Shown here: piece after piece, positions 1-64,000 of the stretch
Layout of the letters: every line of letters begins with the position of its first letter
How positions within the stretch are numbered: the first letter of the stretch is position 1
Assembly: GCF_032050975.1 (NCBI RefSeq)
Contig: NZ_CP116967.1
Span: forward strand, 3,283,001 to 3,347,000
Direction of reading: 5' to 3'
Length of the DNA stretch: 64,000 nt
DNA from: Candidatus Nitrospira allomarina
GTDB taxonomy: Bacteria > Nitrospirota > Nitrospiria > Nitrospirales > UBA8639
Program-made: the position numbers and the translations under genes
The notes under the pieces: generated by a model
Seen by the model: the letters and a program-made list of their open reading frames with translations, nothing else
Told to the model about the DNA's origin: nothing
Databases searched by the model: none

Positions 1-1282
1 GGATGGCAACCCCTATCTCGATGCAACAGCATCCATCTGGGTCAATATTCATGGGCATCGACATCCTCGCATTGATGAGGCCATTCGTCATCAACTTACC
101 CAGGTAGCTCATACGACGTTGCTGGGACTTTCCAATCCACCGGCCATTCAATTGGCGAAGGCTCTTATTCGCCTGGCGCCCAAAGGGTTACAAAAAGTCT
201 TCTATTCCGACAACGGCTCCACCGCTGTTGAAGTGGCGGCCAAAATGGCTATTCAGTATTGGCAACAATGTCCGAATCCCCAACCACAAAAAACCCGGTT
301 TATCCATCTTGGCATGTCCTATCACGGGGACACGGTGGGAGGAATGAGCCTCAGCGGAGTCGAATTGTTCCGCAGATCTTTTTCTCCACTCCTTTTTGCA
401 AGCCATGACGTGGAGCCCCCTTATTGCTATCGATGTCCCCTTCAATTGCATTTCCCTCACTGTCGGCTCGCCTGTCTTGAGCCGCTTGAAAAACTTCTTT
501 CCACACAGCATCAAGAAATTGCAGGTCTCATTCTTGAGCCCATGGTGCAAGCGGTCGCCGGGATCATTCCTTCGCCTCCAGGATACTTGAAACGTGTCAG
601 GGAGTTATGCACGCGGTACAATGTCCTATTCATTGCCGATGAGGTTGCCACCGGGTTTGGACGAACAGGTCGGATGTTTGCCTGTGAGCATGAAGGCATT
701 TCTCCGGATATCATGGCTATTGCCAAAGGTTTAACGGGAGGCTATCTCCCATTGGCCGCCACACTGACGACAAACGCCATTTATGAGGCATTTTTGGGAG
801 AAGGGCACGAAAACAAAACATTTTTCCATGGACACAGTTATGCGGGGAATCCCTTGGGATGCGCGGCGGCTCTGGCCAACCTTGCCATCTTTAAAAGTGA
901 ACGAACTCTCGCAAAGCTTCAACGACGGATCCCTAAATTTCGCAGAGCTCTAGCCTCCCTGACCGAAGACCCTTGGGTTGGGGATATCCGGCAATGTGGC
1001 TTTATGGTTGGGATTGAATTAGTTCAACAAAAATCCCAAAAAATGCCGTTCCCGGCCTCCGAACGTATTGGCCAGAAAATAGCCATGACCGCGAGAACAT
1101 TAGGACTGCTGATCCGTCCCATCGGGACCATTATGATTCTCATTCCTCCCCTTTCGGCAAGTATCAAAGAACTCGATCAAATGGTGTCTATTTTAAGACT
1201 GGCCATATCAGTGGTCCGTGCATCCGGCACATCTTTCTCCATACCATCACCTCCGGAAGCATTGAAGCGGCCCTTGGACTAG
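1..1282 (+). CDS. bioA: Adenosylmethionine-8-amino-7-oxononanoate aminotransferase, 5' end cut by window
   Basis: BioA is a PLP-dependent class III aminotransferase that converts 8-amino-7-oxononanoate to 7,8-diaminononanoate in cytoplasmic biotin synthesis, using S-adenosylmethionine as amino donor. The frame is already open at base 2 (first residues DGNPYLDATASIW), so the true start lies left of the window and the TTG at 119 is not the start. Visible motifs, in order, are YSDNGSTAVEVAAKMA (cofactor phosphate region), DEVATGFGRTG (PLP-binding Asp), AKGLTGGYLPL (Schiff-base Lys) and HGHSYAGNPLGCAAA. About 426 codons are visible, close to full length. It converges on the SAM hydrolase gene and the two stop codons overlap in the palindrome CTAG. 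Its paralogues (other class III aminotransferases) are less likely given the HGHSYAGNP signature. Other biotin genes are presumably upstream, outside the window. Confidence 0.9.
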   Translation, partial: DGNPYLDATASIWVNIHGHRHPRIDEAIRHQLTQVAHTTLLGLSNPPAIQLAKALIRLAPKGLQKVFYSDNGSTAVEVAAKMAIQYWQQCPNPQPQKTRFIHLGMSYHGDTVGGMSLSGVELFRRSFSPLLFASHDVEPPYCYRCPLQLHFPHCRLACLEPLEKLLSTQHQEIAGLILEPMVQAVAGIIPSPPGYLKRVRELCTRYNVLFIADEVATGFGRTGRMFACEHEGISPDIMAIAKGLTGGYLPLAATLTTNAIYEAFLGEGHENKTFFHGHSYAGNPLGCAAALANLAIFKSERTLAKLQRRIPKFRRALASLTEDPWVGDIRQCGFMVGIELVQQKSQKMPFPASERIGQKIAMTARTLGLLIRPIGTIMILIPPLSASIKELDQMVSILRLAISVVRASGTSFSIPSPPEALKRPLD

Positions 1283-2079
1283 ATCAGCTCAACCGTCTGA
1301 CCAATGCGCAATTGACATCGGTCCACGGCCCGTCCCTGCTTCACAAAAATCTCGATATGCCCATTACTATTTATGAGACCTTCCGGGTATCCCAAGGCAC
1401 CTTCTTCGTAATGTGTTTTTATTCCCTTGATGACCACCTCTCCAATTTTGAGCCCGGAGTATTCTTTCTTGGTCACTGATCGAAACATCTCTATGTCGGT
1501 CAGGGTCACATTCGTTATGGCATTGCCAAAATGGTCAATATAGACAATTCGCCCATGTAGGGCATGCCCTTCCATACGTGGGGGATCAAGGGGAAGTCTG
1601 ACATAATCATGAATGAGGCGCCCGTACGAACCGGGAACCTGCCCCTTCGTCAACCAGGCTGCTGAAGGCGCAAATAAATCCCGTCCATCAAACGTCGCTC
1701 CCATGGAGTCCAATCGATATTGTTTATTTTCAATCGATCGAACTTGAACCGCGCTTTCCTCTTGAAGTACGTAGGTTAAGACCCCATTATCCGGAGCCAG
1801 GAAAAAATGCCTGGAAGTTGAGGCCAAAATTGGTCTTCGAGAGCTCCCCACCCCCGGGTCTACGACCACCACATGTACCGTTCCATCTGGAAAATATTGA
1901 TAGCATGATTTCAAAAAAAATGCCGCTTGTTCAACCCCATGCGCCGGAATTCGATGTGTCAGATCGACGATGCGTATTTGAGAATTTATGCCGAGCATTA
2001 CGCCCTTCATACTTGGAACAAAATAATCGACATCCCCAAAATCAGTGACCAACGTAACCAAAGAAATGGCGGAAGTCAT
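1279..2079 (-). CDS. S-adenosyl-L-methionine hydrolase/hydroxide adenosyltransferase family protein (DUF62)
   Basis: The 266-residue protein belongs to the DUF62 family, whose characterised bacterial and archaeal members hydrolyse S-adenosylmethionine to adenosine and methionine and are related to fluorinase and chlorinase. Seen: LVTDFGDVDYFVPSMKG at the N-terminus, VDPGVGSSRRPI near residue 75, LAPDNGVLTYVL, then FDGRDLFAPSAAWL and YIDHFGNAITN, the positions of the conserved Asp-Arg-His catalytic set. No halogenase loop is claimed. It is the last gene of the pyr operon, 2 bp after greA, and ends tail to tail with bioA. Its physiological role here is not known; turnover of SAM or relief of its toxicity is a guess. 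Confidence 0.85.
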   Translation of the reverse strand: MTSAISLVTLVTDFGDVDYFVPSMKGVMLGINSQIRIVDLTHRIPAHGVEQAAFFLKSCYQYFPDGTVHVVVVDPGVGSSRRPILASTSRHFFLAPDNGVLTYVLQEESAVQVRSIENKQYRLDSMGATFDGRDLFAPSAAWLTKGQVPGSYGRLIHDYVRLPLDPPRMEGHALHGRIVYIDHFGNAITNVTLTDIEMFRSVTKKEYSGLKIGEVVIKGIKTHYEEGALGYPEGLINSNGHIEIFVKQGRAVDRCQLRIGQTVELI

Positions 2080-2081
2080 GA

Positions 2082-2558
2082 TTATAGCTCCTCAAAACAA
2101 ATGGACTGGATTTGATATTCAATAACTCCGGCGGGTCGATGCACTTCAACAATATCCCCGACTCGATGCCCGATCAGCGCACGCCCAATAGGCGATTGAA
2201 CCGAAATCGAGCCATTTTTGATATCGGCTTCTTCTTGTCCCACCAAGGTATAGCGTTTTTCTTCTTGTGACTCTAAACTTAAAATGGTGACTGTGGCCCC
2301 AAACACGACTGTGTCACTCTGCCCGGGCGAAATTTCCACCACCTGAGCAATACTAAGTTTATGCTCAAGTTCGGACATCCGTGTGTCAATGAATTGTTGT
2401 TGCTCCTTGGCGGCTTTATATTCGGCATTTTCCTTGAGATCACCATGTTCACGAGCTTCGGTGATAGCTTGAATGTTTTTAGGGCGATCTTCCCGCCGCA
2501 GCCTGGCCAGTTCTGCTTGCAGTGCCTCATACCCTTTTTTGGTCATAGGAATTTTCAT
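2082..2558 (-). CDS. greA: Transcription elongation factor GreA
   Basis: GreA enters the secondary channel of backtracked RNA polymerase and stimulates cleavage of the transcript 3' end. The 158-residue length is normal for the family. The N-terminal coiled coil (about residues 1-75) carries EAREHGDLKENAEYKAAKE, the conserved acidic tip region, and the C-terminal FKBP-like domain contains SVQSPIGRALIGHRVGDIVE. The start codon at 2558 gives the standard N-terminus MKIPMTKKGYEALQ. It lies 74 bp after carB and 2 bp before the SAM hydrolase gene, so it is probably co-transcribed with the pyrimidine genes, though it may also have its own promoter in the carB-greA gap. Confidence 0.95.
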   Translation of the reverse strand: MKIPMTKKGYEALQAELARLRREDRPKNIQAITEAREHGDLKENAEYKAAKEQQQFIDTRMSELEHKLSIAQVVEISPGQSDTVVFGATVTILSLESQEEKRYTLVGQEEADIKNGSISVQSPIGRALIGHRVGDIVEVHRPAGVIEYQIQSICFEEL

Positions 2559-2632
2559 GAACCCTCACTCCCCTCTCTAAAGCATGGAAATCGGATGTCA
2601 ATCATCCAACATCGCGTCACGTCCATTTAGGC

Positions 2633-5600
2633 TTACCTGCCTGGCATCGCAGAATGATATTCCTGCAGACAGCGAACCTCCATGGATGTTTTCTTCATCG
2701 CCTCTATTCCTGAGATGGCGGCTTGCGCAGCCTGAATGGTCGTAAAATAAGGAATTCCGCCGAAGACGGATGCCCTTCGTATCGGCGCGGAATCATCCTG
2801 TGAAGAGGCACCTCCCACCGTATTTACGACTAATGACAGCTCTTTATTTTTGAGTAGATCTTCGATATGGGGCCGAGCCTCATTGATTTTATTCACCGTA
2901 ACCACGGTGATCCCATGGGTCCGCAAAAAGGCGGCGGTTCCCTTCGTGGCATTCAGTGAAAAGCCGAGCTGCGAAAGTCGCTGTGCGATAGCAAGCGTCG
3001 CGGGTTTATCTCCATCTTTCACGCTGAGAAGGGCAGTCCCTGCCAAAGGCAATGGCATTCCCGATGCGGCCTGTGATTTGGCAAACGCCCAACCGAAACT
3101 TCGATCAATCCCCATGACTTCGCCCGTCGAACGCATCTCGGGCCCCAACAATACATCGGCGACGCCAAGTTTGGTAAATGGAAAGACGGCCTCTTTAATG
3201 GCAATGTGGGAAAAAAGTGGGCACTGCGTAAAGCCTAAGTCTTTCAGGGTTCGCCCTGCCATAACTTTCATCGCATGTTTGGCCAAAGGTACACCGATGG
3301 CCTTACTGACAAAAGGGACCGTGCGGGAAGCGCGAGGATTAACCTCCAAGATATATACCGACCCACCCTTGACGGCATATTGAATATTCATTAGGCCCAC
3401 CACGTGTAATTCTTTGGCCAGAAGTATGGTTTGGTGATTGATCGCCTTCAGAATATCGGCATTAAGGGAATGGGCAGGTAAGGAACACGCTGAATCTCCT
3501 GAATGAATGCCTGCCATCTCGACATGTTCCATGATGGCAGCCACCACGACGTCTGTTCCATCGGCGATGGCATCCACATCAACTTCTATGGCATCTTCAA
3601 GGTAATCATCAATTAGCAAAGGATGTCTTCCCAAATCCATCTCGTGTCTCTGAAGGTATTCGTCTAATGCGTCGGCATCATACACAATTTGCATGGCACG
3701 CCCCCCCAACACATACGATGGGCGGACCATCACTGGATAACCAATGTTGACGGCTATAATATGAGCTTCATGTGAGGACCGGGCGGTACCGTTTTGTGGC
3801 TGCAGGAGATTCAATTCAATTAACAAATCACTGAATCGTTTTCGATCTTCCGCACGGTCAATGGCATCAGGTTGTGTCCCCAAAATTTTGACCCCTTCCT
3901 GCTCTAACGGGACGGCAAGCTTGAGAGGCGTTTGTCCACCGAATTGCACGACGACCCCGTCCGGTCGTTCAGTCAGAATAATCCGCAAGACCTCTTCTTT
4001 GGTCAACGGTTCAAAATACAAACGATCGGAAATATCATAATCCGTACTGACGGTTTCCGGATTACAATTGACCATAATCGTTTCTATGCCTTCTTCTTTT
4101 AGGGCCATTGCGGCATGCACACAACAATAATCAAATTCAATGCCCTGCCCAATGCGGTTCGGCCCTCCGCCTAAAATCATGATTTTTCTTTTTTGAGTAG
4201 GGCGGGATTCACAGGAGAAACCCGACGTTGAATAGAGATAGGGTGTATGCGCCTCAAACTCTGCGCCACAGGTATCCACTCTTTTAAACACCGTGCCATA
4301 GCCAGATCCCCTGACCTGTCGCCATTGACGAATCGTATCTTCCTCTCTTCCGATGAGTTGACCGAGCCGTTGATCTGAAAATCCAAGACCTTTTGCTTGT
4401 TCAAGGAGAGTCACCAGGGAATCAGGGCATCCTTTGCGGGTGTCGTGTGAACGATCGTTCCCAACTTCCGCCTTGTTTCTACGAACCCATTCCGCCTCAA
4501 AATCTACGAGTTCTTCAATCTCATGCAAAAACCAGGGGTCAACTCGCGACAGATGATAAAGCTCCTCTACCGACATTCCGATTCGGAACGCATCAGCCAG
4601 GAACCAAAGGCGATCAGCGGTCGGGATTCGAACCTGAGATTGAAGACGCTCATACAACGGATGAGCCGAGCCCGCAGAGTCTTTTTTTCCATTAAGTCCA
4701 TGTAACGACATCAACCCATACCGGTCTGTTTCAAGGGAACGAATAGCCTTCTGCAAAGCTTCTTTGAAGGTGGATCCGAGTGCCATGGCTTCTCCCACGG
4801 ATTTCATATGGGTTGTCAGCACCCGATCAACACCATCAAATTTCTCAAATGTAAACCGTGGAATTTTCACGACCACATAGTCGATGGTCGGTTCAAAACA
4901 GGCTTTTGTCACTTGCGTTATATCGTTGGGAATCTCATCAAGGGTATACCCGACGGCCAACTTCGCAGCGATCTTGGCTATCGGAAACCCGGTTGCCTTT
5001 GAAGCTAAAGCGGAGCTTCTCGATACGCGAGGATTCATTTCAATAACCATCAACGCTCCGTTGTCCGGATTCAAAGAAAATTGAATATTGGAGCCGCCGG
5101 TATCCACACCGATTTCTCGAATGATGCGGATGGCCGCGTCCCGCATATGCTGATACTCTTTATCAGACAAGGTCATGGCAGGGGCCACGGTGATACTGTC
5201 TCCGGTATGCACACCCATTGGATCGAAATTTTCGATGGGGCAGACAATAACCACATTGTCTTTGGAGTCCCGCATCACTTCTAATTCATATTCTTTCCAT
5301 CCCAGAAGCGATTGTTCGAGCAAGGCCTGTCCAACAGGACTGGTCACAAGGGCCCAATCAATATACGTATCAAACTCTTCACGATTATAGGCGATATTAC
5401 CCCCTGCTCCTCCCAGAGTGAATGATGGACGGACGATAGCCGGAAATCCAATTGTTTCAAGAAGCCGTAAGGCTTCTTCTCTTGAGCGAAATGATCCGCT
5501 GGCTGCCACATTCAATCCAATACGGGTCATCGCCTGTTTGAACAAGTCCCGATCTTCCGCTTTTTGAATCGACTCATAGGAGGCTCCGATAAGTTGCACT

Positions 5601-5935
5601 CCGTACTTTTCCAGAATACCCCGTTTCACTAGTTCCACTGTGATATTCAGGGCAGTTTGTCCGCCCATGGTGGGAAGCAGGGCATCAGGGCGCTCTCCCC
5701 CTAGAATGGCTTCCACAACTTCGACCGTGATCGGCTCCACATAGGTCCGGTCCGCGAGATCCGGGTCGGTCATAATCGTGGCGGGATTACTGTTAACGAG
5801 TATGACTTCAAAGCCTTCCTCCTTCAGAGCCCTGCAGGCTTGCGTTCCAGAATAGTCGAACTCACAGCCTTGCCCAATAACAATCGGTCCAGAGCCGATT
5901 AATAAAATTCGATGAATGTCGTTTCTTCGTGGCAT
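2633..5935 (-). CDS. carB: Carbamoyl-phosphate synthase large subunit
   Basis: CarB makes carbamoyl phosphate from bicarbonate, two ATP and ammonia channelled from CarA, feeding pyrimidine and arginine synthesis. The 1100 residues form two homologous ATP-grasp halves: the first begins at [19 protein letters not shown] (residue 10), the second at [18 protein letters not shown] (about residue 590). ATP-grasp signatures [12 protein letters not shown] and [12 protein letters not shown] are present, and the MGS-like allosteric domain (from about residue 970, [14 protein letters not shown]) ends the protein. It is slightly longer than the E. coli enzyme because of the oligomerisation segment and an extended tail. 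In this operon carB is separated from carA by sppA and an M48 protease gene, an unusual split of the two subunits. Confidence 0.97.
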
Positions 5936-5944
5936 GATGGGCTC

Positions 5945-6841
5945 TCAGGATTTTGAAACCGATCCAGATCTCGGTTTTTTAGTGGGAGATTCAGGTGATT
6001 GAGAAGGTGATGTCTCAGGATGATAAAATTTTAGTGCTTGGGGAATCCAGGCTTCAATTTGATTAATTCGGGTCACATCCGACGGATGGGTGGACAGAAA
6101 TTCTGGAATCGCATTTTGACTGCGAAAACAAAATTTCCCGATCATTTTTCTCGGACATCCACTCATACGTTCCCAAAACGGCACCGCTTCCCTCGGATCG
6201 TAGCCGGCCTTGGCCATCAATTGCAGCCCGATAAAATCGGCTTCGGTTTCCTGGTCACGGGAATTGGGAAGGGCCACCCCTACTCCATAGGCACTCATGG
6301 CTCCAATAGCCAAACCAGGGTCGACGCCACCGGCGGCGGCTCCAGCCAAAGCACCGAGTTGACCAATTTGTTCCAAAATTCCACGACTGTATCGCTCGGC
6401 TCCATGCCGTTGCAACGCATGGGCAACTTCATGTGCCATGACCGTTGCCAGCCCGCCTTCTGTTTTTGTGTATTTTAAAATGCCGGTAAACACCGCCACT
6501 TTTCCACCAGGCAATGCAAAAGCATTCACTTGATCATCATCTTGAATGACAGCGAATTCCCAGACATATTCCGGTTTTTGGGCTGCCTTGGCAATGCGTT
6601 GTCCCACACGATTCACCATTAACGCTATTTCCGGATCCCTACTTAATGGGGCCGACTTTAAAACCTCGCGAAATGCCGCAAGTCCCAGGGCAATTTCCTT
6701 TTCTTCCGAAATATAAATCAATTGGTCTCTAGCCGTCCCCGGAGCCTTTTGACATGCTGAACTTAGCAACAGGATGGCACATACCGCACAGGCCAAGAGC
6801 CATTGGAATGCCTTTGCCGAATCCGGTGGATCGTTGGTCAT
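5945..6841 (-). CDS. M48 family metalloprotease, lipoprotein
   Basis: A 298-residue zinc metallopeptidase of the M48 (Oma1/BepA-like) type. A hydrophobic N-terminus ends in the lipobox LSSAC (Cys30), predicting a lipid-anchored periplasmic protein. The zinc motif HEVAH sits at residues 137-141 and the third-ligand segment ETEADFIG at about 198-205; AFALPGGKVAVFTG precedes it as usual in the family. The C-terminus (after about residue 255) is a basic, Ser/Pro-rich tail. Relatives act in outer-membrane protein quality control; that role is inferred. The gene lies 9 bp before carB in the pyr operon, and 36 bp after sppA, so two envelope proteases sit between carA and carB. Confidence 0.85.
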   Translation of the reverse strand: MTNDPPDSAKAFQWLLACAVCAILLLSSACQKAPGTARDQLIYISEEKEIALGLAAFREVLKSAPLSRDPEIALMVNRVGQRIAKAAQKPEYVWEFAVIQDDDQVNAFALPGGKVAVFTGILKYTKTEGGLATVMAHEVAHALQRHGAERYSRGILEQIGQLGALAGAAAGGVDPGLAIGAMSAYGVGVALPNSRDQETEADFIGLQLMAKAGYDPREAVPFWERMSGCPRKMIGKFCFRSQNAIPEFLSTHPSDVTRINQIEAWIPQALKFYHPETSPSQSPESPTKKPRSGSVSKS

Positions 6842-6877
6842 GGGAACAACATTTCTTACATCAGAACAATATCGATT

Positions 6878-7840
6878 TTACGGCATCCACATGTACAACA
6901 TTTGTGGTGTCCCTCCGGTTAACACGTTGAAGAGAGAATGCGAATCGACCTGTGGAAACCCGATAGGCCCAATCTGAGGAGGATCAAACCGTGAGTAGAT
7001 ATTCTGATGAGTTCCCCCTCCCCTCGTGTAGGTGACGACCTTGGCCTGTTCCAAATTTGCCTCCTTTTTGGCCAAATCTATCGCCTCATCCAAATATCCA
7101 ATGCTATCCACAAGACCCTTGGATTTGGCAATATCAGCCGTAAAAATCCGTCCGTCAGCTACCGTGCGAATCTGCTCCATGCTTAATCCGGGTCTTCCCT
7201 CTTTCACCACCGAAAGGAATTGCTCAAACAAATGATCAATGGTCCCTTGGAAGATAGCCCGCTCTTCATCATCCATTGGCCGGAATGGAGAGCCCATAGA
7301 TTTTTTAGGACCCGAAACAATCGCCGCCGGTTGGACCCCGACTTTTTCCAACAGCCCCTCTGCATTCATGGTCACCATGATGACCCCGATACTTCCGGTA
7401 ATGGTTGAGGGATGTGCAAAAATATGGTCGGCGGCCATCGCAATGTAATATCCGCCGGAAGTGCCTAAATCCATAATTGCCGCAATGATGGGGACAGCGC
7501 GTTTTTTCTTGTAGACTTTCAGCTCATGATATACCAGATCTGAGGCCGTGACTGATCCTCCTGGAGTATTTATTCGAAGGATGATAGCTTTGACATGTTC
7601 ATCCTCTTCGGCTTTGGTCAATTCCTCTTTGATCCGTGCCGGAAGACTGGGTTCCTCCAAGATACCCGATGCTTTGCCTGTCGTCAGCATGCCCGAGATA
7701 TCAATCAACAGCACTTTATCCTTTCCCTCACCAGAAATGATGGCCTCCCGGAGTTTTCCTCCTCCGGGAAACAGATCAATATGGATGCACCCGCTGACCG
7801 TAAAAAGAAAAAGAATCAGAAAACAACGAGTCATCAACAT
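6878..7840 (-). CDS. sppA: Signal peptide peptidase SppA, lipoprotein-type
   Basis: SppA is a serine/lysine-dyad protease (family S49) that degrades cleaved signal peptides. This 320-residue, single-domain version has a short N-terminal hydrophobic stretch ending in VSGC (Cys18), so it may be lipid-anchored rather than integral. The nucleophile is Ser128 in GTSGGYYIAMAADH, and the general-base Lys is in SGPKKSMGSPFRPM (about residues 179-180). INTPGGSVTASD forms the usual substrate groove. The start codon overlaps the carA stop codon in TAATG (shared base 7840), so it is translationally coupled to carA. It has no metabolic link to carbamoyl phosphate; the placement in the pyr operon is a lineage-specific arrangement. 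Confidence 0.9.
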   Translation of the reverse strand: MLMTRCFLILFLFTVSGCIHIDLFPGGGKLREAIISGEGKDKVLLIDISGMLTTGKASGILEEPSLPARIKEELTKAEEDEHVKAIILRINTPGGSVTASDLVYHELKVYKKKRAVPIIAAIMDLGTSGGYYIAMAADHIFAHPSTITGSIGVIMVTMNAEGLLEKVGVQPAAIVSGPKKSMGSPFRPMDDEERAIFQGTIDHLFEQFLSVVKEGRPGLSMEQIRTVADGRIFTADIAKSKGLVDSIGYLDEAIDLAKKEANLEQAKVVTYTRGGGTHQNIYSRFDPPQIGPIGFPQVDSHSLFNVLTGGTPQMLYMWMP

Positions 7841-9024
7841 TATCCACGGCCTTTCATCATTTCCAGAAATTGTCGGAACACATACGAAGAATCATGCGGG
7901 CCCGGGGAGGCTTCCGGGTGATATTGAATGGAAAGAATTGGACTCTCTATGCCTGCCATTCCTTCACAACACCCATCATTCACACTCTGATGCGTAATTT
8001 CCATTCTTCCAACGCAGGAGTCAAACTGTTGAGACGTCAACGGCGTACAGGCACCTTCCTTGTGAGGAAGGGCAACGGCAAAATTATGGTTTTGCGAAGT
8101 AATTTCAATCTTTCGGGTGCGAAGATCCATGACTGGATGATTGGCTCCATGATGCCCAAAGGTTAGTTTATGAGTGTGCAATCCCAGGGACAATCCCAAT
8201 ACCTGATGCCCTAAACAAATTCCCAACAGTGGTTTCCACCCCAATAGCTGCTTGACGGTTTCAACTGCATAGGGCACCCCTTCGGGATCTCCTGGGCCAT
8301 TGGATAACACAATCCCATCTGGATTAAGGCGACGGACCTCTTCCGCGGTCGTCGAAGCAGGCACAACCCGAACCTGACATCCCAGGTCCACAAGACTTCG
8401 TAAAATATTCTGTTTCACACCAAAATCCATGACTACCAGTTTCAAAGGGGCCTGAGGGGTGTTTTGAGTGAAAAGGGAAGGGTTACTACTAGCCGAGTCC
8501 ATAACAACGGATCTCTCAGTCCATTCATAGGCGTCCTGACAGGTGACCTCCCTCACCAAATCACGTCCAACCAGGGAAGGCACGGCCTTCGCCTTTTCTC
8601 GCAGGGCGATGTCATCGAAATCTACATGAGAAATGATTCCCATTTGTGAGCCGTGATCACGGACATGACAGGTCAGTGCTCGCGTGTCTATCCCTTGAAT
8701 GGCCACAATACGATGCTCAATTAAATAATCTTCGAAAGATTGCCGGCTCCGCCAATTACTCCGGTACTTGGCCGCTTCACGAACAATAAACCCTTCCGCC
8801 CACACCCGATGCGACTCATCGTCTTCCGGGGTCACCCCATAATTCCCTATTTGGGTTGAGGTCATCAGTACGATTTGCCCTTTATAGGAAGGGTCGGTCA
8901 AAATTTCCTGATAGCCCGTCATGGCCGTATTAAATACCACTTCTCCTACGGTTTCGCCTTTGAAACCAAGTGCATGTCCCTGAAAGATGGTTCCATCGGC
9001 TAACGCCAGAACTGCAGGCTTCAT
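7840..9024 (-). CDS. carA: Carbamoyl-phosphate synthase small (glutaminase) subunit
   Basis: CarA hydrolyses glutamine and passes ammonia to CarB. The 394-residue protein has the N-terminal CPSase small-chain domain (FQGHALGFKGETVGEVVF onward) and a C-terminal class I glutamine amidotransferase domain. The catalytic Cys270 is in LLGICLGHQVLGLS and the His369/Glu371 pair in YHPEASPGPHDS. Its stop codon overlaps the sppA start. It follows the DUF4149 membrane protein gene by 49 bp and belongs to the PyrR-controlled operon. Length and motifs are fully standard. Confidence 0.97.
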   Translation of the reverse strand: MKPAVLALADGTIFQGHALGFKGETVGEVVFNTAMTGYQEILTDPSYKGQIVLMTSTQIGNYGVTPEDDESHRVWAEGFIVREAAKYRSNWRSRQSFEDYLIEHRIVAIQGIDTRALTCHVRDHGSQMGIISHVDFDDIALREKAKAVPSLVGRDLVREVTCQDAYEWTERSVVMDSASSNPSLFTQNTPQAPLKLVVMDFGVKQNILRSLVDLGCQVRVVPASTTAEEVRRLNPDGIVLSNGPGDPEGVPYAVETVKQLLGWKPLLGICLGHQVLGLSLGLHTHKLTFGHHGANHPVMDLRTRKIEITSQNHNFAVALPHKEGACTPLTSQQFDSCVGRMEITHQSVNDGCCEGMAGIESPILSIQYHPEASPGPHDSSYVFRQFLEMMKGRG

Positions 9025-9073
9025 GGTCTTTCCTTTTTCATCTTCTTATTTCCGTTGTACCAATCAAGAATAA

Positions 9074-9580
9074 TTATGAGCGAGAAGCTATGGAATGGTG
9101 AAAGAGAGCTTTCCGTACCTTTACAATAAGCAGTGTAGCCGCGAGCCCAAAATTCACCAAGTGGCAGGCTCGTACAACCATATGAAGACGAAAAAATTTT
9201 GCGTAGGCGGTATCTTTGTCTTCTTTTGAGATCGCCTCAAAGGCCTCTTCCTGTAAATTAATGGCTTGGGGACCAAGAACGACCAGAATGCTGAACGTCA
9301 TAAGGGCCATTCCGGCCAGAAGCCACCATTCCACGGAAGAAACGGCAAACATCTCGGAGGGGTTATGGCCAAAAGCGCGGAAGCGACTCACGGCCACCAC
9401 ACTCAATAAAATCAAAATCCAGACATTCATTAAGCCAAACCCATCAAAAACTCTCCGTAAAAAACGCCCAGCTGGTTCCATCCCGAAGGAATTAAAAACG
9501 GCAGGAATCACCAACGCAATAATGACGACTAACCCGCCCACCCATAAGATTAAGGCACACAGTTCGAAAAGAAAACCCAC
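9074..9580 (-). CDS. DUF4149-like integral membrane protein
   Basis: A 168-residue protein with four predicted membrane helices: about residues 5-30 (LCALILWVGGLVVIIALVIP), 50-68, 86-106 and 140-158. Pattern and length fit the DUF4149/TMEM205-like family, which has no established function. A predicted cytosolic helix rich in Glu/Lys (about 112-133) lies between helices 3 and 4. It sits between pyrC (34 bp upstream in reading order) and carA (49 bp downstream) and is surely co-transcribed with them. A role in transport or envelope maintenance cannot be decided from sequence. The family assignment rests on topology and recognisable N-terminal sequence, not on a search. Confidence 0.7.
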   Translation of the reverse strand: MGFLFELCALILWVGGLVVIIALVIPAVFNSFGMEPAGRFLRRVFDGFGLMNVWILILLSVVAVSRFRAFGHNPSEMFAVSSVEWWLLAGMALMTFSILVVLGPQAINLQEEAFEAISKEDKDTAYAKFFRLHMVVRACHLVNFGLAATLLIVKVRKALFHHSIASRS

Positions 9581-9614
9581 GACCCCCCCAATTAATCCGC
9601 TTCATACTTTTGAA

Positions 9615-10937
9615 TTATCGGGCATCATAGACCATCCTGCCATCAACCAAGGTCATCTTCACTTTTCCCTTCACTGTCCAACCCCCAAATGGGGTATTCT
9701 GACTTTTTGAAAAAAATTTAGTGGGATCCACCACCCACTCTTCATGAGGATCAAACACCACGATATCGGCATGTGACCCTGGCTGGAGGCTTCCAACAGG
9801 CAGATGAAAAAGCTGGGCAGGAGATCTGGTCAATTTATCAAGTGCCTGTTCAAGGGACAAGACCCCCTCATGCACCAGACGGAGGGTTAAGGGAAGAGCG
9901 GTCTCAAACCCTACAATTCCAAACGGAGCCGTATCAAATTCCAATTGTTTTTCTTGGAGAGCATGGGGAGCATGGTCGGTAGCAATGGCATCAATGGTCC
10001 CATCCACCAAGCCCTGCTTAAGGGCTTGAACGTCTTCATCCGTCCGCAGCGGTGGATTCATTTTGGCGTTGGAATTATAACAACGGACAGCTTCTTCAGT
10101 TATGGAAAAGTGATGAGGACAGACTTCCGCGCTCACCGGCAACCCTTGCCCTTTTGCATGACGGACCAGTTCCACCGAACGGGCAGTGCTCAAATGAGCC
10201 AGATGCACATGAACTCCGGTAAGATCCGCCAGAGCCAGGTTTCGAGCCACCATCACCTCCTCTGAGGCATCGGGAATCCCTGGCATCCCGAGTTCAGTCG
10301 ATACCATACCCTCGTTCATGCATCCGCCATCGGTTAAATGCAGGTCTTCGCAATGGTCCACCACAGGAATTCCAAAAGCCTTGGCATACTCCAGCGCCCG
10401 TCGCATGACCAAACTATTCATCACGGGGCGCCCATCATCCGAAATGGCCACACACCCGGCGTCCACCAGCTCACCAATATCCGCAAGTTCTTCTCCTTCG
10501 GATTTTTTGGTGATGGCCCCAATCGGGAACACCCTGGCTTTGCCGGCCTGTTGTCCTTGGGCCAACATAAACTTGGTGATGGCAGCGTTATCATTCACGG
10601 GCTGAGTATTCGGCATACAACAAATGGTCGTAAATCCTCCTGCCACGGCCGAGGCCGCGCCGGTTGCGATGGTTTCTTTGTATTCAAACCCGGGTTCCCG
10701 TAAGTGGCAATGCAGATCGACAAGCCCAGGCGCCACAATCCAGCCATTGGCTTCAAGAATTGTAACTGATGAATCCTGACAAAGGGGGTTCGTCAGTGGA
10801 AAACCGACTTCAAGGATGGTTCCATCTTGAATAAGCACATCGGCCCGTCCATTTACGTGGCCGGGGTCAATCACGATTCCACCTTGAATACAGAGCAGAT
10901 GAGAAGAGGTGGAAGAATGTCCTGTCTTTTTGGTCAT
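9615..10937 (-). CDS. pyrC: Dihydroorotase
   Basis: PyrC catalyses reversible cyclisation of N-carbamoyl-aspartate to dihydroorotate, the third step of pyrimidine synthesis. The 440-residue amidohydrolase has the metal motif HCH (residues 76-78 in GLVDLHCHLREPG), SDDGRPVMN, and DAIATDHAPH near residue 320. The length and the CHLREPG form are those of the long class I dihydroorotases found beside aspartate carbamoyltransferase, rather than the short E. coli type. It starts 9 bp after the pyrB stop. An inactive PyrC-like partner is unlikely because all metal-ligand motifs are present. Confidence 0.95.
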   Translation of the reverse strand: MTKKTGHSSTSSHLLCIQGGIVIDPGHVNGRADVLIQDGTILEVGFPLTNPLCQDSSVTILEANGWIVAPGLVDLHCHLREPGFEYKETIATGAASAVAGGFTTICCMPNTQPVNDNAAITKFMLAQGQQAGKARVFPIGAITKKSEGEELADIGELVDAGCVAISDDGRPVMNSLVMRRALEYAKAFGIPVVDHCEDLHLTDGGCMNEGMVSTELGMPGIPDASEEVMVARNLALADLTGVHVHLAHLSTARSVELVRHAKGQGLPVSAEVCPHHFSITEEAVRCYNSNAKMNPPLRTDEDVQALKQGLVDGTIDAIATDHAPHALQEKQLEFDTAPFGIVGFETALPLTLRLVHEGVLSLEQALDKLTRSPAQLFHLPVGSLQPGSHADIVVFDPHEEWVVDPTKFFSKSQNTPFGGWTVKGKVKMTLVDGRMVYDAR

Positions 10938-10946
10938 GTTGTCCGA

Positions 10947-11888
10947 TTATTCGTTAAGGGTTGAACGATCACTAGATCCTGATAATAAATACATAAGGGC
11001 CATCCGCACAGAGACGCCATTGGTCACTTGATCCAGAATCACCGCTACCTTGCTATCAGCGACCGATGGGGAAATTTCCACGCCCCGGTTCAGAGGACCG
11101 GGATGCATCACAATGGCATCCGGTTTGGCGAGCTTGAATCTTTCCGTCGTTAAACAAAACAGTTTGGCATATTCTCGAAGACTGGGAAGCAACGCCCGCC
11201 CTAAGCGCTCACGTTGCAATCGCAGCATGATGATCACATCCGTTCCAATCAAGGCCTCATCAAGATCGTGGAATACCTCCACACCGAATTGTTCGAGACC
11301 GAAGGGAATCATGGTTGGCGGAGCCACGACTCTCACCTCTGCCCCGAGTTTGGTCAAAGCAAGAATATTCGAGCGAGCCACGCGGCTATGTGCAATATCG
11401 CCAACAATCACCACCACGAGGCCCGAAACGCGTCCTTTTTTCTCTTTTATGGTAAAGACATCCAGGAGGGCCTGAGTGGGATGTTCATGCCACCCATCTC
11501 CCGCATTGATCACCGATGATCTGACCGAACGCGCAAGGTTTTCTGCGGCACCAGGTGATGGATGACGCAGCACAATAATATCTGCCTGCATAGCTTCAAT
11601 ATTTCTGGCGGTATCGACTAAGGTTTCTCCTTTCACCATACTGCTGGTCGAAGGCGAAAAATTAATGACATCGGCACTCAATCGTTTAGCAGCCAATTCA
11701 AAAGACGTTCGAGTACGAGTACTGGGCTCAAAAAATAAATTCACCACCGTTTTCCCTCGCAGAGCCGGAACTTTTTTGATGTCTCTCCCTCCGACTTCTT
11801 TCAGGGATTCGGCTGTCGTCAGAATCAATTGAATTTGGTCAGCTGATAAGGCTGCAATGGTCAATAAATCTTTGCGTTCTAGACCCAT
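10947..11888 (-). CDS. pyrB: Aspartate carbamoyltransferase catalytic chain
   Basis: PyrB condenses carbamoyl phosphate with aspartate, the committed step of pyrimidine synthesis. The 313-residue chain has the carbamoyl-phosphate loop STRTR (residues 56-60 in [13 protein letters not shown]), [12 protein letters not shown], and [11 protein letters not shown] toward the C-terminus. No regulatory chain gene (pyrI) follows, so the enzyme is probably unregulated at protein level or associates with PyrC; the latter is inference. It begins 7 bp after the pyrR stop, consistent with control by the upstream attenuator. Confidence 0.97.
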
Positions 11889-11895
11889 AATGACT

Positions 11896-12531
<636 letters not shown>

Positions 12532-12540
12532 TCATCGCTT

Positions 12541-12570
12541 GACTCCTTACCCACCTCGCCGGATGAGTTT
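12541..12570 (-). promoter_or_regulatory. PyrR-binding loop (anti-antiterminator) in pyr leader
   Basis: The leader RNA reads UCCGGCGAGG at 12563-12554, matching the PyrR-binding consensus UCCNGNGAGG at every fixed position. It folds with hexaloop CGGCGA (consensus CNGNGA), upper stem CAUC/GGUG (12565-12562 with 12555-12552, including one U-G pair), a purine-rich bulge on the 3' side and a short lower stem ACU/AGU. In characterised systems UMP-bound PyrR stabilises this hairpin and thereby allows the downstream terminator to form. A second short hairpin, GGCCA/UGGCC (about 12530-12515), separates it from the terminator. Confidence 0.8.
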
Positions 12571-12583
12571 TAAAGGTTTCCCC

Positions 12584-12612
12584 ATACTATTCGCACAACG
12601 TTCGGCTGTCAA
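12584..12612 (-). promoter_or_regulatory. Predicted sigma70-type promoter of the pyr operon
   Basis: TTGACA (12612-12607) and TAGTAT (12589-12584) are separated by exactly 17 bp. The -35 box is a perfect match and the -10 matches four of six including the key T/A/T positions. The predicted start near 12577 would make a leader of about 130 nt that contains the PyrR-binding hairpin and the terminator before pyrR. Confidence 0.8.
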
Positions 12613-12683
12613 GATCGTTTAGGGACATGTGCATTCAACGGGACCAAACAACCTTTGCGCTTTTACGGTTGGGCCCCTTGAAA

Positions 12684-14465
12684 CTAATACCGAACAGGAT
12701 TTTGAATAATCCAGACCGTCAATTCAGGATTTAACCATCCATGGGGAAGTATTGTTTGATGAATCCGGAAAGGAGGCAAAGAATTTCCTGCGGCAGAATG
12801 GAGAATCTGAAGGCCTAGCCTCTGGAGATTCTCTTTCAGAACGGGGGGGCCGGCCACACAACCGACACTCCCCTCCGCAAGATAGGTCCGTAAAAATTTT
12901 ACCCAACAGTCGATCATATCGGAATTGGAATAATCTAAAAAGGGAATCCAGAGATAAATCCAATCATACCTGGTCGGCACTGTGTCCAACATAAGCTGCT
13001 CAAAGGGGAAAAATTGAAAATTTGAAAACCACGCCAATCGATCCATTCTAGAAAGGCTATTCCATATAGATTGGGCATGTTTTTGAGCAAATTGTGGCCA
13101 GGTGTACCAAATGGTATGGATTTGAGTTTCCTGGAACTGAAGGCATGAACCCAATCCCGCTTCGCAATGTGAAAGCAAGACCTGTTTCGCGTGAGATCGT
13201 AAGTGAAAGAGATCCTGATGTTCCTCAAAATAATCATCCAAAAAATCAAAAACGAAAGGTTGACTTTCCTTTTCCCCGACCATTTCAGATTTATCAGGAT
13301 ACAGTAAAACCGAAGAGAAGGCTTCCTGGGGAGTCAGCATAGGGGGGGTGATGGGAAAACCGGCCCGCCAAGTGCAGGCGAGAGGCTTCCAGGAAATCGA
13401 ATGGTTCGGTTTGGACAGCTGCCAGGAGGGTCGAACGGTTAATTCCTTTTGGCTAGGGCCATCAAATAACACCAGGCCGTCCGCCGTGACCCCCGCTCCC
13501 CGATTGTCCGACACCGGCAGACCTGACTCGGGTATTCGGTTAAACGATAGGCCGGAAGGATCATCCCACCATGTGACTTTTTGAATCATCTGGTTTCTGA
13601 CCGTCACGCAAACATGCTGGTCTTCATCCATATAGCGAACGGGAAAATCGGAAGCGGGAAGCCAATGAACTTCATGGGATCGTTCAATATCCAAAAACAC
13701 TTCCAGCGGGGATTGCCTCGAAGAAACGGAAGGGGCAAAAAATAGGCTGAAGAGTCGGAACGCCGCCTCGGAGGGATATGCCGGAATACCGCGGTATTGC
13801 AGGGCACGGCCGCCATTACTATTTTGATCGTCATAGAGACCTCGAATGAATTCAAAGGTCGCACTACCGGTTCCCGGCAAAAGGGATAAAAACAATTCTA
13901 CCACTGGGAGATAGTCAATCCGGCTCCACTCCATCCGACTCATACATGACATGAACTTGGCTTCTTCAAAGGATCCATTGGGTAACACATAAAACGCGTC
14001 TTTAACCTGGTGAATCGTGGCTTGCCCGTTACCATGAAGGACAACGTCCTCATCCCGATAGAAAAATCGGACCATTGCCAAGTCGGAATGCAAGGACCGG
14101 GCTGCCATCTGACGCAGGTCGTCTTGGGTGATCTGTTCCCAGCCTGGCCGCCGAGATAAATCTAAGGAAATGGTATTGACCAACCCTCCCGGTTTAATCC
14201 CGACCCATTGACCCCAATCCAATCGAAGACGGGCAGAGACAAGGGAGAGCGCCCCCGTTGGCTTTTGCTCCCACAAACATTCATGGAGAGGATTTCCCTC
14301 TGGATCTGCCAAAAGAATCCGTTGCCCATGCTTGCCATACAACACACAATGACCAGTGGGCTGTTCTAGGATCCGCCCACCCGCGGAATCCCATTCCTGT
14401 CTATAGATCTGATTGGCAGGAAACCGTAGGGCTTGGGGATGGTTCAATACGCATTGAAGGTTCAT
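12684..14465 (-). CDS. Hypothetical protein, 593 residues, unrecognised
   Basis: I do not recognise a family. The protein has no signal peptide and no membrane helix, and is notably rich in aromatic residues (21 Trp, several in pairs such as TWWDD and IWYTW). The N-terminal half (about 1-200) has the look of mixed beta structure with VLYGKHGQRILLADPEGN; the middle has RALQYRGIPAYPSEAAFRLF and a Pro-rich part; the C-terminus (about 440-593) is more helical, then ends in VWIIQNPVRY. It lies 114 bp after proA in the same direction and 72 bp upstream of the pyr promoter, so it may share a transcript with proA. No Shine-Dalgarno sequence is obvious at the chosen ATG. The long uninterrupted frame with normal codon use supports a real gene. 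Confidence 0.75.
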   Translation of the reverse strand: MNLQCVLNHPQALRFPANQIYRQEWDSAGGRILEQPTGHCVLYGKHGQRILLADPEGNPLHECLWEQKPTGALSLVSARLRLDWGQWVGIKPGGLVNTISLDLSRRPGWEQITQDDLRQMAARSLHSDLAMVRFFYRDEDVVLHGNGQATIHQVKDAFYVLPNGSFEEAKFMSCMSRMEWSRIDYLPVVELFLSLLPGTGSATFEFIRGLYDDQNSNGGRALQYRGIPAYPSEAAFRLFSLFFAPSVSSRQSPLEVFLDIERSHEVHWLPASDFPVRYMDEDQHVCVTVRNQMIQKVTWWDDPSGLSFNRIPESGLPVSDNRGAGVTADGLVLFDGPSQKELTVRPSWQLSKPNHSISWKPLACTWRAGFPITPPMLTPQEAFSSVLLYPDKSEMVGEKESQPFVFDFLDDYFEEHQDLFHLRSHAKQVLLSHCEAGLGSCLQFQETQIHTIWYTWPQFAQKHAQSIWNSLSRMDRLAWFSNFQFFPFEQLMLDTVPTRYDWIYLWIPFLDYSNSDMIDCWVKFLRTYLAEGSVGCVAGPPVLKENLQRLGLQILHSAAGNSLPPFRIHQTILPHGWLNPELTVWIIQNPVRY

Positions 14466-14579
14466 AATGAGGCATGGAAAAGCATAGAAGGCAGATTGAC
14501 TCTAAAAAAATTAAAAACGGAAGACGGGATTGGTGTGAGAAACAAATGTTGAGAACACTGCATCGAACCGATCGGGCCC

Positions 14580-15890
14580 TTACTCCCGGACTTGACCGGA
14601 ACCGTATACCACATATTTCGAACAGGTTAAATCTTCTAACCCCATGGGACCACGAGCATGGATCCGGGTTGTGCTAATCCCAATTTCGGCACCCAACCCA
14701 AACTCATAGCCATCGTTCAAGCGGGTCGAGGCATTGACCATCACGGTACTGGAATCCACCTCTCGCAAAAATCGCAGAGCCCGATCATAATCATTGGTCA
14801 AGATAGAGTCCGTATGACGTGAACCATATTGGTGAATATGGTCCATGGCGCTTTCCATATCCTTCACCACTTTGATCGCCACAATGAGCGATAAAAATTC
14901 TTTGCCGAAATCGTCTTCTTGGGCAGGTTTGGCCTGAGAAAGGATTTGGCAGGTTTTCGAACATCCCCGCATTTCCACTCCTGCCTCAATAAATTCTTCG
15001 GCTAAGGGCGGCAAGAATTTTTTGGCCACTTTCTCATGCACCAGAAGAGTTTCCATGCTGTTACAGGTCGAGCAACGCTGAGCCTTTGCGTTGAAACTGA
15101 TTCGTTGGGCCATGGCCAGATCCACATCTGAATCCACATAAATATGGCAAACGCCTTTGTCGTGCTTGATCACCGGGATGGTAGAGTGCTGCGTGACCGT
15201 GTCCATCAGCGCCTCGCCACCACGAGGAATGATGAGATCAACAAACCGGTGGCTTTTGAGCAGAGCAAGAACGACCTCGCGGTCAGTCTTGTCGATAAAG
15301 GTAATGGCTCCTTCTGGAATTCCAGCCTTTTGGGCCGCTTCCCCAAGAATCGTCGCAAGAGCCAAATTGGAATGGTGCGCCTCGGACCCCCCTCGCAGCA
15401 CACACACATTGCCGGATTTAAGACAGAGGGCCGCCGCATCAGCGGTCACATTGGGGCGTGATTCATAAATGATCCCGATTACCCCAATCGGCACACGCAC
15501 TCGACCGACTCTCATTCCATTGGGTCGTTGCCAGAACCCCATCGATTCGCCAACTGGATCCCGTAGCTGCGCAATCTCGCGAATGTGCGCCGCCATATCG
15601 GCAATTCTGGCTGGAGTTAAGCGAAGTCGATCAGCCATAGCCGTTCGTGAGGGATTCTCTTCGAATGCTGAAAGATCTTCTTCATTGGCCTTAAGGATCG
15701 CTTCTTCTTCAGCCTCCAGCCCATCAGCCATAGCCATTAACGCCGCATTCTTTTTCAAGGCATTCAGTCCACTCAATGGACGGGCAGCCTGTTTGGCTCG
15801 TTGAAGCAAGGGTTTCAGGTATTCCTCAGGGGAAAGCTCTGCCTCTTCTCCCGAAACTTCAAGCTCATCTTGAGATTTATTGGTTTGCAT
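14580..15890 (-). CDS. proA: Glutamate-5-semialdehyde dehydrogenase (gamma-glutamyl phosphate reductase)
   Basis: ProA reduces gamma-glutamyl phosphate to glutamate-5-semialdehyde with NADPH, the second step of proline synthesis. The 436-residue aldehyde-dehydrogenase fold shows IYESRPNVTADAAALCLKSG (about 141-160), RGGSEAHHSN, IPRGGEALMD and the catalytic Cys276 in QRCSTCNSMETLL. The C-terminus carries FGLGAEIGISTTRIHARGPM. A Glu-rich N-terminal extension of about 20 residues precedes the usual start. proB is not in the window; proC lies about 5 kb away as a separate unit. Confidence 0.96.
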   Translation of the reverse strand: MQTNKSQDELEVSGEEAELSPEEYLKPLLQRAKQAARPLSGLNALKKNAALMAMADGLEAEEEAILKANEEDLSAFEENPSRTAMADRLRLTPARIADMAAHIREIAQLRDPVGESMGFWQRPNGMRVGRVRVPIGVIGIIYESRPNVTADAAALCLKSGNVCVLRGGSEAHHSNLALATILGEAAQKAGIPEGAITFIDKTDREVVLALLKSHRFVDLIIPRGGEALMDTVTQHSTIPVIKHDKGVCHIYVDSDVDLAMAQRISFNAKAQRCSTCNSMETLLVHEKVAKKFLPPLAEEFIEAGVEMRGCSKTCQILSQAKPAQEDDFGKEFLSLIVAIKVVKDMESAMDHIHQYGSRHTDSILTNDYDRALRFLREVDSSTVMVNASTRLNDGYEFGLGAEIGISTTRIHARGPMGLEDLTCSKYVVYGSGQVRE

Positions 15891-15940
15891 AGCCTTATGT
15901 TTTCCGGAGGTAACAATATTTTATGGACGGAACAGTGTTG

Positions 15941-15970
15941 AGAATACCTGGCAGTTATAAAAACCGTCAA
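15941..15970 (-). promoter_or_regulatory. Possible promoter of proA
   Basis: TTGACG (15970-15965) and TATTCT (15946-15941) are 18 bp apart on the minus strand, about 50 bp before the proA start codon. The match is good but not perfect, so this is a candidate only. Confidence 0.45.
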
Positions 15971-16618
15971 GGAAGCGAGGATTGGACTGAGCGGACAATG
16001 ACTTCCTCCTGAAGAACAATTGTGCACGACCCGATCGAGCATGTATCAAATTAAGGGAAGGGTTAACCTCTGTTCAAAAAACATTGGAGTGGAGTTGATC
16101 CACACGTTCCTCCTATCGCGTACCGTGAGGCCTAATCCTACATAGAAATATCCGTCCTTGTTCGGTAAAGGCGGCCATGGAGAAGAAAGATGATTTGCCA
16201 GGAACCTTCCCGGTTTATTATTAAAATATTTGATATCAGGGAATCAAAACGTGTCACCTGAAATTTTAAGATAACGGTTTATTTTACTCGCTCATCCATG
16301 CAACTCATAACGCATCTCGCCACTTTTAAAGCTAGCAGCCAACGTTGCCACAAATTTTGTCTCCCGCCTAGCGGGTAAATCCGGATCATTTTTTTTCGAA
16401 TTTGTCCAGAAACCTTCATAAGAAGTCGAAACCCTCTGAATCCGAGCATTGAGGTATAGAAAAAAAGGGCTCCTGAAAAGCCTGCGTGCGGCGAAAGCAC
16501 AATTGAGCAAGATATGGGCACCTTCTTGAAAACCGCAAGAAATTAACGGTGCCGATCACTATGGCCTTAATTTTATGGTAGAGTACCTTTGGGCATCGAA
16601 GAATTTGGGAGTTTCATT
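15971..16618. other. Intergenic stretch without recognised gene
   Basis: About 650 bp between the proA promoter region and the lipoprotein gene at 16619. Short open frames on the minus strand (for example 80 codons at 16279-16521) lack a ribosome-binding site and resemble no family I know. The sequence is AT-richer than its neighbours. I see no hairpin with a U-tract and no RNA gene I can name; it may hold decayed sequence. Confidence 0.4.
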
Positions 16619-17089
16619 ATGGTGAAAGAAAAAATACCCAATCTTTTGTTTCTAGCAAGCACATTCGTTTCATTTACTTCATGCTCTATCCTCTTTCCTG
16701 TGGAAGTTTCAACGGTTGAGGCAGCCCTGAATTCTGAAGAAATGATTGCTGGTGACCAGGTTTCAGTGGACAATTCGACTAGAAAAAGGTCAATTGACTG
16801 GCGAAAGACGCAAGGTTGGGAGAAAAGGTTATTGGGCGAAACCTTTTCTCAGAACCATTTCCAAAAAAATCAATCGCAAAACAGCTCTCTGTTTCATCTG
16901 AAATCACCAGGAAAACTGCCAGGCATCGAATTCGGATTCGAAATGCATAGCATTCAGGCTTTTCAATCGGTCGTTCCTTCAGAGAATTTGCCAAAAGCCC
17001 TGGAACTCAAGCGGGAACAACCTCTTCTTCTCCCTCCCTCAATCAATGCCCCGGATTACAACGGAGGGTTCCTCCGGTTCACTTGGTAA
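16619..17089 (+). CDS. Small predicted lipoprotein, hypothetical
   Basis: A 156-residue protein starting at ATG 16619, preceded by GGGAG at a suitable distance; the frame is open to a TTG at 16589 but the ATG gives a clean signal sequence. The N-terminus MVKEKIPNLLFLASTFVSF ends at TSC (Cys near residue 21), a plausible lipobox. The mature part is polar, rich in Gln, Asn and Ser in the middle (NHFQKNQSQNSS) and Pro-rich near the end (LLLPPSINAPDYNGG). No family is recognised. It stands alone between an empty region and tRNA-Phe, so context gives no clue to function. Confidence 0.55.
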   Translation: MVKEKIPNLLFLASTFVSFTSCSILFPVEVSTVEAALNSEEMIAGDQVSVDNSTRKRSIDWRKTQGWEKRLLGETFSQNHFQKNQSQNSSLFHLKSPGKLPGIEFGFEMHSIQAFQSVVPSENLPKALELKREQPLLLPPSINAPDYNGGFLRFTW

Positions 17090-17207
17090 TAAAAATCGCG
17101 TCACTCCTCACAAACATAAGACTCTGAGCCCGCGCCACCTTGGGCGTGATGTTTATAAATTTTTCCAATTTCAAATCCTCCAAACAGGAAATAGTTGATA
17201 TAATTAA

Positions 17208-17238
17208 TTGGAAAATGAAGAAGCCTTTGTGTTATAAA
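17208..17238 (+). promoter_or_regulatory. Weak promoter candidate for tRNA-Phe
   Basis: TTGGAA (17208-17213) and TATAAA (17233-17238) lie 19 bp apart, with the second box about 31 bp before the tRNA. The spacing is at the long limit, so the call is tentative. Confidence 0.35.
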
Positions 17239-17269
17239 ATCTGGTCGAAGTTAATGGTTCTAGGAGTGT

Positions 17270-17345
17270 GCCGAGGTAGCTCAGTTGGTAGAGCACAGCC
17301 CTGAAAAGGCTGGTGTCCGCAGTTCGATTCTGCGCCTCGGCACCA
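17270..17345 (+). tRNA. tRNA-Phe (GAA)
   Basis: A complete cloverleaf: acceptor GCCGAGG / CCTCGGC, D arm GCTC...GAGC, anticodon stem CAGCC / GGCTG with loop CTGAAAA giving anticodon GAA, T arm CGCAG TTCGATT CTGCG, discriminator A and an encoded CCA at 17343-17345. Length is 76 nt. The gene is single; no neighbouring integrase or attachment duplication was seen. Confidence 0.97.
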
Positions 17346-17384
17346 CGAAAACAAAAACTTCACATGTCCTCCTGACCCACCAGC

Positions 17385-18404
17385 ATGAAGCTTTTGAACT
17401 TTCCGACATTCAGGCCTCTTCGCATTGTTACGGAATCATTGTTGATTCTTGTAACCTCTCTTGTATTGCTAAGCCCTCAAGCCCTTTTTGCCACTGAAGG
17501 TGATGGTGCAAAATTAGCGCAAGTCTCTTCTCAACCTTCCCCACCTCCAAAAACCAGAACCGTTGTTGCGGACCTCCTAATGGTCGATGGCGGGTTTTAT
17601 GTGGTTCGAGGGGAACGTGGAGAAATTCGTATCGAGGTCACCCCGGAAACTCAACTGGCGGAGTCATTCACATTTGGTGATCGTATCAAAGCAGTGCTTT
17701 TACCGGACGACAAGGCTATTGCCATCACTAGAGCACAACCAGGGGAACCGATTGGGACAACAAGTAAAGCTCCCGTCACCCCGGCTCCTCCATCCACTCC
17801 ATCTCCCGGCGCTAAATCGAAACCCTCCCCCCCCCCGACAAAAGTATCGCCGAATGTGCGGGTTATCGTTGCTGACATCTTAATGGTTGATGGAAATTTT
17901 TATATCATCAGAAGCGACTATGGAGAAATTCGAATTGAAGTGACTCCCAAAACCCAGTTATCCGAGTCCTTCAAGTTTGGGGATCGGATCAAAGCAAGGG
18001 TCACTCCACAAGATCAGGCATTATCAATTGTTCGCGCGAGCCCAGATGATTCTCCTGGGATTCGCTTGGAGGAAAGCCCTATGGCCTCGATTCCGACGGC
18101 ACCTCCGGTTGTAAGTACCCCCGAAACAGAACCCACAGGTTCCAAAAAGGACACAGCAACGACTGCTCCAAAGGTGTCTCCAAAAGTTCGTACGATTGTG
18201 GCCGAGATCCTAATGATTGATGGAAACCTTTATGTTGTCAGAGGGGATCGAGGAGAAATTCGTATCGAAGTTACTGCTGAAACAACCCTCTCTGAGTCCT
18301 TTAAATTTGGGGATAGGATTAAGGCCAAAGTTTTGCCAAATGATACCGCATTATCCATTGAACGTGCCCGGCCAGATGAATCACTTGGGACCCAGACGCC
18401 CTAA
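17385..18404 (+). CDS. Secreted protein with three tandem copies of a 65-residue domain
   Basis: The 339-residue protein has an N-terminal signal sequence (residues 1-36, cleavage near ALFA-TEG) and then three copies of one domain at about 56-121, 157-222 and 267-332. Each copy runs VADxLMVDGxFYVVRG, GEIRIEVTPETQL, ESFxFGDRIKA and a closing ALSIxRAxPD. Linkers between copies are Pro, Ser and Thr rich, as in flexible periplasmic spacers. The repeats look like small beta barrels of the kind that bind ions or ligands, but I know no named family and claim no activity. Copies 2 and 3 are closest to each other. It begins 40 bp after tRNA-Phe and has no operon partner. Confidence 0.8.
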   Translation: MKLLNFPTFRPLRIVTESLLILVTSLVLLSPQALFATEGDGAKLAQVSSQPSPPPKTRTVVADLLMVDGGFYVVRGERGEIRIEVTPETQLAESFTFGDRIKAVLLPDDKAIAITRAQPGEPIGTTSKAPVTPAPPSTPSPGAKSKPSPPPTKVSPNVRVIVADILMVDGNFYIIRSDYGEIRIEVTPKTQLSESFKFGDRIKARVTPQDQALSIVRASPDDSPGIRLEESPMASIPTAPPVVSTPETEPTGSKKDTATTAPKVSPKVRTIVAEILMIDGNLYVVRGDRGEIRIEVTAETTLSESFKFGDRIKAKVLPNDTALSIERARPDESLGTQTP

Positions 18405-18618
18405 ATTTCAGATTCTTTTCCCCGAATAATTTATCGTTTCATTTTTCAAGATCTCGAAACAACTGTTTTCTGTTTTTGCAAAACTGTCTGCCCGGCATGG
18501 CTTCACTTCAGAATCTCTGGATGGGCGAACCAACTGGAGAAAAGTGAATGGAAAAGACTAAAACAAGGGGAATAGACCAAGGAGTAAGGCTAAATATCAG
18601 ACGCTGAAAATGAAGGAG

Positions 18619-19362
18619 TTAAATATCCACTTGCGAGCTTTTTGCCTCACGTTTCACAACCTGTTGAAGGATGTTCCGATAGGCTCGAATCCGCTTGACA
18701 TATTTTACAGGCTCCCAGCCCCGGGCATAACGATGGGGCAGGTCCTGATAATATTCCTTATGGGCTAAGAGGGGAAGAATGCTTTTAATGTCATCCCACT
18801 GATTGGAGTTTTTACCTAAACGCTCAGCAAGCAATCGAGCATCGTTAATATGTCCCATACCGACATTGTAGGCCGCAAGAGCAAAAAACATGCGATCCGG
18901 CATACGAATGTGGTCAGGAACCCGCTTCTGCAAATAAGACAGATAGCGAGCCCCACCTGCTATGCTTTTGGACGGGTCAAGCCGGTTTTTGATTCCCAGA
19001 TCCGAAGCCGTGGAACGTGTGAGCATCATAATTCCTCGAACCCCTGTGGGACTGACGGCCTTGTGATTCCATTGAGACTCTTGGTAGGCCATGGCCGCCA
19101 ACAACATCCATGAAATACCTGACTTTTTTTCAGCTTCCTGAAATTCTTCACGGTAGGAAGGCAGCCTAGTCTCAATATGCCGCAAAAAGGTCTTTACCTC
19201 ATACGCGGGCAGGTTTGTTCCTAATTGCGCAGTACGCTCCTGATGGGAGAGGAAATTCCGATCATGATGGGGAAGCTCCCAAAGGATCAACAGTACTCCC
19301 AAAAAGGCCATAACCAGACCGATTTGTTTACCGACCTTTTTAATTGTTTCCATGACCGCCAT
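18619..19362 (-). CDS. Membrane-anchored lytic transglycosylase, MltF/SLT type
   Basis: A 247-residue protein that cleaves peptidoglycan glycan strands with formation of 1,6-anhydromuramic ends. One N-terminal membrane helix (about residues 13-29, GLVMAFLGVLLILWELP) anchors it in the inner membrane. The SLT domain shows the catalytic Glu in AMAYQESQWNHKAVSPTG, then RGIMMLT, and AAYNVGMGHINDARLL, with the MltF-like end RYARGWEPVKYVKRIRAYRNIL. It lacks the N-terminal solute-binding domain of full MltF, so it is a minimal form. AAGGA precedes the ATG at 19362. It is not tightly linked to the next gene. Confidence 0.88.
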   Translation of the reverse strand: MAVMETIKKVGKQIGLVMAFLGVLLILWELPHHDRNFLSHQERTAQLGTNLPAYEVKTFLRHIETRLPSYREEFQEAEKKSGISWMLLAAMAYQESQWNHKAVSPTGVRGIMMLTRSTASDLGIKNRLDPSKSIAGGARYLSYLQKRVPDHIRMPDRMFFALAAYNVGMGHINDARLLAERLGKNSNQWDDIKSILPLLAHKEYYQDLPHRYARGWEPVKYVKRIRAYRNILQQVVKREAKSSQVDI

Positions 19363-19689
19363 TATTCCTTCCGCATCTACAACGAATCGTCATACTAAAC
19401 AATTGTGCTGGGTGTATTGATGGAAGAATATCCACGTTGGGTTACAGGATAAGATTATGGTGGCATAAAGAGGGGAATTAGGCAAGGAGAATTTCCCCCG
19501 ATATCCCTTATAAAAAAACACAACCTATCGGCTTCTGTTGTCGAATCGATATCAATATTTGCTACATTTTCCTTTAAATAAGAAATTCGATTATGTAACG
19601 GATAGGATCCAAACATTACTTTACTAATCTTTTCGGATAATCCAATCAGAATATTTAGAGACTTCTAATCCCATCGAACGGTTTCTACC
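19363..19689. other. Intergenic stretch, nothing recognised
   Basis: About 330 bp of AT-rich sequence between the lytic transglycosylase gene and a 61-residue gene. No credible reading frame, tRNA or terminator was found. Confidence 0.5.
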
Positions 19690-19875
19690 TTATGACTTGT
19701 TAAAGACACCAGCGTCACAAGAAAAATACTTAATTTGCCTCAAGGGGATGATGGTGACTTCCTTGGGAGTATCGATTTCAAGAATTTCCATATCATCGCT
19801 GATAGTATGGCGAATAGCATCCTGGAATTCTAATTCTTTATTATCAACAAAGGTAACCTTGACCCAATACTGCAC
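19690..19875 (-). CDS. Small hypothetical protein, 61 residues
   Basis: The frame starts at GTG 19875, preceded by a strong ribosome-binding sequence GAAAGGAG six bases upstream, which argues that it is translated. The product is acidic, with alternating hydrophobic residues suggesting four or five short beta strands (YWVKVTFVDNKELEF, EVTIIPLRQIKYFSC), like a small SH3- or Sm-like barrel. Function is unknown. It lies 65 bp after proC on the same strand and is probably co-transcribed with it. Confidence 0.65.
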   Translation of the reverse strand: MQYWVKVTFVDNKELEFQDAIRHTISDDMEILEIDTPKEVTIIPLRQIKYFSCDAGVFNKS

Positions 19876-19940
19876 CGTAGACTCCTTTCAATAAAACATT
19901 ATGAGAATGTACGCGGAAAACGTCAGCGCCCCCCAGATCA

Positions 19941-20753
19941 TTATTGACCCAGCTCATAAGATCGAGCCGTAGCAGCTTTGACGGCTTCCATTAAGGTCGC
20001 CCGTAACCCCCCTGTTTCTAGGTGTTGAAGACCCGCGATCGTTGTCCCACCCGGTGACGTCACCCGATCTTTAAGTACGGCAGGATGTTCGCCACTTTCA
20101 ATTACCATCCTGGCCGCTCCTAATACTGTTTGTGCCGCAAGGACACTGGCTACTGTTCGTGGAAGACCGACCAGGACCCCACCGTCTGTGAGTGCTTCAA
20201 TTACCAGATAGATGTAGGCAGGGCCACTTCCGCTCAAGCCCGTCACGGCATCCATTAAGGATTCCTCCACCATGACGACTTTGCCAACCGATTCAAAGAT
20301 TGATTGAGCTAGGTGAAGGTGGTCCGGGGAGATCCCTGAACTTCCGGCCAAAGCCGTGACACCTTCCTGAATGAGCGCAGGGGTATTGGGCATCGCACGA
20401 ATTAGGGAAATGTTTCTCCCAACATGCTCTTGAATGCGTGCTAAAGGATACCCCGCTGCGACGGAAATCAGTAAGTGATCCTGAGAAATCTGCTCTTTGA
20501 TCTCTTCCAGCACTGTATCCATAACCTGAGGCTTCACACAGAGAACAATGATATCGGCTGATTTCACTGCATCAGCGTTTTCAGATCCCACATGAACTTG
20601 AAAGGTCTTCTGAAAATGTTCTAACCGGATTGAGGAAATATCGGTAACAGAAATATTGGCAGGAGACGCAAGATGGGCTTTCAAAATTCCGGTCACCAAG
20701 GCATCCGCCATGTTGCCTGCCCCTAAAAATACAAACTTTGGTGATTGCCCCAT
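19941..20753 (-). CDS. proC: Pyrroline-5-carboxylate reductase
   Basis: ProC reduces pyrroline-5-carboxylate to proline with NAD(P)H, the last step of proline synthesis. Starting at ATG 20753 the protein has 270 residues, the family norm; the open frame extends 45 codons further upstream but that part has no homology and would precede the Rossmann motif VFLGAGNMADALVTG abnormally. Other motifs: VLCVKPQVMDTVLEEI, SLIRAMPNTPALIQEGVTAL, and TGLSGSGPAYIYLVIEALTDG, with VLKDRVTSPGGTTIAGL near the end. It precedes the 61-residue gene. Confidence 0.95.
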   Translation of the reverse strand: MGQSPKFVFLGAGNMADALVTGILKAHLASPANISVTDISSIRLEHFQKTFQVHVGSENADAVKSADIIVLCVKPQVMDTVLEEIKEQISQDHLLISVAAGYPLARIQEHVGRNISLIRAMPNTPALIQEGVTALAGSSGISPDHLHLAQSIFESVGKVVMVEESLMDAVTGLSGSGPAYIYLVIEALTDGGVLVGLPRTVASVLAAQTVLGAARMVIESGEHPAVLKDRVTSPGGTTIAGLQHLETGGLRATLMEAVKAATARSYELGQ

Positions 20754-21105
20754 CCACCGAGTATAGCCGGAGGCTGAAAGCGGTTCAACTTCACTCCAGA
20801 GAATATGAACAGAATCTCTTAACAATATTTCCCACAATTCAATGCCCTTTAGGAACGGCTTCAAAAAAAATATCCATTTGAACAACAACCCTTTTCAAAT
20901 ACGCCCCCCTGCTTGGGGGTAGCGCATTAGTCGCTTGCCCGGGCTACCCGGTGCATAGTTTTCCGGGCGGCATTGAGTTGCCCCTCCCTTTAGGTGAAGA
21001 GTATATTATGAAACCCTGTAAATTGGTTTAGACCCGTTTGTTCCGTTGCCATTTCGCTTACGTTGCAGTCCACAATGATTTAAAATTAGAAGCAAGGAGG
21101 AAGGT
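20754..21105. other. Intergenic region with strong inverted repeats
   Basis: The gap before the HEAT-like cluster contains a hairpin CCCCC/GGGGG (20905-20909 with 20915-20919) and a second, CCGGG/CCCGG (20939-20943 with 20947-20951). GCCCGG at 20937-20942 can instead pair with CCGGGC at 20963-20968, so two helices compete. No U-tract follows, and no known riboswitch core was recognised. It may be a structured leader of the downstream genes. Confidence 0.4.
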
Positions 21106-22215
21106 ATGAAAGCCTGGCCTGTTTTCTTCATTTTCGCGATTATGGGTGTCTGGGGCATGGCAGCCGAAGCCCGCCAAATTCCTCTCACCCCAGAGCAAAA
21201 AGCTCAATTAGAAACGGCCCAGACGGTATTGGTAGAGGTCCTTGCCCTAACGGAAAAAGGAACGTATGACCCCAGTCCTCTGGTGGCCACGGTCAAGGCG
21301 CGCCTGGAAGACATTGGGTATACGGTCACCACGGACGGCTCCCAGCCGCACGATGTAGCAGTGAAAGTTAAATGTGAAGAAGCTAAAACGTCGACCCGCA
21401 CCTCTCCCTCCGGCGGGGATGTGGACCTGGCTGATGCACCCAACCGTCTCTGGAAAGGGCCGGCCTGTCTGTTGACGTATTTCCTCCAACAGAACAATTT
21501 CCAATGGAAAAAGGAAGTGCGCACGACCTTTCCGGATGCCAGGCAGGCGGCCCAGCAGGCCCAGGTTGAGGATGCCGGAGCCTATGCAATGGACCAGCTC
21601 AACCAACGGCTCGCGGAATATGACTTCCCCGTACTGCTCTCGGCCGAATGGGGTCAAATTGACCGCCTGCTCAAACTGCTGGATAACCCCAAGACACCCA
21701 AGCTGCGGAAAGTGAAAATTCTTTCCGTCCTCAGCGATGTGCATGCGGAAGACGCCCTCCCGCAACTGACCAAACTTCTCGAGTCCACCGACTTGCAACA
21801 AGAAACCATCAATGCGCTTTCAGGCGCCGGAGCCGATTCCATACCGGTCCTCATCGATTTATTCCAAACCAGTCCTCAATCCAACATGCGGGCGGAAGCG
21901 GCAAAAGCCTTGGGGGATATTGCAGCCAGGACGGGAGATCCCCGTACGATTCCCCCATTGGTGGAATATGTTTCCGAAGTCTTACCTCAATTGAAAACCT
22001 CTGAAGATATAGATTTTCCCCTCCTCACTGAAGTGGTCTGGGCGATTGGCAAATTACGATGGGCCCACTCTATGAAGCCAATAGCAGAGCTACAGGATAA
22101 AGTGTGGCTGATTCATGACAATTCAGAAGAGATGGCTGAGTTGCGAGAGGCCACCAATTGGACCTATAAAGCAATAGAATTGCAAGATGCTGCCATGTTG
22201 CCCTCGTATTGCTAA
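21106..22215 (+). CDS. Secreted HEAT-repeat-like protein, tandem paralogue 1
   Basis: A 369-residue protein with a signal peptide (residues 1-22, cleavage near AEA-RQ) and a strong AAGGAGG ribosome-binding site. The N-terminal domain (about 25-175) has TVLVEVLALTEKG, a conserved CEEAKTS...RLWKGPACLLTYFLQ block with two Cys, and is followed by helical repeats (about 180-345) such as LLKLLDNPKTPKLRKVKIL and AEAAKALGDIAARTGDPR typical of HEAT repeats. Function is unknown; HEAT scaffolds usually bind proteins. It is the first of three adjacent homologues on the same strand and by eye very similar to the second. Confidence 0.8.
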   Translation: MKAWPVFFIFAIMGVWGMAAEARQIPLTPEQKAQLETAQTVLVEVLALTEKGTYDPSPLVATVKARLEDIGYTVTTDGSQPHDVAVKVKCEEAKTSTRTSPSGGDVDLADAPNRLWKGPACLLTYFLQQNNFQWKKEVRTTFPDARQAAQQAQVEDAGAYAMDQLNQRLAEYDFPVLLSAEWGQIDRLLKLLDNPKTPKLRKVKILSVLSDVHAEDALPQLTKLLESTDLQQETINALSGAGADSIPVLIDLFQTSPQSNMRAEAAKALGDIAARTGDPRTIPPLVEYVSEVLPQLKTSEDIDFPLLTEVVWAIGKLRWAHSMKPIAELQDKVWLIHDNSEEMAELREATNWTYKAIELQDAAMLPSYC

Positions 22216-22321
22216 TATACGGTACAATTTAAGAAATTCCGTTCAACTTCCTGTTAACCAAGTCATACCCCCATGAGACTCATGAGGGTTTGAACTTGGC
22301 GATAATGTAAGGAGGTTACTC

Positions 22322-23416
22322 ATGACACGCTGGCCTGTTTTTCTCATTTTCGCAATTTTGTGTGTCGGGGCCATTGAATCCGAGGCACGCCGAATTCACC
22401 TCACACCAGAGCAAAAAACGCAATTAGAGAGGGCTCAGACCGTGTTGGTGGAGGTCCTTGCCCTCACGGAAAAAGGAACGTATGACCCCGGTCCCCTGGT
22501 GGCCACGGTCAAGGCGCGCTTGGAAGACATTGGGTATATGGTCACCACGGACCGTTCCCAGCCGCACGATGTGGCAGTGAAAGTTAAATGTGAAGAGGCT
22601 AAAACCTCGACCGGCACCTCCCCCACCGGAGGAGACGTAGAACTGGCTGATGCCCCTGACCGACTCTGGAAAGGGCCGGCTTGTCTCTTGACGTATTTTC
22701 TCCAAAACAATGATTTGCAATGGAAAAAAGAGGTACGCACGACATTTGCCGATGCCAGACAGGCTGCTCAAAAGGCAGAGGTTGACGATGCCGGAGCCTA
22801 TGCAATGGACCAGCTCAACCAACGGCTCGCGGAATATGACTTCCCTGTTATGCTCTCGGCCGAATGGGGTCAAATCGATCGTCTGCTCAAAATGTTGGAT
22901 GATCCCAACACGCCTAAACTCCGGAAGGTGAAAATTCTTTCCGTCCTTAGCGACGTGCATGCCGAGGAGGCACTGCCGCAACTGACCAAACTTCTCGAGT
23001 CCACCGACTTGCAGCAAGAAACTATTAATGCGCTTTCAGGCGCTGGAGGACATTCCATTCCTTTGCTCATCGATTTATTCCAAACCAGCCGGCAGTCAAG
23101 CATACGAGCCGAAGCGGCAAAAGCCTTGGGGGATATTGCGGCCAAAACAGGAGACCCCCGTCCGATTCCCCCTTTAGTACGGTATGTGTCTACGCTATTA
23201 CCGCAATTAAAAACTTCGGAAGATATAGATTTTCCTGTTCTTACTGAAGTGGTCTGGGCAATTGGCAAACAACGATGGGAGGGTTCCCTAAAACCCATGA
23301 GAGAGCTTCAGCAAAAGATTTGGGTGATTTTTGACAATTCGGAAAAAATGGCCGAACTGCGGGAGGCTACGAGTTGGACCTATAAACAAATAGACTTGGA
23401 TGGCCATCTCAGTTAA
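22322..23416 (+). CDS. Secreted HEAT-repeat-like protein, tandem paralogue 2
   Basis: A 364-residue homologue of the preceding gene, with the same signal peptide type, N-terminal domain (CEEAKTSTGTS, RLWKGPACLLTYFLQ) and HEAT-like helical part. AAGGAGG precedes the ATG. It matches paralogue 1 at most positions up to about residue 330, also at the DNA level, but its last 30 residues (KIWVIFDNS...ATSWTYKQIDLD) match paralogue 3 better than paralogue 1. That mosaic suggests gene conversion. It lies 106 bp after paralogue 1 and 33 bp before paralogue 3. Confidence 0.8.
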   Translation: MTRWPVFLIFAILCVGAIESEARRIHLTPEQKTQLERAQTVLVEVLALTEKGTYDPGPLVATVKARLEDIGYMVTTDRSQPHDVAVKVKCEEAKTSTGTSPTGGDVELADAPDRLWKGPACLLTYFLQNNDLQWKKEVRTTFADARQAAQKAEVDDAGAYAMDQLNQRLAEYDFPVMLSAEWGQIDRLLKMLDDPNTPKLRKVKILSVLSDVHAEEALPQLTKLLESTDLQQETINALSGAGGHSIPLLIDLFQTSRQSSIRAEAAKALGDIAAKTGDPRPIPPLVRYVSTLLPQLKTSEDIDFPVLTEVVWAIGKQRWEGSLKPMRELQQKIWVIFDNSEKMAELREATSWTYKQIDLDGHLS

Positions 23417-23449
23417 TACCTCACAATATTATATGGTGGGAGATCAGGC

Positions 23450-24553
23450 ATGAGGACATGGGCGGCATGTGGATTCATCTCCATAGTATTGCTCGTTGGG
23501 CTTTTCGGTTCAGAGGGTTTTGCCCGACGGACGTATCTCGACCAAGAACAAAAGGCGCAACTCGAGGCCATTCAAACGATTATGATTCACGTCCTGGCGT
23601 TGACGGAACGGGGCAAAGTCGATGGAACAGTCATTGAAAATGTGGTGAAGCAACGTTTAGAAGAATTGGGCTATACCGTGGTAAGCAATCGCGATGCTCC
23701 ATTCGATGTAAGGGTAAACGTCAAATGCGAAGAAGTAAAAAAATGGTCGGGAACCACTCGCGGGGGCGGTGATGCGGACCATTCCGGCGCCCCATCCCGT
23801 CTCTGGAAAGGCCCGGCCTGTCTCTTTTCCTATCAATTAGATGGACGAGACTTAGGGTGGTACAAAGAAGCACGAACCAGCTTTGAGGATCCGGGCGAAG
23901 CCGCTAAGGTCGCTCACGCTCCAAAATCCGGTCTTTATGCGATTCAACAATTAGCCGAACGGATTCAAGAATTTGATTTTCCTGTTATGCTCGCTGCGGA
24001 ATGGGGGCATGATGCCCGCCTGTTCAAGCTACTCAATAACCCCCAGACGTCAAATAAACGCAAGTTAAGAATTTTATCCCTGCTGCCTCAAGTGGAATCT
24101 CACGATACCCTGCCTCTATTAAAAGAACTCATTCAGGATCCTGAACTGGCAGAAGAGGCCATCGTTGCGCTTTCCAGCACGGGGAGCGAAGGCATTCCCC
24201 TCTTAACGGATATTTTTCAAACCCAGAAAGACTCGAAGATTCGAGCGGCCGCAGCTAAAGGATTAGGTGAAATTGGTGCCCATACCGGAGACCCTTCAGT
24301 CACCCCGCCAATGCTTGGTTATGTGGTTGAAAACCTCCCCCACCTTAAATCATCTTCGGACATCGATTTCCCGGTTCTGACAGAGGTCGTGTGGAGCTTG
24401 GGCAAACTGCGAAATGAAAAGTCTATCGGGCCGATTAATGAGCTACAAAGCAAAATCTGGGTGATTTTTGACAATTCGAAAGAAATGGCTGAGTTACGCG
24501 AGGCCACGAGCTGGACCTATAAACAAATCGATATGGATTGGCAGGTTCAGTAG
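23450..24553 (+). CDS. Secreted HEAT-repeat-like protein, tandem paralogue 3
   Basis: A 367-residue, more diverged member of the same family, with a signal peptide (cleavage near GFA-RR), VLALTERGKVDG, a CEEVKKWSG...RLWKGPACLFSYQL block and HEAT-like repeats (AAAAKGLGEIGAHTGDPS). All landmarks of the other two copies are kept in order, including DIDFPVLTEVVWSLGKLR near residue 320. Family function is unknown. The conserved WKGPAC motif with its paired upstream Cys may form a disulfide in the periplasm; this is inference. Confidence 0.8.
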   Translation: MRTWAACGFISIVLLVGLFGSEGFARRTYLDQEQKAQLEAIQTIMIHVLALTERGKVDGTVIENVVKQRLEELGYTVVSNRDAPFDVRVNVKCEEVKKWSGTTRGGGDADHSGAPSRLWKGPACLFSYQLDGRDLGWYKEARTSFEDPGEAAKVAHAPKSGLYAIQQLAERIQEFDFPVMLAAEWGHDARLFKLLNNPQTSNKRKLRILSLLPQVESHDTLPLLKELIQDPELAEEAIVALSSTGSEGIPLLTDIFQTQKDSKIRAAAAKGLGEIGAHTGDPSVTPPMLGYVVENLPHLKSSSDIDFPVLTEVVWSLGKLRNEKSIGPINELQSKIWVIFDNSKEMAELREATSWTYKQIDMDWQVQ

Positions 24554-24625
24554 ACAGAGCTATTTTGAATCTCAGCCAACCTCCCCCATCAACCAGATTC
24601 ATCTTGACGGCCATCAGCTGACGTC

Positions 24626-25144
24626 ATGAGATTGGTCCCCACCCAACTTACCTGCATTGGTCTTTTCTTTATGGTCCTTATGGTTGGCTATGCGGAAAGA
24701 GGGGCCACACAAATGACCGGAGAGCTCGGGGAAATGGACCGCCTTGAGCAACGTGCCGAAGACGCGATTGCGAATGGAGACCCTGAGGGGGCCGCACTCT
24801 CCGTTGGGAAGGCCGCTCTCATGGCAAAAATTCTCGCTCAAAAGGAAGAGCACCAACAGACTCGGTCTCTGTTCCAAGCAGCAGAAACCCTCTTTAGAGG
24901 CCAAGAACAGGGCTTTCGTGCTTTCGCACTCTTTGAACGAGCGGGAGGACAGCCTCCGGCCTCCAAGGGTGTATGCCAATACCTCGCACAGGCTGATGAA
25001 AAGGTGAAAGAAGCGCAGGAGGAGCTCAGGGCCTTGCCCGATTTCACAATTGAATCGTTGAGGAACCGCCGGTCCCGGCACATCGGAAAGACCCAAGAAT
25101 GGGAAAGACTTCTCCAGGGCCTGGAACAAGATTTGTCGTGTTAG
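24626..25144 (+). CDS. Hypothetical secreted helical protein
   Basis: A 172-residue protein starting with a hydrophobic segment (about residues 8-23, LTCIGLFFMVLMVGYA) that is probably a signal peptide. The rest is highly charged and helical, rich in Glu, Ala and Gln, with a TPR-like look (AEDAIANGDPEGAALSVGK, ETLFRGQEQGFRAFALFE) and a single Cys pair (C106-type and the final Cys). No family is recognised. It lies 72 bp after the third HEAT-like paralogue on the same strand and may belong to their transcript; it converges on the LPP20 cluster. Confidence 0.6.
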   Translation: MRLVPTQLTCIGLFFMVLMVGYAERGATQMTGELGEMDRLEQRAEDAIANGDPEGAALSVGKAALMAKILAQKEEHQQTRSLFQAAETLFRGQEQGFRAFALFERAGGQPPASKGVCQYLAQADEKVKEAQEELRALPDFTIESLRNRRSRHIGKTQEWERLLQGLEQDLSC

Positions 25145-25234
25145 CCTTTTCTCAATTTATCTGACTCACCAAATCTACTCCCATCCTCACAAAGAAAAAA
25201 GAGCCGTCTTTAAAGGGACCAATAAGACCGTGTG

Positions 25235-26323
25235 TTAGTGAGAACAGGCGTTGGGAACTCTCTGACTCAGTGACGGATCCGGTTCGACACTGAACACGGA
25301 TCGAGTGAGCAGACGGGCGATTTCTTTGGAGATGACTTCCTGCATGACTTTGCTGGCACGAATCCGTGCTTCCTTTTCGGTCACATGCCCTTCCCGCCCC
25401 GTCTCCGAAATCACCCCGATAAGTCGATGAGAAGGATTTTCATAGATATCGATATCGCCACACCATCGCACATATTTGAACAAGGGATCCGGTAAATTCA
25501 CGGTCCAAAATTGTCCTTGCCCAACAATAGCCAGATCCGCAATCTCCGAGGACTTTGAATCGGCGGGACGGCCTAATAAGCCTTCCTGCTTAAGCCCCTC
25601 CAAGATCGCCCGTTCAATGTCCTCATGGAATTCTCCCTCAATTGCTACCGAAATAACCAAATTTTGGGCAACAAAATCCATGAATTCACGTTGGACCTGT
25701 GGGATACGATAAGACGGTGGCAGACTGTCTCCACTGGTACGGATCACCCGGAGATCTGTATTGAGGGCATCCCGATCAGCTAATAAAATCATGGCCTCTT
25801 TGTAGCCTCGGATGCGTTGAATTTTCTGAGGATGCGTTCGGCCTTGATGCATCATATTCTCAATCTTCGTATCCCATTCCTGTAAACGTTCCAGAATGGC
25901 TTTCTCAGCTTGTTGCCGGTCGAGGCCCGCCAAAGCCCAAAAATGTCTGGTAGACGGCTGATACCAGAGGTCCAATATCTGCACATTTTCCAGGGCTTTG
26001 CTGGTCGTCACCTGTGTCCGTTGGTCGAGTTGTAACTCCCGTCGAGTTTGACTCCCCCCCCCGGACTCTTGAATGGAATACGTTTCATGGTCCATCGATT
26101 TGGTGTTCACCTGCGCAGAAAATACTCTGGCAACGGCGGCATACGCCCTTTTTTCAGCTTGCTCACGGGATTCGGCTTCTCCAATACCGGTCAGATATCG
26201 TTCAGCGGGGTATGATTGGTGAGGCGACATGATCCATTCAGGCGGAGTCTCCCTGCCAAACCAGGCACAGCCTCCGGCTAGGATGCATACTCCACTCCAT
26301 ATCACTATTCTCAGGATATTCAT
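25235..26323 (-). CDS. LPP20-family lipoprotein, 362 residues
   Basis: An outer-membrane lipoprotein candidate: the N-terminus MNILRIVIWSGVCILAGGC has a lipobox with Cys19. The LPP20 domain (about 30-160) shows PPEWI, YLTGIGEAESREQAEKRAY and ARVFSAQVNT, then FWALAGLDRQQAEKAILERL. The C-terminal part (about 190-340) is not recognised but includes EGEFHEDIERAILEGLKQEG. It ends the four-gene cluster LPP20, LpoB, COG3014, LPP20, with 6 bp to the preceding gene. By position it may assist the LpoB-like protein in activating cell-wall synthesis; that is inferred from the recurring neighbourhood. Confidence 0.75.
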   Translation of the reverse strand: MNILRIVIWSGVCILAGGCAWFGRETPPEWIMSPHQSYPAERYLTGIGEAESREQAEKRAYAAVARVFSAQVNTKSMDHETYSIQESGGGSQTRRELQLDQRTQVTTSKALENVQILDLWYQPSTRHFWALAGLDRQQAEKAILERLQEWDTKIENMMHQGRTHPQKIQRIRGYKEAMILLADRDALNTDLRVIRTSGDSLPPSYRIPQVQREFMDFVAQNLVISVAIEGEFHEDIERAILEGLKQEGLLGRPADSKSSEIADLAIVGQGQFWTVNLPDPLFKYVRWCGDIDIYENPSHRLIGVISETGREGHVTEKEARIRASKVMQEVISKEIARLLTRSVFSVEPDPSLSQRVPNACSH

Positions 26324-26329
26324 GATTGC

Positions 26330-27772
26330 TTATTGGAAACTCTGGTGAATGACAAGCGTGGTTTCGCCTTTCATAAGTTGAAGCCGATGATGTTGAGACT
26401 CTCCAGCCTTCCGTCCCCGGTAATCCATGGACTGGATAGCCACGGAATAGTCACCCGGTTCAACCCAGAGTCGTGTCAACTGAAGCTCGCCTGGAAGAGT
26501 TCGCCACGATCGAATATCGGCTTCTTCTGTGGCCAGGGCAAAAATTCTGGCAATCGACCCCACTAACAAGCCGACCCAATCCTGATTGTTCCGGCCAGCG
26601 GCCGCTCTGGCCCCAATGGTGATGCCTTCAGCCGCCGCCATTTTCATGGCGGATCGGGCAACTGCCCGGAGCACGAGTCCATTATAATCATCGGACAGGT
26701 TTTTTTCGGCTACGGCGGCAATATCATATACGCGCTCCGATTGGGTTTTAAAACTGGCAGTCTGATTTGTGCCTTCGATCACATCATGGGCTAACGAGGG
26801 TTTTTTCACCGTCAACCGGGGCAAGACAATTCGCGCGATTTGTCCGTGAATGCCATACAACAGAGACTCCCCGCCTCTGGTGTCCCGAGTACTCCGGCCA
26901 AACCAGGGCTTGGTAAGGGCCACCAGGTACAAGGCGTCTAGACTCACAGGAACATCAATAATGACATCTTCTTTCTTAGGTCCCTGGCCATGGTAACTGA
27001 TCACAATGAGTTGGGCCTGGGAGTAGAGGCCATCTGAGACTGAAGCAATACTGACTTCCGGATATTTCTCCCGATATTGTTGGACTTCATCAGACAAGCC
27101 CAATCGTTCGGCCGTTCGAATCAGGTCAGCTTTCAGAATATCCGGAAAAACAACATGGGACCACGCCCGACTGTCCTCATAAACTTGTTCAGCCTTTCGA
27201 TATCCGACATAGGCATTATTGAGATCGCCGGTAATGTCATAGAGCAGCCCGACCAAATACCGAGCAAACGGATCTTCTTGGTAGGTCTCCTTTCCCTCTT
27301 CCTTGTCATGAAGCACATTGAGACGGTGATCAATCCTCCGTCCCTCCACCAACGCCTCATTCCACTGTTGGAGGGCCGCATAGTTCAGCGCCTTCACCAC
27401 GTTAATCATGACATGTTCATAAGGAGCCCCTTCAAAGGGCCGTTGAGCCTCATTCACGAGCAGGGCCGAGGCCTCGTCTCGCAGATGCCTGGTATATAAG
27501 TCTTCAACCAGAGTATACGCCTCTTCCAGGACTTTATTGCTTTCAACATACTGTTCGGCCAAATGGAGCACCATGCCCTGATCCAGTAAATAGAGCAAGT
27601 GATTTTTGTCTCCATAGTCTGCCTCTGCCGATTGAATAATCGTAACAGCCTGGGCTGAATTCCCTGCCACCAGACTACGCTCTACCTTGGCATAGTGGGA
27701 CATAGGGCCACTACACCCGACAAACAAGATAGCTCCGAGGGCAAGCAAGAGGATTCTCGGTTCAACTCTCAT
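26330..27772 (-). CDS. COG3014-family lipoprotein
   Basis: A 480-residue protein when started at ATG 27772, which gives the lipoprotein signal MRVEPRILLLALGAILFVGC; 32 further upstream codons are open but lack a sensible signal. No clear Shine-Dalgarno sequence exists at either site. An N-terminal TPR-like region (about 25-230: VERSLVAGNSAQAVTII, EAYTLVEDLYTRHLRDEAS) precedes a domain with RVYDIAAVAEKNLSDDYNG and ARSAMKMAAAEG, which I recognise as COG3014, commonly encoded next to LPP20 and LpoB-like genes. The function of the family is not established. It lies between lpoB and the long LPP20 gene. Confidence 0.75.
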   Translation of the reverse strand: MRVEPRILLLALGAILFVGCSGPMSHYAKVERSLVAGNSAQAVTIIQSAEADYGDKNHLLYLLDQGMVLHLAEQYVESNKVLEEAYTLVEDLYTRHLRDEASALLVNEAQRPFEGAPYEHVMINVVKALNYAALQQWNEALVEGRRIDHRLNVLHDKEEGKETYQEDPFARYLVGLLYDITGDLNNAYVGYRKAEQVYEDSRAWSHVVFPDILKADLIRTAERLGLSDEVQQYREKYPEVSIASVSDGLYSQAQLIVISYHGQGPKKEDVIIDVPVSLDALYLVALTKPWFGRSTRDTRGGESLLYGIHGQIARIVLPRLTVKKPSLAHDVIEGTNQTASFKTQSERVYDIAAVAEKNLSDDYNGLVLRAVARSAMKMAAAEGITIGARAAAGRNNQDWVGLLVGSIARIFALATEEADIRSWRTLPGELQLTRLWVEPGDYSVAIQSMDYRGRKAGESQHHRLQLMKGETTLVIHQSFQ

Positions 27773-27897
27773 GGGGAAGAGGGCACGTTGGCCAAGGTGG
27801 GCTAGTGAAACACAAGACCCCTGACAATTAAAGCCAAGGGGAGAGAAGGACCGAACAACCAACCGCACGTCACGGAAGGGGATTGGATGACCCTACG

Positions 27898-28521
27898 TTA
27901 AAAGAGGAGCCGTTTCCGCTCGACGACTTTTTTGATTTTTTTCTGTCCGTACCAGGATTTCACATTCGTCTCAACATTGATGAGATCTAAATCAACCTGA
28001 TAATAAATTCCTTTGACCCCATCAGATTCATCCACGATAGTACTAATCGTGCCCTTCATCATAAAATCAGCCCCCAGTTCCTGCCCGGGGCGTTTCTGGG
28101 TATCTTCCCTGGCATGAACCGCTTGCTCTTGTCGTTCCTGACGAATTTCATCGCGATCCCGTTGACTTGCCACAAATAGCACTCGTTGGGAATTAGTCAT
28201 TTCCCGTTCCAAGTCCGTCACAAAGGTGCCCACATCAATATGCTCATGGCTTTTATTGAGGATCGTCCCGACAATCACCGTCGGGACTCGATTGTGTTGA
28301 TTCGTAAAGTTTTCCAACCAGGGCCTGCTCACCATTTCCTTCATCATGGCTTCGGCCACTAACTTTGAGTCCGTATCATTCCACCGACCACTAAAATCGG
28401 TGACGACCCCGGGGTCTACTCTGGTCACCTTTCTTTCTTTTCCACATCCGCCCAATAAGAGAAGGCAGAGGCAGGAGACAACAACCGCGCAGGATTTGAT
28501 CAATCGAGTGATGGGGAGCAA
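27898..28521 (-). CDS. lpoB: Penicillin-binding protein activator LpoB-like lipoprotein
   Basis: LpoB-type lipoproteins reach from the outer membrane to stimulate the class A peptidoglycan synthase PBP1b. The best start is a TTG at 28521, preceded by AAAGGA six bases upstream; it gives a 207-residue lipoprotein with lipobox LLGGC. The ATG at 28650 would add an unrelated charged stretch and overlap the upstream gene by about 70 bp. Recognisable family features are VDPGVVTDFSGRWNDTDSK, VPTVIVGTILNKSHEHID, and LGADFMMKGTISTIVDES with a closing GQKKIKKVVER. It lies in the LPP20-COG3014 cluster. Confidence 0.82.
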   Translation of the reverse strand: MLPITRLIKSCAVVVSCLCLLLLGGCGKERKVTRVDPGVVTDFSGRWNDTDSKLVAEAMMKEMVSRPWLENFTNQHNRVPTVIVGTILNKSHEHIDVGTFVTDLEREMTNSQRVLFVASQRDRDEIRQERQEQAVHAREDTQKRPGQELGADFMMKGTISTIVDESDGVKGIYYQVDLDLINVETNVKSWYGQKKIKKVVERKRLLF

Positions 28522-28576
28522 GATGATTCCTTTGTGATGATGAACCAAGAAGGCCAAAAGCCGCCAATTATCTGTG

Positions 28577-29128
28577 TCAAAGCCCTCCCGGGCGCTTGGC
28601 TTCTTCCTGCTCCAGTTTTTTAAAGGCTTTTTCAGCGTTTTTGCGGACAAAATCCCGAACCTCTTCGTCCAGTTCCTGCGCTTGTTGCAGCGCTTCCTTC
28701 ATCTCCGCAAAAGACAGCTTGGTCAACACATAATATGTGGAAGTCTCGTCGTCCTTGTAACGGTCAATGGGACGAACTCCATTTAGGGTCACAGCCGAAA
28801 AGGTCTTGACCGCCCGTTCTACGTTTTGCTCTTCCGTTGATTTGGTGAAATTCCCCGCAGAGGTTGAAGCGGCATAGTCCTGCATCAAATAGGCGGTATA
28901 GGTACGAAAAGTTTTTGCCAACTCGGCGCGCGCGCGATTTTCAGCAGTTTCCCAAGCGAGCGGTTCATTTTTCACTCCGACGACAGCCCCGACACCATAA
29001 ATAGACTTGGAATCATCGGCATTCATCACACCCGATCCTTCCTGGACCCACTTGGGAGGACCTCCACATGCCACAAGCATGAAAGCGAGAAGAGCACACC
29101 CTCCGATGCGAAGAACAATTCGACGCAT
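28577..29128 (-). CDS. LPP20-family lipoprotein, short
   Basis: A 183-residue lipoprotein. The ATG at 29128, preceded by AAGG, gives the signal MRRIVLRIGGCALLAFMLVAC with a lipobox Cys; an ATG seven codons upstream lacks a ribosome-binding sequence. The LPP20 domain shows PPKWVQEG, YGVGAVVGVKNEPLAWETAENRAR in two blocks, and YYVLTKLSFAEMKEALQQ. The C-terminus is a charged helix (AEKAFKKLEQEEAKR). It is first in the cluster and lies 55 bp before the TTG start of lpoB. Confidence 0.8.
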   Translation of the reverse strand: MRRIVLRIGGCALLAFMLVACGGPPKWVQEGSGVMNADDSKSIYGVGAVVGVKNEPLAWETAENRARAELAKTFRTYTAYLMQDYAASTSAGNFTKSTEEQNVERAVKTFSAVTLNGVRPIDRYKDDETSTYYVLTKLSFAEMKEALQQAQELDEEVRDFVRKNAEKAFKKLEQEEAKRPGGL

Positions 29129-29333
29129 ATCATGGCCTTGTTCATTCATTAGGGTACCCTAACCTTTTTTAAGAAAATTTTTATCAGAGTTTCCTGTCAG
29201 ACGGGCTAAGAAAATGCTAGCATTGGACCTACAACCTGTCAAGAAAATTGAACTTTTTACCATCTCACCCTGCCTCACATCGAATTTCATTCATCATTAT
29301 TCGAGACATGCAGGAAACCAAGGAGGATGTATT

Positions 29334-29504
29334 GTGGCTGATGTAACAATTGAGGATGGCATTATCCGGGTGAAAGAACTCGACATTCAGGATGGAAAAG
29401 CCGCCAAGGCCTTGGCGGAATATCCAGAAGCCAAATGGGCGGAAATCACCAGACGTGCGGTAAAGATTGGCCTGGGCTTTTTAAAAGGAGGGGCAGAGCC
29501 TTGA
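29334..29504 (+). CDS. Small hypothetical protein, 56 residues
   Basis: The GTG at 29334 is preceded by a perfect AAGGAGG seven bases upstream; the frame is open to 29214 but the upstream part is not protein-like. The product is acidic at first (ADVTIEDGIIRVKELDIQDG) and ends in a helix EAKWAEITRRAVKIGLGFL. No family is known. It stands alone, divergent from the LPP20 cluster. Confidence 0.6.
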   Translation: MADVTIEDGIIRVKELDIQDGKAAKALAEYPEAKWAEITRRAVKIGLGFLKGGAEP

Positions 29505-29605
29505 CCTTGTCCTCCATCCTTTTAATAGCCTAGGTGCTTTTTTAGCTCATGATGAATGTCTCAATCGGCCAACACCCCGTGCCCGGGATGTTAACCCAAC
29601 CCGGG

Positions 29606-30043
29606 TTAAAGGTTTGAGGACGAAGAATCAATTCCGGCCTGCTTGGCATGACCGATAAACCTGTTTAATTGATCATCTCCAAGGAAAATGGGTATCTCAA
29701 CCAGGACGGGATACTCGTTTTGAATCAATTCCTGAAAGTGAGCCTGGTAATGAGATGGGACACCTAAAATGGTCCCGAAGGCCTGGACATATTCCCCGTG
29801 CCCTTGGGCGATTTCTTCAAGGAGGACGTCATGGTTGGTCACCACAAAAGCTCGGGCATGTTCGCCATGTTTGACAAGCCCATCTTCCGTCCACCAGGCT
29901 TTGCCGGAGGTGGAGGACAAAAAATTGGTGGCGGTATCCGAAGTGGTATCGAGTGTGGCCTTGAAGGTACAACCGGAAGAAATCCCCAACAGAAAAACTC
30001 CTAATGCCGCAAGACCTTGAAACGTTTTAACGCTTTGTATCAT
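29606..30043 (-). CDS. DUF3015-like lipoprotein
   Basis: A 145-residue protein with signal MIQSVKTFQGLAALGVFLL and lipobox ISSGC (about Cys25). The mature part contains FVVTNHDVLLEEIAQGHGEYVQAFGTIL in two recognisable blocks (NHDVLLEEIAQGHGEY and QAFGTILGV), which resemble the DUF3015 pattern of an Asn-led helix followed by a GxGEY motif. Family function is unknown. A promoter-like sequence lies upstream, and an inverted repeat TTAACCC/GGGTTAA overlaps the stop codon. Confidence 0.6.
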   Translation of the reverse strand: MIQSVKTFQGLAALGVFLLGISSGCTFKATLDTTSDTATNFLSSTSGKAWWTEDGLVKHGEHARAFVVTNHDVLLEEIAQGHGEYVQAFGTILGVPSHYQAHFQELIQNEYPVLVEIPIFLGDDQLNRFIGHAKQAGIDSSSSNL

Positions 30044-30086
30044 GATAGTTCTCCTTGAATGAGTTCATGAGCATGACAGAGACGTC

Positions 30087-30115
30087 ATGAGACTTTACAA
30101 TTGGAGTTTTGTCAA
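30087..30115 (-). promoter_or_regulatory. Possible promoter of the DUF3015-like gene
   Basis: A perfect -35 box TTGACA (30115-30110) is followed after 17 bp by TCTCAT (30092-30087), a weak -10 box. It lies about 45 bp before the start codon. Confidence 0.4.
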
Positions 30116-30218
30116 ATCGAGTGTATCAAAACTTTGACATTTTTCATCATGAAACACAACTCTTGTCTGGTGTGATCTCTAAGCAGGCACAGTACAAACG
30201 GGATTAAAAAAAAACACT

Positions 30219-31775
30219 ATGCTTACACCTGAGGATCATCTTGAGTTAATACGCCGCGGGATTTCCACGTTCCAGGTGGAATCACAACTTCAGCGGTTGC
30301 GTCATGGAGTCCCTCCGATCACCATCATTCGTCCATGCCAGTTGAACGATGGTATTGTCCAACTCCGGCCGGAACACTTCTCCCAATACCAACAACAATT
30401 TGAAGCGGCCCGTCAGGCGGACCGAGTCAGTAAATTTATTCCTGCATCCGGAGCCGCCACCCGGATGTTCAATGACCTCCTCAAATATTTGTCCCAGGAG
30501 GCCTCACCCGAATCCCCTTCAAATCAGACACCCACTCTTCCCCACGCTGTCGATCAGGCTTGGACGCGCTTACAGGATTTCCCGTTTATTCCTGATTTAG
30601 AACAGTATCTCCATGGGCAGGGACAACCCCCTCCAACGGATCAGCATACACATGATATCAATACGATTCTTCAAGCGGTCCTGAAGACACCAGGCCTTGG
30701 CTATGCCGAATTGCCTAAGGCCCTCCTCTCCTTCCATCGCTATCCGGAAGGTCCCCGAACTGCACTCGAAGAACATATTTACGAAGCCATCAGATATCAT
30801 CCCAATCAACTAAATTCAATAAAGATTCATTTGACCGTTTCTCCGCAATATGAACAGGCCATTAAAACCCATTTGCATACCATTCAACAGAGGTTGGGAA
30901 AACAGGGGTGGAAACTTGATTGCACGGTCTCCTTCCAAAAACCGTCGACCGACACCGTCGCTCTGGGCTCTGATAACCAGCCATTTCGTGGCGAAGATGG
31001 CACTCTGGTTTTTCGACCGGGAGGGCATGGTGCGCTATTGGAAAATTTAAATGACCACCAGGGAGACATCGTTTTCATTTCCAATATCGACAACGTCGTC
31101 CCCGATCATTTGAAAGATCCGATTGTCACATGGAGAAAGGCATTGGCAGGCTACCTGGTTGAGCTACAACAACAGGTGTTTCACCATATAGCCCAACTCA
31201 GCTCGCTCCCCGCAGATGCGAAAAGCGTCCATCAGGCGGAAGCCTGTATCCTGCAAGAACTCCTTCTTCCACTTCCCCAGTCGTATCGAGAATTGGCGCT
31301 TCCCGATCAAGCTACATTATTAAAGCAGTATCTAGATCGGCCCATCCGTGTCTGTGGTGTTGTTCCCAATACCGGCGATCCGGGCGGAGGGCCATTTTGG
31401 GTTGCGCATCCCGAGGACGCCCCGTCCAGGCAAATCGTCGAGCAATCCCAAGTCAATCCCGATTCTGAAGCCCAACAAAAACTCTTTGCCTCCGGAACAC
31501 ATTTCAATCCGGTTGATCTGGTCTGCGGAGTTCGTGATTTTCAAGGTAATCCTTTTAACCTCCTGGAGTACGTCGATCCCGGAACCGGCTTCATCGGCAT
31601 GAAATCCTACCAGGGTCGTCCCCTCAAAGCCCTGGAATGGCCAGGCTTGTGGAATGGAGGAATGGCCCATTGGATTACCATCTTCGTAGAAATTCCCCGC
31701 GCCAATTTTAATCCCGTCAAAACCTTCCTTGATTGGCTTCACCCCGCCCATCAACCTCAGACAAACCAGCCGTAA
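30219..31775 (+). CDS. DUF4301 domain protein
   Basis: A 518-residue cytoplasmic protein of the DUF4301 family, best known from Bacteroidetes. The signature KFIPASGAATRMFNDLLKY is at about residues 66-84, with FRGEDGTLVFRPGGHGALLENL near 265-287, FISNIDNVVPDHLK, GGPFWVAHP and LVCGVRDFQGNPFNLLEYVD toward the C-terminus. The GAATRMF and RPGGHGALL blocks look like those of nucleotide-sugar or nucleotidyl transferases, but this is only a resemblance. It is 174 bp upstream of a pyrophosphatase gene on the same strand, which would suit an enzyme releasing pyrophosphate. No clear Shine-Dalgarno sequence is seen. Confidence 0.82.
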   Translation: MLTPEDHLELIRRGISTFQVESQLQRLRHGVPPITIIRPCQLNDGIVQLRPEHFSQYQQQFEAARQADRVSKFIPASGAATRMFNDLLKYLSQEASPESPSNQTPTLPHAVDQAWTRLQDFPFIPDLEQYLHGQGQPPPTDQHTHDINTILQAVLKTPGLGYAELPKALLSFHRYPEGPRTALEEHIYEAIRYHPNQLNSIKIHLTVSPQYEQAIKTHLHTIQQRLGKQGWKLDCTVSFQKPSTDTVALGSDNQPFRGEDGTLVFRPGGHGALLENLNDHQGDIVFISNIDNVVPDHLKDPIVTWRKALAGYLVELQQQVFHHIAQLSSLPADAKSVHQAEACILQELLLPLPQSYRELALPDQATLLKQYLDRPIRVCGVVPNTGDPGGGPFWVAHPEDAPSRQIVEQSQVNPDSEAQQKLFASGTHFNPVDLVCGVRDFQGNPFNLLEYVDPGTGFIGMKSYQGRPLKALEWPGLWNGGMAHWITIFVEIPRANFNPVKTFLDWLHPAHQPQTNQP

Positions 31776-31949
31776 CTCTGCTCCCGATAGGGTACCCGTC
31801 TGTTTTGTTTTTCTTGGTTCCTGTTCAATCCTTAACTGCACCTCCCCGGCAGGGGTGGCCGGTTAAGATGAAGCAGGTTCAGACCGAAACCTAGTGGAAG
31901 TCATTGCGCCTTTACCGGACTCACTCATCCCAAACCTGGAAAAATTTTC

Positions 31950-32639
31950 ATGAACGAACAGGAATTTTTCTCCCCTTGGCAAAATTTTGGATTCCCCTGC
32001 AAATCCCATCCGTGGCACGGTGTCGAAATAGGAGAAGAGGCACCACTCACCGTCACGGTCTATGTCGAAATTGTGCCCACGGACACGGTCAAATATGAAT
32101 TGGATAAAAAGTCCGGCCATTTACGAGTGGACCGGCCCCAGCGCTATTCCAATGTGTGCCCCACGCTGTATGGACTAATTCCTCAAACTTACTGCGGGCA
32201 ATCTGTCGCAGCACTCAGTGCCGAATGTACCAATCGGCCTGGCCTCGTCGGTGATCTGGATCCATTAGACATTTGCGTTCTGACTGAGAAAAGCATTATC
32301 CATGGAGATGTTTTGCTCCAAGCCATTCCGATTGGTGGCTTGCGTATGATCGATGGGGATGAAGCCGATGATAAAATTGTGGCCGTCCTCAAGGGTGATG
32401 CGCTCCATGAACAATGGACAGATATCAAAGCCTGTCCGGTCCACTTTGTGGAACGGCTCATGCATTACTTCCTGACTTACAAAGATGCTCCCGGCTCCCA
32501 AAAAAAGAATTGCGAAATTACACATGTGTATGGCCGCGAAGAAGCCCATGAGGTCATTCGCCGGAGTCAACAGGATTACGCTGCGAAATATGGACATCTC
32601 CAAGCCCAACTCGCCAAACCCCGCCATGCACTTAATTAA
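31950..32639 (+). CDS. ppa: Inorganic pyrophosphatase, family I
   Basis: Hydrolyses pyrophosphate to phosphate with Mg2+, pulling biosynthetic reactions forward. The 229-residue soluble protein shows the family I order: EIVPTDTVKYELDKKSGHLRVDR, YGLIPQTYC, GDLDPLDICVLTE with the metal-binding aspartates, and DEADDKIVAVLKGD. It is longer than the E. coli enzyme by about 50 residues, mostly at the C-terminus (HVYGREEAHEVIRRSQQDYAAKYG). It follows the DUF4301 gene and precedes acs, which also releases pyrophosphate, so a metabolic fit is plausible. Confidence 0.9.
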   Translation: MNEQEFFSPWQNFGFPCKSHPWHGVEIGEEAPLTVTVYVEIVPTDTVKYELDKKSGHLRVDRPQRYSNVCPTLYGLIPQTYCGQSVAALSAECTNRPGLVGDLDPLDICVLTEKSIIHGDVLLQAIPIGGLRMIDGDEADDKIVAVLKGDALHEQWTDIKACPVHFVERLMHYFLTYKDAPGSQKKNCEITHVYGREEAHEVIRRSQQDYAAKYGHLQAQLAKPRHALN

Positions 32640-32895
32640 AAAAATCCATCTGAACTCCTCTCATCCATCTCAATGCCATTTTAAATAAAAGTCCCAACCG
32701 CCCTGCGGTCAGAGACGATTCTCCTATTCATAGCCTCCAAACCCTTTTCAATGCTCACCACTTTTTCACGGTCTTTAATCCCTGCCCTCTTGAAGCAACG
32801 AGCCAAGGACAGCATAATGGGCTTATCAGCATTCTCGCTGAGAAAACAGGTCCTTGATGGTGTCCCAAGTGCGTAACTAAGGAGGAACAAACCTG

Positions 32896-34782
32896 ATGAG
32901 TGAAAATATTGAAACACTGCAACGATCAACCCGGGTTATTCCTCCCTCACCCGACGTCACCGCTAACGCCCATATTCAAGATTATGAAAGCGCCTACAAG
33001 CAGTCCATTGCGAATCCTGAAAAATTCTGGGACGGCATTGCCAAGGAACTCCACTGGTTTTCCCCCTGGAATAAAGTCCTGGAGTGGAACTATCCCTGGG
33101 CCAAATGGTTCGTGGGAGGTACCTGCAATATTGCCTATAACTGTCTCGATCGCCATGTCCAAACCTGGCGAAAAAACAAAGTGGCCGTCATCTGGGTCGG
33201 AGAAGAAGGCCAGGAACGAATTCTGACTTATGGCGAGTTATACCGGCAGGTCAACAAGTGCGCCAATGCCCTCAAAAGCCTGGGCCTCAACAAGGGCGAC
33301 CGGGTGACCATCTATCTTCCGAAAATCCCCGAGCAAATTGTGGCCATGCTGGCCTGCGCTCGCATCGGAGTGATCCATACGGTGGTGTATTCGGGTTTTA
33401 GTGCCACAGCATTAGCGGCTCGCATAGAGGCATGCGAAGCGCGGGTGGTCATCACCGCGGATGTGGGGTATGACCGCAGTCGGAAAATTCCCCTCAAACC
33501 GGTCGTCGATGAAGCCGTTGCCAAATGCCCGACCGTGGAAAAAGTCATCGTGGTTCAGCGGGAACAATCAGCCTCCCCTCTACAAGCCCCGAAAGAATTG
33601 GATTGGGAAGCCTGGCTCAAAGACCAATCTCCAAAATGTGATGCCGAACAGCTTGATTCCGAAACTCCGCTCTACATTCTCTATACCTCAGGAACCACGG
33701 GGAAACCTAAAGGGGTCGTTCACGCTCATGGCGGCTATATGGTGGGCACTTACATCACGACCAAATATGTCTTCGACCTTAAAGACGAAGATGTCTATTT
33801 TTGTGTGGCGGATCCGGGGTGGGTCACCGGCCATAGTTATATCGTCTATGGACCGCTCTTAAACGGAGCCACGATTTTAACGGCAGAAGGCAAACCCGAT
33901 TATCCCAATCCCGGGCGCTGGTGGGATCTCATTGAACGCTATGGCGTCTCGATTTTCTATACCACTCCAACGGCCATTCGGCTGCTCATGAAATTTGGAG
34001 AAGACTGGCCGAAAAAATACGACCTCTCCTCCCTCAAGATTTTAGGGTCGGTGGGTGAACCGATCAATCCGGAAGCTTGGGAATGGTTCCATCGGGTGAC
34101 CGGTGGAACCAAACCCATCATGGATACCTGGTGGCAGACGGAAACCGGCATGATCATGGTCACACCCCTCCCCTGCGTTCCGCTCAAACCAGGCTCTGCC
34201 ACCCGTGGGTTTCTAGGCATCGAAGCGGATGTCATGGACCGCAAAGGCAACACGGTGGAGCATGGGGGTGGTTTTGCCGTCATTAAAAAACCCTGGCCAT
34301 CGATGATGCGTACCATCTATAACGAGCCGGACCGCTATCTCCTGTATTGGAATACCATCCCCGGTGTCTACACCGCCGGCGACGTCTGCCATAAAGATGA
34401 AGATGGCTACCTGTGGTTTATGGGCCGGGCGGATGATGTCGTGAAAGTCGCCGGGAACCGGATCGGTACCGCAGAAGTCGAAAGCGCCCTCGTCAGCCAT
34501 GAAGCGGTGGTGGAAGCCGCCGTTATCGGCAAACCGCATCCGACCGCCGGAGAACAAATCAAAGCCTTTGTCATCCTTAAGCAAGGGCAGCAGGAAACGC
34601 CCGATCTCATCAAAAGCTTGCAGGATCATGTTTTAGGGGAATTAGGCAAGATCGCCGTCCCCCGGGAAATTGAAATTGTCCCGTCGCTTCCCAAAACCCG
34701 TTCCGGGAAAATCATGCGCCGCGTCCTAAAGGCCAAGGAGCTCGGACAGGATCCCGGAGACATCTCAACACTCGAGGAGTAA
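32896..34782 (+). CDS. acs: Acetyl-coenzyme A synthetase
   Basis: Acs activates acetate to acetyl-CoA through acetyl-AMP. The 628-residue protein has YTSGTTGKPKGVVHAHGG (ATP loop), WWQTETGMIMVTPLP, the hinge FMGRADDVVKVAGNRIGTAE and the C-terminal PKTRSGKIMRRVLKAKE whose Lys is the usual acetylation target. AAGGAGG lies before the ATG at 32896. Two decayed copies of its 3' end lie 8-10 kb downstream on the same strand (42785-42848 and 44381-44706). The gene faces the convergent hyp cluster. Confidence 0.96.
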   Translation: MSENIETLQRSTRVIPPSPDVTANAHIQDYESAYKQSIANPEKFWDGIAKELHWFSPWNKVLEWNYPWAKWFVGGTCNIAYNCLDRHVQTWRKNKVAVIWVGEEGQERILTYGELYRQVNKCANALKSLGLNKGDRVTIYLPKIPEQIVAMLACARIGVIHTVVYSGFSATALAARIEACEARVVITADVGYDRSRKIPLKPVVDEAVAKCPTVEKVIVVQREQSASPLQAPKELDWEAWLKDQSPKCDAEQLDSETPLYILYTSGTTGKPKGVVHAHGGYMVGTYITTKYVFDLKDEDVYFCVADPGWVTGHSYIVYGPLLNGATILTAEGKPDYPNPGRWWDLIERYGVSIFYTTPTAIRLLMKFGEDWPKKYDLSSLKILGSVGEPINPEAWEWFHRVTGGTKPIMDTWWQTETGMIMVTPLPCVPLKPGSATRGFLGIEADVMDRKGNTVEHGGGFAVIKKPWPSMMRTIYNEPDRYLLYWNTIPGVYTAGDVCHKDEDGYLWFMGRADDVVKVAGNRIGTAEVESALVSHEAVVEAAVIGKPHPTAGEQIKAFVILKQGQQETPDLIKSLQDHVLGELGKIAVPREIEIVPSLPKTRSGKIMRRVLKAKELGQDPGDISTLEE

Positions 34783-34819
34783 ATTCTGATTACGGATTGC
34801 GTATTCTTAGATTAAATCC

Positions 34820-34845
34820 TTTTACCTGAGCCCGCTGAAGCTCAC
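34820..34845. repeat. Possible relic of the hypB P-loop region
   Basis: The sequence at 34820-34845 matches the segment of hypB at 35861-35885 (its P-loop codons) at 23 of 25 positions with one inserted base, including a 15-base identical core. Located just beyond the decayed permease gene, it may be left over from a rearrangement. A chance match cannot be excluded. Confidence 0.35.
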
Positions 34846-34909
34846 AAAAAAATTGAACCTACGGTCAGGAGAGAATAATGTCCGATTTTTGGGAGGGAAC
34901 GAAATGTTA

Positions 34910-35320
34910 AATCAGGAGGCTGGAGCCTGTCGTGTAAATCAGCATCAGCCCAAGGACAATCGTGAGCGCGGCGATGGAGACCTGCAGCCCGTTGTGAAGC
35001 CAACTTATGGTGAACATGAATATGAATGCGACCTGGTATGATTTTCCGTAACCCATCGCTTCCCAGCCCTGCCAGCATCACCCCCACGGCCAATTACAGC
35101 CAGTTGGCGAGTCGTTCCGGAACCGTAGCTTCCAGGAGGAATACCATCGAGCCAAACAACAGAAGAGTGATTGTATGCCCTAGCCCCAGGTCAATCCCTG
35201 CTTAAGCGTGTTCGCCACCGAATAGTTTTTGGTCGGGAGTGTGGAGACCGCCGCCGCGTGATCGGCCTCGATCGCATGTCCCATTCCCACCAGAAACCCG
35301 AGCCCCAATACACTGACCAT
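34910..35320 (-). pseudogene. Decayed nickel permease gene (UreH/NicO-like)
   Basis: From ATG 35320 the minus strand encodes GLGFLVGMGHAIEADHAAAV, containing the HxxxADH nickel-binding motif of the NiCoT/UreH-type transporters, continuing to QGLTWG. There a lost G puts TAG in frame; the next frame continues LGHTITLLLFGSMVFLLE and ANWL, meets a TAA, then LAVGVMLAGLGSDGLRKI and HIHVHH; a further shift and apparent internal deletion lead to WLHNGLQVSIAALTIVLG and LMLIYTTGSSLLI before TAA near 34910. Family members are about 200-300 residues, so at least three lesions and missing sequence make this nonfunctional. It directly follows hypB, which it overlaps, and would have supplied nickel for hydrogenase. 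Confidence 0.85.
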
Positions 35321-36173
35321 TAGCGAACACCTGCCGGTTTGAAGCGTTGATCTGTGCAGTCACCCAGTCATACCAGTGATGAAGACCCTTGCCAGTCGTG
35401 GCCGAAACCTGAAACACCTGAAGATTAGGATTCACCTTATGAGCAAATTCCAGGCATGTTGCGACATCAAAGGTGAGATGAGGCAAAAGGTCGATTTTAT
35501 TCAGGATCATGACGCTGGCATGTTGAAACATGTGCGGATACTTTAACGGCTTGTCTTCCCCTTCTGTGACGGAAAGAACCACGACTTTTGCCTGTTCCCC
35601 TAAATCAAATAATGCAGGACAGACCAGATTGCCGACATTTTCAATCAATACGAGTGAATTGGATGGAGGCTGCAGCGATTCCAGGCCTCGTGCCAACATG
35701 TCGGCTTCTAAATGGCACCCGGCTCCGGTATTAATTTGTATGACCGGGCACCCCGCTTTTCGTATGCGCTCGGCATCAAATTGGGTTTCCTGGTCCCCCT
35801 CGATCACCGAAATGGGCATGGCATCTTTCAAATCATGAATCGTGCGTTCGAGTAGGGTCGTTTTACCTGAGCCCGGCGAACTCACGAGATTGAGGGCCAC
35901 AATATTTCTGCCGAGAAACCATCCACGATTTCGTTCAGCCAGGCGATCATTTTTCGCTAAAATGGCTTGTTCCAGGTGAACCGTGGTTTCGTGTTCCTGT
36001 TGATGGTCATGGTGAGTATCAAGCTCATGCTCGTGATGGTGGTGCCCATGATCATGGGCATTATGGGAATGAGAGTGATCGGAATGAGAATGGATGGTTT
36101 TATCGGTATGCCCGGCTTGCAAGTTTGTCACTCTTGGATTGGCTGAATCAGAGCATCCGCAGGTCGTACACAT
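35202..36173 (-). CDS. hypB: Hydrogenase nickel incorporation GTPase HypB
   Basis: HypB is a GTPase that, with HypA, inserts nickel into the NiFe-hydrogenase large subunit. Start is ATG 36173, overlapping the hypA stop in TGATG; it gives the N-terminus MCTTCGCSD with the CxxCGC nickel site. A His-rich stretch follows (about 18 His in residues 22-66), then the P-loop SSPGSGKTTLLER, SVIEGDQETQFDAERI, NTGAGCHLEADM, ENVGNLVCPALFD and NKIDLLPHL. The last 40 or so residues (after WYDWVTAQINASN) are not HypB-like; they are read out of frame from the permease pseudogene, suggesting that the original stop codon near 35323 was lost by an indel. Confidence 0.92.
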   Translation of the reverse strand: MCTTCGCSDSANPRVTNLQAGHTDKTIHSHSDHSHSHNAHDHGHHHHEHELDTHHDHQQEHETTVHLEQAILAKNDRLAERNRGWFLGRNIVALNLVSSPGSGKTTLLERTIHDLKDAMPISVIEGDQETQFDAERIRKAGCPVIQINTGAGCHLEADMLARGLESLQPPSNSLVLIENVGNLVCPALFDLGEQAKVVVLSVTEGEDKPLKYPHMFQHASVMILNKIDLLPHLTFDVATCLEFAHKVNPNLQVFQVSATTGKGLHHWYDWVTAQINASNRQVFANGQCIGARVSGGNGTCDRGRSRGGGLHTPDQKLFGGEHA

Positions 36174-36502
36174 CAGGCTGTCACCATGTGTTTCACAAGC
36201 AGTTCCTCTCCCGTGAGCCGCGTGATGTCGACAGAACCACACGGACATCGGTCATAGAGTTGCTCGAGTTCAAAATGCGTTCCACAGGTTCGGCATTCAG
36301 CTGTTCCCGGAATTTCAAGGATCTCCAAATCAGCGCCTTCCACCACGGTTCCTTGACTGACAATGTCGAAACAAAACCGGATGGCTTCGGGCAATACCGC
36401 ACTGAGTTTACCGATGGCGATCGTCACGCGCCTCACCGGTTCTCCACCGGCCTTTTTTGTGACAATGGACACAATATTTCGAGTGATCCCTAATTCGTGC
36501 AT
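36173..36502 (-). CDS. hypA: Hydrogenase nickel metallochaperone HypA
   Basis: HypA delivers nickel to the hydrogenase precursor together with HypB. The 109-residue length is typical. The N-terminal MHEL motif (nickel site with His2) is intact, and the zinc site has CRTCGTHF and CPCGS. It overlaps the preceding FmdE-like gene by 13 bp and hypB by one base, so translation is coupled through the three genes. Confidence 0.95.
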   Translation of the reverse strand: MHELGITRNIVSIVTKKAGGEPVRRVTIAIGKLSAVLPEAIRFCFDIVSQGTVVEGADLEILEIPGTAECRTCGTHFELEQLYDRCPCGSVDITRLTGEELLVKHMVTA

Positions 36503-37056
36503 GCGAACCGGTCCAGAACAGTGGATTTTCCACTGGCGGTCAGGTCAAAAGGAGCCGTGAAGGGTTCATCCCACAGCCGCTCCGTGAGATCGGCTTTTAG
36601 TTTTTCGAGATTGAGAGAGTCTGAAGGCGTTTCCCGGTCCGATCCCACCCGCTCCAGGAGTTCGAAAAATTGTGCAGGGACAAATCCCTTTTTGAGTTCC
36701 ACGTCAACCGTTCGATCGTGATGGGTGACCCACCAACGGAATTGCATTGGCTGATTGCATACAGCAGGTTGGTGAGGATCGAGTAATTGAAACCGCTTTC
36801 GACTCACACACCGTGTCACAAACTCGATGGCATCACGGACACCAGGACCCGGATGGGCGCTGACAACGAATAAACCCTTTCGATCCCATAATTGCTCATG
36901 AGACAGAGCCCAACCCGCCGCTTGCATGGCGCGATACCCGACGCTGGCTCCCCACACTGCATCGCCCTGATGAAACGCAAGAAGCCCCGCATAGGTCAAC
37001 CGTTGGAGTTTCCCGTCTTCAAGGATTTCCAGTATTTCAGAAGTCAATAATTTCAT
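36490..37056 (-). CDS. FmdE-like hypothetical protein in hyp cluster
   Basis: A 188-residue soluble protein. The segment LLAFHQGDAVWGASVGYRAM (about 25-44) and VVSAHPGPGVRDAIEFVTRC resemble the FmdE (formylmethanofuran dehydrogenase subunit E-like) pattern of a FHGH-type motif with a following substrate pocket, though the zinc finger typical of FmdE is not seen. The second half has RWWVTHHDRTVDVELKKGFVPAQFF. It lies between hypE and hypA, overlapping hypA, so it is part of the maturation operon; a role in hydrogenase assembly or metal handling is a guess from context. Confidence 0.6.
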   Translation of the reverse strand: MKLLTSEILEILEDGKLQRLTYAGLLAFHQGDAVWGASVGYRAMQAAGWALSHEQLWDRKGLFVVSAHPGPGVRDAIEFVTRCVSRKRFQLLDPHQPAVCNQPMQFRWWVTHHDRTVDVELKKGFVPAQFFELLERVGSDRETPSDSLNLEKLKADLTERLWDEPFTAPFDLTASGKSTVLDRFACTN

Positions 37057-37068
37057 GACTATTCTTTT

Positions 37069-38172
37069 CTAGCAGATTCGCGGCAATTGATCCCCCACCA
37101 GCGTATCCACGATTCGTGTACCTCCGAAGGTAGTGGCAAGCATTACGATTCCCGCCGGTGAGGCGTTGACACTCCCGATGATGGCACTGTGTTTGCCTAG
37201 GGGATGGTCCCGCATGGCCTCAATAAGTTCGTGAGCGTTTTCATATGGGACCGCTGCCACAATTTTTCCCTCATTGGCCAGGTACAGGGGATCAAGGCCG
37301 AGAATTTCACAGGCTCCTCGAACGGTTTCTCGAATAGGCACATGGGCTTCGTTGATCTGAATCGACACCTTCGAGGCCGAGGCGAATTCATTGAGGACGG
37401 TGGCCAATCCGCCGCGCGTGGCATCCCGCAAACAATGAATATTGGAGCAGACATCCAGCATATGGGACACCAGATCGTGGACTGGCTGGGTGTCGCTTTG
37501 AACATCGGCTTCCAGGGCCAATTCGTTTCGAGCCAGAAGAATGGCCACGCCGTGGTCACCGATAAAACCGTTCGTAATGATGGCATCCCCGGCCTGAGCC
37601 CTAGTTGCGGCCATGGCAACCCCTTCTCGAATTACGCCGATTCCTGCGGTGTTAATGAAGAGCTTGTCCGCGGAACCTTTTTCAACGACTTTGGTATCTC
37701 CCGTAACAATAGAGACCTCTGCCCGATCAGCCGCCTGTTTCATAGCCGAGGCAATGAGGGCGAGCGTGTCCAAGGGAAAACCCTCTTCAATCACCAACCC
37801 GCATGACAAAAATAGCGGGCGTGCTCCGCTGACCGCCAGGTCATTAACCGTCCCGTTCACGGCCAATTCGCCAATGTTGCCTCCCGGAAAAAACAACGGA
37901 TCCACGACATAGCTATCCGTCGTAAATGCCAGCCGGTCACCATGTTGGAGCAATTGTCCCAACGGAATCGTGGCCTGATCTTCTAAGTTATCGAGGATGG
38001 GATTATTAAAGGTTGGGACCAACAGATTCTGAATGAGATCTCGCATGGCTTTGCCGCCACTTCCATGAGCCAGGGTAATCCGTTCATCGTTAGTAGTTCG
38101 GTTCAGCATGGGCTTGGTCTTGACGAAATCCGGTTGAGGAGAAGTAAGCGATTCAGGATTTATCATATTCAA
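37069..38172 (-). CDS. hypE: Hydrogenase maturation protein HypE (carbamoyl dehydratase)
   Basis: HypE receives a carbamoyl group from HypF on its C-terminal Cys and dehydrates it with ATP to thiocyanate, the source of the CN ligands of the NiFe site. The 367-residue protein ends in the obligatory PRIC. It shows LAHGSGGKAMRDLIQNL at the N-terminus, DSYVVDPLFFPGGNIGELAVNG, IVTGDTKVVEKG and LRDATRGGLATVLNEFA. The gene follows hypD by 26 bp. An N-terminal extension of about 25 residues precedes the usual start, so the ATG could lie further downstream. Confidence 0.95.
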   Translation of the reverse strand: MNMINPESLTSPQPDFVKTKPMLNRTTNDERITLAHGSGGKAMRDLIQNLLVPTFNNPILDNLEDQATIPLGQLLQHGDRLAFTTDSYVVDPLFFPGGNIGELAVNGTVNDLAVSGARPLFLSCGLVIEEGFPLDTLALIASAMKQAADRAEVSIVTGDTKVVEKGSADKLFINTAGIGVIREGVAMAATRAQAGDAIITNGFIGDHGVAILLARNELALEADVQSDTQPVHDLVSHMLDVCSNIHCLRDATRGGLATVLNEFASASKVSIQINEAHVPIRETVRGACEILGLDPLYLANEGKIVAAVPYENAHELIEAMRDHPLGKHSAIIGSVNASPAGIVMLATTFGGTRIVDTLVGDQLPRIC

Positions 38173-38198
38173 CCGGTTCTTTACATTCTTATTATGGC

Positions 38199-39344
38199 TT
38201 ACACTGGGCTTCTTGCCGGATGCAGATCTTCTTCGGGAATCCAGCCGTAGTTGTAGTAGGCGGCACAGGCGCCTTCCGTGGAAACCATCAACGCTCCCAA
38301 GGGATTTTGAGGAGTGCAGGCCGTGCCAAATACCTTACATTGACTCGGCTTAATCACCCCCTTCAACACTTCCCCGCATTGGCAGGACGTGGGATCGGCA
38401 ATTTTCAGATTGGGAAGAGGAAATTTTCGTTCAGCGTCAAACGCAGAAAATTCCTCACGGACTCGGACCCCGGAGTGATCGATAGACCCCAACCCCCGCC
38501 ATTCAAAAAACTCCCGCAGTTCAAACACTTCTTGAATAGCCTCTAACGATTGCGTGTTCCCATCAGGAGGAACAATCCGTGTATATTGATTCTCGACTTC
38601 ACAGCGTCCCTCCGCCAATTGTTTCAGAACCATCCACACGGATTGTAAAATGTCCAGTGGTTCAAACCCGGCGATGGTGATGGGCTTTCGATAATATTCA
38701 GCGATAAATGAGTAGGGCTTGGTTCCGATCACCATACTCACATGGCCCGGGCCCAAAAAGCCGTCAAGCTGAAGATCAGGAGAATCCAGGATGGCCTTGA
38801 TCGTGGGAATGATTGTGATGTGGTTACAAAAAATCGAGAAATTTTTGATTCCTTCTTGCTTGGCCTGGAGTATGGTCAACGCCGTACTGGGCATGGTGGT
38901 CTCAAACCCAAGCCCGAAAAAGACCACTTCTCTGTCAGGATTCACTCGCGCAAGATTCAGGGCATCCAATGGTGAATAGACCATGCGCACATCGGCTCCC
39001 TCGGCTTTGGCCTGTAGGAGATTTTTTTTGGAGCCGGTCACCCGCATGGCATCCCCGAATGTGGTCATGATCACCTCGTCCCGTTCAGCCAGAGCAATAC
39101 CGTCATCCACGCGGCCTCGTGGCAGGACGCAAACCGGACAACCCGGTCCGTGAATGAATTCGACTTCCTTCGGGAGCATTTTATTGAGGCCATAGCGAAA
39201 AATCGTGTGAGTATGCCCGCCGCAGACCTCCATGATCCCAATGGGCCGATCGCGGCAGATGGGTCTCCGTTTCACCAGTCTCTCAATTTCCTGGAGAAGG
39301 ATCCGGGCTTTTTGGGGATCCCGAAATTCATCGACGAATTTCAT
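38199..39344 (-). CDS. hypD: Hydrogenase formation protein HypD
   Basis: HypD carries a [4Fe-4S] cluster and, with HypC, assembles the Fe(CN)2CO unit. Start is ATG 39344 (MKFVDEFRDPQKA), which overlaps the preceding SIS-domain gene stop in ATGA; a longer open frame begins at 39437 but has no HypD homology. The 381-residue protein shows EVCGGHTHTIFRYGL, HGPGCPVCVLP, DGFLGPGHVSMVIG, and the Cys-rich region DPTSCQCGEVLKGVIKPSQC with FGTACTP. The arrangement matches known HypD proteins. Confidence 0.95.
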   Translation of the reverse strand: MKFVDEFRDPQKARILLQEIERLVKRRPICRDRPIGIMEVCGGHTHTIFRYGLNKMLPKEVEFIHGPGCPVCVLPRGRVDDGIALAERDEVIMTTFGDAMRVTGSKKNLLQAKAEGADVRMVYSPLDALNLARVNPDREVVFFGLGFETTMPSTALTILQAKQEGIKNFSIFCNHITIIPTIKAILDSPDLQLDGFLGPGHVSMVIGTKPYSFIAEYYRKPITIAGFEPLDILQSVWMVLKQLAEGRCEVENQYTRIVPPDGNTQSLEAIQEVFELREFFEWRGLGSIDHSGVRVREEFSAFDAERKFPLPNLKIADPTSCQCGEVLKGVIKPSQCKVFGTACTPQNPLGALMVSTEGACAAYYNYGWIPEEDLHPARSPV

Positions 39345-40033
39345 GGGGTGTCCTTTTTCGCGGCCGACACGCCCCGATGAGCAGCCAGGAGGGTGTGCAC
39401 GAGATCCCAAAGAATGTGATAGATCAGGACGTGACATTCCTGGATCCGGTGAATACTCTCAGTAGGCACAACCAGGCAATGATCAATGGCAGAAGAGGTT
39501 GCCATGGCTCCCCCAAGTCCCCCGGTGAGGCCAATGGTGGTCACCCCCATCTCCTTAGCTTTCCTAAAGGTCCGCATAATATTTTCGGAATTGCCGCTCG
39601 TGGACACGCCGATCACCCCGTCCCCGGCCTTTCCCTGTGCGATCAGCTGGCGCACAAAAATGTGATCAAACCCCACATCATTTCCTACAGCGGTCATCAT
39701 GGCCTGATCCGCCGCAAGATTGACGGCAGGAAGCGCAGGGCGCCCGGTGGTCACGGGATGTAAAAATTCGACGGCAATATGGGCGGCATCACAGCTCGAT
39801 CCGCCGTTGCCCATCGTAAACAGCCGTCCCTCATGTTGATAAATGTCCGCTACGGCCATGGCAGCGGCCACAACTTTTTCGGCCTGTGCGTCAAAAAATG
39901 TTTGGATGACCTGGGTGCTATCTTGCGATTTCATTCGCACCGATTCAAGCAATCCGGATGTTACGGGTGCCGAATCTTTCGGGGACGGCTGCAGGAAGGG
40001 ATAGAGGGAGGCTAATGTTTTTTGATTAGACAT
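39341..40033 (-). CDS. SIS-domain phosphosugar-binding protein (GmhA/DiaA-like) in hyp cluster
   Basis: A 230-residue protein with one SIS domain, like sedoheptulose-7-phosphate isomerase. Seen: FTMGNGGSSCDAAHIAVEFLH, AVGNDVGFDHIFVRQL, GVSTSGNSENIMRTFRKAK and GLTGGLGG. It is placed between hypC and hypD, with an ATGA overlap into hypD. SIS genes in hydrogenase maturation clusters recur in several bacterial groups, and their role there is unknown; ordinary heptose biosynthesis cannot be excluded. An N-terminal extension of about 35 residues precedes the SIS domain. Confidence 0.85.
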   Translation of the reverse strand: MSNQKTLASLYPFLQPSPKDSAPVTSGLLESVRMKSQDSTQVIQTFFDAQAEKVVAAAMAVADIYQHEGRLFTMGNGGSSCDAAHIAVEFLHPVTTGRPALPAVNLAADQAMMTAVGNDVGFDHIFVRQLIAQGKAGDGVIGVSTSGNSENIMRTFRKAKEMGVTTIGLTGGLGGAMATSSAIDHCLVVPTESIHRIQECHVLIYHILWDLVHTLLAAHRGVSAAKKDTP

Positions 40034-40044
40034 GCGGCCATCCT

Positions 40045-40326
40045 TTAGGAGGTATTCGACTGACGCATCGCCTGGATTTCTGTTTGCACTTCTCCCATTT
40101 CAGTCAGCAACTCTATTGTCCGCTTAGCTTCCTTTTCGTCAATCCGACTCATGGCAAACCCCACGTGAATCAGCACCCAATCCCCGACACAGGATGCAGG
40201 AGAATGCTCCTCATCGACAATGCAGGCGATATTCACTTCCCGTCGAACACCACCCACATTCACGATTGCGAGCTTATGCTCCTCATTGCTGATTTCTACA
40301 ATTTGCCCAGGGATGCCTAAACACAT
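40045..40326 (-). CDS. hypC: Hydrogenase maturation chaperone HypC
   Basis: HypC binds HypD and the large-subunit precursor and carries the iron unit. The 93-residue protein starts MCLGIPGQIVEI with the essential Cys2 and has VGDWVLIHVGFAMSRIDEKEA, the usual core. It overlaps hypF by 10 bp and is followed 11 bp later by the SIS-domain gene, consistent with one transcript. Confidence 0.95.
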   Translation of the reverse strand: MCLGIPGQIVEISNEEHKLAIVNVGGVRREVNIACIVDEEHSPASCVGDWVLIHVGFAMSRIDEKEAKRTIELLTEMGEVQTEIQAMRQSNTS

Positions 40327-42743
40327 GTGGATCGAACCTCCTTGGTCCTTTTCAAGGAACGAGCTGCGGCAATCGCGGCTTGTCCAAGGGCAATGCCACC
40401 ATCGTTCATTGGAACCTGTTTGTGGGAAAGGACGGTGAATCCTTCTGCCGTCAACTTGGCCTTCACAAGTTCAAACAACACCTGATTTTGAAACACGCCA
40501 CCTGAAAGGACCACCGTTTGATGCCGGTCATGACCGTCAGGAGATTGTGAGCACTGTGTGACCATGTGACAAATCACCTTGGCAAGCCCCTTATGAAACC
40601 GTGCGGCCATGACCGGAACCGGTGTGTGGAGAATAAGGTCGCCAAAAAGCGCCTGCCACATTCCTAACGGTTCGACATAGGGTAATCCAGAGTGCTTCAG
40701 GCGCGGAATAGAAAATGGATACGCCAACGATTCGTCCTCATGATGAAGTGTGTCATCATCCACCAGAGCCTCCATCTCCATTGCAGCTTGCCCCTCATAT
40801 AACACGTGCTCGGTGCAAATACCCATCGCAGCAGCGGCGGCATCGAACAACCGACCGCAGGAACTCGCCAACGGACTATTAATCCGGTGGCTCAACATGC
40901 GATTCAGCATCATGCGAGGTTTTTTCTCGAGAAGATCAAACAATGGCAGATCGGAGTAGTTCATCGCAAACTCCGCCCACCCCATTTCTGCCATCACATG
41001 CGCATAGGTGTTTCGCCACGGTTCTTTAATTGCCTGAGTTCCGCCGAGCATCGGTACGGGTTTAAAGGACCCAAGACGAGTAAAGCCCCCATAATCCGCC
41101 AGCAAAAATTCTCCGCCCCAAATTGTGTTGTCTTCCCCATAGCCCAACCCATCCAAGATAACCCCAAGGACCGGTTCAGTATTTAAACGAACCCCGTTTT
41201 CGACCAGACAGGCCGCGAGATGAGCATGGTGATGTTGGATATCGAAAGTCGGCAGACGGTGGAAGTTGGCATGGACCCGCCCGAACTTACTCGACAGGTA
41301 TTCCGGGTGCAGATCAACGGCGATGCTGTCAGGCTTGTGCTCAAACAGGTGTTGGTAATGCGAGATGGCCCGTTGATAATCGGCATAGGTCAAAGAATCC
41401 TCCAAATCGCCAATGTGATGGGAGAGCAGGGCTTGTCCATCTTTGAGTAAGCAGAAGGTATTTTTGAGTTCACCGCCCATAGCAAGAATAGCAGGACTGT
41501 GTTCGAAGCCCGAGGGAAGCCATATGGGTATGGGCGCAAGCCCTCGACTCCGTCGCAGCACTCGTGGAACCTGCTCCATGACTTTGACCACCGAATCGTC
41601 AACACGTTGGGCAATTCCCCGATTATGCAGGACCACAAACTCGGCAATGTTTTTCAAATGTACTTTGGCCTGGTCATTGTCGATCCACTGGGGTTCGCCG
41701 GCATGGTTACCGCTGGTTAATACAATGGGGTGAGCCATGCGATGGAGGATCAAATGGTGCAGCGGTGAGTTGGGTAACATACATCCATAGGTGGACATGC
41801 CGGGAGCGACACTTGGTGCAAGAGCCCTCTCCGCATGGCGCTTGAGGATAACAATGGGGGCCGCCGGGCTTTGTAAGAGTTCGGCTTCCCTCTCCCCTAC
41901 CACACAATACCGGCGAATCACTTCCAGGTCGCGCGCCATTAATGCCAGAGGCTTTCCTTCCCTGTGTTTCAAGGCACGAAGCCGGCTGACCGCGTCCTCC
42001 CGGGTGGCATCGCAGGCAAGTTGGAATCCGCCTAATCCTTTCATGGCCAGAATGTGCCCTTTCCGGAGGAGAATGCCGGCCGCATCTGCCTCATCCAACA
42101 TCGTGTAGGAATGCACCGCCACGGGTTTTCCGTCCATACGTTCAATCCATACCTTCGGTCCGCATGCATGGCACGCGATCGGTTGGGCATGAAATCGGGG
42201 GTTTTGGGGGTCCTGATAGTCCTTGAGACAGGCATCGCATAGAGGAAAATCCTTCAGTGTGGTGGAAGGCCGGTCATAGGGAATCCCTTCCTGAATCGTC
42301 AGGCGGGGTCCGCAATGCGTGCAGTTGGTAAAGGGATAGCGGTAGCGCCGGGCAAAAGGATCAAATATTTCCTTCACGCAGTCCGGACATGGGACGGTAT
42401 CCGGAACAATGCCGGTTTGCACAGGACTTCTGTCGGTACCGGCAATGACAAACGTGTCTTCCGGGACGTCAGACAGGGAAATGCCGCTTGAGAAGATTTC
42501 GGCAATTTTAGCGAGTGGCGGAGGATTGTGAGTCAGTTCATGAATGAAATGCCTGAGGTTATTTTCCTCGCCTGCGACCAGAATTTGAACACCGTTTCCA
42601 TTGTTGGAAACACGACCTCGAAGATCAAAGCGTTGAGCCAGTTGCCAGACCCTCGGACGAAAACCGACTCCCTGGACCAATCCAGACACTTGGATATTGA
42701 ATGCCTGTTCGTTGGAACTTCTTACTGTTACTGTTTCCATCAT
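40317..42743 (-). CDS. hypF: Carbamoyltransferase HypF
   Basis: HypF transfers carbamoyl from carbamoyl phosphate to HypE through carbamoyl-adenylate. The 808-residue protein has an N-terminal acylphosphatase domain (QVSGLVQGVGFRPRVW), paired zinc fingers (CPDCVKEI, CTHCGPRL, CDACLKDY, CHACGPKVW), a YrdC-like domain and a C-terminal Kae1-like domain with HHHAHLAACLVENG and VVLSGGVFQNQVLFELV. It is the first gene of the operon; start at ATG 42743, followed by a second ATG. The carbamoyl phosphate could come from CarAB encoded in the same window. Confidence 0.96.
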   Translation of the reverse strand: MMETVTVRSSNEQAFNIQVSGLVQGVGFRPRVWQLAQRFDLRGRVSNNGNGVQILVAGEENNLRHFIHELTHNPPPLAKIAEIFSSGISLSDVPEDTFVIAGTDRSPVQTGIVPDTVPCPDCVKEIFDPFARRYRYPFTNCTHCGPRLTIQEGIPYDRPSTTLKDFPLCDACLKDYQDPQNPRFHAQPIACHACGPKVWIERMDGKPVAVHSYTMLDEADAAGILLRKGHILAMKGLGGFQLACDATREDAVSRLRALKHREGKPLALMARDLEVIRRYCVVGEREAELLQSPAAPIVILKRHAERALAPSVAPGMSTYGCMLPNSPLHHLILHRMAHPIVLTSGNHAGEPQWIDNDQAKVHLKNIAEFVVLHNRGIAQRVDDSVVKVMEQVPRVLRRSRGLAPIPIWLPSGFEHSPAILAMGGELKNTFCLLKDGQALLSHHIGDLEDSLTYADYQRAISHYQHLFEHKPDSIAVDLHPEYLSSKFGRVHANFHRLPTFDIQHHHAHLAACLVENGVRLNTEPVLGVILDGLGYGEDNTIWGGEFLLADYGGFTRLGSFKPVPMLGGTQAIKEPWRNTYAHVMAEMGWAEFAMNYSDLPLFDLLEKKPRMMLNRMLSHRINSPLASSCGRLFDAAAAAMGICTEHVLYEGQAAMEMEALVDDDTLHHEDESLAYPFSIPRLKHSGLPYVEPLGMWQALFGDLILHTPVPVMAARFHKGLAKVICHMVTQCSQSPDGHDRHQTVVLSGGVFQNQVLFELVKAKLTAEGFTVLSHKQVPMNDGGIALGQAAIAAARSLKRTKEVRSTCV

Positions 42744-42784
42744 GAAAGCATGGCTCCGTCAATGTCCCACAGGCCAGCAAAAAC

Positions 42785-42848
42785 ATTCGTCGGGGATTGC
42801 AGGTCAATGAACTTGGCCAGGACCCCGGAGACATTTCCGTACTGGAGT
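42785..42848 (+). pseudogene. Relic of the acs 3' end (copy A)
   Basis: The plus strand reads LQVNELGQDPGDISVLE, matching the last codons of acs at 34782 (LKAKELGQDPGDISTLEE). Only about 20 codons survive, and upstream bases show a weak match IRRG to IMRR. It lies between hypF and the metallophosphatase gene. Confidence 0.75.
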
Positions 42849-42898
42849 GTGAGTTCTCTCTATCCCTTACACAATACGGTGTCCCTGTACAGCAACGC

Positions 42899-44278
42899 TT
42901 ACCGCGACCGACACCGGGCATTCTTGTCATCGATCCTGCATTTCGTGACACTCCCTCCGCCAGCGTCGAATACGTTTACACTCCAGGCACCTCGTTGACG
43001 GGGCACGAAACCAAAAAATCCGTGGACCGAGACCATCATGGCGTGCGTCACAGTCTCGCCGTCAATGACCCTCCCCTCAAGTCCCCTGGTAACAGCTGGA
43101 AGCAATTTTGTGCCACTGATGCCTACGACCATCTGAGGGGGGCGACGGCCGGTGAAGCTCAACACCTCACCCACGTGAATATGGGCGGTGAGGACGAGGT
43201 CTACCGCCGGGGGCAAGCGGCCCGACAGGCTTGAGGCAGTCAATGCATCCTGCGTAGTCACGTTGATATCTTCCACAGCTACGGGTGGAATCATCTGATT
43301 GCCGCACGCATCGGTTTTTGCCTCGGGGACGATACTGTGAGCCGGCCGCCATGCCCAGATGGGGCGGTGACTGAGGAGCCATGTGGGACCCCTTGCGAGC
43401 TTCGCTGCCCGTTCGAAATCTTGCGCATAGCGATTGACCACCACGTGCGGCGAGAGCGAAGTATCATCGGCCTGTACGGTATCCATGACGACCAACTGCA
43501 GATTTTCGAACTCCAAGGCATAGGGATCACTGAAGTCACTGCAGGCTGCGAATTCAAAAGGGTCGAGAAAACGGACGTACCCCAGTCCGGCGCGCTCACA
43601 TGTCTCGTGGTCACCCCTTACGAAGACGATGGGGGCCGCCTCGAGCATCGGTATTCCCGGATCGAAGAACTCCACATTCCAGGTCGCCATCCGCATACCC
43701 GGACTGTTGTATGGACTGCCCTGGCAATTCTCGCAACCATCGGGGCACTTTTGCTCGCGATAGATGTAATCTCCTAACTGAATAATTAGATCCGGCTGCC
43801 ATTCCGCTACACGCTGCGCAACCTTGGCGAACTCCCAATCGTCCGGGTCACCACAGTTTTGGAAACCGTCGTCGAACGCACTCCCCGCCTTCATGCGACA
43901 GCCGGTGTCTCCGACCACCGCGATTCGCCGTGGATTCCGAGAAACCGGGCGCAGGTCACGACCGGCAACTTCGATCCGGTCGGTCTCATACGGTACAAGG
44001 AGTTCGCAGACCAGAACATCAAAATCCGAATTCGGTTGCGCACGCACTTTCATCCGCGCAGGGCGGCCATCGAAAAAGGCCAAGGGGCAATGCTCACCTT
44101 CGGTTATGGCGCGTACGAGTCCGCGATAAGGCGGCACAACCTGCACCCACACATTGCGGACTTGTGAGTCAGTATGGGCGGAAGCCGATTCGAACCCGGC
44201 CGAGCCCAACCACGCGCAAGTCACGAGTAGCAGGATTTGAAGCTTTGGCAAGACTGTTCGCTTACGACGAAACCACAT
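42899..44278 (-). CDS. Secreted calcineurin-like metallophosphatase
   Basis: A 459-residue protein with a signal peptide (residues 1-34, cleavage near ASA-HT). Metal-binding motifs of calcineurin-like phosphoesterases are all present: VVGDTGCRM, LIIQLGDYIY, VRGDHETCE, WLLSHRPIWAW and VLTAHIHVGE. Twelve or more Cys in the mature part suggest disulfides and a periplasmic or surface location. GGAGG precedes the ATG. It seems richer in GC than its neighbours, lies between two acs relics and has no operon partner, so it may be an acquired gene. Substrate is unknown. Confidence 0.85.
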   Translation of the reverse strand: MWFRRKRTVLPKLQILLLVTCAWLGSAGFESASAHTDSQVRNVWVQVVPPYRGLVRAITEGEHCPLAFFDGRPARMKVRAQPNSDFDVLVCELLVPYETDRIEVAGRDLRPVSRNPRRIAVVGDTGCRMKAGSAFDDGFQNCGDPDDWEFAKVAQRVAEWQPDLIIQLGDYIYREQKCPDGCENCQGSPYNSPGMRMATWNVEFFDPGIPMLEAAPIVFVRGDHETCERAGLGYVRFLDPFEFAACSDFSDPYALEFENLQLVVMDTVQADDTSLSPHVVVNRYAQDFERAAKLARGPTWLLSHRPIWAWRPAHSIVPEAKTDACGNQMIPPVAVEDINVTTQDALTASSLSGRLPPAVDLVLTAHIHVGEVLSFTGRRPPQMVVGISGTKLLPAVTRGLEGRVIDGETVTHAMMVSVHGFFGFVPRQRGAWSVNVFDAGGGSVTKCRIDDKNARCRSR

Positions 44279-44380
44279 CCTTTACCTCCAGAAACAAAAA
44301 GGTAGACATCTATGCCCTACGGTACCTCTCAATAGAGTTCATTTCAAGATGTATGTCATTGCGAAGTTATGCCTCTTAAA

Positions 44381-44706
44381 CATATGCAAATCAGCGCCGG
44401 AAACAGGATCAGAACCGCAGAAATCGAAAGGGCTCTCTTTAGCCATGAGGCGGTGGTGGAAGTCGTCGCTATCGACAACCCGCAGCCGAGCGCGGGAGGA
44501 CAGATCACGACCCTTGCCTTAAACAAAGACAGCAGGAAACGCCGATCTCATTTAAAGTTTGCAGGATCCTGTCTTAGGGGAATTCGGCAGGATCGCCGGC
44601 GCCGGAAAATTTAAAATGTCCCGTCGCTTCCCAAAATCCGATCCGGCAAAATTATGGATCGGGTGAAGGGGGCCAGGAACCCGGAGATACTTTAATACTG
44701 GAAGAA
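44381..44706 (+). pseudogene. Relic of the acs 3' end (copy B)
   Basis: The plus strand carries GNRIRTAEIERALFSHEAVVE, which matches acs codons near 34455 (GNRIGTAEVESALVSHEAVVE), and continues in DNA similarity through the RSGKIMRR region to the acs stop, with several frameshifts, including one in the NKDSRKR part. About 325 bp remain of the last third of the gene. It is nonfunctional. Confidence 0.85.
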
Positions 44707-45157
44707 TGGGAAAGGTTATTTATCAGCACATGAATTGGTATATATGGGAATCACCGCAGGCTCTATGTTTCCTGCCCAGGATGGTGCCTACGATCAATTA
44801 AAGGAACAACCCTTTCTAACCTAGCCAAACACGAAAATTCCTTCAATGCCATACCCATTTCTGCTTGACACTTACCTTGCTTCCTTCCAACAGGTACCAA
44901 AACAGAAATTTCAAAATATCTTGCTCCCCAATGTCCTCACGTTTTTCTTTTGTCTCACCGCACCTGTAAAAATTCCCAATCGACCAGTTAATAGGCCCTG
45001 TTGCGTTCCAAGCGCCCTAAGGAGACAATAGACGGCTGGTGCCCCCATTCATCGTTTCTTCGCACGCATTGACCTATCAGAAAAAGCTGGAAAAATAACC
45101 TTATAGAATAAAAGCTTGTGACTCAACTCTTATCGTGCACACAATGTCTTGAACGAC
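44707..45157. other. Intergenic stretch before xdhA
   Basis: About 450 bp without a credible gene. A TATAGA hexamer near 45100 could be a -10 box for the xdh operon, but no convincing -35 box is spaced correctly. No terminator or RNA gene was recognised. Confidence 0.4.
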
Positions 45158-46717
45158 ATGCCAAATCTGACTTCATTTGATGGCTCTGAGAATTCTGCCA
45201 TCCGTTTTGTTCTGGGTGGGGAAATCAAAACCTTAGCCAACATTGATCCCTCTATGACTATTTTGCGCTATCTGCGGGAAATAGGGAACCGAACCGGAAC
45301 GAAAGAGGCTTGTGGGGAAGGAGGTTGCGGGGCCTGCACAGTGGTTTTGGCGGATTTAAACAATGATGGACGGCTTCGCTATCGCACCATCAATTCCTGT
45401 CTTCACCCATTACCTCAGGTGGATGGCCAGGTGCTTCTCACGGTGGAAGATCTGAAGACGGTCGATGGACACCTGCATCCTGTGCAACAAGCATTGGTTG
45501 AGGCTCATGCCTCGCAATGCGGATATTGTACCCCGGGCATTGTCATGAGTCTGTTTGCGCTTTACCAATCCGGGGAACTCCCCGAGAGAGAAGCGATCGT
45601 CAATGCGTTGACCGGAAATCTATGTCGCTGTACCGGCTATCGACCAATCATTGATGCCGCCTTGGGCCTGTTTGAAAGCGATCGTCCAACCGTCGTGGAG
45701 GGCAACCAACGAATGAACAAAAGTCCCGGGTTTTCCGGGCGAGTGGCTACAGATGAAAGTACACTTCGTAAATTATTAGATTCCATCAAAAGATCCCATC
45801 GACTATCCATACAAGGAAGGACGAGCACGGGGAAAACGAATCGTTATCTGCTCCCTTTGGATCTAGCCGAACTTTCCGACATGCTTGGACAGTATGAAAA
45901 CCCTATTCTCCTTGCCGGTGGCACCGATATTGGCCCCACCGTTTCGCAGAAATCACAGAAAAATGAAACGATAATCTTCATCGGAAAGGTCAAGGAGCTC
46001 CGGGGTATCTTTCTCTCCGATTCAGGTATCACAATCGGTTCGGCGACGACCCTGACGGAAGTCTATCCGGTCATCGCCCGTTACTATCCCGCCTTTGGAG
46101 ATTTATTGCTGCGTTTCGGGTGCCCGGCAGTTCGTAATCTGGCAACCATCGGTGGGAACATTGCCGGCCGGTCACCCGTCAGTGATACCGCCACGGCCTT
46201 GATTGCCCTCGACGGCATGATGGCGTTACGTGTTGCCAACACGCAACGAACCGTGTCGGTGGAAGCCTTTCTGACAGGTGCCAAGCATGATGTTCTCGCT
46301 CCCGGCGAGCTTATCGAATCCATTTTCCTTCCCCTTCCAAAAGAAGGGAGTATGTTCTTTGCGTATAAAATTACCAAACGGCACGATTGTGATATTGCGG
46401 CGATCAGCGCGGCCTTCTCTATGGAACTGAAAGACAACCGGATACACCAGGTGCGTGTGTGCTATGGCGGCATGTCCCCTTACGTGAAGCGGGCTGCTCA
46501 CTGTGAACATGCGTTGACCGGCATGCCCTGGGCTGCAGATACGATAGAAACAGCGGGTCACCAGTTAGCGAAAGATTTTGAACCAACCACCGATGGGCGT
46601 GCCTCCCCGGCCTATCGAATGTTGGTCGCCAAAAACCTCCTTCAACGATGGTATCTTGAATCAACCCTTCCACCGGAAAACCTGCAGGTCAGGGCGTACC
46701 AAAAGACCTATGAGTAA
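45158..46717 (+). CDS. xdhA: Xanthine dehydrogenase small subunit (2Fe-2S and FAD domains)
   Basis: The 519-residue protein combines two [2Fe-2S] domains with a FAD domain, as in bacterial XdhA, oxidising hypoxanthine and xanthine and passing electrons to NAD. Cluster ligands are Cys52, 57, 60, 81 (CGEGGCGACTV) and Cys121, 124, 156, 158 (CGYCTPG, LCRCTGYRP). The FAD part shows LAGGTDIGPTV and TIGGNIAGRSPVSDTATAL. I start at ATG 45158; a TTG nine bases upstream is also possible. It overlaps xdhB by eight bases. The long linker between the clusters and the FAD domain (about 185-225) is as in XdhA. Confidence 0.92.
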   Translation: MPNLTSFDGSENSAIRFVLGGEIKTLANIDPSMTILRYLREIGNRTGTKEACGEGGCGACTVVLADLNNDGRLRYRTINSCLHPLPQVDGQVLLTVEDLKTVDGHLHPVQQALVEAHASQCGYCTPGIVMSLFALYQSGELPEREAIVNALTGNLCRCTGYRPIIDAALGLFESDRPTVVEGNQRMNKSPGFSGRVATDESTLRKLLDSIKRSHRLSIQGRTSTGKTNRYLLPLDLAELSDMLGQYENPILLAGGTDIGPTVSQKSQKNETIIFIGKVKELRGIFLSDSGITIGSATTLTEVYPVIARYYPAFGDLLLRFGCPAVRNLATIGGNIAGRSPVSDTATALIALDGMMALRVANTQRTVSVEAFLTGAKHDVLAPGELIESIFLPLPKEGSMFFAYKITKRHDCDIAAISAAFSMELKDNRIHQVRVCYGGMSPYVKRAAHCEHALTGMPWAADTIETAGHQLAKDFEPTTDGRASPAYRMLVAKNLLQRWYLESTLPPENLQVRAYQKTYE

Positions 46718-49019
46718 CCATGAGATTCCAGGTGGTGCCGGATCGTCCAAAATGCACGATAGCGCTCGTTTACATGTGACCGGCGAGGCAGACTACGTCG
46801 ACGACCTGTTGGCTCCCGCATTGACACTTTATGCGGCTTTTGGAGTCAGCCAATATGCTCATGCACGCGTCACCACACTTGACCTGGAACGCGTCAGACA
46901 GTCTCCCGGGGTTGTGTCGGTTGTCACTGCACACGATATTCCTGGGGAAAACCTCATCAGCTTCATTCAGGCGGATGAGCCCGTCTTTGCTTCGACGCAC
47001 GTTGAGTGTGTCGGACAGCCGCTCTATGCCGTGGCTGCGCAATCATTTCAGCAGGCGCGAGCGGCGGTCAATTGCGCGAGGGTGGAATATGACCCTCTGG
47101 TGCCGGTTCTCACGGTCGAACAAGCGCTGGCTGATGATTCGTTTGTCCTGCCATCGAAACGCCTATCCAGGGGAAACGCCACGCAGGCGCTGGAATCCGC
47201 TACTCACCACCTGGAAGGACAACTTAAGGTCGGCGGCCAGGAGCACTTTTATTTCGAATCCCAGGTGGCCCTGGCGATTCCCAATAATGACGGAGGAATC
47301 TGTATTCACAGCGCCACCCAGTATCCTTCACATATCCAACAGGCGGTTGCCCGGGTGCTGGGGTTGAAACGAATCAGTGACGTGACAGTGATGTGTCGTC
47401 GTATGGGGGGTGCCTTTGGGGGTAAGGAAACTCAGTCGACTCTCTTTGCCTGTGTGGCGGCTTTACTCGCCGCAAATACGGGTCAGGCTGTGAAATGCAG
47501 GCTAACCCGGCAGGAAGACATGGTGATGACCGGCAAGCGGCATGATTTTATGGCCCTCTATCAGGTCGGCTTTGACGATGAGGGGCGAATCGAGGGATAC
47601 AGGGTGGAGCTGTCCTCACGGTGCGGGATGTCTGCCGATCTCTCAGGATTTATTAACGATCGTGCCATGCTTCACAGCGACAATTGTTATTTTTTACCTC
47701 ATGTGACCATTAACTCTCACCGCTGCAAAACCAACACGGTATCCAATACCGCTTTTCGCGGATTTGGCGCCCCCCAGGGAATCTGGGTGATGGAACAGAT
47801 TATCGACGAAATTGCCCGTTACCTCGGTCAAGATCCGCTCGACATCCGCAAACGAAACTTTTACGAACCAGGGCAACGTGATACCACGCCTTATGGCATG
47901 CGTGTCGAAGACCGCCTATTACATGAGATCGTCTCACGCCTGGAAACAGATGCCAGGTACCGGGAGCGTCGTGCTGAAATCGAGGATTTCAACCGTCATA
48001 GTCCGATACTTAAACGCGGCTTGGCGTTGACTCCGGTGAAATATGGTATTGCTTTTACTCAAACCCATTTAAACCAGGCCGGTGCATTGGTCCATGTATA
48101 TATCGACGGCAGCGTCTACCTGAATCATGGCGGAACAGAGATGGGCCAGGGGCTCTATACCAAAGTCGCTCAGGTTGTCGCCGAAGAATTGCAGATTGAT
48201 ATCGGGCGCATTACCATTTCTGCGGCCGATACCAGCAAAGTTCCGAATGCATCAGCGACGGCGGCCTCGGTTGGGGCGGACCTCAATGGCAAGGCCGCTC
48301 AAGCGGCTGCCCGAACAATCAAAATTCGTCTGATCGAATTCGCTGCAAAGCATTTTCACATCCGGCCGGAAGAGGTTGTCTTTTCAAATAACCGGGTATT
48401 GCTCGGGTCCCAACATATTTCGTTTCAGGATTTGGTGGCGCTCGCCTATCAAGAACGGATCTCATTGTCAGCGACCGGGTTTTACCGAACCCCGGAAATC
48501 GAGTTCGACCGAAGCAACTTCACCGGCCGGCCCTTTCTGTACTTTTCCTATGGCGCAGCGGTTTCCGAGGTGGCGATCGATACCCTGACAGGAGAAAGTA
48601 CACTGCTGAGGGTCGATATTTTGCACGATTGTGGAAGATCACTGAATCCTGCCATTGATCGCGGGCAGATTGAAGGGGCCTTCCTTCAGGGGGCAGGCTG
48701 GTTAACAATGGAGGAACTGATCTGGAATGATGCCGGAGTTCTGCAAACTAACACCTCGTCCTCCTACAAAATTCCGGCCTGCCGTGATTGCCCTGTGCAT
48801 TTTAATGTTGAGTTACTCGAGACCGCGCCCAATCGAACAGACAGTGTGTTTTCCTCCAAGGCGGTTGGTGAACCGCCATTCATGCTGGCCATCTCGGTGT
48901 TCCAGGCCATTAAAGATGCCATTGCCGCGGCCGGGAACCTTTGTCGACGTCCGCAATTAGATGCACCGGCAACCCCGGAACGCATCCTGAAGGCCATTCA
49001 GGACATTCGTTCAACATGA
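46710..49019 (+). CDS. xdhB: Xanthine dehydrogenase molybdenum-binding subunit
   Basis: The 769-residue molybdopterin subunit starts at ATG 46710, which overlaps the xdhA stop; a longer open frame to 46578 overlaps xdhA deeply and is not homologous. Substrate-site motifs are those of xanthine rather than aldehyde oxidoreductases: RMGGAFGGKETQ (Glu), TAFRGFGAPQG (Arg) and AVGEPPFML (catalytic Glu). GTEMGQGLYTKVAQV and ATAASVGADLNGKA bind the cofactor. Followed by xdhC after 22 bp. Confidence 0.93.
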   Translation: MSNHEIPGGAGSSKMHDSARLHVTGEADYVDDLLAPALTLYAAFGVSQYAHARVTTLDLERVRQSPGVVSVVTAHDIPGENLISFIQADEPVFASTHVECVGQPLYAVAAQSFQQARAAVNCARVEYDPLVPVLTVEQALADDSFVLPSKRLSRGNATQALESATHHLEGQLKVGGQEHFYFESQVALAIPNNDGGICIHSATQYPSHIQQAVARVLGLKRISDVTVMCRRMGGAFGGKETQSTLFACVAALLAANTGQAVKCRLTRQEDMVMTGKRHDFMALYQVGFDDEGRIEGYRVELSSRCGMSADLSGFINDRAMLHSDNCYFLPHVTINSHRCKTNTVSNTAFRGFGAPQGIWVMEQIIDEIARYLGQDPLDIRKRNFYEPGQRDTTPYGMRVEDRLLHEIVSRLETDARYRERRAEIEDFNRHSPILKRGLALTPVKYGIAFTQTHLNQAGALVHVYIDGSVYLNHGGTEMGQGLYTKVAQVVAEELQIDIGRITISAADTSKVPNASATAASVGADLNGKAAQAAARTIKIRLIEFAAKHFHIRPEEVVFSNNRVLLGSQHISFQDLVALAYQERISLSATGFYRTPEIEFDRSNFTGRPFLYFSYGAAVSEVAIDTLTGESTLLRVDILHDCGRSLNPAIDRGQIEGAFLQGAGWLTMEELIWNDAGVLQTNTSSSYKIPACRDCPVHFNVELLETAPNRTDSVFSSKAVGEPPFMLAISVFQAIKDAIAAAGNLCRRPQLDAPATPERILKAIQDIRST

Positions 49020-49041
49020 CAAGCTGGTCCTCCGGCCAACT

Positions 49042-50175
49042 ATGAATACCTGGTTAGCAGTGCTGGAATCCATGAGAGATCGGCGAATGGCCTGTGCCCT
49101 GGTGGTCCTGGTACAGACAACAGGATCAACCCCGCGTGAAGTGGGGGCCAAGATGGTCGTCACTGCATCTGATTATTTTGGATCCATTGGCGGCGGTGCT
49201 CTGGAATATGAGGTCATCGAAAAGGCGCGCCAGATGCTGCGGGCTGAGGGGAATCAACAGCCAAAACGATGTCTTCGAACCTGGCACCTTGGGGCGGATG
49301 TCGGCCAATGTTGTGGAGGGGCATGTACCCTGTATCTGGAAATACTCCATCCGGTTGACCATTTCTGGCTGAACCATTTGATAAAGTGCCGGAATAACGA
49401 ACCGTGTGTTCTCATTACTTCTCTAGACAGTCAGAATGGATCTGACAGACAGGGGAAAATGATCGTGACTACACACCATGTTGAAGGGAGTCTGGGAGCC
49501 GGTCAGGAGTCCGTGTTGGATCATGCCCGCACCTTGCTGAAATCCTCCGTCAATTCCGACATGAATCCGCATGTGGTGTTTCGCAAACCAGGGGACCAAT
49601 GGCCAGCCTACTTGTTAGAGTTATATGGTCTCAATCCTTTTAGACTGGTTTTGTTCGGGGCCGGCCATGTTGGGAAAGCCATCATTGGGGTGATAGGGGG
49701 GTTGCCCTGCCATGTCACCTGGATCGATGCACGGCCCGAAATGTTTCCCGTCTCCGTTCCACCGAATGTGGAAAAGGTGGTAACAGAACAGTATGTTGAA
49801 ATTATTCAGGAAACGCACCCAGGGACATTCTTCCTGATCATGACACATAGCCACCCGCTTGACCTGGAACTCTGCGAACATATTCTGAAACGCGGGGATT
49901 TCCGGTATCTGGGACTTATCGGATCAAAAACCAAGCGCACCCGTTTTGAAAAACGACTTCTCCAAAAGGGATTGAGGCAGGAGGAGATAAAACGCCTCAT
50001 TTGCCCCATCGGCATCCCGGAAATTTCCGGCAAATACCCCGGCGCTATCGCAGTCTCCGTCGCAGCACAGATTCTCCAACAACTGAATACAACAGGGACC
50101 ATTACAGAGGAAGCACCCACCATGAAGACCTTCATCTCTGAAGAAAGTGCCTACCAATATCCGAACAGTCTTTAA
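49042..50175 (+). CDS. xdhC: Xanthine dehydrogenase accessory protein XdhC
   Basis: XdhC/CoxI family proteins bind the molybdenum cofactor, promote its sulfuration and insert it into XDH. The 377-residue protein has the N-terminal XdhC/CoxI domain (TTGSTPREVGAKMVV, GSIGGGALEYEVIE, LGADVGQCCGGACTLYLE) and a C-terminal Rossmann-type domain with LFGAGHVGKAIIGVIG, TWIDARPEMFP and MTHSHPLDLELCEHIL, then RYLGLIGSKTKRTRF. It follows xdhB directly, so the three genes form a complete enzyme unit. A C-terminal tail of about 25 residues is unusual. Confidence 0.92.
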   Translation: MNTWLAVLESMRDRRMACALVVLVQTTGSTPREVGAKMVVTASDYFGSIGGGALEYEVIEKARQMLRAEGNQQPKRCLRTWHLGADVGQCCGGACTLYLEILHPVDHFWLNHLIKCRNNEPCVLITSLDSQNGSDRQGKMIVTTHHVEGSLGAGQESVLDHARTLLKSSVNSDMNPHVVFRKPGDQWPAYLLELYGLNPFRLVLFGAGHVGKAIIGVIGGLPCHVTWIDARPEMFPVSVPPNVEKVVTEQYVEIIQETHPGTFFLIMTHSHPLDLELCEHILKRGDFRYLGLIGSKTKRTRFEKRLLQKGLRQEEIKRLICPIGIPEISGKYPGAIAVSVAAQILQQLNTTGTITEEAPTMKTFISEESAYQYPNSL

Positions 50176-50181
50176 AGCCTT

Positions 50182-51474
50182 ATGACGAAAAAACTCAGAT
50201 TTTGCCTTTGCACGACCTTTTATCCGCCTTACAATTCGGATGCGGATGGGTTGTACGTCCACCGACTGGCCAACGGGCTGGCGAAACTGGGCCATGATGT
50301 CACGGTGTTACATAACCCTGATGCGTATGAAGTCCTGACAGGGAAAAAGGTTGTTGAATCCTACGAAGATCATCCCACTATCACCATCCAAAAAATCACC
50401 TCTCCATTGAAACGTCTGAGTCTCTTGGCCGTTCATCAAACCGGAAGACCGTTTGGCCAGAAAGCCAGCCTACAAAAATGCTTCAAAGAGCATTTTGATG
50501 TCATTCACTACTACAACATTTCATTATTGGGGGGTCCTGAAATCTTCAGCTACGGACAGAGCACTATCAAAATGTGTGGATTGAATGATCACTGGTTGAT
50601 TTGCCCTATGCACCTCCTTTGGAAATATACCAACGAGGTCTGCGAAAAGCCCCAATGCCTCACCTGCACGGTACGGAATGGCAAACCACCCCAATTTTGG
50701 CGCAATACCGGTCTCATGGAAAACATGACCAGACATGTCGATGTGTTCCTGGGCCCAAGCCTTTTTACCATTCACAAACATCGTGAGCGTGGGTTCAGGA
50801 ATGTCATGATTCATTTGCCCCCTTTTTACACCATTCCGGAACCAGCCAAGGGGACTCATGAGATCCTACCGGCAAATGCAGCGTACTTTCTTTGTGTCGG
50901 CCGGTTAGAAGAATATAAAGGCTTTCAAGATGTTATACCCCTATTCCGTCACATTCAGGACCATACACTGATCATTTGTGGGCGAGGCAGCTATAGTCCG
51001 CAATTACACGATTTGGCCAACGGCATGCCCAATGTGTTGTTCGTTGATCAATATTCCCAAAGCCAAATTCAAGTACTATATGAGAACGCATTGGCCACCA
51101 TTGTCCCCTCACTTTGCTATCAAACCTTCTGTCACATCACCGCGGAATCCTATTCTGCCGGAACTCCCGTCATTGCCAGGAAGCAAAGTGCTGTCGAAGA
51201 AATCATTTCTGAAAAGGGGGGTGGGATTTTGTACACGAATTCAACAGAACTTCAACAAGCCATCACCACAATGATTGCTGATGCAAAGAAAAGGAATGAA
51301 CTCAAAGGCGAAGCCAACCAGGCGTACCATCAGGAATATTCGGAAGAGGTCTATTTGCAACGATACTTGGATATCGTAGAAGAACTGTTGTTACAAAAAA
51401 CCCAATACGGGGCAATACAGGAATACGACCCAGAAAAGAGGACATTTGCTGAGAGGAAAATATTCGGCCTGTAG
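50182..51474 (+). CDS. Glycosyltransferase family 4 protein
   Basis: A 430-residue GT-B glycosyltransferase. The N-terminal domain begins RFCLCTTFYPPYNSDADGLYVHRLA; a Cys-containing insert CPMHLLWKYTNEVCEKPQC with CLTC is common in one GT4 branch. The C-terminal donor domain has FLCVGRLEEYKGFQDVIPLF, and ITAESYSAGTPVIARKQSAVEEI, the GT4 sugar-nucleotide site. It follows xdhC by 6 bp and precedes the P450 gene by 3 bp, so it is part of the same operon. Donor and acceptor sugars cannot be told; a product also hydroxylated by the P450 is conceivable. Confidence 0.85.
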   Translation: MTKKLRFCLCTTFYPPYNSDADGLYVHRLANGLAKLGHDVTVLHNPDAYEVLTGKKVVESYEDHPTITIQKITSPLKRLSLLAVHQTGRPFGQKASLQKCFKEHFDVIHYYNISLLGGPEIFSYGQSTIKMCGLNDHWLICPMHLLWKYTNEVCEKPQCLTCTVRNGKPPQFWRNTGLMENMTRHVDVFLGPSLFTIHKHRERGFRNVMIHLPPFYTIPEPAKGTHEILPANAAYFLCVGRLEEYKGFQDVIPLFRHIQDHTLIICGRGSYSPQLHDLANGMPNVLFVDQYSQSQIQVLYENALATIVPSLCYQTFCHITAESYSAGTPVIARKQSAVEEIISEKGGGILYTNSTELQQAITTMIADAKKRNELKGEANQAYHQEYSEEVYLQRYLDIVEELLLQKTQYGAIQEYDPEKRTFAERKIFGL

Positions 51475-51477
51475 TCA

Positions 51478-53034
51478 ATGCCCCCGATTCCTATCCTCAA
51501 TGACTTTTCGAAACTCACCATCCTCATGACATCACTAATTACGGTGATAGCCGTATTACTTCCTCTCGCTCCCATTTTGAACGTGTACCGTCTGCCAGGT
51601 TTCATTCGTCGCCTGCGATTGTTTCCTCGTGTGTTTGTCCTACTCAGTTCGGCTATTGTCTTATATATTTCCCTGACTGTCTTGCTCGTCCTGTATTTTC
51701 CCCGGTATGTCCCTGCAGTGTTGGTTTTGGCTTTTCCATTGGTGTTTTACCTGTACTTTTGGCGCGCAAGGTCGACATTCGGCTCTAAGAAGAGACTTCC
51801 TCCCGGTTCTCTGAGACTCGCACCTCCAGGCCCTTGGGTTGATTATTTGTATTATCAGAAACAGGCTGATAAACACGGCCCCATTTTTAAAATGAATAAT
51901 TTCGTCCAGCCGATGATTTGTCTGGCTGGAATAGAACTGGGTACAGAATTTTTAAAACTCCACGAAGATGATACAACGACACCGCCCATGCCTTTTAACA
52001 GTCGCATCCCCGGCGGCTTCATGCGTTATATGGCACCCGCCATTCACATGGAATATCGGAATAAAATGAAAAACATTTTTTCTGACCATATATTCCTTCA
52101 GGGAAAGGAAGAGTTGATTGGTGAGATTATCAGGGACAATCTCTCAAAAATGTCAAGCCATACAAAATGTACGAATCCAGTTCCCCATTTCCAGAACATG
52201 GCATTTTCCATTTTCGTGGCGCTGTTTCTGGGAATTTCTCCTCATGATCAGGACTTTAGACGGTTGCAAAAATTATATGAAAAAATTGATTACCGGCACG
52301 CGCTGTTTACGACCAAATCAAAGATTGATCAATCTTTGGATGAAATTGAAAAGATATTTCTGAGCCACGTACATGAACGACCATCCTATTTTAGAAGTTT
52401 CCTTGGAGACCAGCTTCATGATTGCTCAACATATTCCCATGACACCACCTTACTGCGGAATTTCATCTATCTGCTTCAAACGTCCTGGATAGATGTATCC
52501 GACCTTTTATTCTGGATGTTCAAATTGCTCAGTGACAACGCTCAATGGATAAAGGCGCTTCGCACGAACCTCCACTCACAAGACGAATCACTCAGACAAT
52601 CTGCGCACCAATTGGGCAATCGTGTTGTTCTTGAAACTCTGCGGCTGGAGCAAAGCGAATATCTTATGCGCAAGGCCCTGCGCGACATTGAATTTGAAGG
52701 ATTTTTGATCCCAAAAGGCTGGCTGGTACGGATTGGCATTCGTGAAAGCCATCGGGATGCTGACATCTTCCCGAACCCAAATGCCTTCAACCCTGATCGC
52801 TTTTTAACAACGTCCATCGGCCCCAAGCAGTATTCTCCTTTTGGCATTCAACAGAAATCGTGTCTGGGAAAGGGACTCACTCTTTGGATTGGACAGAAGG
52901 TTGTTCTGGAATTAGCGCAAGGCTTTACATGGAAAGTCGTTCATGATGGTCCCCGAGAATTGGGGGTCTTTCATTGGAGGCCCAGTGCTAAATTACGGGT
53001 ACAGATGTCTTCGTTTTCTATAAATTCAGCATAA
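51478..53034 (+). CDS. Membrane-anchored cytochrome P450, atypical
   Basis: A 518-residue P450. Two or three N-terminal hydrophobic helices (about 13-34, 53-75 and 78-94) would anchor it in the membrane. The ExxR motif is E386-TLR-389, and the haem ligand is Cys462 in SPFGIQQKSCLGKG, where the usual Gly and His/Arg of FGxGxHxCxG are replaced. NAFNPDRF (PERF-type) precedes it. The I-helix region (about 330-350, LLQTSWIDVSDLLFW) lacks the classical AGxxT acid-alcohol motif, so oxygen activation may differ, or the enzyme may use peroxide or rearrange substrates. It closes a tight operon with XDH and a glycosyltransferase, which I have not seen described. Confidence 0.85.
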   Translation: MPPIPILNDFSKLTILMTSLITVIAVLLPLAPILNVYRLPGFIRRLRLFPRVFVLLSSAIVLYISLTVLLVLYFPRYVPAVLVLAFPLVFYLYFWRARSTFGSKKRLPPGSLRLAPPGPWVDYLYYQKQADKHGPIFKMNNFVQPMICLAGIELGTEFLKLHEDDTTTPPMPFNSRIPGGFMRYMAPAIHMEYRNKMKNIFSDHIFLQGKEELIGEIIRDNLSKMSSHTKCTNPVPHFQNMAFSIFVALFLGISPHDQDFRRLQKLYEKIDYRHALFTTKSKIDQSLDEIEKIFLSHVHERPSYFRSFLGDQLHDCSTYSHDTTLLRNFIYLLQTSWIDVSDLLFWMFKLLSDNAQWIKALRTNLHSQDESLRQSAHQLGNRVVLETLRLEQSEYLMRKALRDIEFEGFLIPKGWLVRIGIRESHRDADIFPNPNAFNPDRFLTTSIGPKQYSPFGIQQKSCLGKGLTLWIGQKVVLELAQGFTWKVVHDGPRELGVFHWRPSAKLRVQMSSFSINSA

Positions 53035-53175
53035 TTCGTATCCCAAAACCATGTTTAAACCTTCCTGGCTACTGTTTTACGAAGCGACCAGTGATAAGTA
53101 TAAATATTTCTCCTATTCATTCCGATAAATGGAAGAGTGATTCCGGAGTCGTCCAAAGACAGCTGTGAAAGGCAC

Positions 53176-53469
53176 ATGAACAGCCAATTGCCCAATAGTA
53201 AGACAGGAAAAAAGAAGGACAATCGTCAATCCGCAGATTCTGAGGATTGCCTGTACTGTCCTTTGAGAAGGCCTGTCTTTTGGCCTATCGCGTTTCTTCT
53301 TTTTGTATTGAGTCCTTTAATCTTTTCTTCCAATATTTCAAATACATCTTCAAATCCCCAGCTTGCATCCTCGCCTCCTGTCCCCAAACAAACCAAGGCT
53401 CAAGATGTGGACGATAAAAATTCTTCATTTCAAAATGTTCAACTCCGGAACCCGGTTTCTCAAAAATAA
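53176..53469 (+). CDS. Small single-helix membrane protein, hypothetical
   Basis: A 97-residue frame starting at ATG 53176, with GAAAGG just upstream. It has a polar, Lys-rich N-terminus with CLYC, one membrane helix (about residues 35-52, PVFWPIAFLLFVLSPLIF) and a Ser/Pro-rich tail. No family is known. It follows the P450 gene by about 140 bp on the same strand and could be the last gene of that operon. Support is modest because composition is simple. Confidence 0.4.
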   Translation: MNSQLPNSKTGKKKDNRQSADSEDCLYCPLRRPVFWPIAFLLFVLSPLIFSSNISNTSSNPQLASSPPVPKQTKAQDVDDKNSSFQNVQLRNPVSQK

Positions 53470-54110
53470 GAAAAATGCTTCGCCGCTAACCAGGAATGTC
53501 AAGATAACCATGACTGTTTCAGGCTAAAGCGAGTTTGTAGGATATTCCCGAAAAATCCCAAGAATTAATTCGCACAGATGAAAAAGACTTCAAACAATAA
53601 ACCTCCCACGCACAGGCACTTAACGGCTAGGCCTATCTGTGCCCGTTGAATTATTCATTGAAATGGTTATTCCTTTTAATTGCATGCCGAAACGACGGAC
53701 ATGTGTCCTCGCATCATGAGGTTCATGCATCTGCATATGATACGCAAATGAATTTACCATGAATGCTCCATGAAATTTTCTTCCTGAACGTCATCAAAAG
53801 ATAGTATTCCTGTTAGATACTCTCAAGGAAGTAGAAGCCGGAACCGAACCGCGGCTATCCCTTCACCATAGCATGATGAGTCCCTCCCAGGGCCCTTGGG
53901 CATCCAAGTTGATACCCTTCCTCCCCAGTTATCTGAAGCCAGCCGGAGATCTTTACGTGTAACGGGTGGTTGTGTGTCCCACGTCTTAACCAGGTCACAT
54001 CATGAATTGGGAATCATCGGCCTAAAGATGCACCAGGCGGGAAGGCCTGATAGGATAGAAAATCTTTCAAAGGTCTTATAAAGGTCCCCCCTGCTTTCAC
54101 GGTTGCTGCC
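53470..54110. other. Intergenic stretch, nothing recognised
   Basis: About 640 bp between the small membrane protein and the lipocalin gene. Short frames lack ribosome-binding sequences and homology. No terminator, tRNA or repeat was seen. Confidence 0.45.
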
Positions 54111-54668
54111 ATGTTGAGAACCCTGACAATGGGAGTCTTCTGCTTGATGCTTGGTGCGTGTTCAAGCGTTGAACATGGAGGAAAATTACCCACAGCGGTG
54201 TCAGTTGATCTCTCCATGTATAGCGGAATGTGGCATGAAATAGCACGACTGCCGATGTGGGGGCAACGAAACTGCGTAAGATCTACAGCCGAGTACCGGT
54301 TACTGAAATCGGGGAAGGTTGCCGTGCGAAACGCATGTACCACCTCGACCGGTGAGGAGATCAGCATTGAGGGAGTGGCCACGGTGGTGGACCCTGAACA
54401 TCGGGCAAAGTTGGATGTGGTCTTCGACCAGTGGGCAGCTCAACTTGTGGCGTTGCTTACCTCATCGGAGCAGGGCAATTATTGGATACTTCGGGTCGAT
54501 CCCGACTATAGGTTTGCGATCGTCGGCACCCCCGATCGGGACTACCTCTGGATCCTGGGACGAACCCCCTCAATCGATGAAGCAAGCTATCAGGACATGG
54601 TCTCCTTTAGTCAGCGACTTGGATTTCCAACAGAAAACCTGATCCGTTCCCCTGGACCCACAGATTGA
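54111..54668 (+). CDS. Lipocalin family lipoprotein (Blc-like)
   Basis: A 185-residue outer-membrane lipoprotein candidate with signal MLRTLTMGVFCLMLGAC (lipobox LGAC, Cys17). The lipocalin signature YSGMWHEIARLPMWGQRNC corresponds to the GxW motif region, followed by AEYRLLKSGKVAVRNAC, EGVATVVDPEHRAKLDV and YWILRVDPDYRFAIVGTPDRDYLWILGR, as in Blc. Bacterial lipocalins bind fatty acids or lysophospholipids in stress. It stands alone; the ribosome-binding sequence is weak. Confidence 0.9.
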   Translation: MLRTLTMGVFCLMLGACSSVEHGGKLPTAVSVDLSMYSGMWHEIARLPMWGQRNCVRSTAEYRLLKSGKVAVRNACTTSTGEEISIEGVATVVDPEHRAKLDVVFDQWAAQLVALLTSSEQGNYWILRVDPDYRFAIVGTPDRDYLWILGRTPSIDEASYQDMVSFSQRLGFPTENLIRSPGPTD

Positions 54669-54973
54669 CGTCTTGTCGCTCCTCTTGGATAGAAGGTATT
54701 TGAGAGCATGGTTCATGAAGAATATGATAAGCCATTTTTACGCATTGCCCGACACAGTGGAATTTCGGTTCACTTTTCCTCAATAGCCGATCCCCGAACC
54801 CGTCTATTTTTCACTGAGCGAACTTCAACGGGAATCTCCTTCTCTGAATCTTTGCTCCTAAACCGAAAAAGAGCCCAGAGAAATACTTGGCGTCGCTCTT
54901 CATAGAAGGGAGCTTACACCCTGACCTTCCATCGACCGCCCTCTCGCCGCCTATGCGATCAAACCGTTCCGTC
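54669..54973. other. Intergenic stretch between convergent genes
   Basis: About 300 bp between the lipocalin gene and the end of the EgtD-like gene. It holds a possible minus-strand terminator (54866-54901) and a 65-codon frame at 54708-54905 that has no protein-like character. Confidence 0.45.
54866..54901 (-). terminator. Candidate terminator of the EgtD-like gene
   Basis: On the minus strand AAGAGC and GCTCTT can pair across a loop of about 20 nt, followed by a run of T ending at 54866. The stem is short and the loop long, so the call is tentative. It lies some 70 nt after the stop codon. Confidence 0.4.
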
Positions 54974-55972
54974 CTATTTCTTCACTTCCCAAATTGAATT
55001 CACAAAATGTTTGTTGGCATCAAACAGATGCGTCACAATCCGGCACCCATTCTTTTCGGCCAACATTTCAATTTCTGATTGAGTATATTTATAGGAATGC
55101 TCGGTTTGCATCGGTTCCCATGCCTCAAAGTGAAACTCCTTATCCAACGCCTCGATGGAGACAACTTGCTCAAGGGTACTGTAAACAAAACTTTCGACCG
55201 CATGGGACTGTGGATTATATTGTCCCTGCTGGACATACCGTTCTTTCACAAAATTAGCCCCTAGTTTCTGATTGAGAACATCAAGGAGATGCAAGTTGAA
55301 TCGTTCGAAGACTCCTGTTGAATCATTGTAGGCTGCATACAGGGTCTTCGGATGTTTCATGAGATCGAACCCCATCATGATATAGTCCCCTTCATTCAAA
55401 CTTTCCCGCAGCTTTCCAATAAACCGCTCGGCCGCCGGTAACTCGAAATTTCCAATGGTCGAACCCAAGAAGAGCACAAAGTTTCGGACCCTCGTTTGTT
55501 CACCAATCGCGCGGAGTCCATCAAAATAATCGGCGGCCAGTCCTGTGACCGACATAGCCCCCCCTCCAAATCGCGACTCGAGAGAAGCCAGGAGTGTCTT
55601 GATCGCGCCCTCGGAAATATCAATCGGCACATACTCGAATGTCAGCCGGCTCTGTAAGCAATGCTGAAGAAGAATTTGAGTTTTCCCTCCATCGCCGGCT
55701 CCCAATTCAATAACCCTAAACGTCTGGTTCCCGAGGAGATCAGTGATCGCCTGTTTCTGATTTTTGAAAATCTCATATTCACATTGTGCGGGATGATAGC
55801 CTTCTAGTTTGGTGATTTCGTTAAAGATTTGGCTGCCTCGATCATCGAAGATCAGCCACGATGGCAGACATTTCGGTCTTCTCGACAGTCCGGTCAGCAC
55901 AGTTTGAGCGAACAGGTCATCAGACGACGGTGCTGCGGCTCCCGATCGGAGATTGTGAAATTGAAATGACAT
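54974..55972 (-). CDS. egtD: EgtD-family L-histidine N-alpha-methyltransferase
   Basis: EgtD trimethylates histidine to hercynine with SAM, the first step to ergothioneine. The 332-residue length and motifs fit: LPSWLIFDDRGSQIFNEITKL, YHPAQCEYEIF (where EgtD usually has YYPTR), VIELGAGDGGKTQILLQ (SAM site), YVPIDISEGAIKTLL, LFLGSTIGNF and GFDLMKHPKTLYAAYND. The substrate pocket variation means the true substrate could be a different amino acid or peptide. No egtB is in the window. It is divergent from a haem-oxygenase-like diiron gene, 112 bp away. Confidence 0.85.
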   Translation of the reverse strand: MSFQFHNLRSGAAAPSSDDLFAQTVLTGLSRRPKCLPSWLIFDDRGSQIFNEITKLEGYHPAQCEYEIFKNQKQAITDLLGNQTFRVIELGAGDGGKTQILLQHCLQSRLTFEYVPIDISEGAIKTLLASLESRFGGGAMSVTGLAADYFDGLRAIGEQTRVRNFVLFLGSTIGNFELPAAERFIGKLRESLNEGDYIMMGFDLMKHPKTLYAAYNDSTGVFERFNLHLLDVLNQKLGANFVKERYVQQGQYNPQSHAVESFVYSTLEQVVSIEALDKEFHFEAWEPMQTEHSYKYTQSEIEMLAEKNGCRIVTHLFDANKHFVNSIWEVKK

Positions 55973-56084
55973 TGGCTTCCTTTGTCCATGGTGAGAATGA
56001 TTGGTGTTTGCTCCCCCTGCTCAGGCTTGCTAGAATGAAACTGCCCATCCTTTATACATTTTTCACATTTTTTTATCTTCCCTG

Positions 56085-57146
56085 ATGAGCGTTTTTTCCG
56101 TTCAAAATATTTCGGAGCTCGAATACTGCCAGGCCCATGAAGTGTTGACGCACTTCATTCAGCAAGAGGATCTGGATCAGTACATCTCCCTCAGACCCAA
56201 GTGCCTGAATCTGTTCGAGCAGGTGTTAGGTCAGGCGATGGTGGAGGCCTACGAGGACCAGCCTTCATCTTCTACGGCACACCTGTTTCTCCAGCAGATT
56301 CTCTATCGAATCAACCGATTGAAACTGTTCTGGTATGACGACCTTGAGAATTACACCAATGAGGATTCTACATTTCTCCTCTCCATCCGGAGAAAAATTG
56401 AAACGGCTTGGCAGGCATGGGAGTCTCAACATATCGAGGTCTCTCTCCTAAAGAACTTGGACATCGAGGCGGCGCTTCGGGAACGCGCGGCAGAAGATCT
56501 TAACCCGGAACTCTCCCAGTCCGGGATCTTCTATCGCAACGATATGTCGAAGGAAGGATACCGTCAATTATTAGCCATCGCCTCTTTAGATGGCCTGGTT
56601 GAGGCGAGCCAATTGTCACGAGTGATTGGCGGCGTCGGGAATGAAATCCAATCCATGCTCACGAAGATCCTCTTTGAGGAGTATGGGGGAGCCAAATTAG
56701 AAAGAAAGCATACCTCATTTTTTTCGGCGATGCTGATCGAATTGGGTATGGACCCCACGCCTGAAACCTACTTTGACATCGTTCCATGGGAAGTCCTCGC
56801 CAACATCAATCATAGTTTTACCGTTTCTGAACGCAAAAGATTTTTCTTGCGGTATATAGGCAGCCTTCTCTACTTTGAAATCTCAGTCCCTGCAGCATTT
56901 CAGCATTATAAAATCGCAGGAGAACGGCTTGGCCTTAGCGAAAAAGCAATCGGCTACTGGGATATCCACATCAAAGAGGACCTACGGCACGGTCAATGGA
57001 TGTTGAACGAAGTCGCCCTTCCCCTCATCACCCGCTATCAAGATAGCGCGTGGGAAATCGTAATGGGCTATGATCAGCAACGATCCCTCAGCACGCGTGC
57101 CGGTCTGGCTATCGCCAATTCCGTCCTACAGGCGGAGAATGCCTGA
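56085..57146 (+). CDS. Haem-oxygenase-like diiron oxidase/oxygenase (HDO superfamily)
   Basis: A 353-residue, all-helical soluble protein of the iron-containing redox enzyme (HDO) type. Candidate diiron ligands are Glu198/199 in LFEEYGGAK, His209 in RKHTSFF, Glu265 in LYFEISVP, His295 and Asp299 and His302 in HIKEDLRHG, the last being the HxxxDxxH signature. FYRNDMSKEGYRQLL precedes them. Known HDO enzymes catalyse C-C cleavage, N-oxidation or hydroxylation of small metabolites. It is divergent from the EgtD-like gene, so a common promoter region and a shared substrate are plausible but unproven. The N-terminal 120 residues are an added helical domain. Confidence 0.8.
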   Translation: MSVFSVQNISELEYCQAHEVLTHFIQQEDLDQYISLRPKCLNLFEQVLGQAMVEAYEDQPSSSTAHLFLQQILYRINRLKLFWYDDLENYTNEDSTFLLSIRRKIETAWQAWESQHIEVSLLKNLDIEAALRERAAEDLNPELSQSGIFYRNDMSKEGYRQLLAIASLDGLVEASQLSRVIGGVGNEIQSMLTKILFEEYGGAKLERKHTSFFSAMLIELGMDPTPETYFDIVPWEVLANINHSFTVSERKRFFLRYIGSLLYFEISVPAAFQHYKIAGERLGLSEKAIGYWDIHIKEDLRHGQWMLNEVALPLITRYQDSAWEIVMGYDQQRSLSTRAGLAIANSVLQAENA

Positions 57147-57418
57147 TCGTATTGCCTGCTGGTCTCCCCTTCAATCCGCCTGACCAACGCGACCAGTGAC
57201 AGATTTTCACTGTGTGCTAATCTGAAGATCAGCAAGGCATCCTCCCCGTAACTCATGGCCAAACCCACGTGAGGCCAGAACCAGGAATCCCACCCGTTTA
57301 CTTTTTGCTCACAAAATTGGTGGACATCGAGTTGTCCATAAAAAGTTATAATATGGCCAACTCAAATGGCTAGTTTAGAGCTCGTGCGCGCTGTAAGAAG
57401 GGAAACCATTCGATTTGA

Positions 57419-58432
57419 TTATTTATCTAATGTATAAAATCGGTCTTTCACGATTTTGCCGTCGGAATATTTATCAAAGTTCTCTCCCATGGAGGCTCCG
57501 AGTTCTGCCAATCTCTTGTCGGGATGAGGGTGGGTCTTAAACAGCAAGGCGACGCTACTGTCATTGAGACCAGCATGACCAATTTCCTGCAACACCATGG
57601 GCAGGCCATATGAATCATAGCCGGCCCTGGTAGCCAACACCACTCCAATCCTGTCGGCCTGATATTCGGCATCTTTATCCAATCCGCGAGCCATCACTTC
57701 TGCCCCACTCCCAATAAGATTATTCACGGCCTGCTTCGCTTGTTCATTTTTCATTTTACCGACTTTTTGAGAAAACAAGCCTCTTCCCATATCAATCGCC
57801 TGGCTTTGTTTAATGATGGTTAGATGATGCTGTTTGATAACATGACCAATCTCATGTCCCAGGACTCCAGCCAATTCCGCTTCCGAATGAAGTTGGTGAT
57901 ACAAACCTTTGGTCAGAAAAATGAACCCACCCGGCGCAGCAAAGGCATTGATATCATCGGAATCAATCACTCCAAAATACCAATCTAGGTCGGTTCTTCC
58001 ACTCTGCAGACTGAGCCACTTTCCAACGTGATTGACGTACCGTTGCAAGCGTTCATCCTTGACTAGCGGCGCAGCCCCAAGCAACCGTCCGGCAATCTCT
58101 TGACCGATGGCTATTTCCTCTTCTGTGGAGGTCCCTTTAACCAGATCGGTCAGGTCTGTCAGCGGAGTTTTCTTGCCCGTCTTTTTTTGGGGAGTACTTT
58201 CTTGTGTTTTTCCGGTGGCGGTTTCATCCGTCTGCCCTAATTGTTTGAGGGCATCACCCAAATCAAATGCATGAGTGACGGTTGCCACCCCGAAGATTAC
58301 CAATGTCAGAATCAATCCACGCAGAAGAAATCCTTTCAAGTCCGCACTAGCCTGTTGATTGAAGAACACTGGAGGAGCAGGCCGAAACAATCGAGAGAGT
58401 ATATTTTTCTTCATAATATGCTGATTGCTCAT
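57419..58432 (-). CDS. M48 family metalloprotease
   Basis: A 337-residue zinc protease with one N-terminal membrane helix (about 35-55, GFLLRGLILTLVIFGVATVT). The active site is HEIGH at 193-197, preceded by FAAPGGFIFLTKGLYHQL, and a distal DAEYQADRIGVVLATRAG provides the third ligand. The low-complexity segment with TGKTQESTPQKKTGKK (about 70-90) is a linker. It follows the SH3 gene after 3 bp and belongs to the CHASE2-SH3-M48 unit. Relatives clear misfolded outer-membrane proteins. Confidence 0.88.
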   Translation of the reverse strand: MSNQHIMKKNILSRLFRPAPPVFFNQQASADLKGFLLRGLILTLVIFGVATVTHAFDLGDALKQLGQTDETATGKTQESTPQKKTGKKTPLTDLTDLVKGTSTEEEIAIGQEIAGRLLGAAPLVKDERLQRYVNHVGKWLSLQSGRTDLDWYFGVIDSDDINAFAAPGGFIFLTKGLYHQLHSEAELAGVLGHEIGHVIKQHHLTIIKQSQAIDMGRGLFSQKVGKMKNEQAKQAVNNLIGSGAEVMARGLDKDAEYQADRIGVVLATRAGYDSYGLPMVLQEIGHAGLNDSSVALLFKTHPHPDKRLAELGASMGENFDKYSDGKIVKDRFYTLDK

Positions 58433-58435
58433 GTG

Positions 58436-58951
58436 TTAATTCCCGTCTGTCGTCTGTAAGAACGGAACTTTTTGTACTTGTAACCCTGCCTGATTGGCAA
58501 AATCTTGTGCTTGTTTCTTTGAAGTCCGATAGGTTTTCAGTGTCTGTAATTCATGTTCATTAAATTCGGCCTCCTTTAATTCCTCTTCATCTAATCCGCG
58601 AACTCCCGTAGCGGCCACAACATTTCCACTCCCAGCTCTCCCAGTGGCCAAACCCAATACTCCTGAAGCTTCCTTCGCCGCGGAAACAGTTTCCGCAGAA
58701 CCCCCACGTCGAATATAGAGCATTCGAACCCATCCGGTTTTATCTTTACGGGACACCTCCAACCATCCACCTTTTCTTCTCAGAATCTCCACGGCGTCGC
58801 CTTCCTTTAACGATAGCAGTTCTCGAGCATCTTTAAAGGGTTCGCTCATGAGCTGGCACGCTCGAACGGCTACACCAGGGTCCGAAGTTTTTCCCTCTGC
58901 GGGAAAGACTCCAACAATGACTAATATCAGGAAGGCTAACCATTTCCTCAT
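58436..58951 (-). CDS. Secreted bacterial SH3-domain protein
   Basis: A 171-residue protein starting at ATG 58951, which is preceded by a strong AAGGAGG; the frame is open to 58999 but the shorter start gives a clear signal peptide (MRKWLAFLILVIVGVFPAEG). The SH3b domain (about 38-85) shows LLSLKEGDAVEILRRKGGWLE and TGWVRMLYIRR; the C-terminal 60 residues are helical (DEEELKEAEFNEHELQTLKTYR). Bacterial SH3 domains usually bind cell-wall peptides. It sits between the CHASE2 and M48 genes. Confidence 0.8.
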   Translation of the reverse strand: MRKWLAFLILVIVGVFPAEGKTSDPGVAVRACQLMSEPFKDARELLSLKEGDAVEILRRKGGWLEVSRKDKTGWVRMLYIRRGGSAETVSAAKEASGVLGLATGRAGSGNVVAATGVRGLDEEELKEAEFNEHELQTLKTYRTSKKQAQDFANQAGLQVQKVPFLQTTDGN

Positions 58952-59033
58952 CACAGTCCTCCTTCTAGCGTTAAACAGACACGGCAGTTCCGGATGCAAT
59001 ACGGCATGGGTTTTGGGACTTTCGGGTAAGGGA

Positions 59034-60791
59034 TCAAGATGTTATCTCAAGCGGCTGCTCCTTGAGATTGACCATGGCTTTAATCACTAAATGTTGCCAA
59101 GCCTCCAGTCTCATTTTTTCATTTCCATAGGTCAAGGGACCTTGGCACCATCCGAGCTTACATCCTATTCTATCATTTTCACAGATGCTGCGAACCACTT
59201 CTCGAACCAGGGTTACCGTTTGTTCCCCCGATTTTTCCACTTCCCATGGCTTCGTTTTCACATGATTTTCGACCCAATAAATGAGGAACATATTCTGAAA
59301 GGCCTTTTCAATGCCGGCAGGTTTCCGTGAAAAGGCTTCTATGGTAAACCCAACCTTTTTGCCATACAGGCCACGCTTCAGCAGGGTCAAGAATCTCCCT
59401 TCCGGGATTTCCTCCAAGCTCTCCGGTTGAACCACAACCACTACGGTATATTGCCATCCATCCACCCCCTCTTCCACATTCAGCCACACATATTTCTCCA
59501 TAATCGTGGCTTCGGCATAGGCATACACCCGCGCGAGAGAAAAATAGATCAATCCGGCGGTGATGGGTGCCGTTAGATCAAGATAGTAGGTGGTGAGATT
59601 CAAGCTCGCGAAAGTAAAGGCCATCAAACCCACTTGCGAACCGGCAAACACCATATCAATGGCTTTGCGTTTGACCCCGGTTAAAAACGCCAAGGCTGTG
59701 ATCCAGATGAGTCCAAGGGCCAGTGCGGTAAAAAGCCATGGGTTCTTGGCCTGAGTAATCCAATCTCCGTTTTTGATATTTCCAATCGCCGTGGCCAGAA
59801 TTTCCACACCGGGATGAATCTTCTCCATGGGAGTGGGCTTGGTGTCGAACAGAGCCGAGGCTGTAGACCCGATGATCACAATTTTGCCAGTGAATTCATC
59901 CGAATCCCGTTGCTTATCTCTCCTCAAAAAATCGTCAAAGACGTCACTAAAGCGAACCGATCGGAAGGCCCCGAATTTTCCTCGCCAGTTTAAATACACA
60001 TCCGAATCATTCGGTAGTTTCCACCCCAGCGTTTCACCGATTTTGGCAGGCAGGGACGGAACACGCCATCCATAATGATCACGATAGATGGGGTATTGAC
60101 GAACAATGCCATCCCGTTCCGGATAGACATTATTGGTCCCCACTCTTCCACTCTGAATAATGCCTGTGAAGGAGGGGAGGACCAGGGCAATCCCTTTCTC
60201 ATCCTGTGACTCCCCAGGAATGGGTTCTATGCCGGGAATCATGGAAGGGGTCACCCTGCTGAGTTCATCGTTCGTTGGGGACAACCGCATCATGGGGAAA
60301 AATGTATTTTCCGAATTACTGACGACGTCATTGAAGTACGAATCTGATTCTTTATTGAACACATCAGGATCACTAAATAAAATATCAAATACCACGGCAG
60401 AGGGCCGTTGCTCCTGTAGCATTTCCAGAAATTCTGCAAAAACCTGACGGGGCCAGGGCCACCGCCCATATTCTTGGGCCATGGCCTCCAAACTGGCTTC
60501 GTCAATATCCACAATCACAATGTCGGGGTCGGCCTTGTGAAACAGGACCCGATTTTTCATAATCACATCAAATGTCTTCAGTTTCATTCCGCGAATCAGT
60601 TCGAACGAGCCGGCATCCAATACAACGAGGACGCTACAAAAAATCGCCAAGTAGAGATAAAACCGGCCTTGCGATTTCGTCACATAGCGATATCCCACCT
60701 GAATGAGTTTTTCAACAGAAAAATTCTTCATTTTCTGGGCAAGACCTTGAACGGGGGTCTGGTCTGTATGGCTTTCATCTGAAGGCCCCAA
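59034..60791 (-). CDS. CHASE2-domain sensor protein with unknown cytosolic domain
   Basis: A 585-residue membrane protein. One helix near residue 45 (FYLYLAIFCSVLVVLDAG) leads to a periplasmic CHASE2 domain (about 65-340: ADPDIVIVDIDEASLEAMAQ, YGRWPWPRQVF, EKIHPGVEILATAIGNI), then three membrane helices (about 350-440). CHASE2 usually precedes an adenylate cyclase or kinase, but here about 140 cytosolic residues follow (VVVVVQPESLEEIPEGRF onward, with KVGFTIEAFSRKP and WQHLVIKAM) without cyclase or kinase motifs. The output is thus unknown. It is the first gene of the CHASE2-SH3-M48 unit. Confidence 0.85.
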   Translation of the reverse strand: MGPSDESHTDQTPVQGLAQKMKNFSVEKLIQVGYRYVTKSQGRFYLYLAIFCSVLVVLDAGSFELIRGMKLKTFDVIMKNRVLFHKADPDIVIVDIDEASLEAMAQEYGRWPWPRQVFAEFLEMLQEQRPSAVVFDILFSDPDVFNKESDSYFNDVVSNSENTFFPMMRLSPTNDELSRVTPSMIPGIEPIPGESQDEKGIALVLPSFTGIIQSGRVGTNNVYPERDGIVRQYPIYRDHYGWRVPSLPAKIGETLGWKLPNDSDVYLNWRGKFGAFRSVRFSDVFDDFLRRDKQRDSDEFTGKIVIIGSTASALFDTKPTPMEKIHPGVEILATAIGNIKNGDWITQAKNPWLFTALALGLIWITALAFLTGVKRKAIDMVFAGSQVGLMAFTFASLNLTTYYLDLTAPITAGLIYFSLARVYAYAEATIMEKYVWLNVEEGVDGWQYTVVVVVQPESLEEIPEGRFLTLLKRGLYGKKVGFTIEAFSRKPAGIEKAFQNMFLIYWVENHVKTKPWEVEKSGEQTVTLVREVVRSICENDRIGCKLGWCQGPLTYGNEKMRLEAWQHLVIKAMVNLKEQPLEITS

Positions 60792-61104
60792 AGACGTAGG
60801 CTAATAAAAACCAAAACAAAACCCGCAGGTGACATCAGGAGGTTGAGAATGGAAACATTCAAGTTGAAATGTTAGCCAACAACTGAGGAAATGTACAGGG
60901 GAAACAAAGGGCAGAATTGTTAATGATTTGTTTGCTCGGGCTCTGATCTCTTCAGGAAAAAGAAAAAGGACTGTATGGATTTTTCGAGTCAAAAATTTCT
61001 ATTTGCTAACCTTGCATCCTTCCCTACGTCATCAGATAACCCCGAAGGTCCCTCTTCCGTGGCCAAGCCCGTTTCAACACGATGGGGAACACTGCATATT
61101 TTGG
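60792..61104. other. Intergenic stretch, nothing recognised
   Basis: About 310 bp between the end of the SulP gene and the CHASE2 start. It probably contains the CHASE2 promoter, but no clear boxes were found and no terminator for a minus-strand transcript is visible. Confidence 0.4.
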
Positions 61105-62769
61105 TCATGCCCTTTGCGCACCGGAGAGTTCATCTGTGGGTGAAATATTATGCCCTTGATCGGCATGACGCAACGCATCCAATCGAAGCTCGTACCGCTG
61201 TTCAGGTCCAATGTGATCCAAAACCCCCAATCCATCCAGGACTTTAAGGACTCCCGGTTTAATTCCAACAAAGTATAGATTCTGGCGATGTGCCTGAACC
61301 ATGCGAAGCATATCTTCAACCGCAAGGGCGGCAGTTCCGTCAATGGCCGAAACATCCGATAGATCAAGAACGACATGGGTAAAGTTGTTGAAGCCTTTTA
61401 GCGACTCCAGGCGTCTCACCATAGTTTTTGCCGAACCAAAGCTCATCGGGCCATCGACATGAATCAGGACAATCCGACCGTTGTTGCGTTCAAGAATGGC
61501 TTTTTCTTCAGGATGAAACGGGATCTCCTGTGTCGGCTCACTAATGACTCGTAAATTGGCCAATTCAAGTTCGGCCATGCGCTTTACAAATAAAAGACTT
61601 GCCAGGACGATTCCTACGCCAACAGCCGAGATTAGATCTACAAGAACCGTAATGATCAGCACCACCCCCATGATCAGCACATCGGTTCGTGGGGCCTTGA
61701 CCAGGTGTCGGAGAAACCTCCAATCAATGATATCCAACCCCACTTTGAATAAAATTCCGGCTAACACGGCCAAAGGAATCTGTTCCGCTAACGGTCCCAG
61801 CCCCAGCAATGTGGCCAATAACACCAATGACATGAGGATTCCCGATATGGGCGTTCGGCCGCCACTCCGAATATTGGCCACAGACCGCATTGTCGCGCCT
61901 GCTCCCGGAAGGCCACCAAAAAGACCGGCCACCAAATTGCCGACTCCCTGACCAATCAATTCTTGATTCGAATCATGTTGGGTACGGGTCATGTTGTCAC
62001 ACACCAATGAGGTGAGCAGACTATCAATACTTCCAAGGAGAGCCAACACCACCGCCCCCTCTACCATCACAAGAAATACACTGGTCTCCATATCAGGGAT
62101 GATAAAAGACGGAAATCCTTCCGGAACATTTCCAATCACTGGTGCGTGAGGGAAAAAGAAATAGGCTCCCAGGGTGCCTGCACATAGGGCCAGAAGTTGG
62201 GGTGGAATCACTTGACTCATTCGTACTGGTGTCAGATACATGATCGCAATCGTCAGGAGCCCCAGAATTGTCGCTTGAGGGAAAGGATTTGATAAAAATT
62301 CCGGAATGGCTAACAGATTGGCATAAATTCCTTCCGATTTGGCTTCGAATCCAACAAGCGGTCCAACCTGCAAAATAAGAATAATGCATCCAATTCCGCT
62401 CATGAACCCTGAAATCACCGGATAGGGAACAAGGGCAATATAATGCCCGAATCCGAGCAATCCGAACAGAATTTGTAACCCCCCACCCATGATCACCACG
62501 GTAAATGCCAGGGCTGGATTGTCAGAGAATTGAACCAGAATTCCAGCCATCACAACCGTCATGGGACCGGTGGGGCCGGAACATTGCGCGGGGGTCCCTC
62601 CGAATACGGATGCGAACAATCCGACAAGGATGGCGCCATAGAGTCCGGCAATTGCACCGGCCCCTGAGGCCACTCCAAAAGCGAGGGCTAATGGTAGTGC
62701 GACCACAGCCGCCACCACGCCACCGTAGATATCTCCTCGAAGATTATTGAAATGCAATCCATGAATCAT
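61105..62769 (-). CDS. SulP family inorganic anion transporter with STAS domain
   Basis: A 554-residue integral membrane carrier. The start at ATG 62769 follows AGAGAGG; an ATG at 62829 is also open but lacks a ribosome-binding sequence. Ten or more helices include GVVAAVVALPLALAFGVASG, the conserved first-helix region, and FGGTPAQCSGPTGPMTVVMAG. The C-terminal STAS domain (about 430-540) has IVLIHVDGPMSFGSAKTMVRR and HVVLDLSDVSAIDGTAALAV. Members carry sulfate, bicarbonate or other anions; substrate is not determined. It is followed upstream (on the same strand) by a two-component system that may regulate it. Confidence 0.9.
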   Translation of the reverse strand: MIHGLHFNNLRGDIYGGVVAAVVALPLALAFGVASGAGAIAGLYGAILVGLFASVFGGTPAQCSGPTGPMTVVMAGILVQFSDNPALAFTVVIMGGGLQILFGLLGFGHYIALVPYPVISGFMSGIGCIILILQVGPLVGFEAKSEGIYANLLAIPEFLSNPFPQATILGLLTIAIMYLTPVRMSQVIPPQLLALCAGTLGAYFFFPHAPVIGNVPEGFPSFIIPDMETSVFLVMVEGAVVLALLGSIDSLLTSLVCDNMTRTQHDSNQELIGQGVGNLVAGLFGGLPGAGATMRSVANIRSGGRTPISGILMSLVLLATLLGLGPLAEQIPLAVLAGILFKVGLDIIDWRFLRHLVKAPRTDVLIMGVVLIITVLVDLISAVGVGIVLASLLFVKRMAELELANLRVISEPTQEIPFHPEEKAILERNNGRIVLIHVDGPMSFGSAKTMVRRLESLKGFNNFTHVVLDLSDVSAIDGTAALAVEDMLRMVQAHRQNLYFVGIKPGVLKVLDGLGVLDHIGPEQRYELRLDALRHADQGHNISPTDELSGAQRA

Positions 62770-63094
62770 GCGCATCCTCTCTCTTACTCCTCTATGGATC
62801 AAATCCCTCGATACGATTACGTTTGGCAAATCAGGCGACCTGCCTGCTCCCGTGTTTTATGTATGGGACGCATCGGAAAAGAAAATGACCATCGTCTTTG
62901 CGATAGATTAGCCTTCACCGAGCCTGTTGCTTAGAAAATATTGGCAAAAATGGAAAAAAAGAGTTATGAGACTGAGTGTTGTGTTCTGACTGGATAAATT
63001 AACGGGAATACGGATGAAATGGCAGAGGGGAAAACCTGACAAGACCATACAAGGCTGATTGGGACATTGATCAATCAAGGGAAAAGGTGGGAGT
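62770..63094. other. Intergenic stretch between response regulator and SulP gene
   Basis: About 325 bp. It contains the presumed SulP promoter region and a short palindrome around TTGATCAATCAA near 63067-63078. No terminator with a U-tract was found, so readthrough from the regulator genes is possible. Confidence 0.4.
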
Positions 63095-63766
63095 CTAGAG
63101 AGGATTGCCGGACGTCAGCACACCACAGCTCAGAGCAAACTGCACAAGGTCGGCACGACTACGAAGACCGAGTTTTTCCATAACCCTTGCACGATACGTT
63201 TCAACCGACTTGACACTAATCCCCAATTGTTCAGCAATGTGCTGATTGGTAAACCCTTGTGCGACCAGGCCGAAAATCTCACGCTCTCTCGGACTGAGTT
63301 CTCCCAGCAATCCAGGGGCCCTCTCCGCAAGCCTTTTCTTGGGGGCACCGTGGAGATCCTGCCCCACCCCTTTCCCTACAGTCCAATCCACAAAGGTCTT
63401 TCCTTGGGCAACGGTACGGATCGCTGTCAACAATTCGGTGTCGGCCGCACTTTTCACGACATAACCCAAAGCGCCCGCAGCTAATGACCCGCGAACGTAG
63501 CCGCTTTCAGTGTGCATAGTCAGAACAAGAATATTTCCGGAAGGACAGCATTTTTTTAGTTCGCCGATTGTGTCCATATGCATATGACCCTGCATGGCCA
63601 GATCCATTAAGATGACATGAGGCAACAAATCTTGAACGGCCTCAATGGCGGAAGCGGCGCCTCCGGATTCACCAACGACTTCCATGTCCGGTTGTCCATT
63701 AATCAAGAGACGCAATCCCGATCGGAGGACTGCGTGATCATCGACGATAAAAATCCGAATGTTCAT
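63095..63766 (-). CDS. LuxR/NarL-type response regulator
   Basis: A 223-residue regulator with receiver domain (residues 1-120: acid pocket D9 D10, phosphorylation site D55 in VILMDLAM, LVLTMHTE, and K in YVVKSAADT) and a LuxR-type HTH (about 155-215, LSPREREIFGLVAQGFTNQHIAE and ISVKSVETYRARVMEKLGL). It would bind DNA as a dimer on phosphorylation. Its start overlaps the kinase stop in ATGA, so both are co-translated. It is upstream of the SulP gene on the same strand. Confidence 0.93.
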   Translation of the reverse strand: MNIRIFIVDDHAVLRSGLRLLINGQPDMEVVGESGGAASAIEAVQDLLPHVILMDLAMQGHMHMDTIGELKKCCPSGNILVLTMHTESGYVRGSLAAGALGYVVKSAADTELLTAIRTVAQGKTFVDWTVGKGVGQDLHGAPKKRLAERAPGLLGELSPREREIFGLVAQGFTNQHIAEQLGISVKSVETYRARVMEKLGLRSRADLVQFALSCGVLTSGNPL

Positions 63767-64000
63767 GTCCCCTCTCCTTTTAAGGGGATGTTGACATAGA
63801 TGGTGGTTCCCGTTCCGGCAGATGATTCAATGGAAATCGAACCATTGAGCAACAGGGTTCGCTCCCGCATCCCGTGCAGGCCAAGATGCGCCCCTGCCGC
63901 AGCCGTCCGAACAATCGCCTGCGCGTCAAATCCCTGACCATTATCTTCCACAATAAGTCGAATCTGTGCCGGATTTTGCTGTAGGAGTATTGACACGGTA
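63763..64000 (-). CDS. Sensor histidine kinase, C-terminal end only (cut by window)
   Basis: The frame is open to the right edge and shows the ATPase end of a NarX/LiaS-type histidine kinase: VEDNGQGFDAQA (N-G box), HLGLHGMRERTLLLNGSISI and ESSAGTGTTIYVNIPL (G2 box and terminus). About 79 codons are visible; the sensor and DHp parts lie outside. It overlaps the response regulator start by four bases and is its cognate kinase. Confidence 0.9.
   Translation of the reverse strand, partial: TVSILLQQNPAQIRLIVEDNGQGFDAQAIVRTAAAGAHLGLHGMRERTLLLNGSISIESSAGTGTTIYVNIPLKGEGT

Follow-up and report, generated by a model that had tools for sequence, protein, structure and literature searches.

A conserved operon linking a purine-type xanthine dehydrogenase to a GT4 glycosyltransferase and a divergent membrane cytochrome P450 in Candidatus Nitrospira allomarina

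Genes for the three parts of a xanthine dehydrogenase (XDH), a GT4-family glycosyltransferase and a membrane-anchored, non-canonical cytochrome P450 were found to stand side by side in Candidatus Nitrospira allomarina, within a stretch of 64,000 nucleotides (the window; positions 3,283,001-3,347,000 of the single-contig 4.55-Mb genome). In our preferred reading, to which a probability of roughly 0.5 is attached, they constitute one conserved operon that spreads horizontally and encodes an oxidation-and-conjugation pathway; its substrate would be a purine or a heterocycle resembling one, and purine degradation would not be its role. That the five genes make up a functional unit is considered highly likely, and that the P450 and XDH serve one pathway is considered likely; the product may be a purine or heterocycle conjugate, with the odds somewhat against this part.

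The sequence-only reading had described xdhA, xdhB, xdhC, GT4 and P450 genes on one strand with gaps of -8, +22, +6 and +3 bp, and the open reading frames at 45158-53034 (+) agree with it (Table 1). An alternative TTG start of xdhA is present at 45149. A scan for promoters and terminators between the five genes gave no call above the shuffled expectation, and from the gaps we infer that the genes are co-transcribed.

Table 1. Coordinates of the operon genes and of the two flanking features (positions in the window; scores in bits)
Feature	Coordinates	Strand	Length and basis
xdhA, XDH 2Fe-2S/FAD small subunit	45158-46717	+	519 aa; TIGR02963 (525, cut-off 467); Pfam Fer2, Fer2_2, FAD_binding_5, CO_deh_flav_C
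xdhB, XDH molybdopterin large subunit, purine-type active site	46710-49019	+	769 aa; TIGR02965 (1176, cut-off 850); best PDB 1JRO chain B
xdhC, Moco insertion/maturation factor	49042-50175	+	377 aa; TIGR02964 (290, cut-off 162)
GT4-family glycosyltransferase with four-Cys insert	50182-51474	+	430 aa; PF00534 (69.6, cut-off 26.4)
Membrane-anchored non-canonical cytochrome P450	51478-53034	+	518 aa; PF00067 (99, cut-off 22.8), alignments, tree, hydropathy
Upstream flank: decayed acetyl-CoA synthetase C-terminal fragment, outside the operon	44396-44680	+	tblastn of window acetyl-CoA synthetase, 46% identity, frameshifted
Downstream flank: small ORF, outside the operon	53137-53469	+	matches in G010 and G003, both without the operon

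Several features of the surroundings were recorded in addition. The intact acs gene, to which the upstream fragment was compared, lies at 32896-34782; further copies matching the fragment occur in genome G003 (L072), and it is possibly a recombination scar. Hydrogenase-maturation genes (the hyp set) adjoin the operon on the minus strand at 35202-42743 and are syntenic in genome G010, too. Three tandem paralogous genes for secreted HEAT-repeat-like proteins of about 365 aa occupy 21106-24553, and two similar tandem genes are found in G007 (L059).

The five-gene order was sought in other genomes and was present in two of them. The sister genome G018 (L002) carries the same five genes with the same gaps of -8, 22, 6 and 3 bp, and G162, which belongs to another family within the order, carries them in the same order on one strand, with identities to the window of 75% (XdhA), 85% (XdhB), 58% (XdhC), 71% (GT) and 66% (P450). 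The nearest named record seen was Nitrospiraceae bacterium UBA8639 (XdhB, 94%; 93% nucleotide identity over 10.2 kb). A chance adjacency of the five genes was ruled out by the order being kept at high divergence, and an insertion of the GT-P450 pair behind XDH in the window strain only was ruled out by G018 and G162. Spacing in G162 is looser (about 270 bp between xdhB and xdhC, 87 bp between xdhC and GT, and 62 bp between GT and P450), so that translational coupling is not universal. The dN/dS ratios were 0.12-0.30 for all five genes in comparisons of the window with both G018 and G162, and all five are under purifying selection.

Window-type XdhB (at least 85% identity) was encoded by two of 395 Nitrospirota genomes, i.e., the window genome (G000) and G162, to which G018 was added from the search for relatives; the other two XdhB matches among the 395 were 30% relatives. 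The window-type P450 was found in the same three genomes, and as a remnant in G010. Thus, in the surveyed Nitrospirota, window-type XDH always occurred with GT and P450, and an intact window-type P450 never occurred without XDH; the GT and P450 genes are not absent beside XDH in the relatives, the outcome that had been named as contradicting a link between them.

The history of the operon was reconstructed from these genomes. Relative to the window, the sequence of the sister genome G010 skips from 44403 to 51917 and from 52020 to 52598, leaving two P450 pieces only (L053 9330-10534; G010:C1:1306.3-1307.5 kb), and the alignment identifies this site as an operon deletion with a P450 scar. In G003, the operon was absent between the flanking matches. 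The operon looks acquired in G162, because its GT and P450 genes have a GC content of 48-50% against 56-60% around them, the P450 was absent from the congeners of G162 that were checked, and other content occupies their site. Four-fold-site identity between the window and G162 was 60% for xdhA and xdhB and 42% for xdhC, GT and P450 (Fisher p 2e-7), and it was similar along each gene, with a step at the boundary of xdhB and xdhC. The xdhAB and xdhC-GT-P450 blocks were therefore probably swapped separately with the order kept, giving the two halves separate histories, although differing codon constraint is a possible alternative cause of the step.

The XDH was assigned to the purine type from several lines of sequence evidence. 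All three parts passed the NCBIfam equivalog cut-offs (Table 1), and the NCBIfam aldehyde models scored far below cut-off. When XdhB was aligned to Rhodobacter capsulatus XdhB (1JRO), E232, R310, F344, F459 and E730 were all identical; these are the residues that we take to form the purine-type active site. The window XDH thus resembles the R. capsulatus-type XdhABC in its subunits, in passing the family cut-offs and in the residues of the active site. In Nitrospirota it differs by the GT4 and P450 genes downstream; in addition, no match was found to uricase (G000, G018 and G162) or to 5-hydroxyisourate (HIU) hydrolase (window genome). In the XdhB tree, the Nitrospirota proteins grouped with those of Azospirillum and Thauera, the nearest relatives seen, whose XDH operons contain no GT and no P450.

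A further indication came from G162, where models of adenosine deaminase match the gene that precedes xdhA. Its nearest PDB chains are 3ou8, 3pan, 3pao and 3pbm, presumably all of P. aeruginosa Pa0148, a protein that has been reported to be an adenine deaminase. This gene had no match in five congeners of G162; a 49% relative lies at 712 kb of the window genome. Together with the family scores and the active site, it supports the earlier reading of the XDH as purine-type. The sequence-only reading, which is supported in part, had also suggested a glycosylated product derived from a purine or heterocycle, which may be formed, or oxidation of another N-heterocycle or an aldehyde, of which the aldehyde is disfavoured by the active site.

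It had likewise held that the five genes are not a standard purine-catabolic set, and the search for purine genes elsewhere supports this. No uricase of family PF01014 was detected in G000, G018 or G162, and urate may still be degraded without it, e.g., by FAD-type or membrane urate oxidases; no HIU hydrolase (PF00576) exceeded its cut-off in the window genome; and the best match there to the xanthine/uracil permease family (PF00860) reached 24.7 bits, below the cut-off of 27. Upstream purine-degradation genes were also reported absent in a 2025 survey of floodplain nitrifier MAGs (PMC12625717).

The P450 retains the heme-ligand cysteine (Cys462) and the ExxR motif (E386xxR389), both invariant in all five members of its clade. 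In its I-helix, SWIDV replaces AGxET, the AGx(D/E)T motif being lost across the clade, and in the Cys loop FGIQQKSCLGK replaces FxxGxRxCxG, with loss of the loop Gly and Arg. Hydropathy analysis revealed strongly hydrophobic N-terminal stretches at about residues 9-96, and an N-terminal membrane domain was likewise predicted for the P450s of G162 and a Phycisphaerales MAG, and not for that of Mesorhizobium. These four P450s and that of G018 formed one clade (support 100/99) that has a long stem and is separate from the canonical Nitrospirota P450s. An AlphaFold2 model of the window P450, built from a 3-sequence alignment, was discarded (mean pLDDT 41). By profile matching, the nearest solved structures were CYP120A1 and terpenoid/steroid P450s. 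With CYP120A1 and the CYP85-clan terpenoid/steroid enzymes the window P450 shares the heme Cys and ExxR, and it is nevertheless distant from them (about 25% identity to a CYP120-like protein), differing in the missing AGx(D/E)T and Cys-loop Gly/Arg, the N-terminal membrane domain and the separate clade. The likeness points to a lipophilic substrate more than to a purine, which is the main tension in the preferred reading and keeps alternatives involving lipids, or a GT-P450 pair independent of XDH, alive.

The same clade was found beside an XDH in another phylum. A contig of a Phycisphaerales MAG (L005 3982-12331), chosen solely because it encodes XDH, carries a sulfotransferase gene, then P450, methyltransferase, sulfotransferase and xdhA genes, in this order, that overlap by 4 bp at each of their three junctions; xdhB follows after 3 bp. 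Its P450 falls into the window P450 clade (E 3.6e-36; 26% identity), and its XDH keeps E232 and R310 by motif. Among 15 XDH loci outside Nitrospirota, this was the only one with the odd P450 alongside. Phycisphaerales and Nitrospirota XdhB do not form one clade (AU p 7e-53); since they are not sisters, the P450-XDH pairing very probably arose separately. The association has thus probably arisen at least two times, the second case being one MAG contig, and a possible route is that the P450 by itself was transferred to an XDH operon already in place.

A third setting of the clade is on plasmids of Mesorhizobium symbionts (NZ_CP033508.1, L087 9923-12213), in which the P450 gene overlaps a GT2 gene and no XDH is annotated within 10 kb. 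This pair resembles that of the window in joining a same-clade P450 to a GT gene, and differs from it by the GT2 in place of GT4, the lack of a nearby XDH and the P450 without an N-terminal membrane domain. Across plasmids, XDH was found in 227 records and a match to the window P450 in only 7, none of which was among the best 25 of the 227 XDH records; the window GT gave nothing at E 1e-30. Viral contigs searched with the P450 clade profile also gave no match.

In the GT4 family alignment, R241, K246 and E322, at the catalytic R/K and Glu positions, were invariant in 11 relatives, as were C141, C154, C159 and C162, and the four-Cys insert possibly binds a metal. Same-genus relatives of the GT4 adjoin canonical P450s in clusters that also hold several GTs and a gene of the polysaccharide flippase family. 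GT4-P450 pairs thus recur, with P450s of two clades. One such pair, with a canonical P450, is in the window genome itself (L051 9172-11779; G000:C1:949.2-951.8 kb), within a polysaccharide-type cluster whose other genes include flippase-family, GT2, GDSL and Gfo/Idh members; similar pairs were found in G010, G007 and G019. These polysaccharide-type pairs of Nitrospira (L051, L052, L054 and L055) share with the window the GT4 family followed by a same-strand P450, and differ in having a canonical soluble P450 of the other clade, no XDH, and flippase-family and GT2 surroundings.

Such pairs raise the alternative that xdhABC is an ordinary transferred operon for purine salvage or oxidation, with GT-P450 as an unrelated pair that modifies glycans or lipids and has nothing but the transcript in common with it. 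The related clusters, the Azospirillum and Thauera operons lacking both genes, and the different divergence of the xdhAB and xdhC-GT-P450 blocks all fit it. The operon P450 is, however, of another clade than the P450s of the polysaccharide clusters, and this odd clade is also tied to an XDH of another phylum that is not sister to the first; moreover, window-type XDH always came with the pair in the surveyed Nitrospirota, and the searches above found no uricase, HIU hydrolase or permease. This alternative is judged rather unlikely. A further alternative is that the Mo enzyme acts on an aldehyde or a non-purine heterocycle within a P450-GT pathway, which would agree with the resemblance of the P450 to terpenoid/retinoid P450s, aldehyde oxidation being suited to a lipid pathway. 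The retention of E232 and R310 in the window and, by motif, in Phycisphaerales, the low scores of the aldehyde models and the adenine-deaminase-like gene adjoining the operon in G162 make it very improbable.

Two other explanations concern the function of the P450 itself. It could be a partner or activator of the GT and not an oxygenase, as EryCII is for EryCIII. EryCII/DesVIII activators are P450-fold proteins encoded beside a glycosyltransferase, and the odd P450 adjoins a GT in the window, G018, G162 and Mesorhizobium, has a degenerate I-helix and heme loop, and weakly matches TIGR04515 (P450-derived GT activator). The heme Cys is missing from the activators known so far (PMC3391682), whereas Cys462 and ExxR are invariant here; TIGR04515 scored 19.9 bits in G162 against a cut-off of 343 and was absent from the matches of the window P450 at E 0.001; and the Phycisphaerales P450 has methyltransferase and sulfotransferase neighbours and no GT. 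Membership in the EryCII-type family was rejected on the Cys and the TIGR04515 result, a rejection that applies to membership and not to mechanism, and an activator role is held to be improbable. Alternatively, XDH might be the source of H2O2 or of reducing equivalents for a P450 deficient in O2 activation, which would work, as a peroxygenase or an XDH-fed enzyme, on a separate substrate. The loss of AGx(D/E)T across the clade, the recurrence of XDH beside it and the absence of a redox partner gene from the operon would suit this arrangement, but redox partners may be encoded elsewhere in the genome, and R. capsulatus-type XDH is NAD-dependent. Membership in the CYP152 peroxygenases, again as distinct from their mechanism, was ruled out by the NF053744 score of 18.5 bits in G162 (cut-off 600), and little credence is given to this explanation.

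In the preferred oxidation-and-conjugation pathway, XdhC would mature XdhAB, which would hydroxylate a purine or a close N-heterocycle, e.g., hypoxanthine or xanthine derived from adenine; the membrane-anchored P450-clade protein would take the next step; and the GT4 would add a sugar to give a conjugate whose use lies outside of primary metabolism. The conjugation in Phycisphaerales would instead be the task of the methyltransferase and sulfotransferases. Purine as the substrate, the order of the steps and the placing of the sugar on the XDH/P450 product are what we infer from the gene content. More broadly, and with the odds somewhat against the proposal as a whole, the loci may represent an undescribed, horizontally spread operon class of Nitrospirota and Planctomycetota. 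In it, an R. capsulatus-type XDH, a divergent membrane P450 with lost normal O2-activation motifs and an enzyme of conjugation (GT4, or else sulfotransferase and methyltransferase) would together yield purine- or heterocycle-derived conjugates. The enzyme families are each known; no description of an XDH-P450-GT operon was found in the open-access literature, and there is a reasonable chance that the pathway is undescribed.

XDH is usually taken as a sign of purine catabolism, and the evidence here points to a conserved oxidation-and-conjugation role in bacteria of a nitrifier lineage. The odd P450 clade, in which the heme ligand is kept and the standard O2-activation motifs are gone, might carry out P450 chemistry of an unusual kind, and its separate pairing with two non-sister XDHs provides a clear, testable hypothesis on the substrate of the P450.
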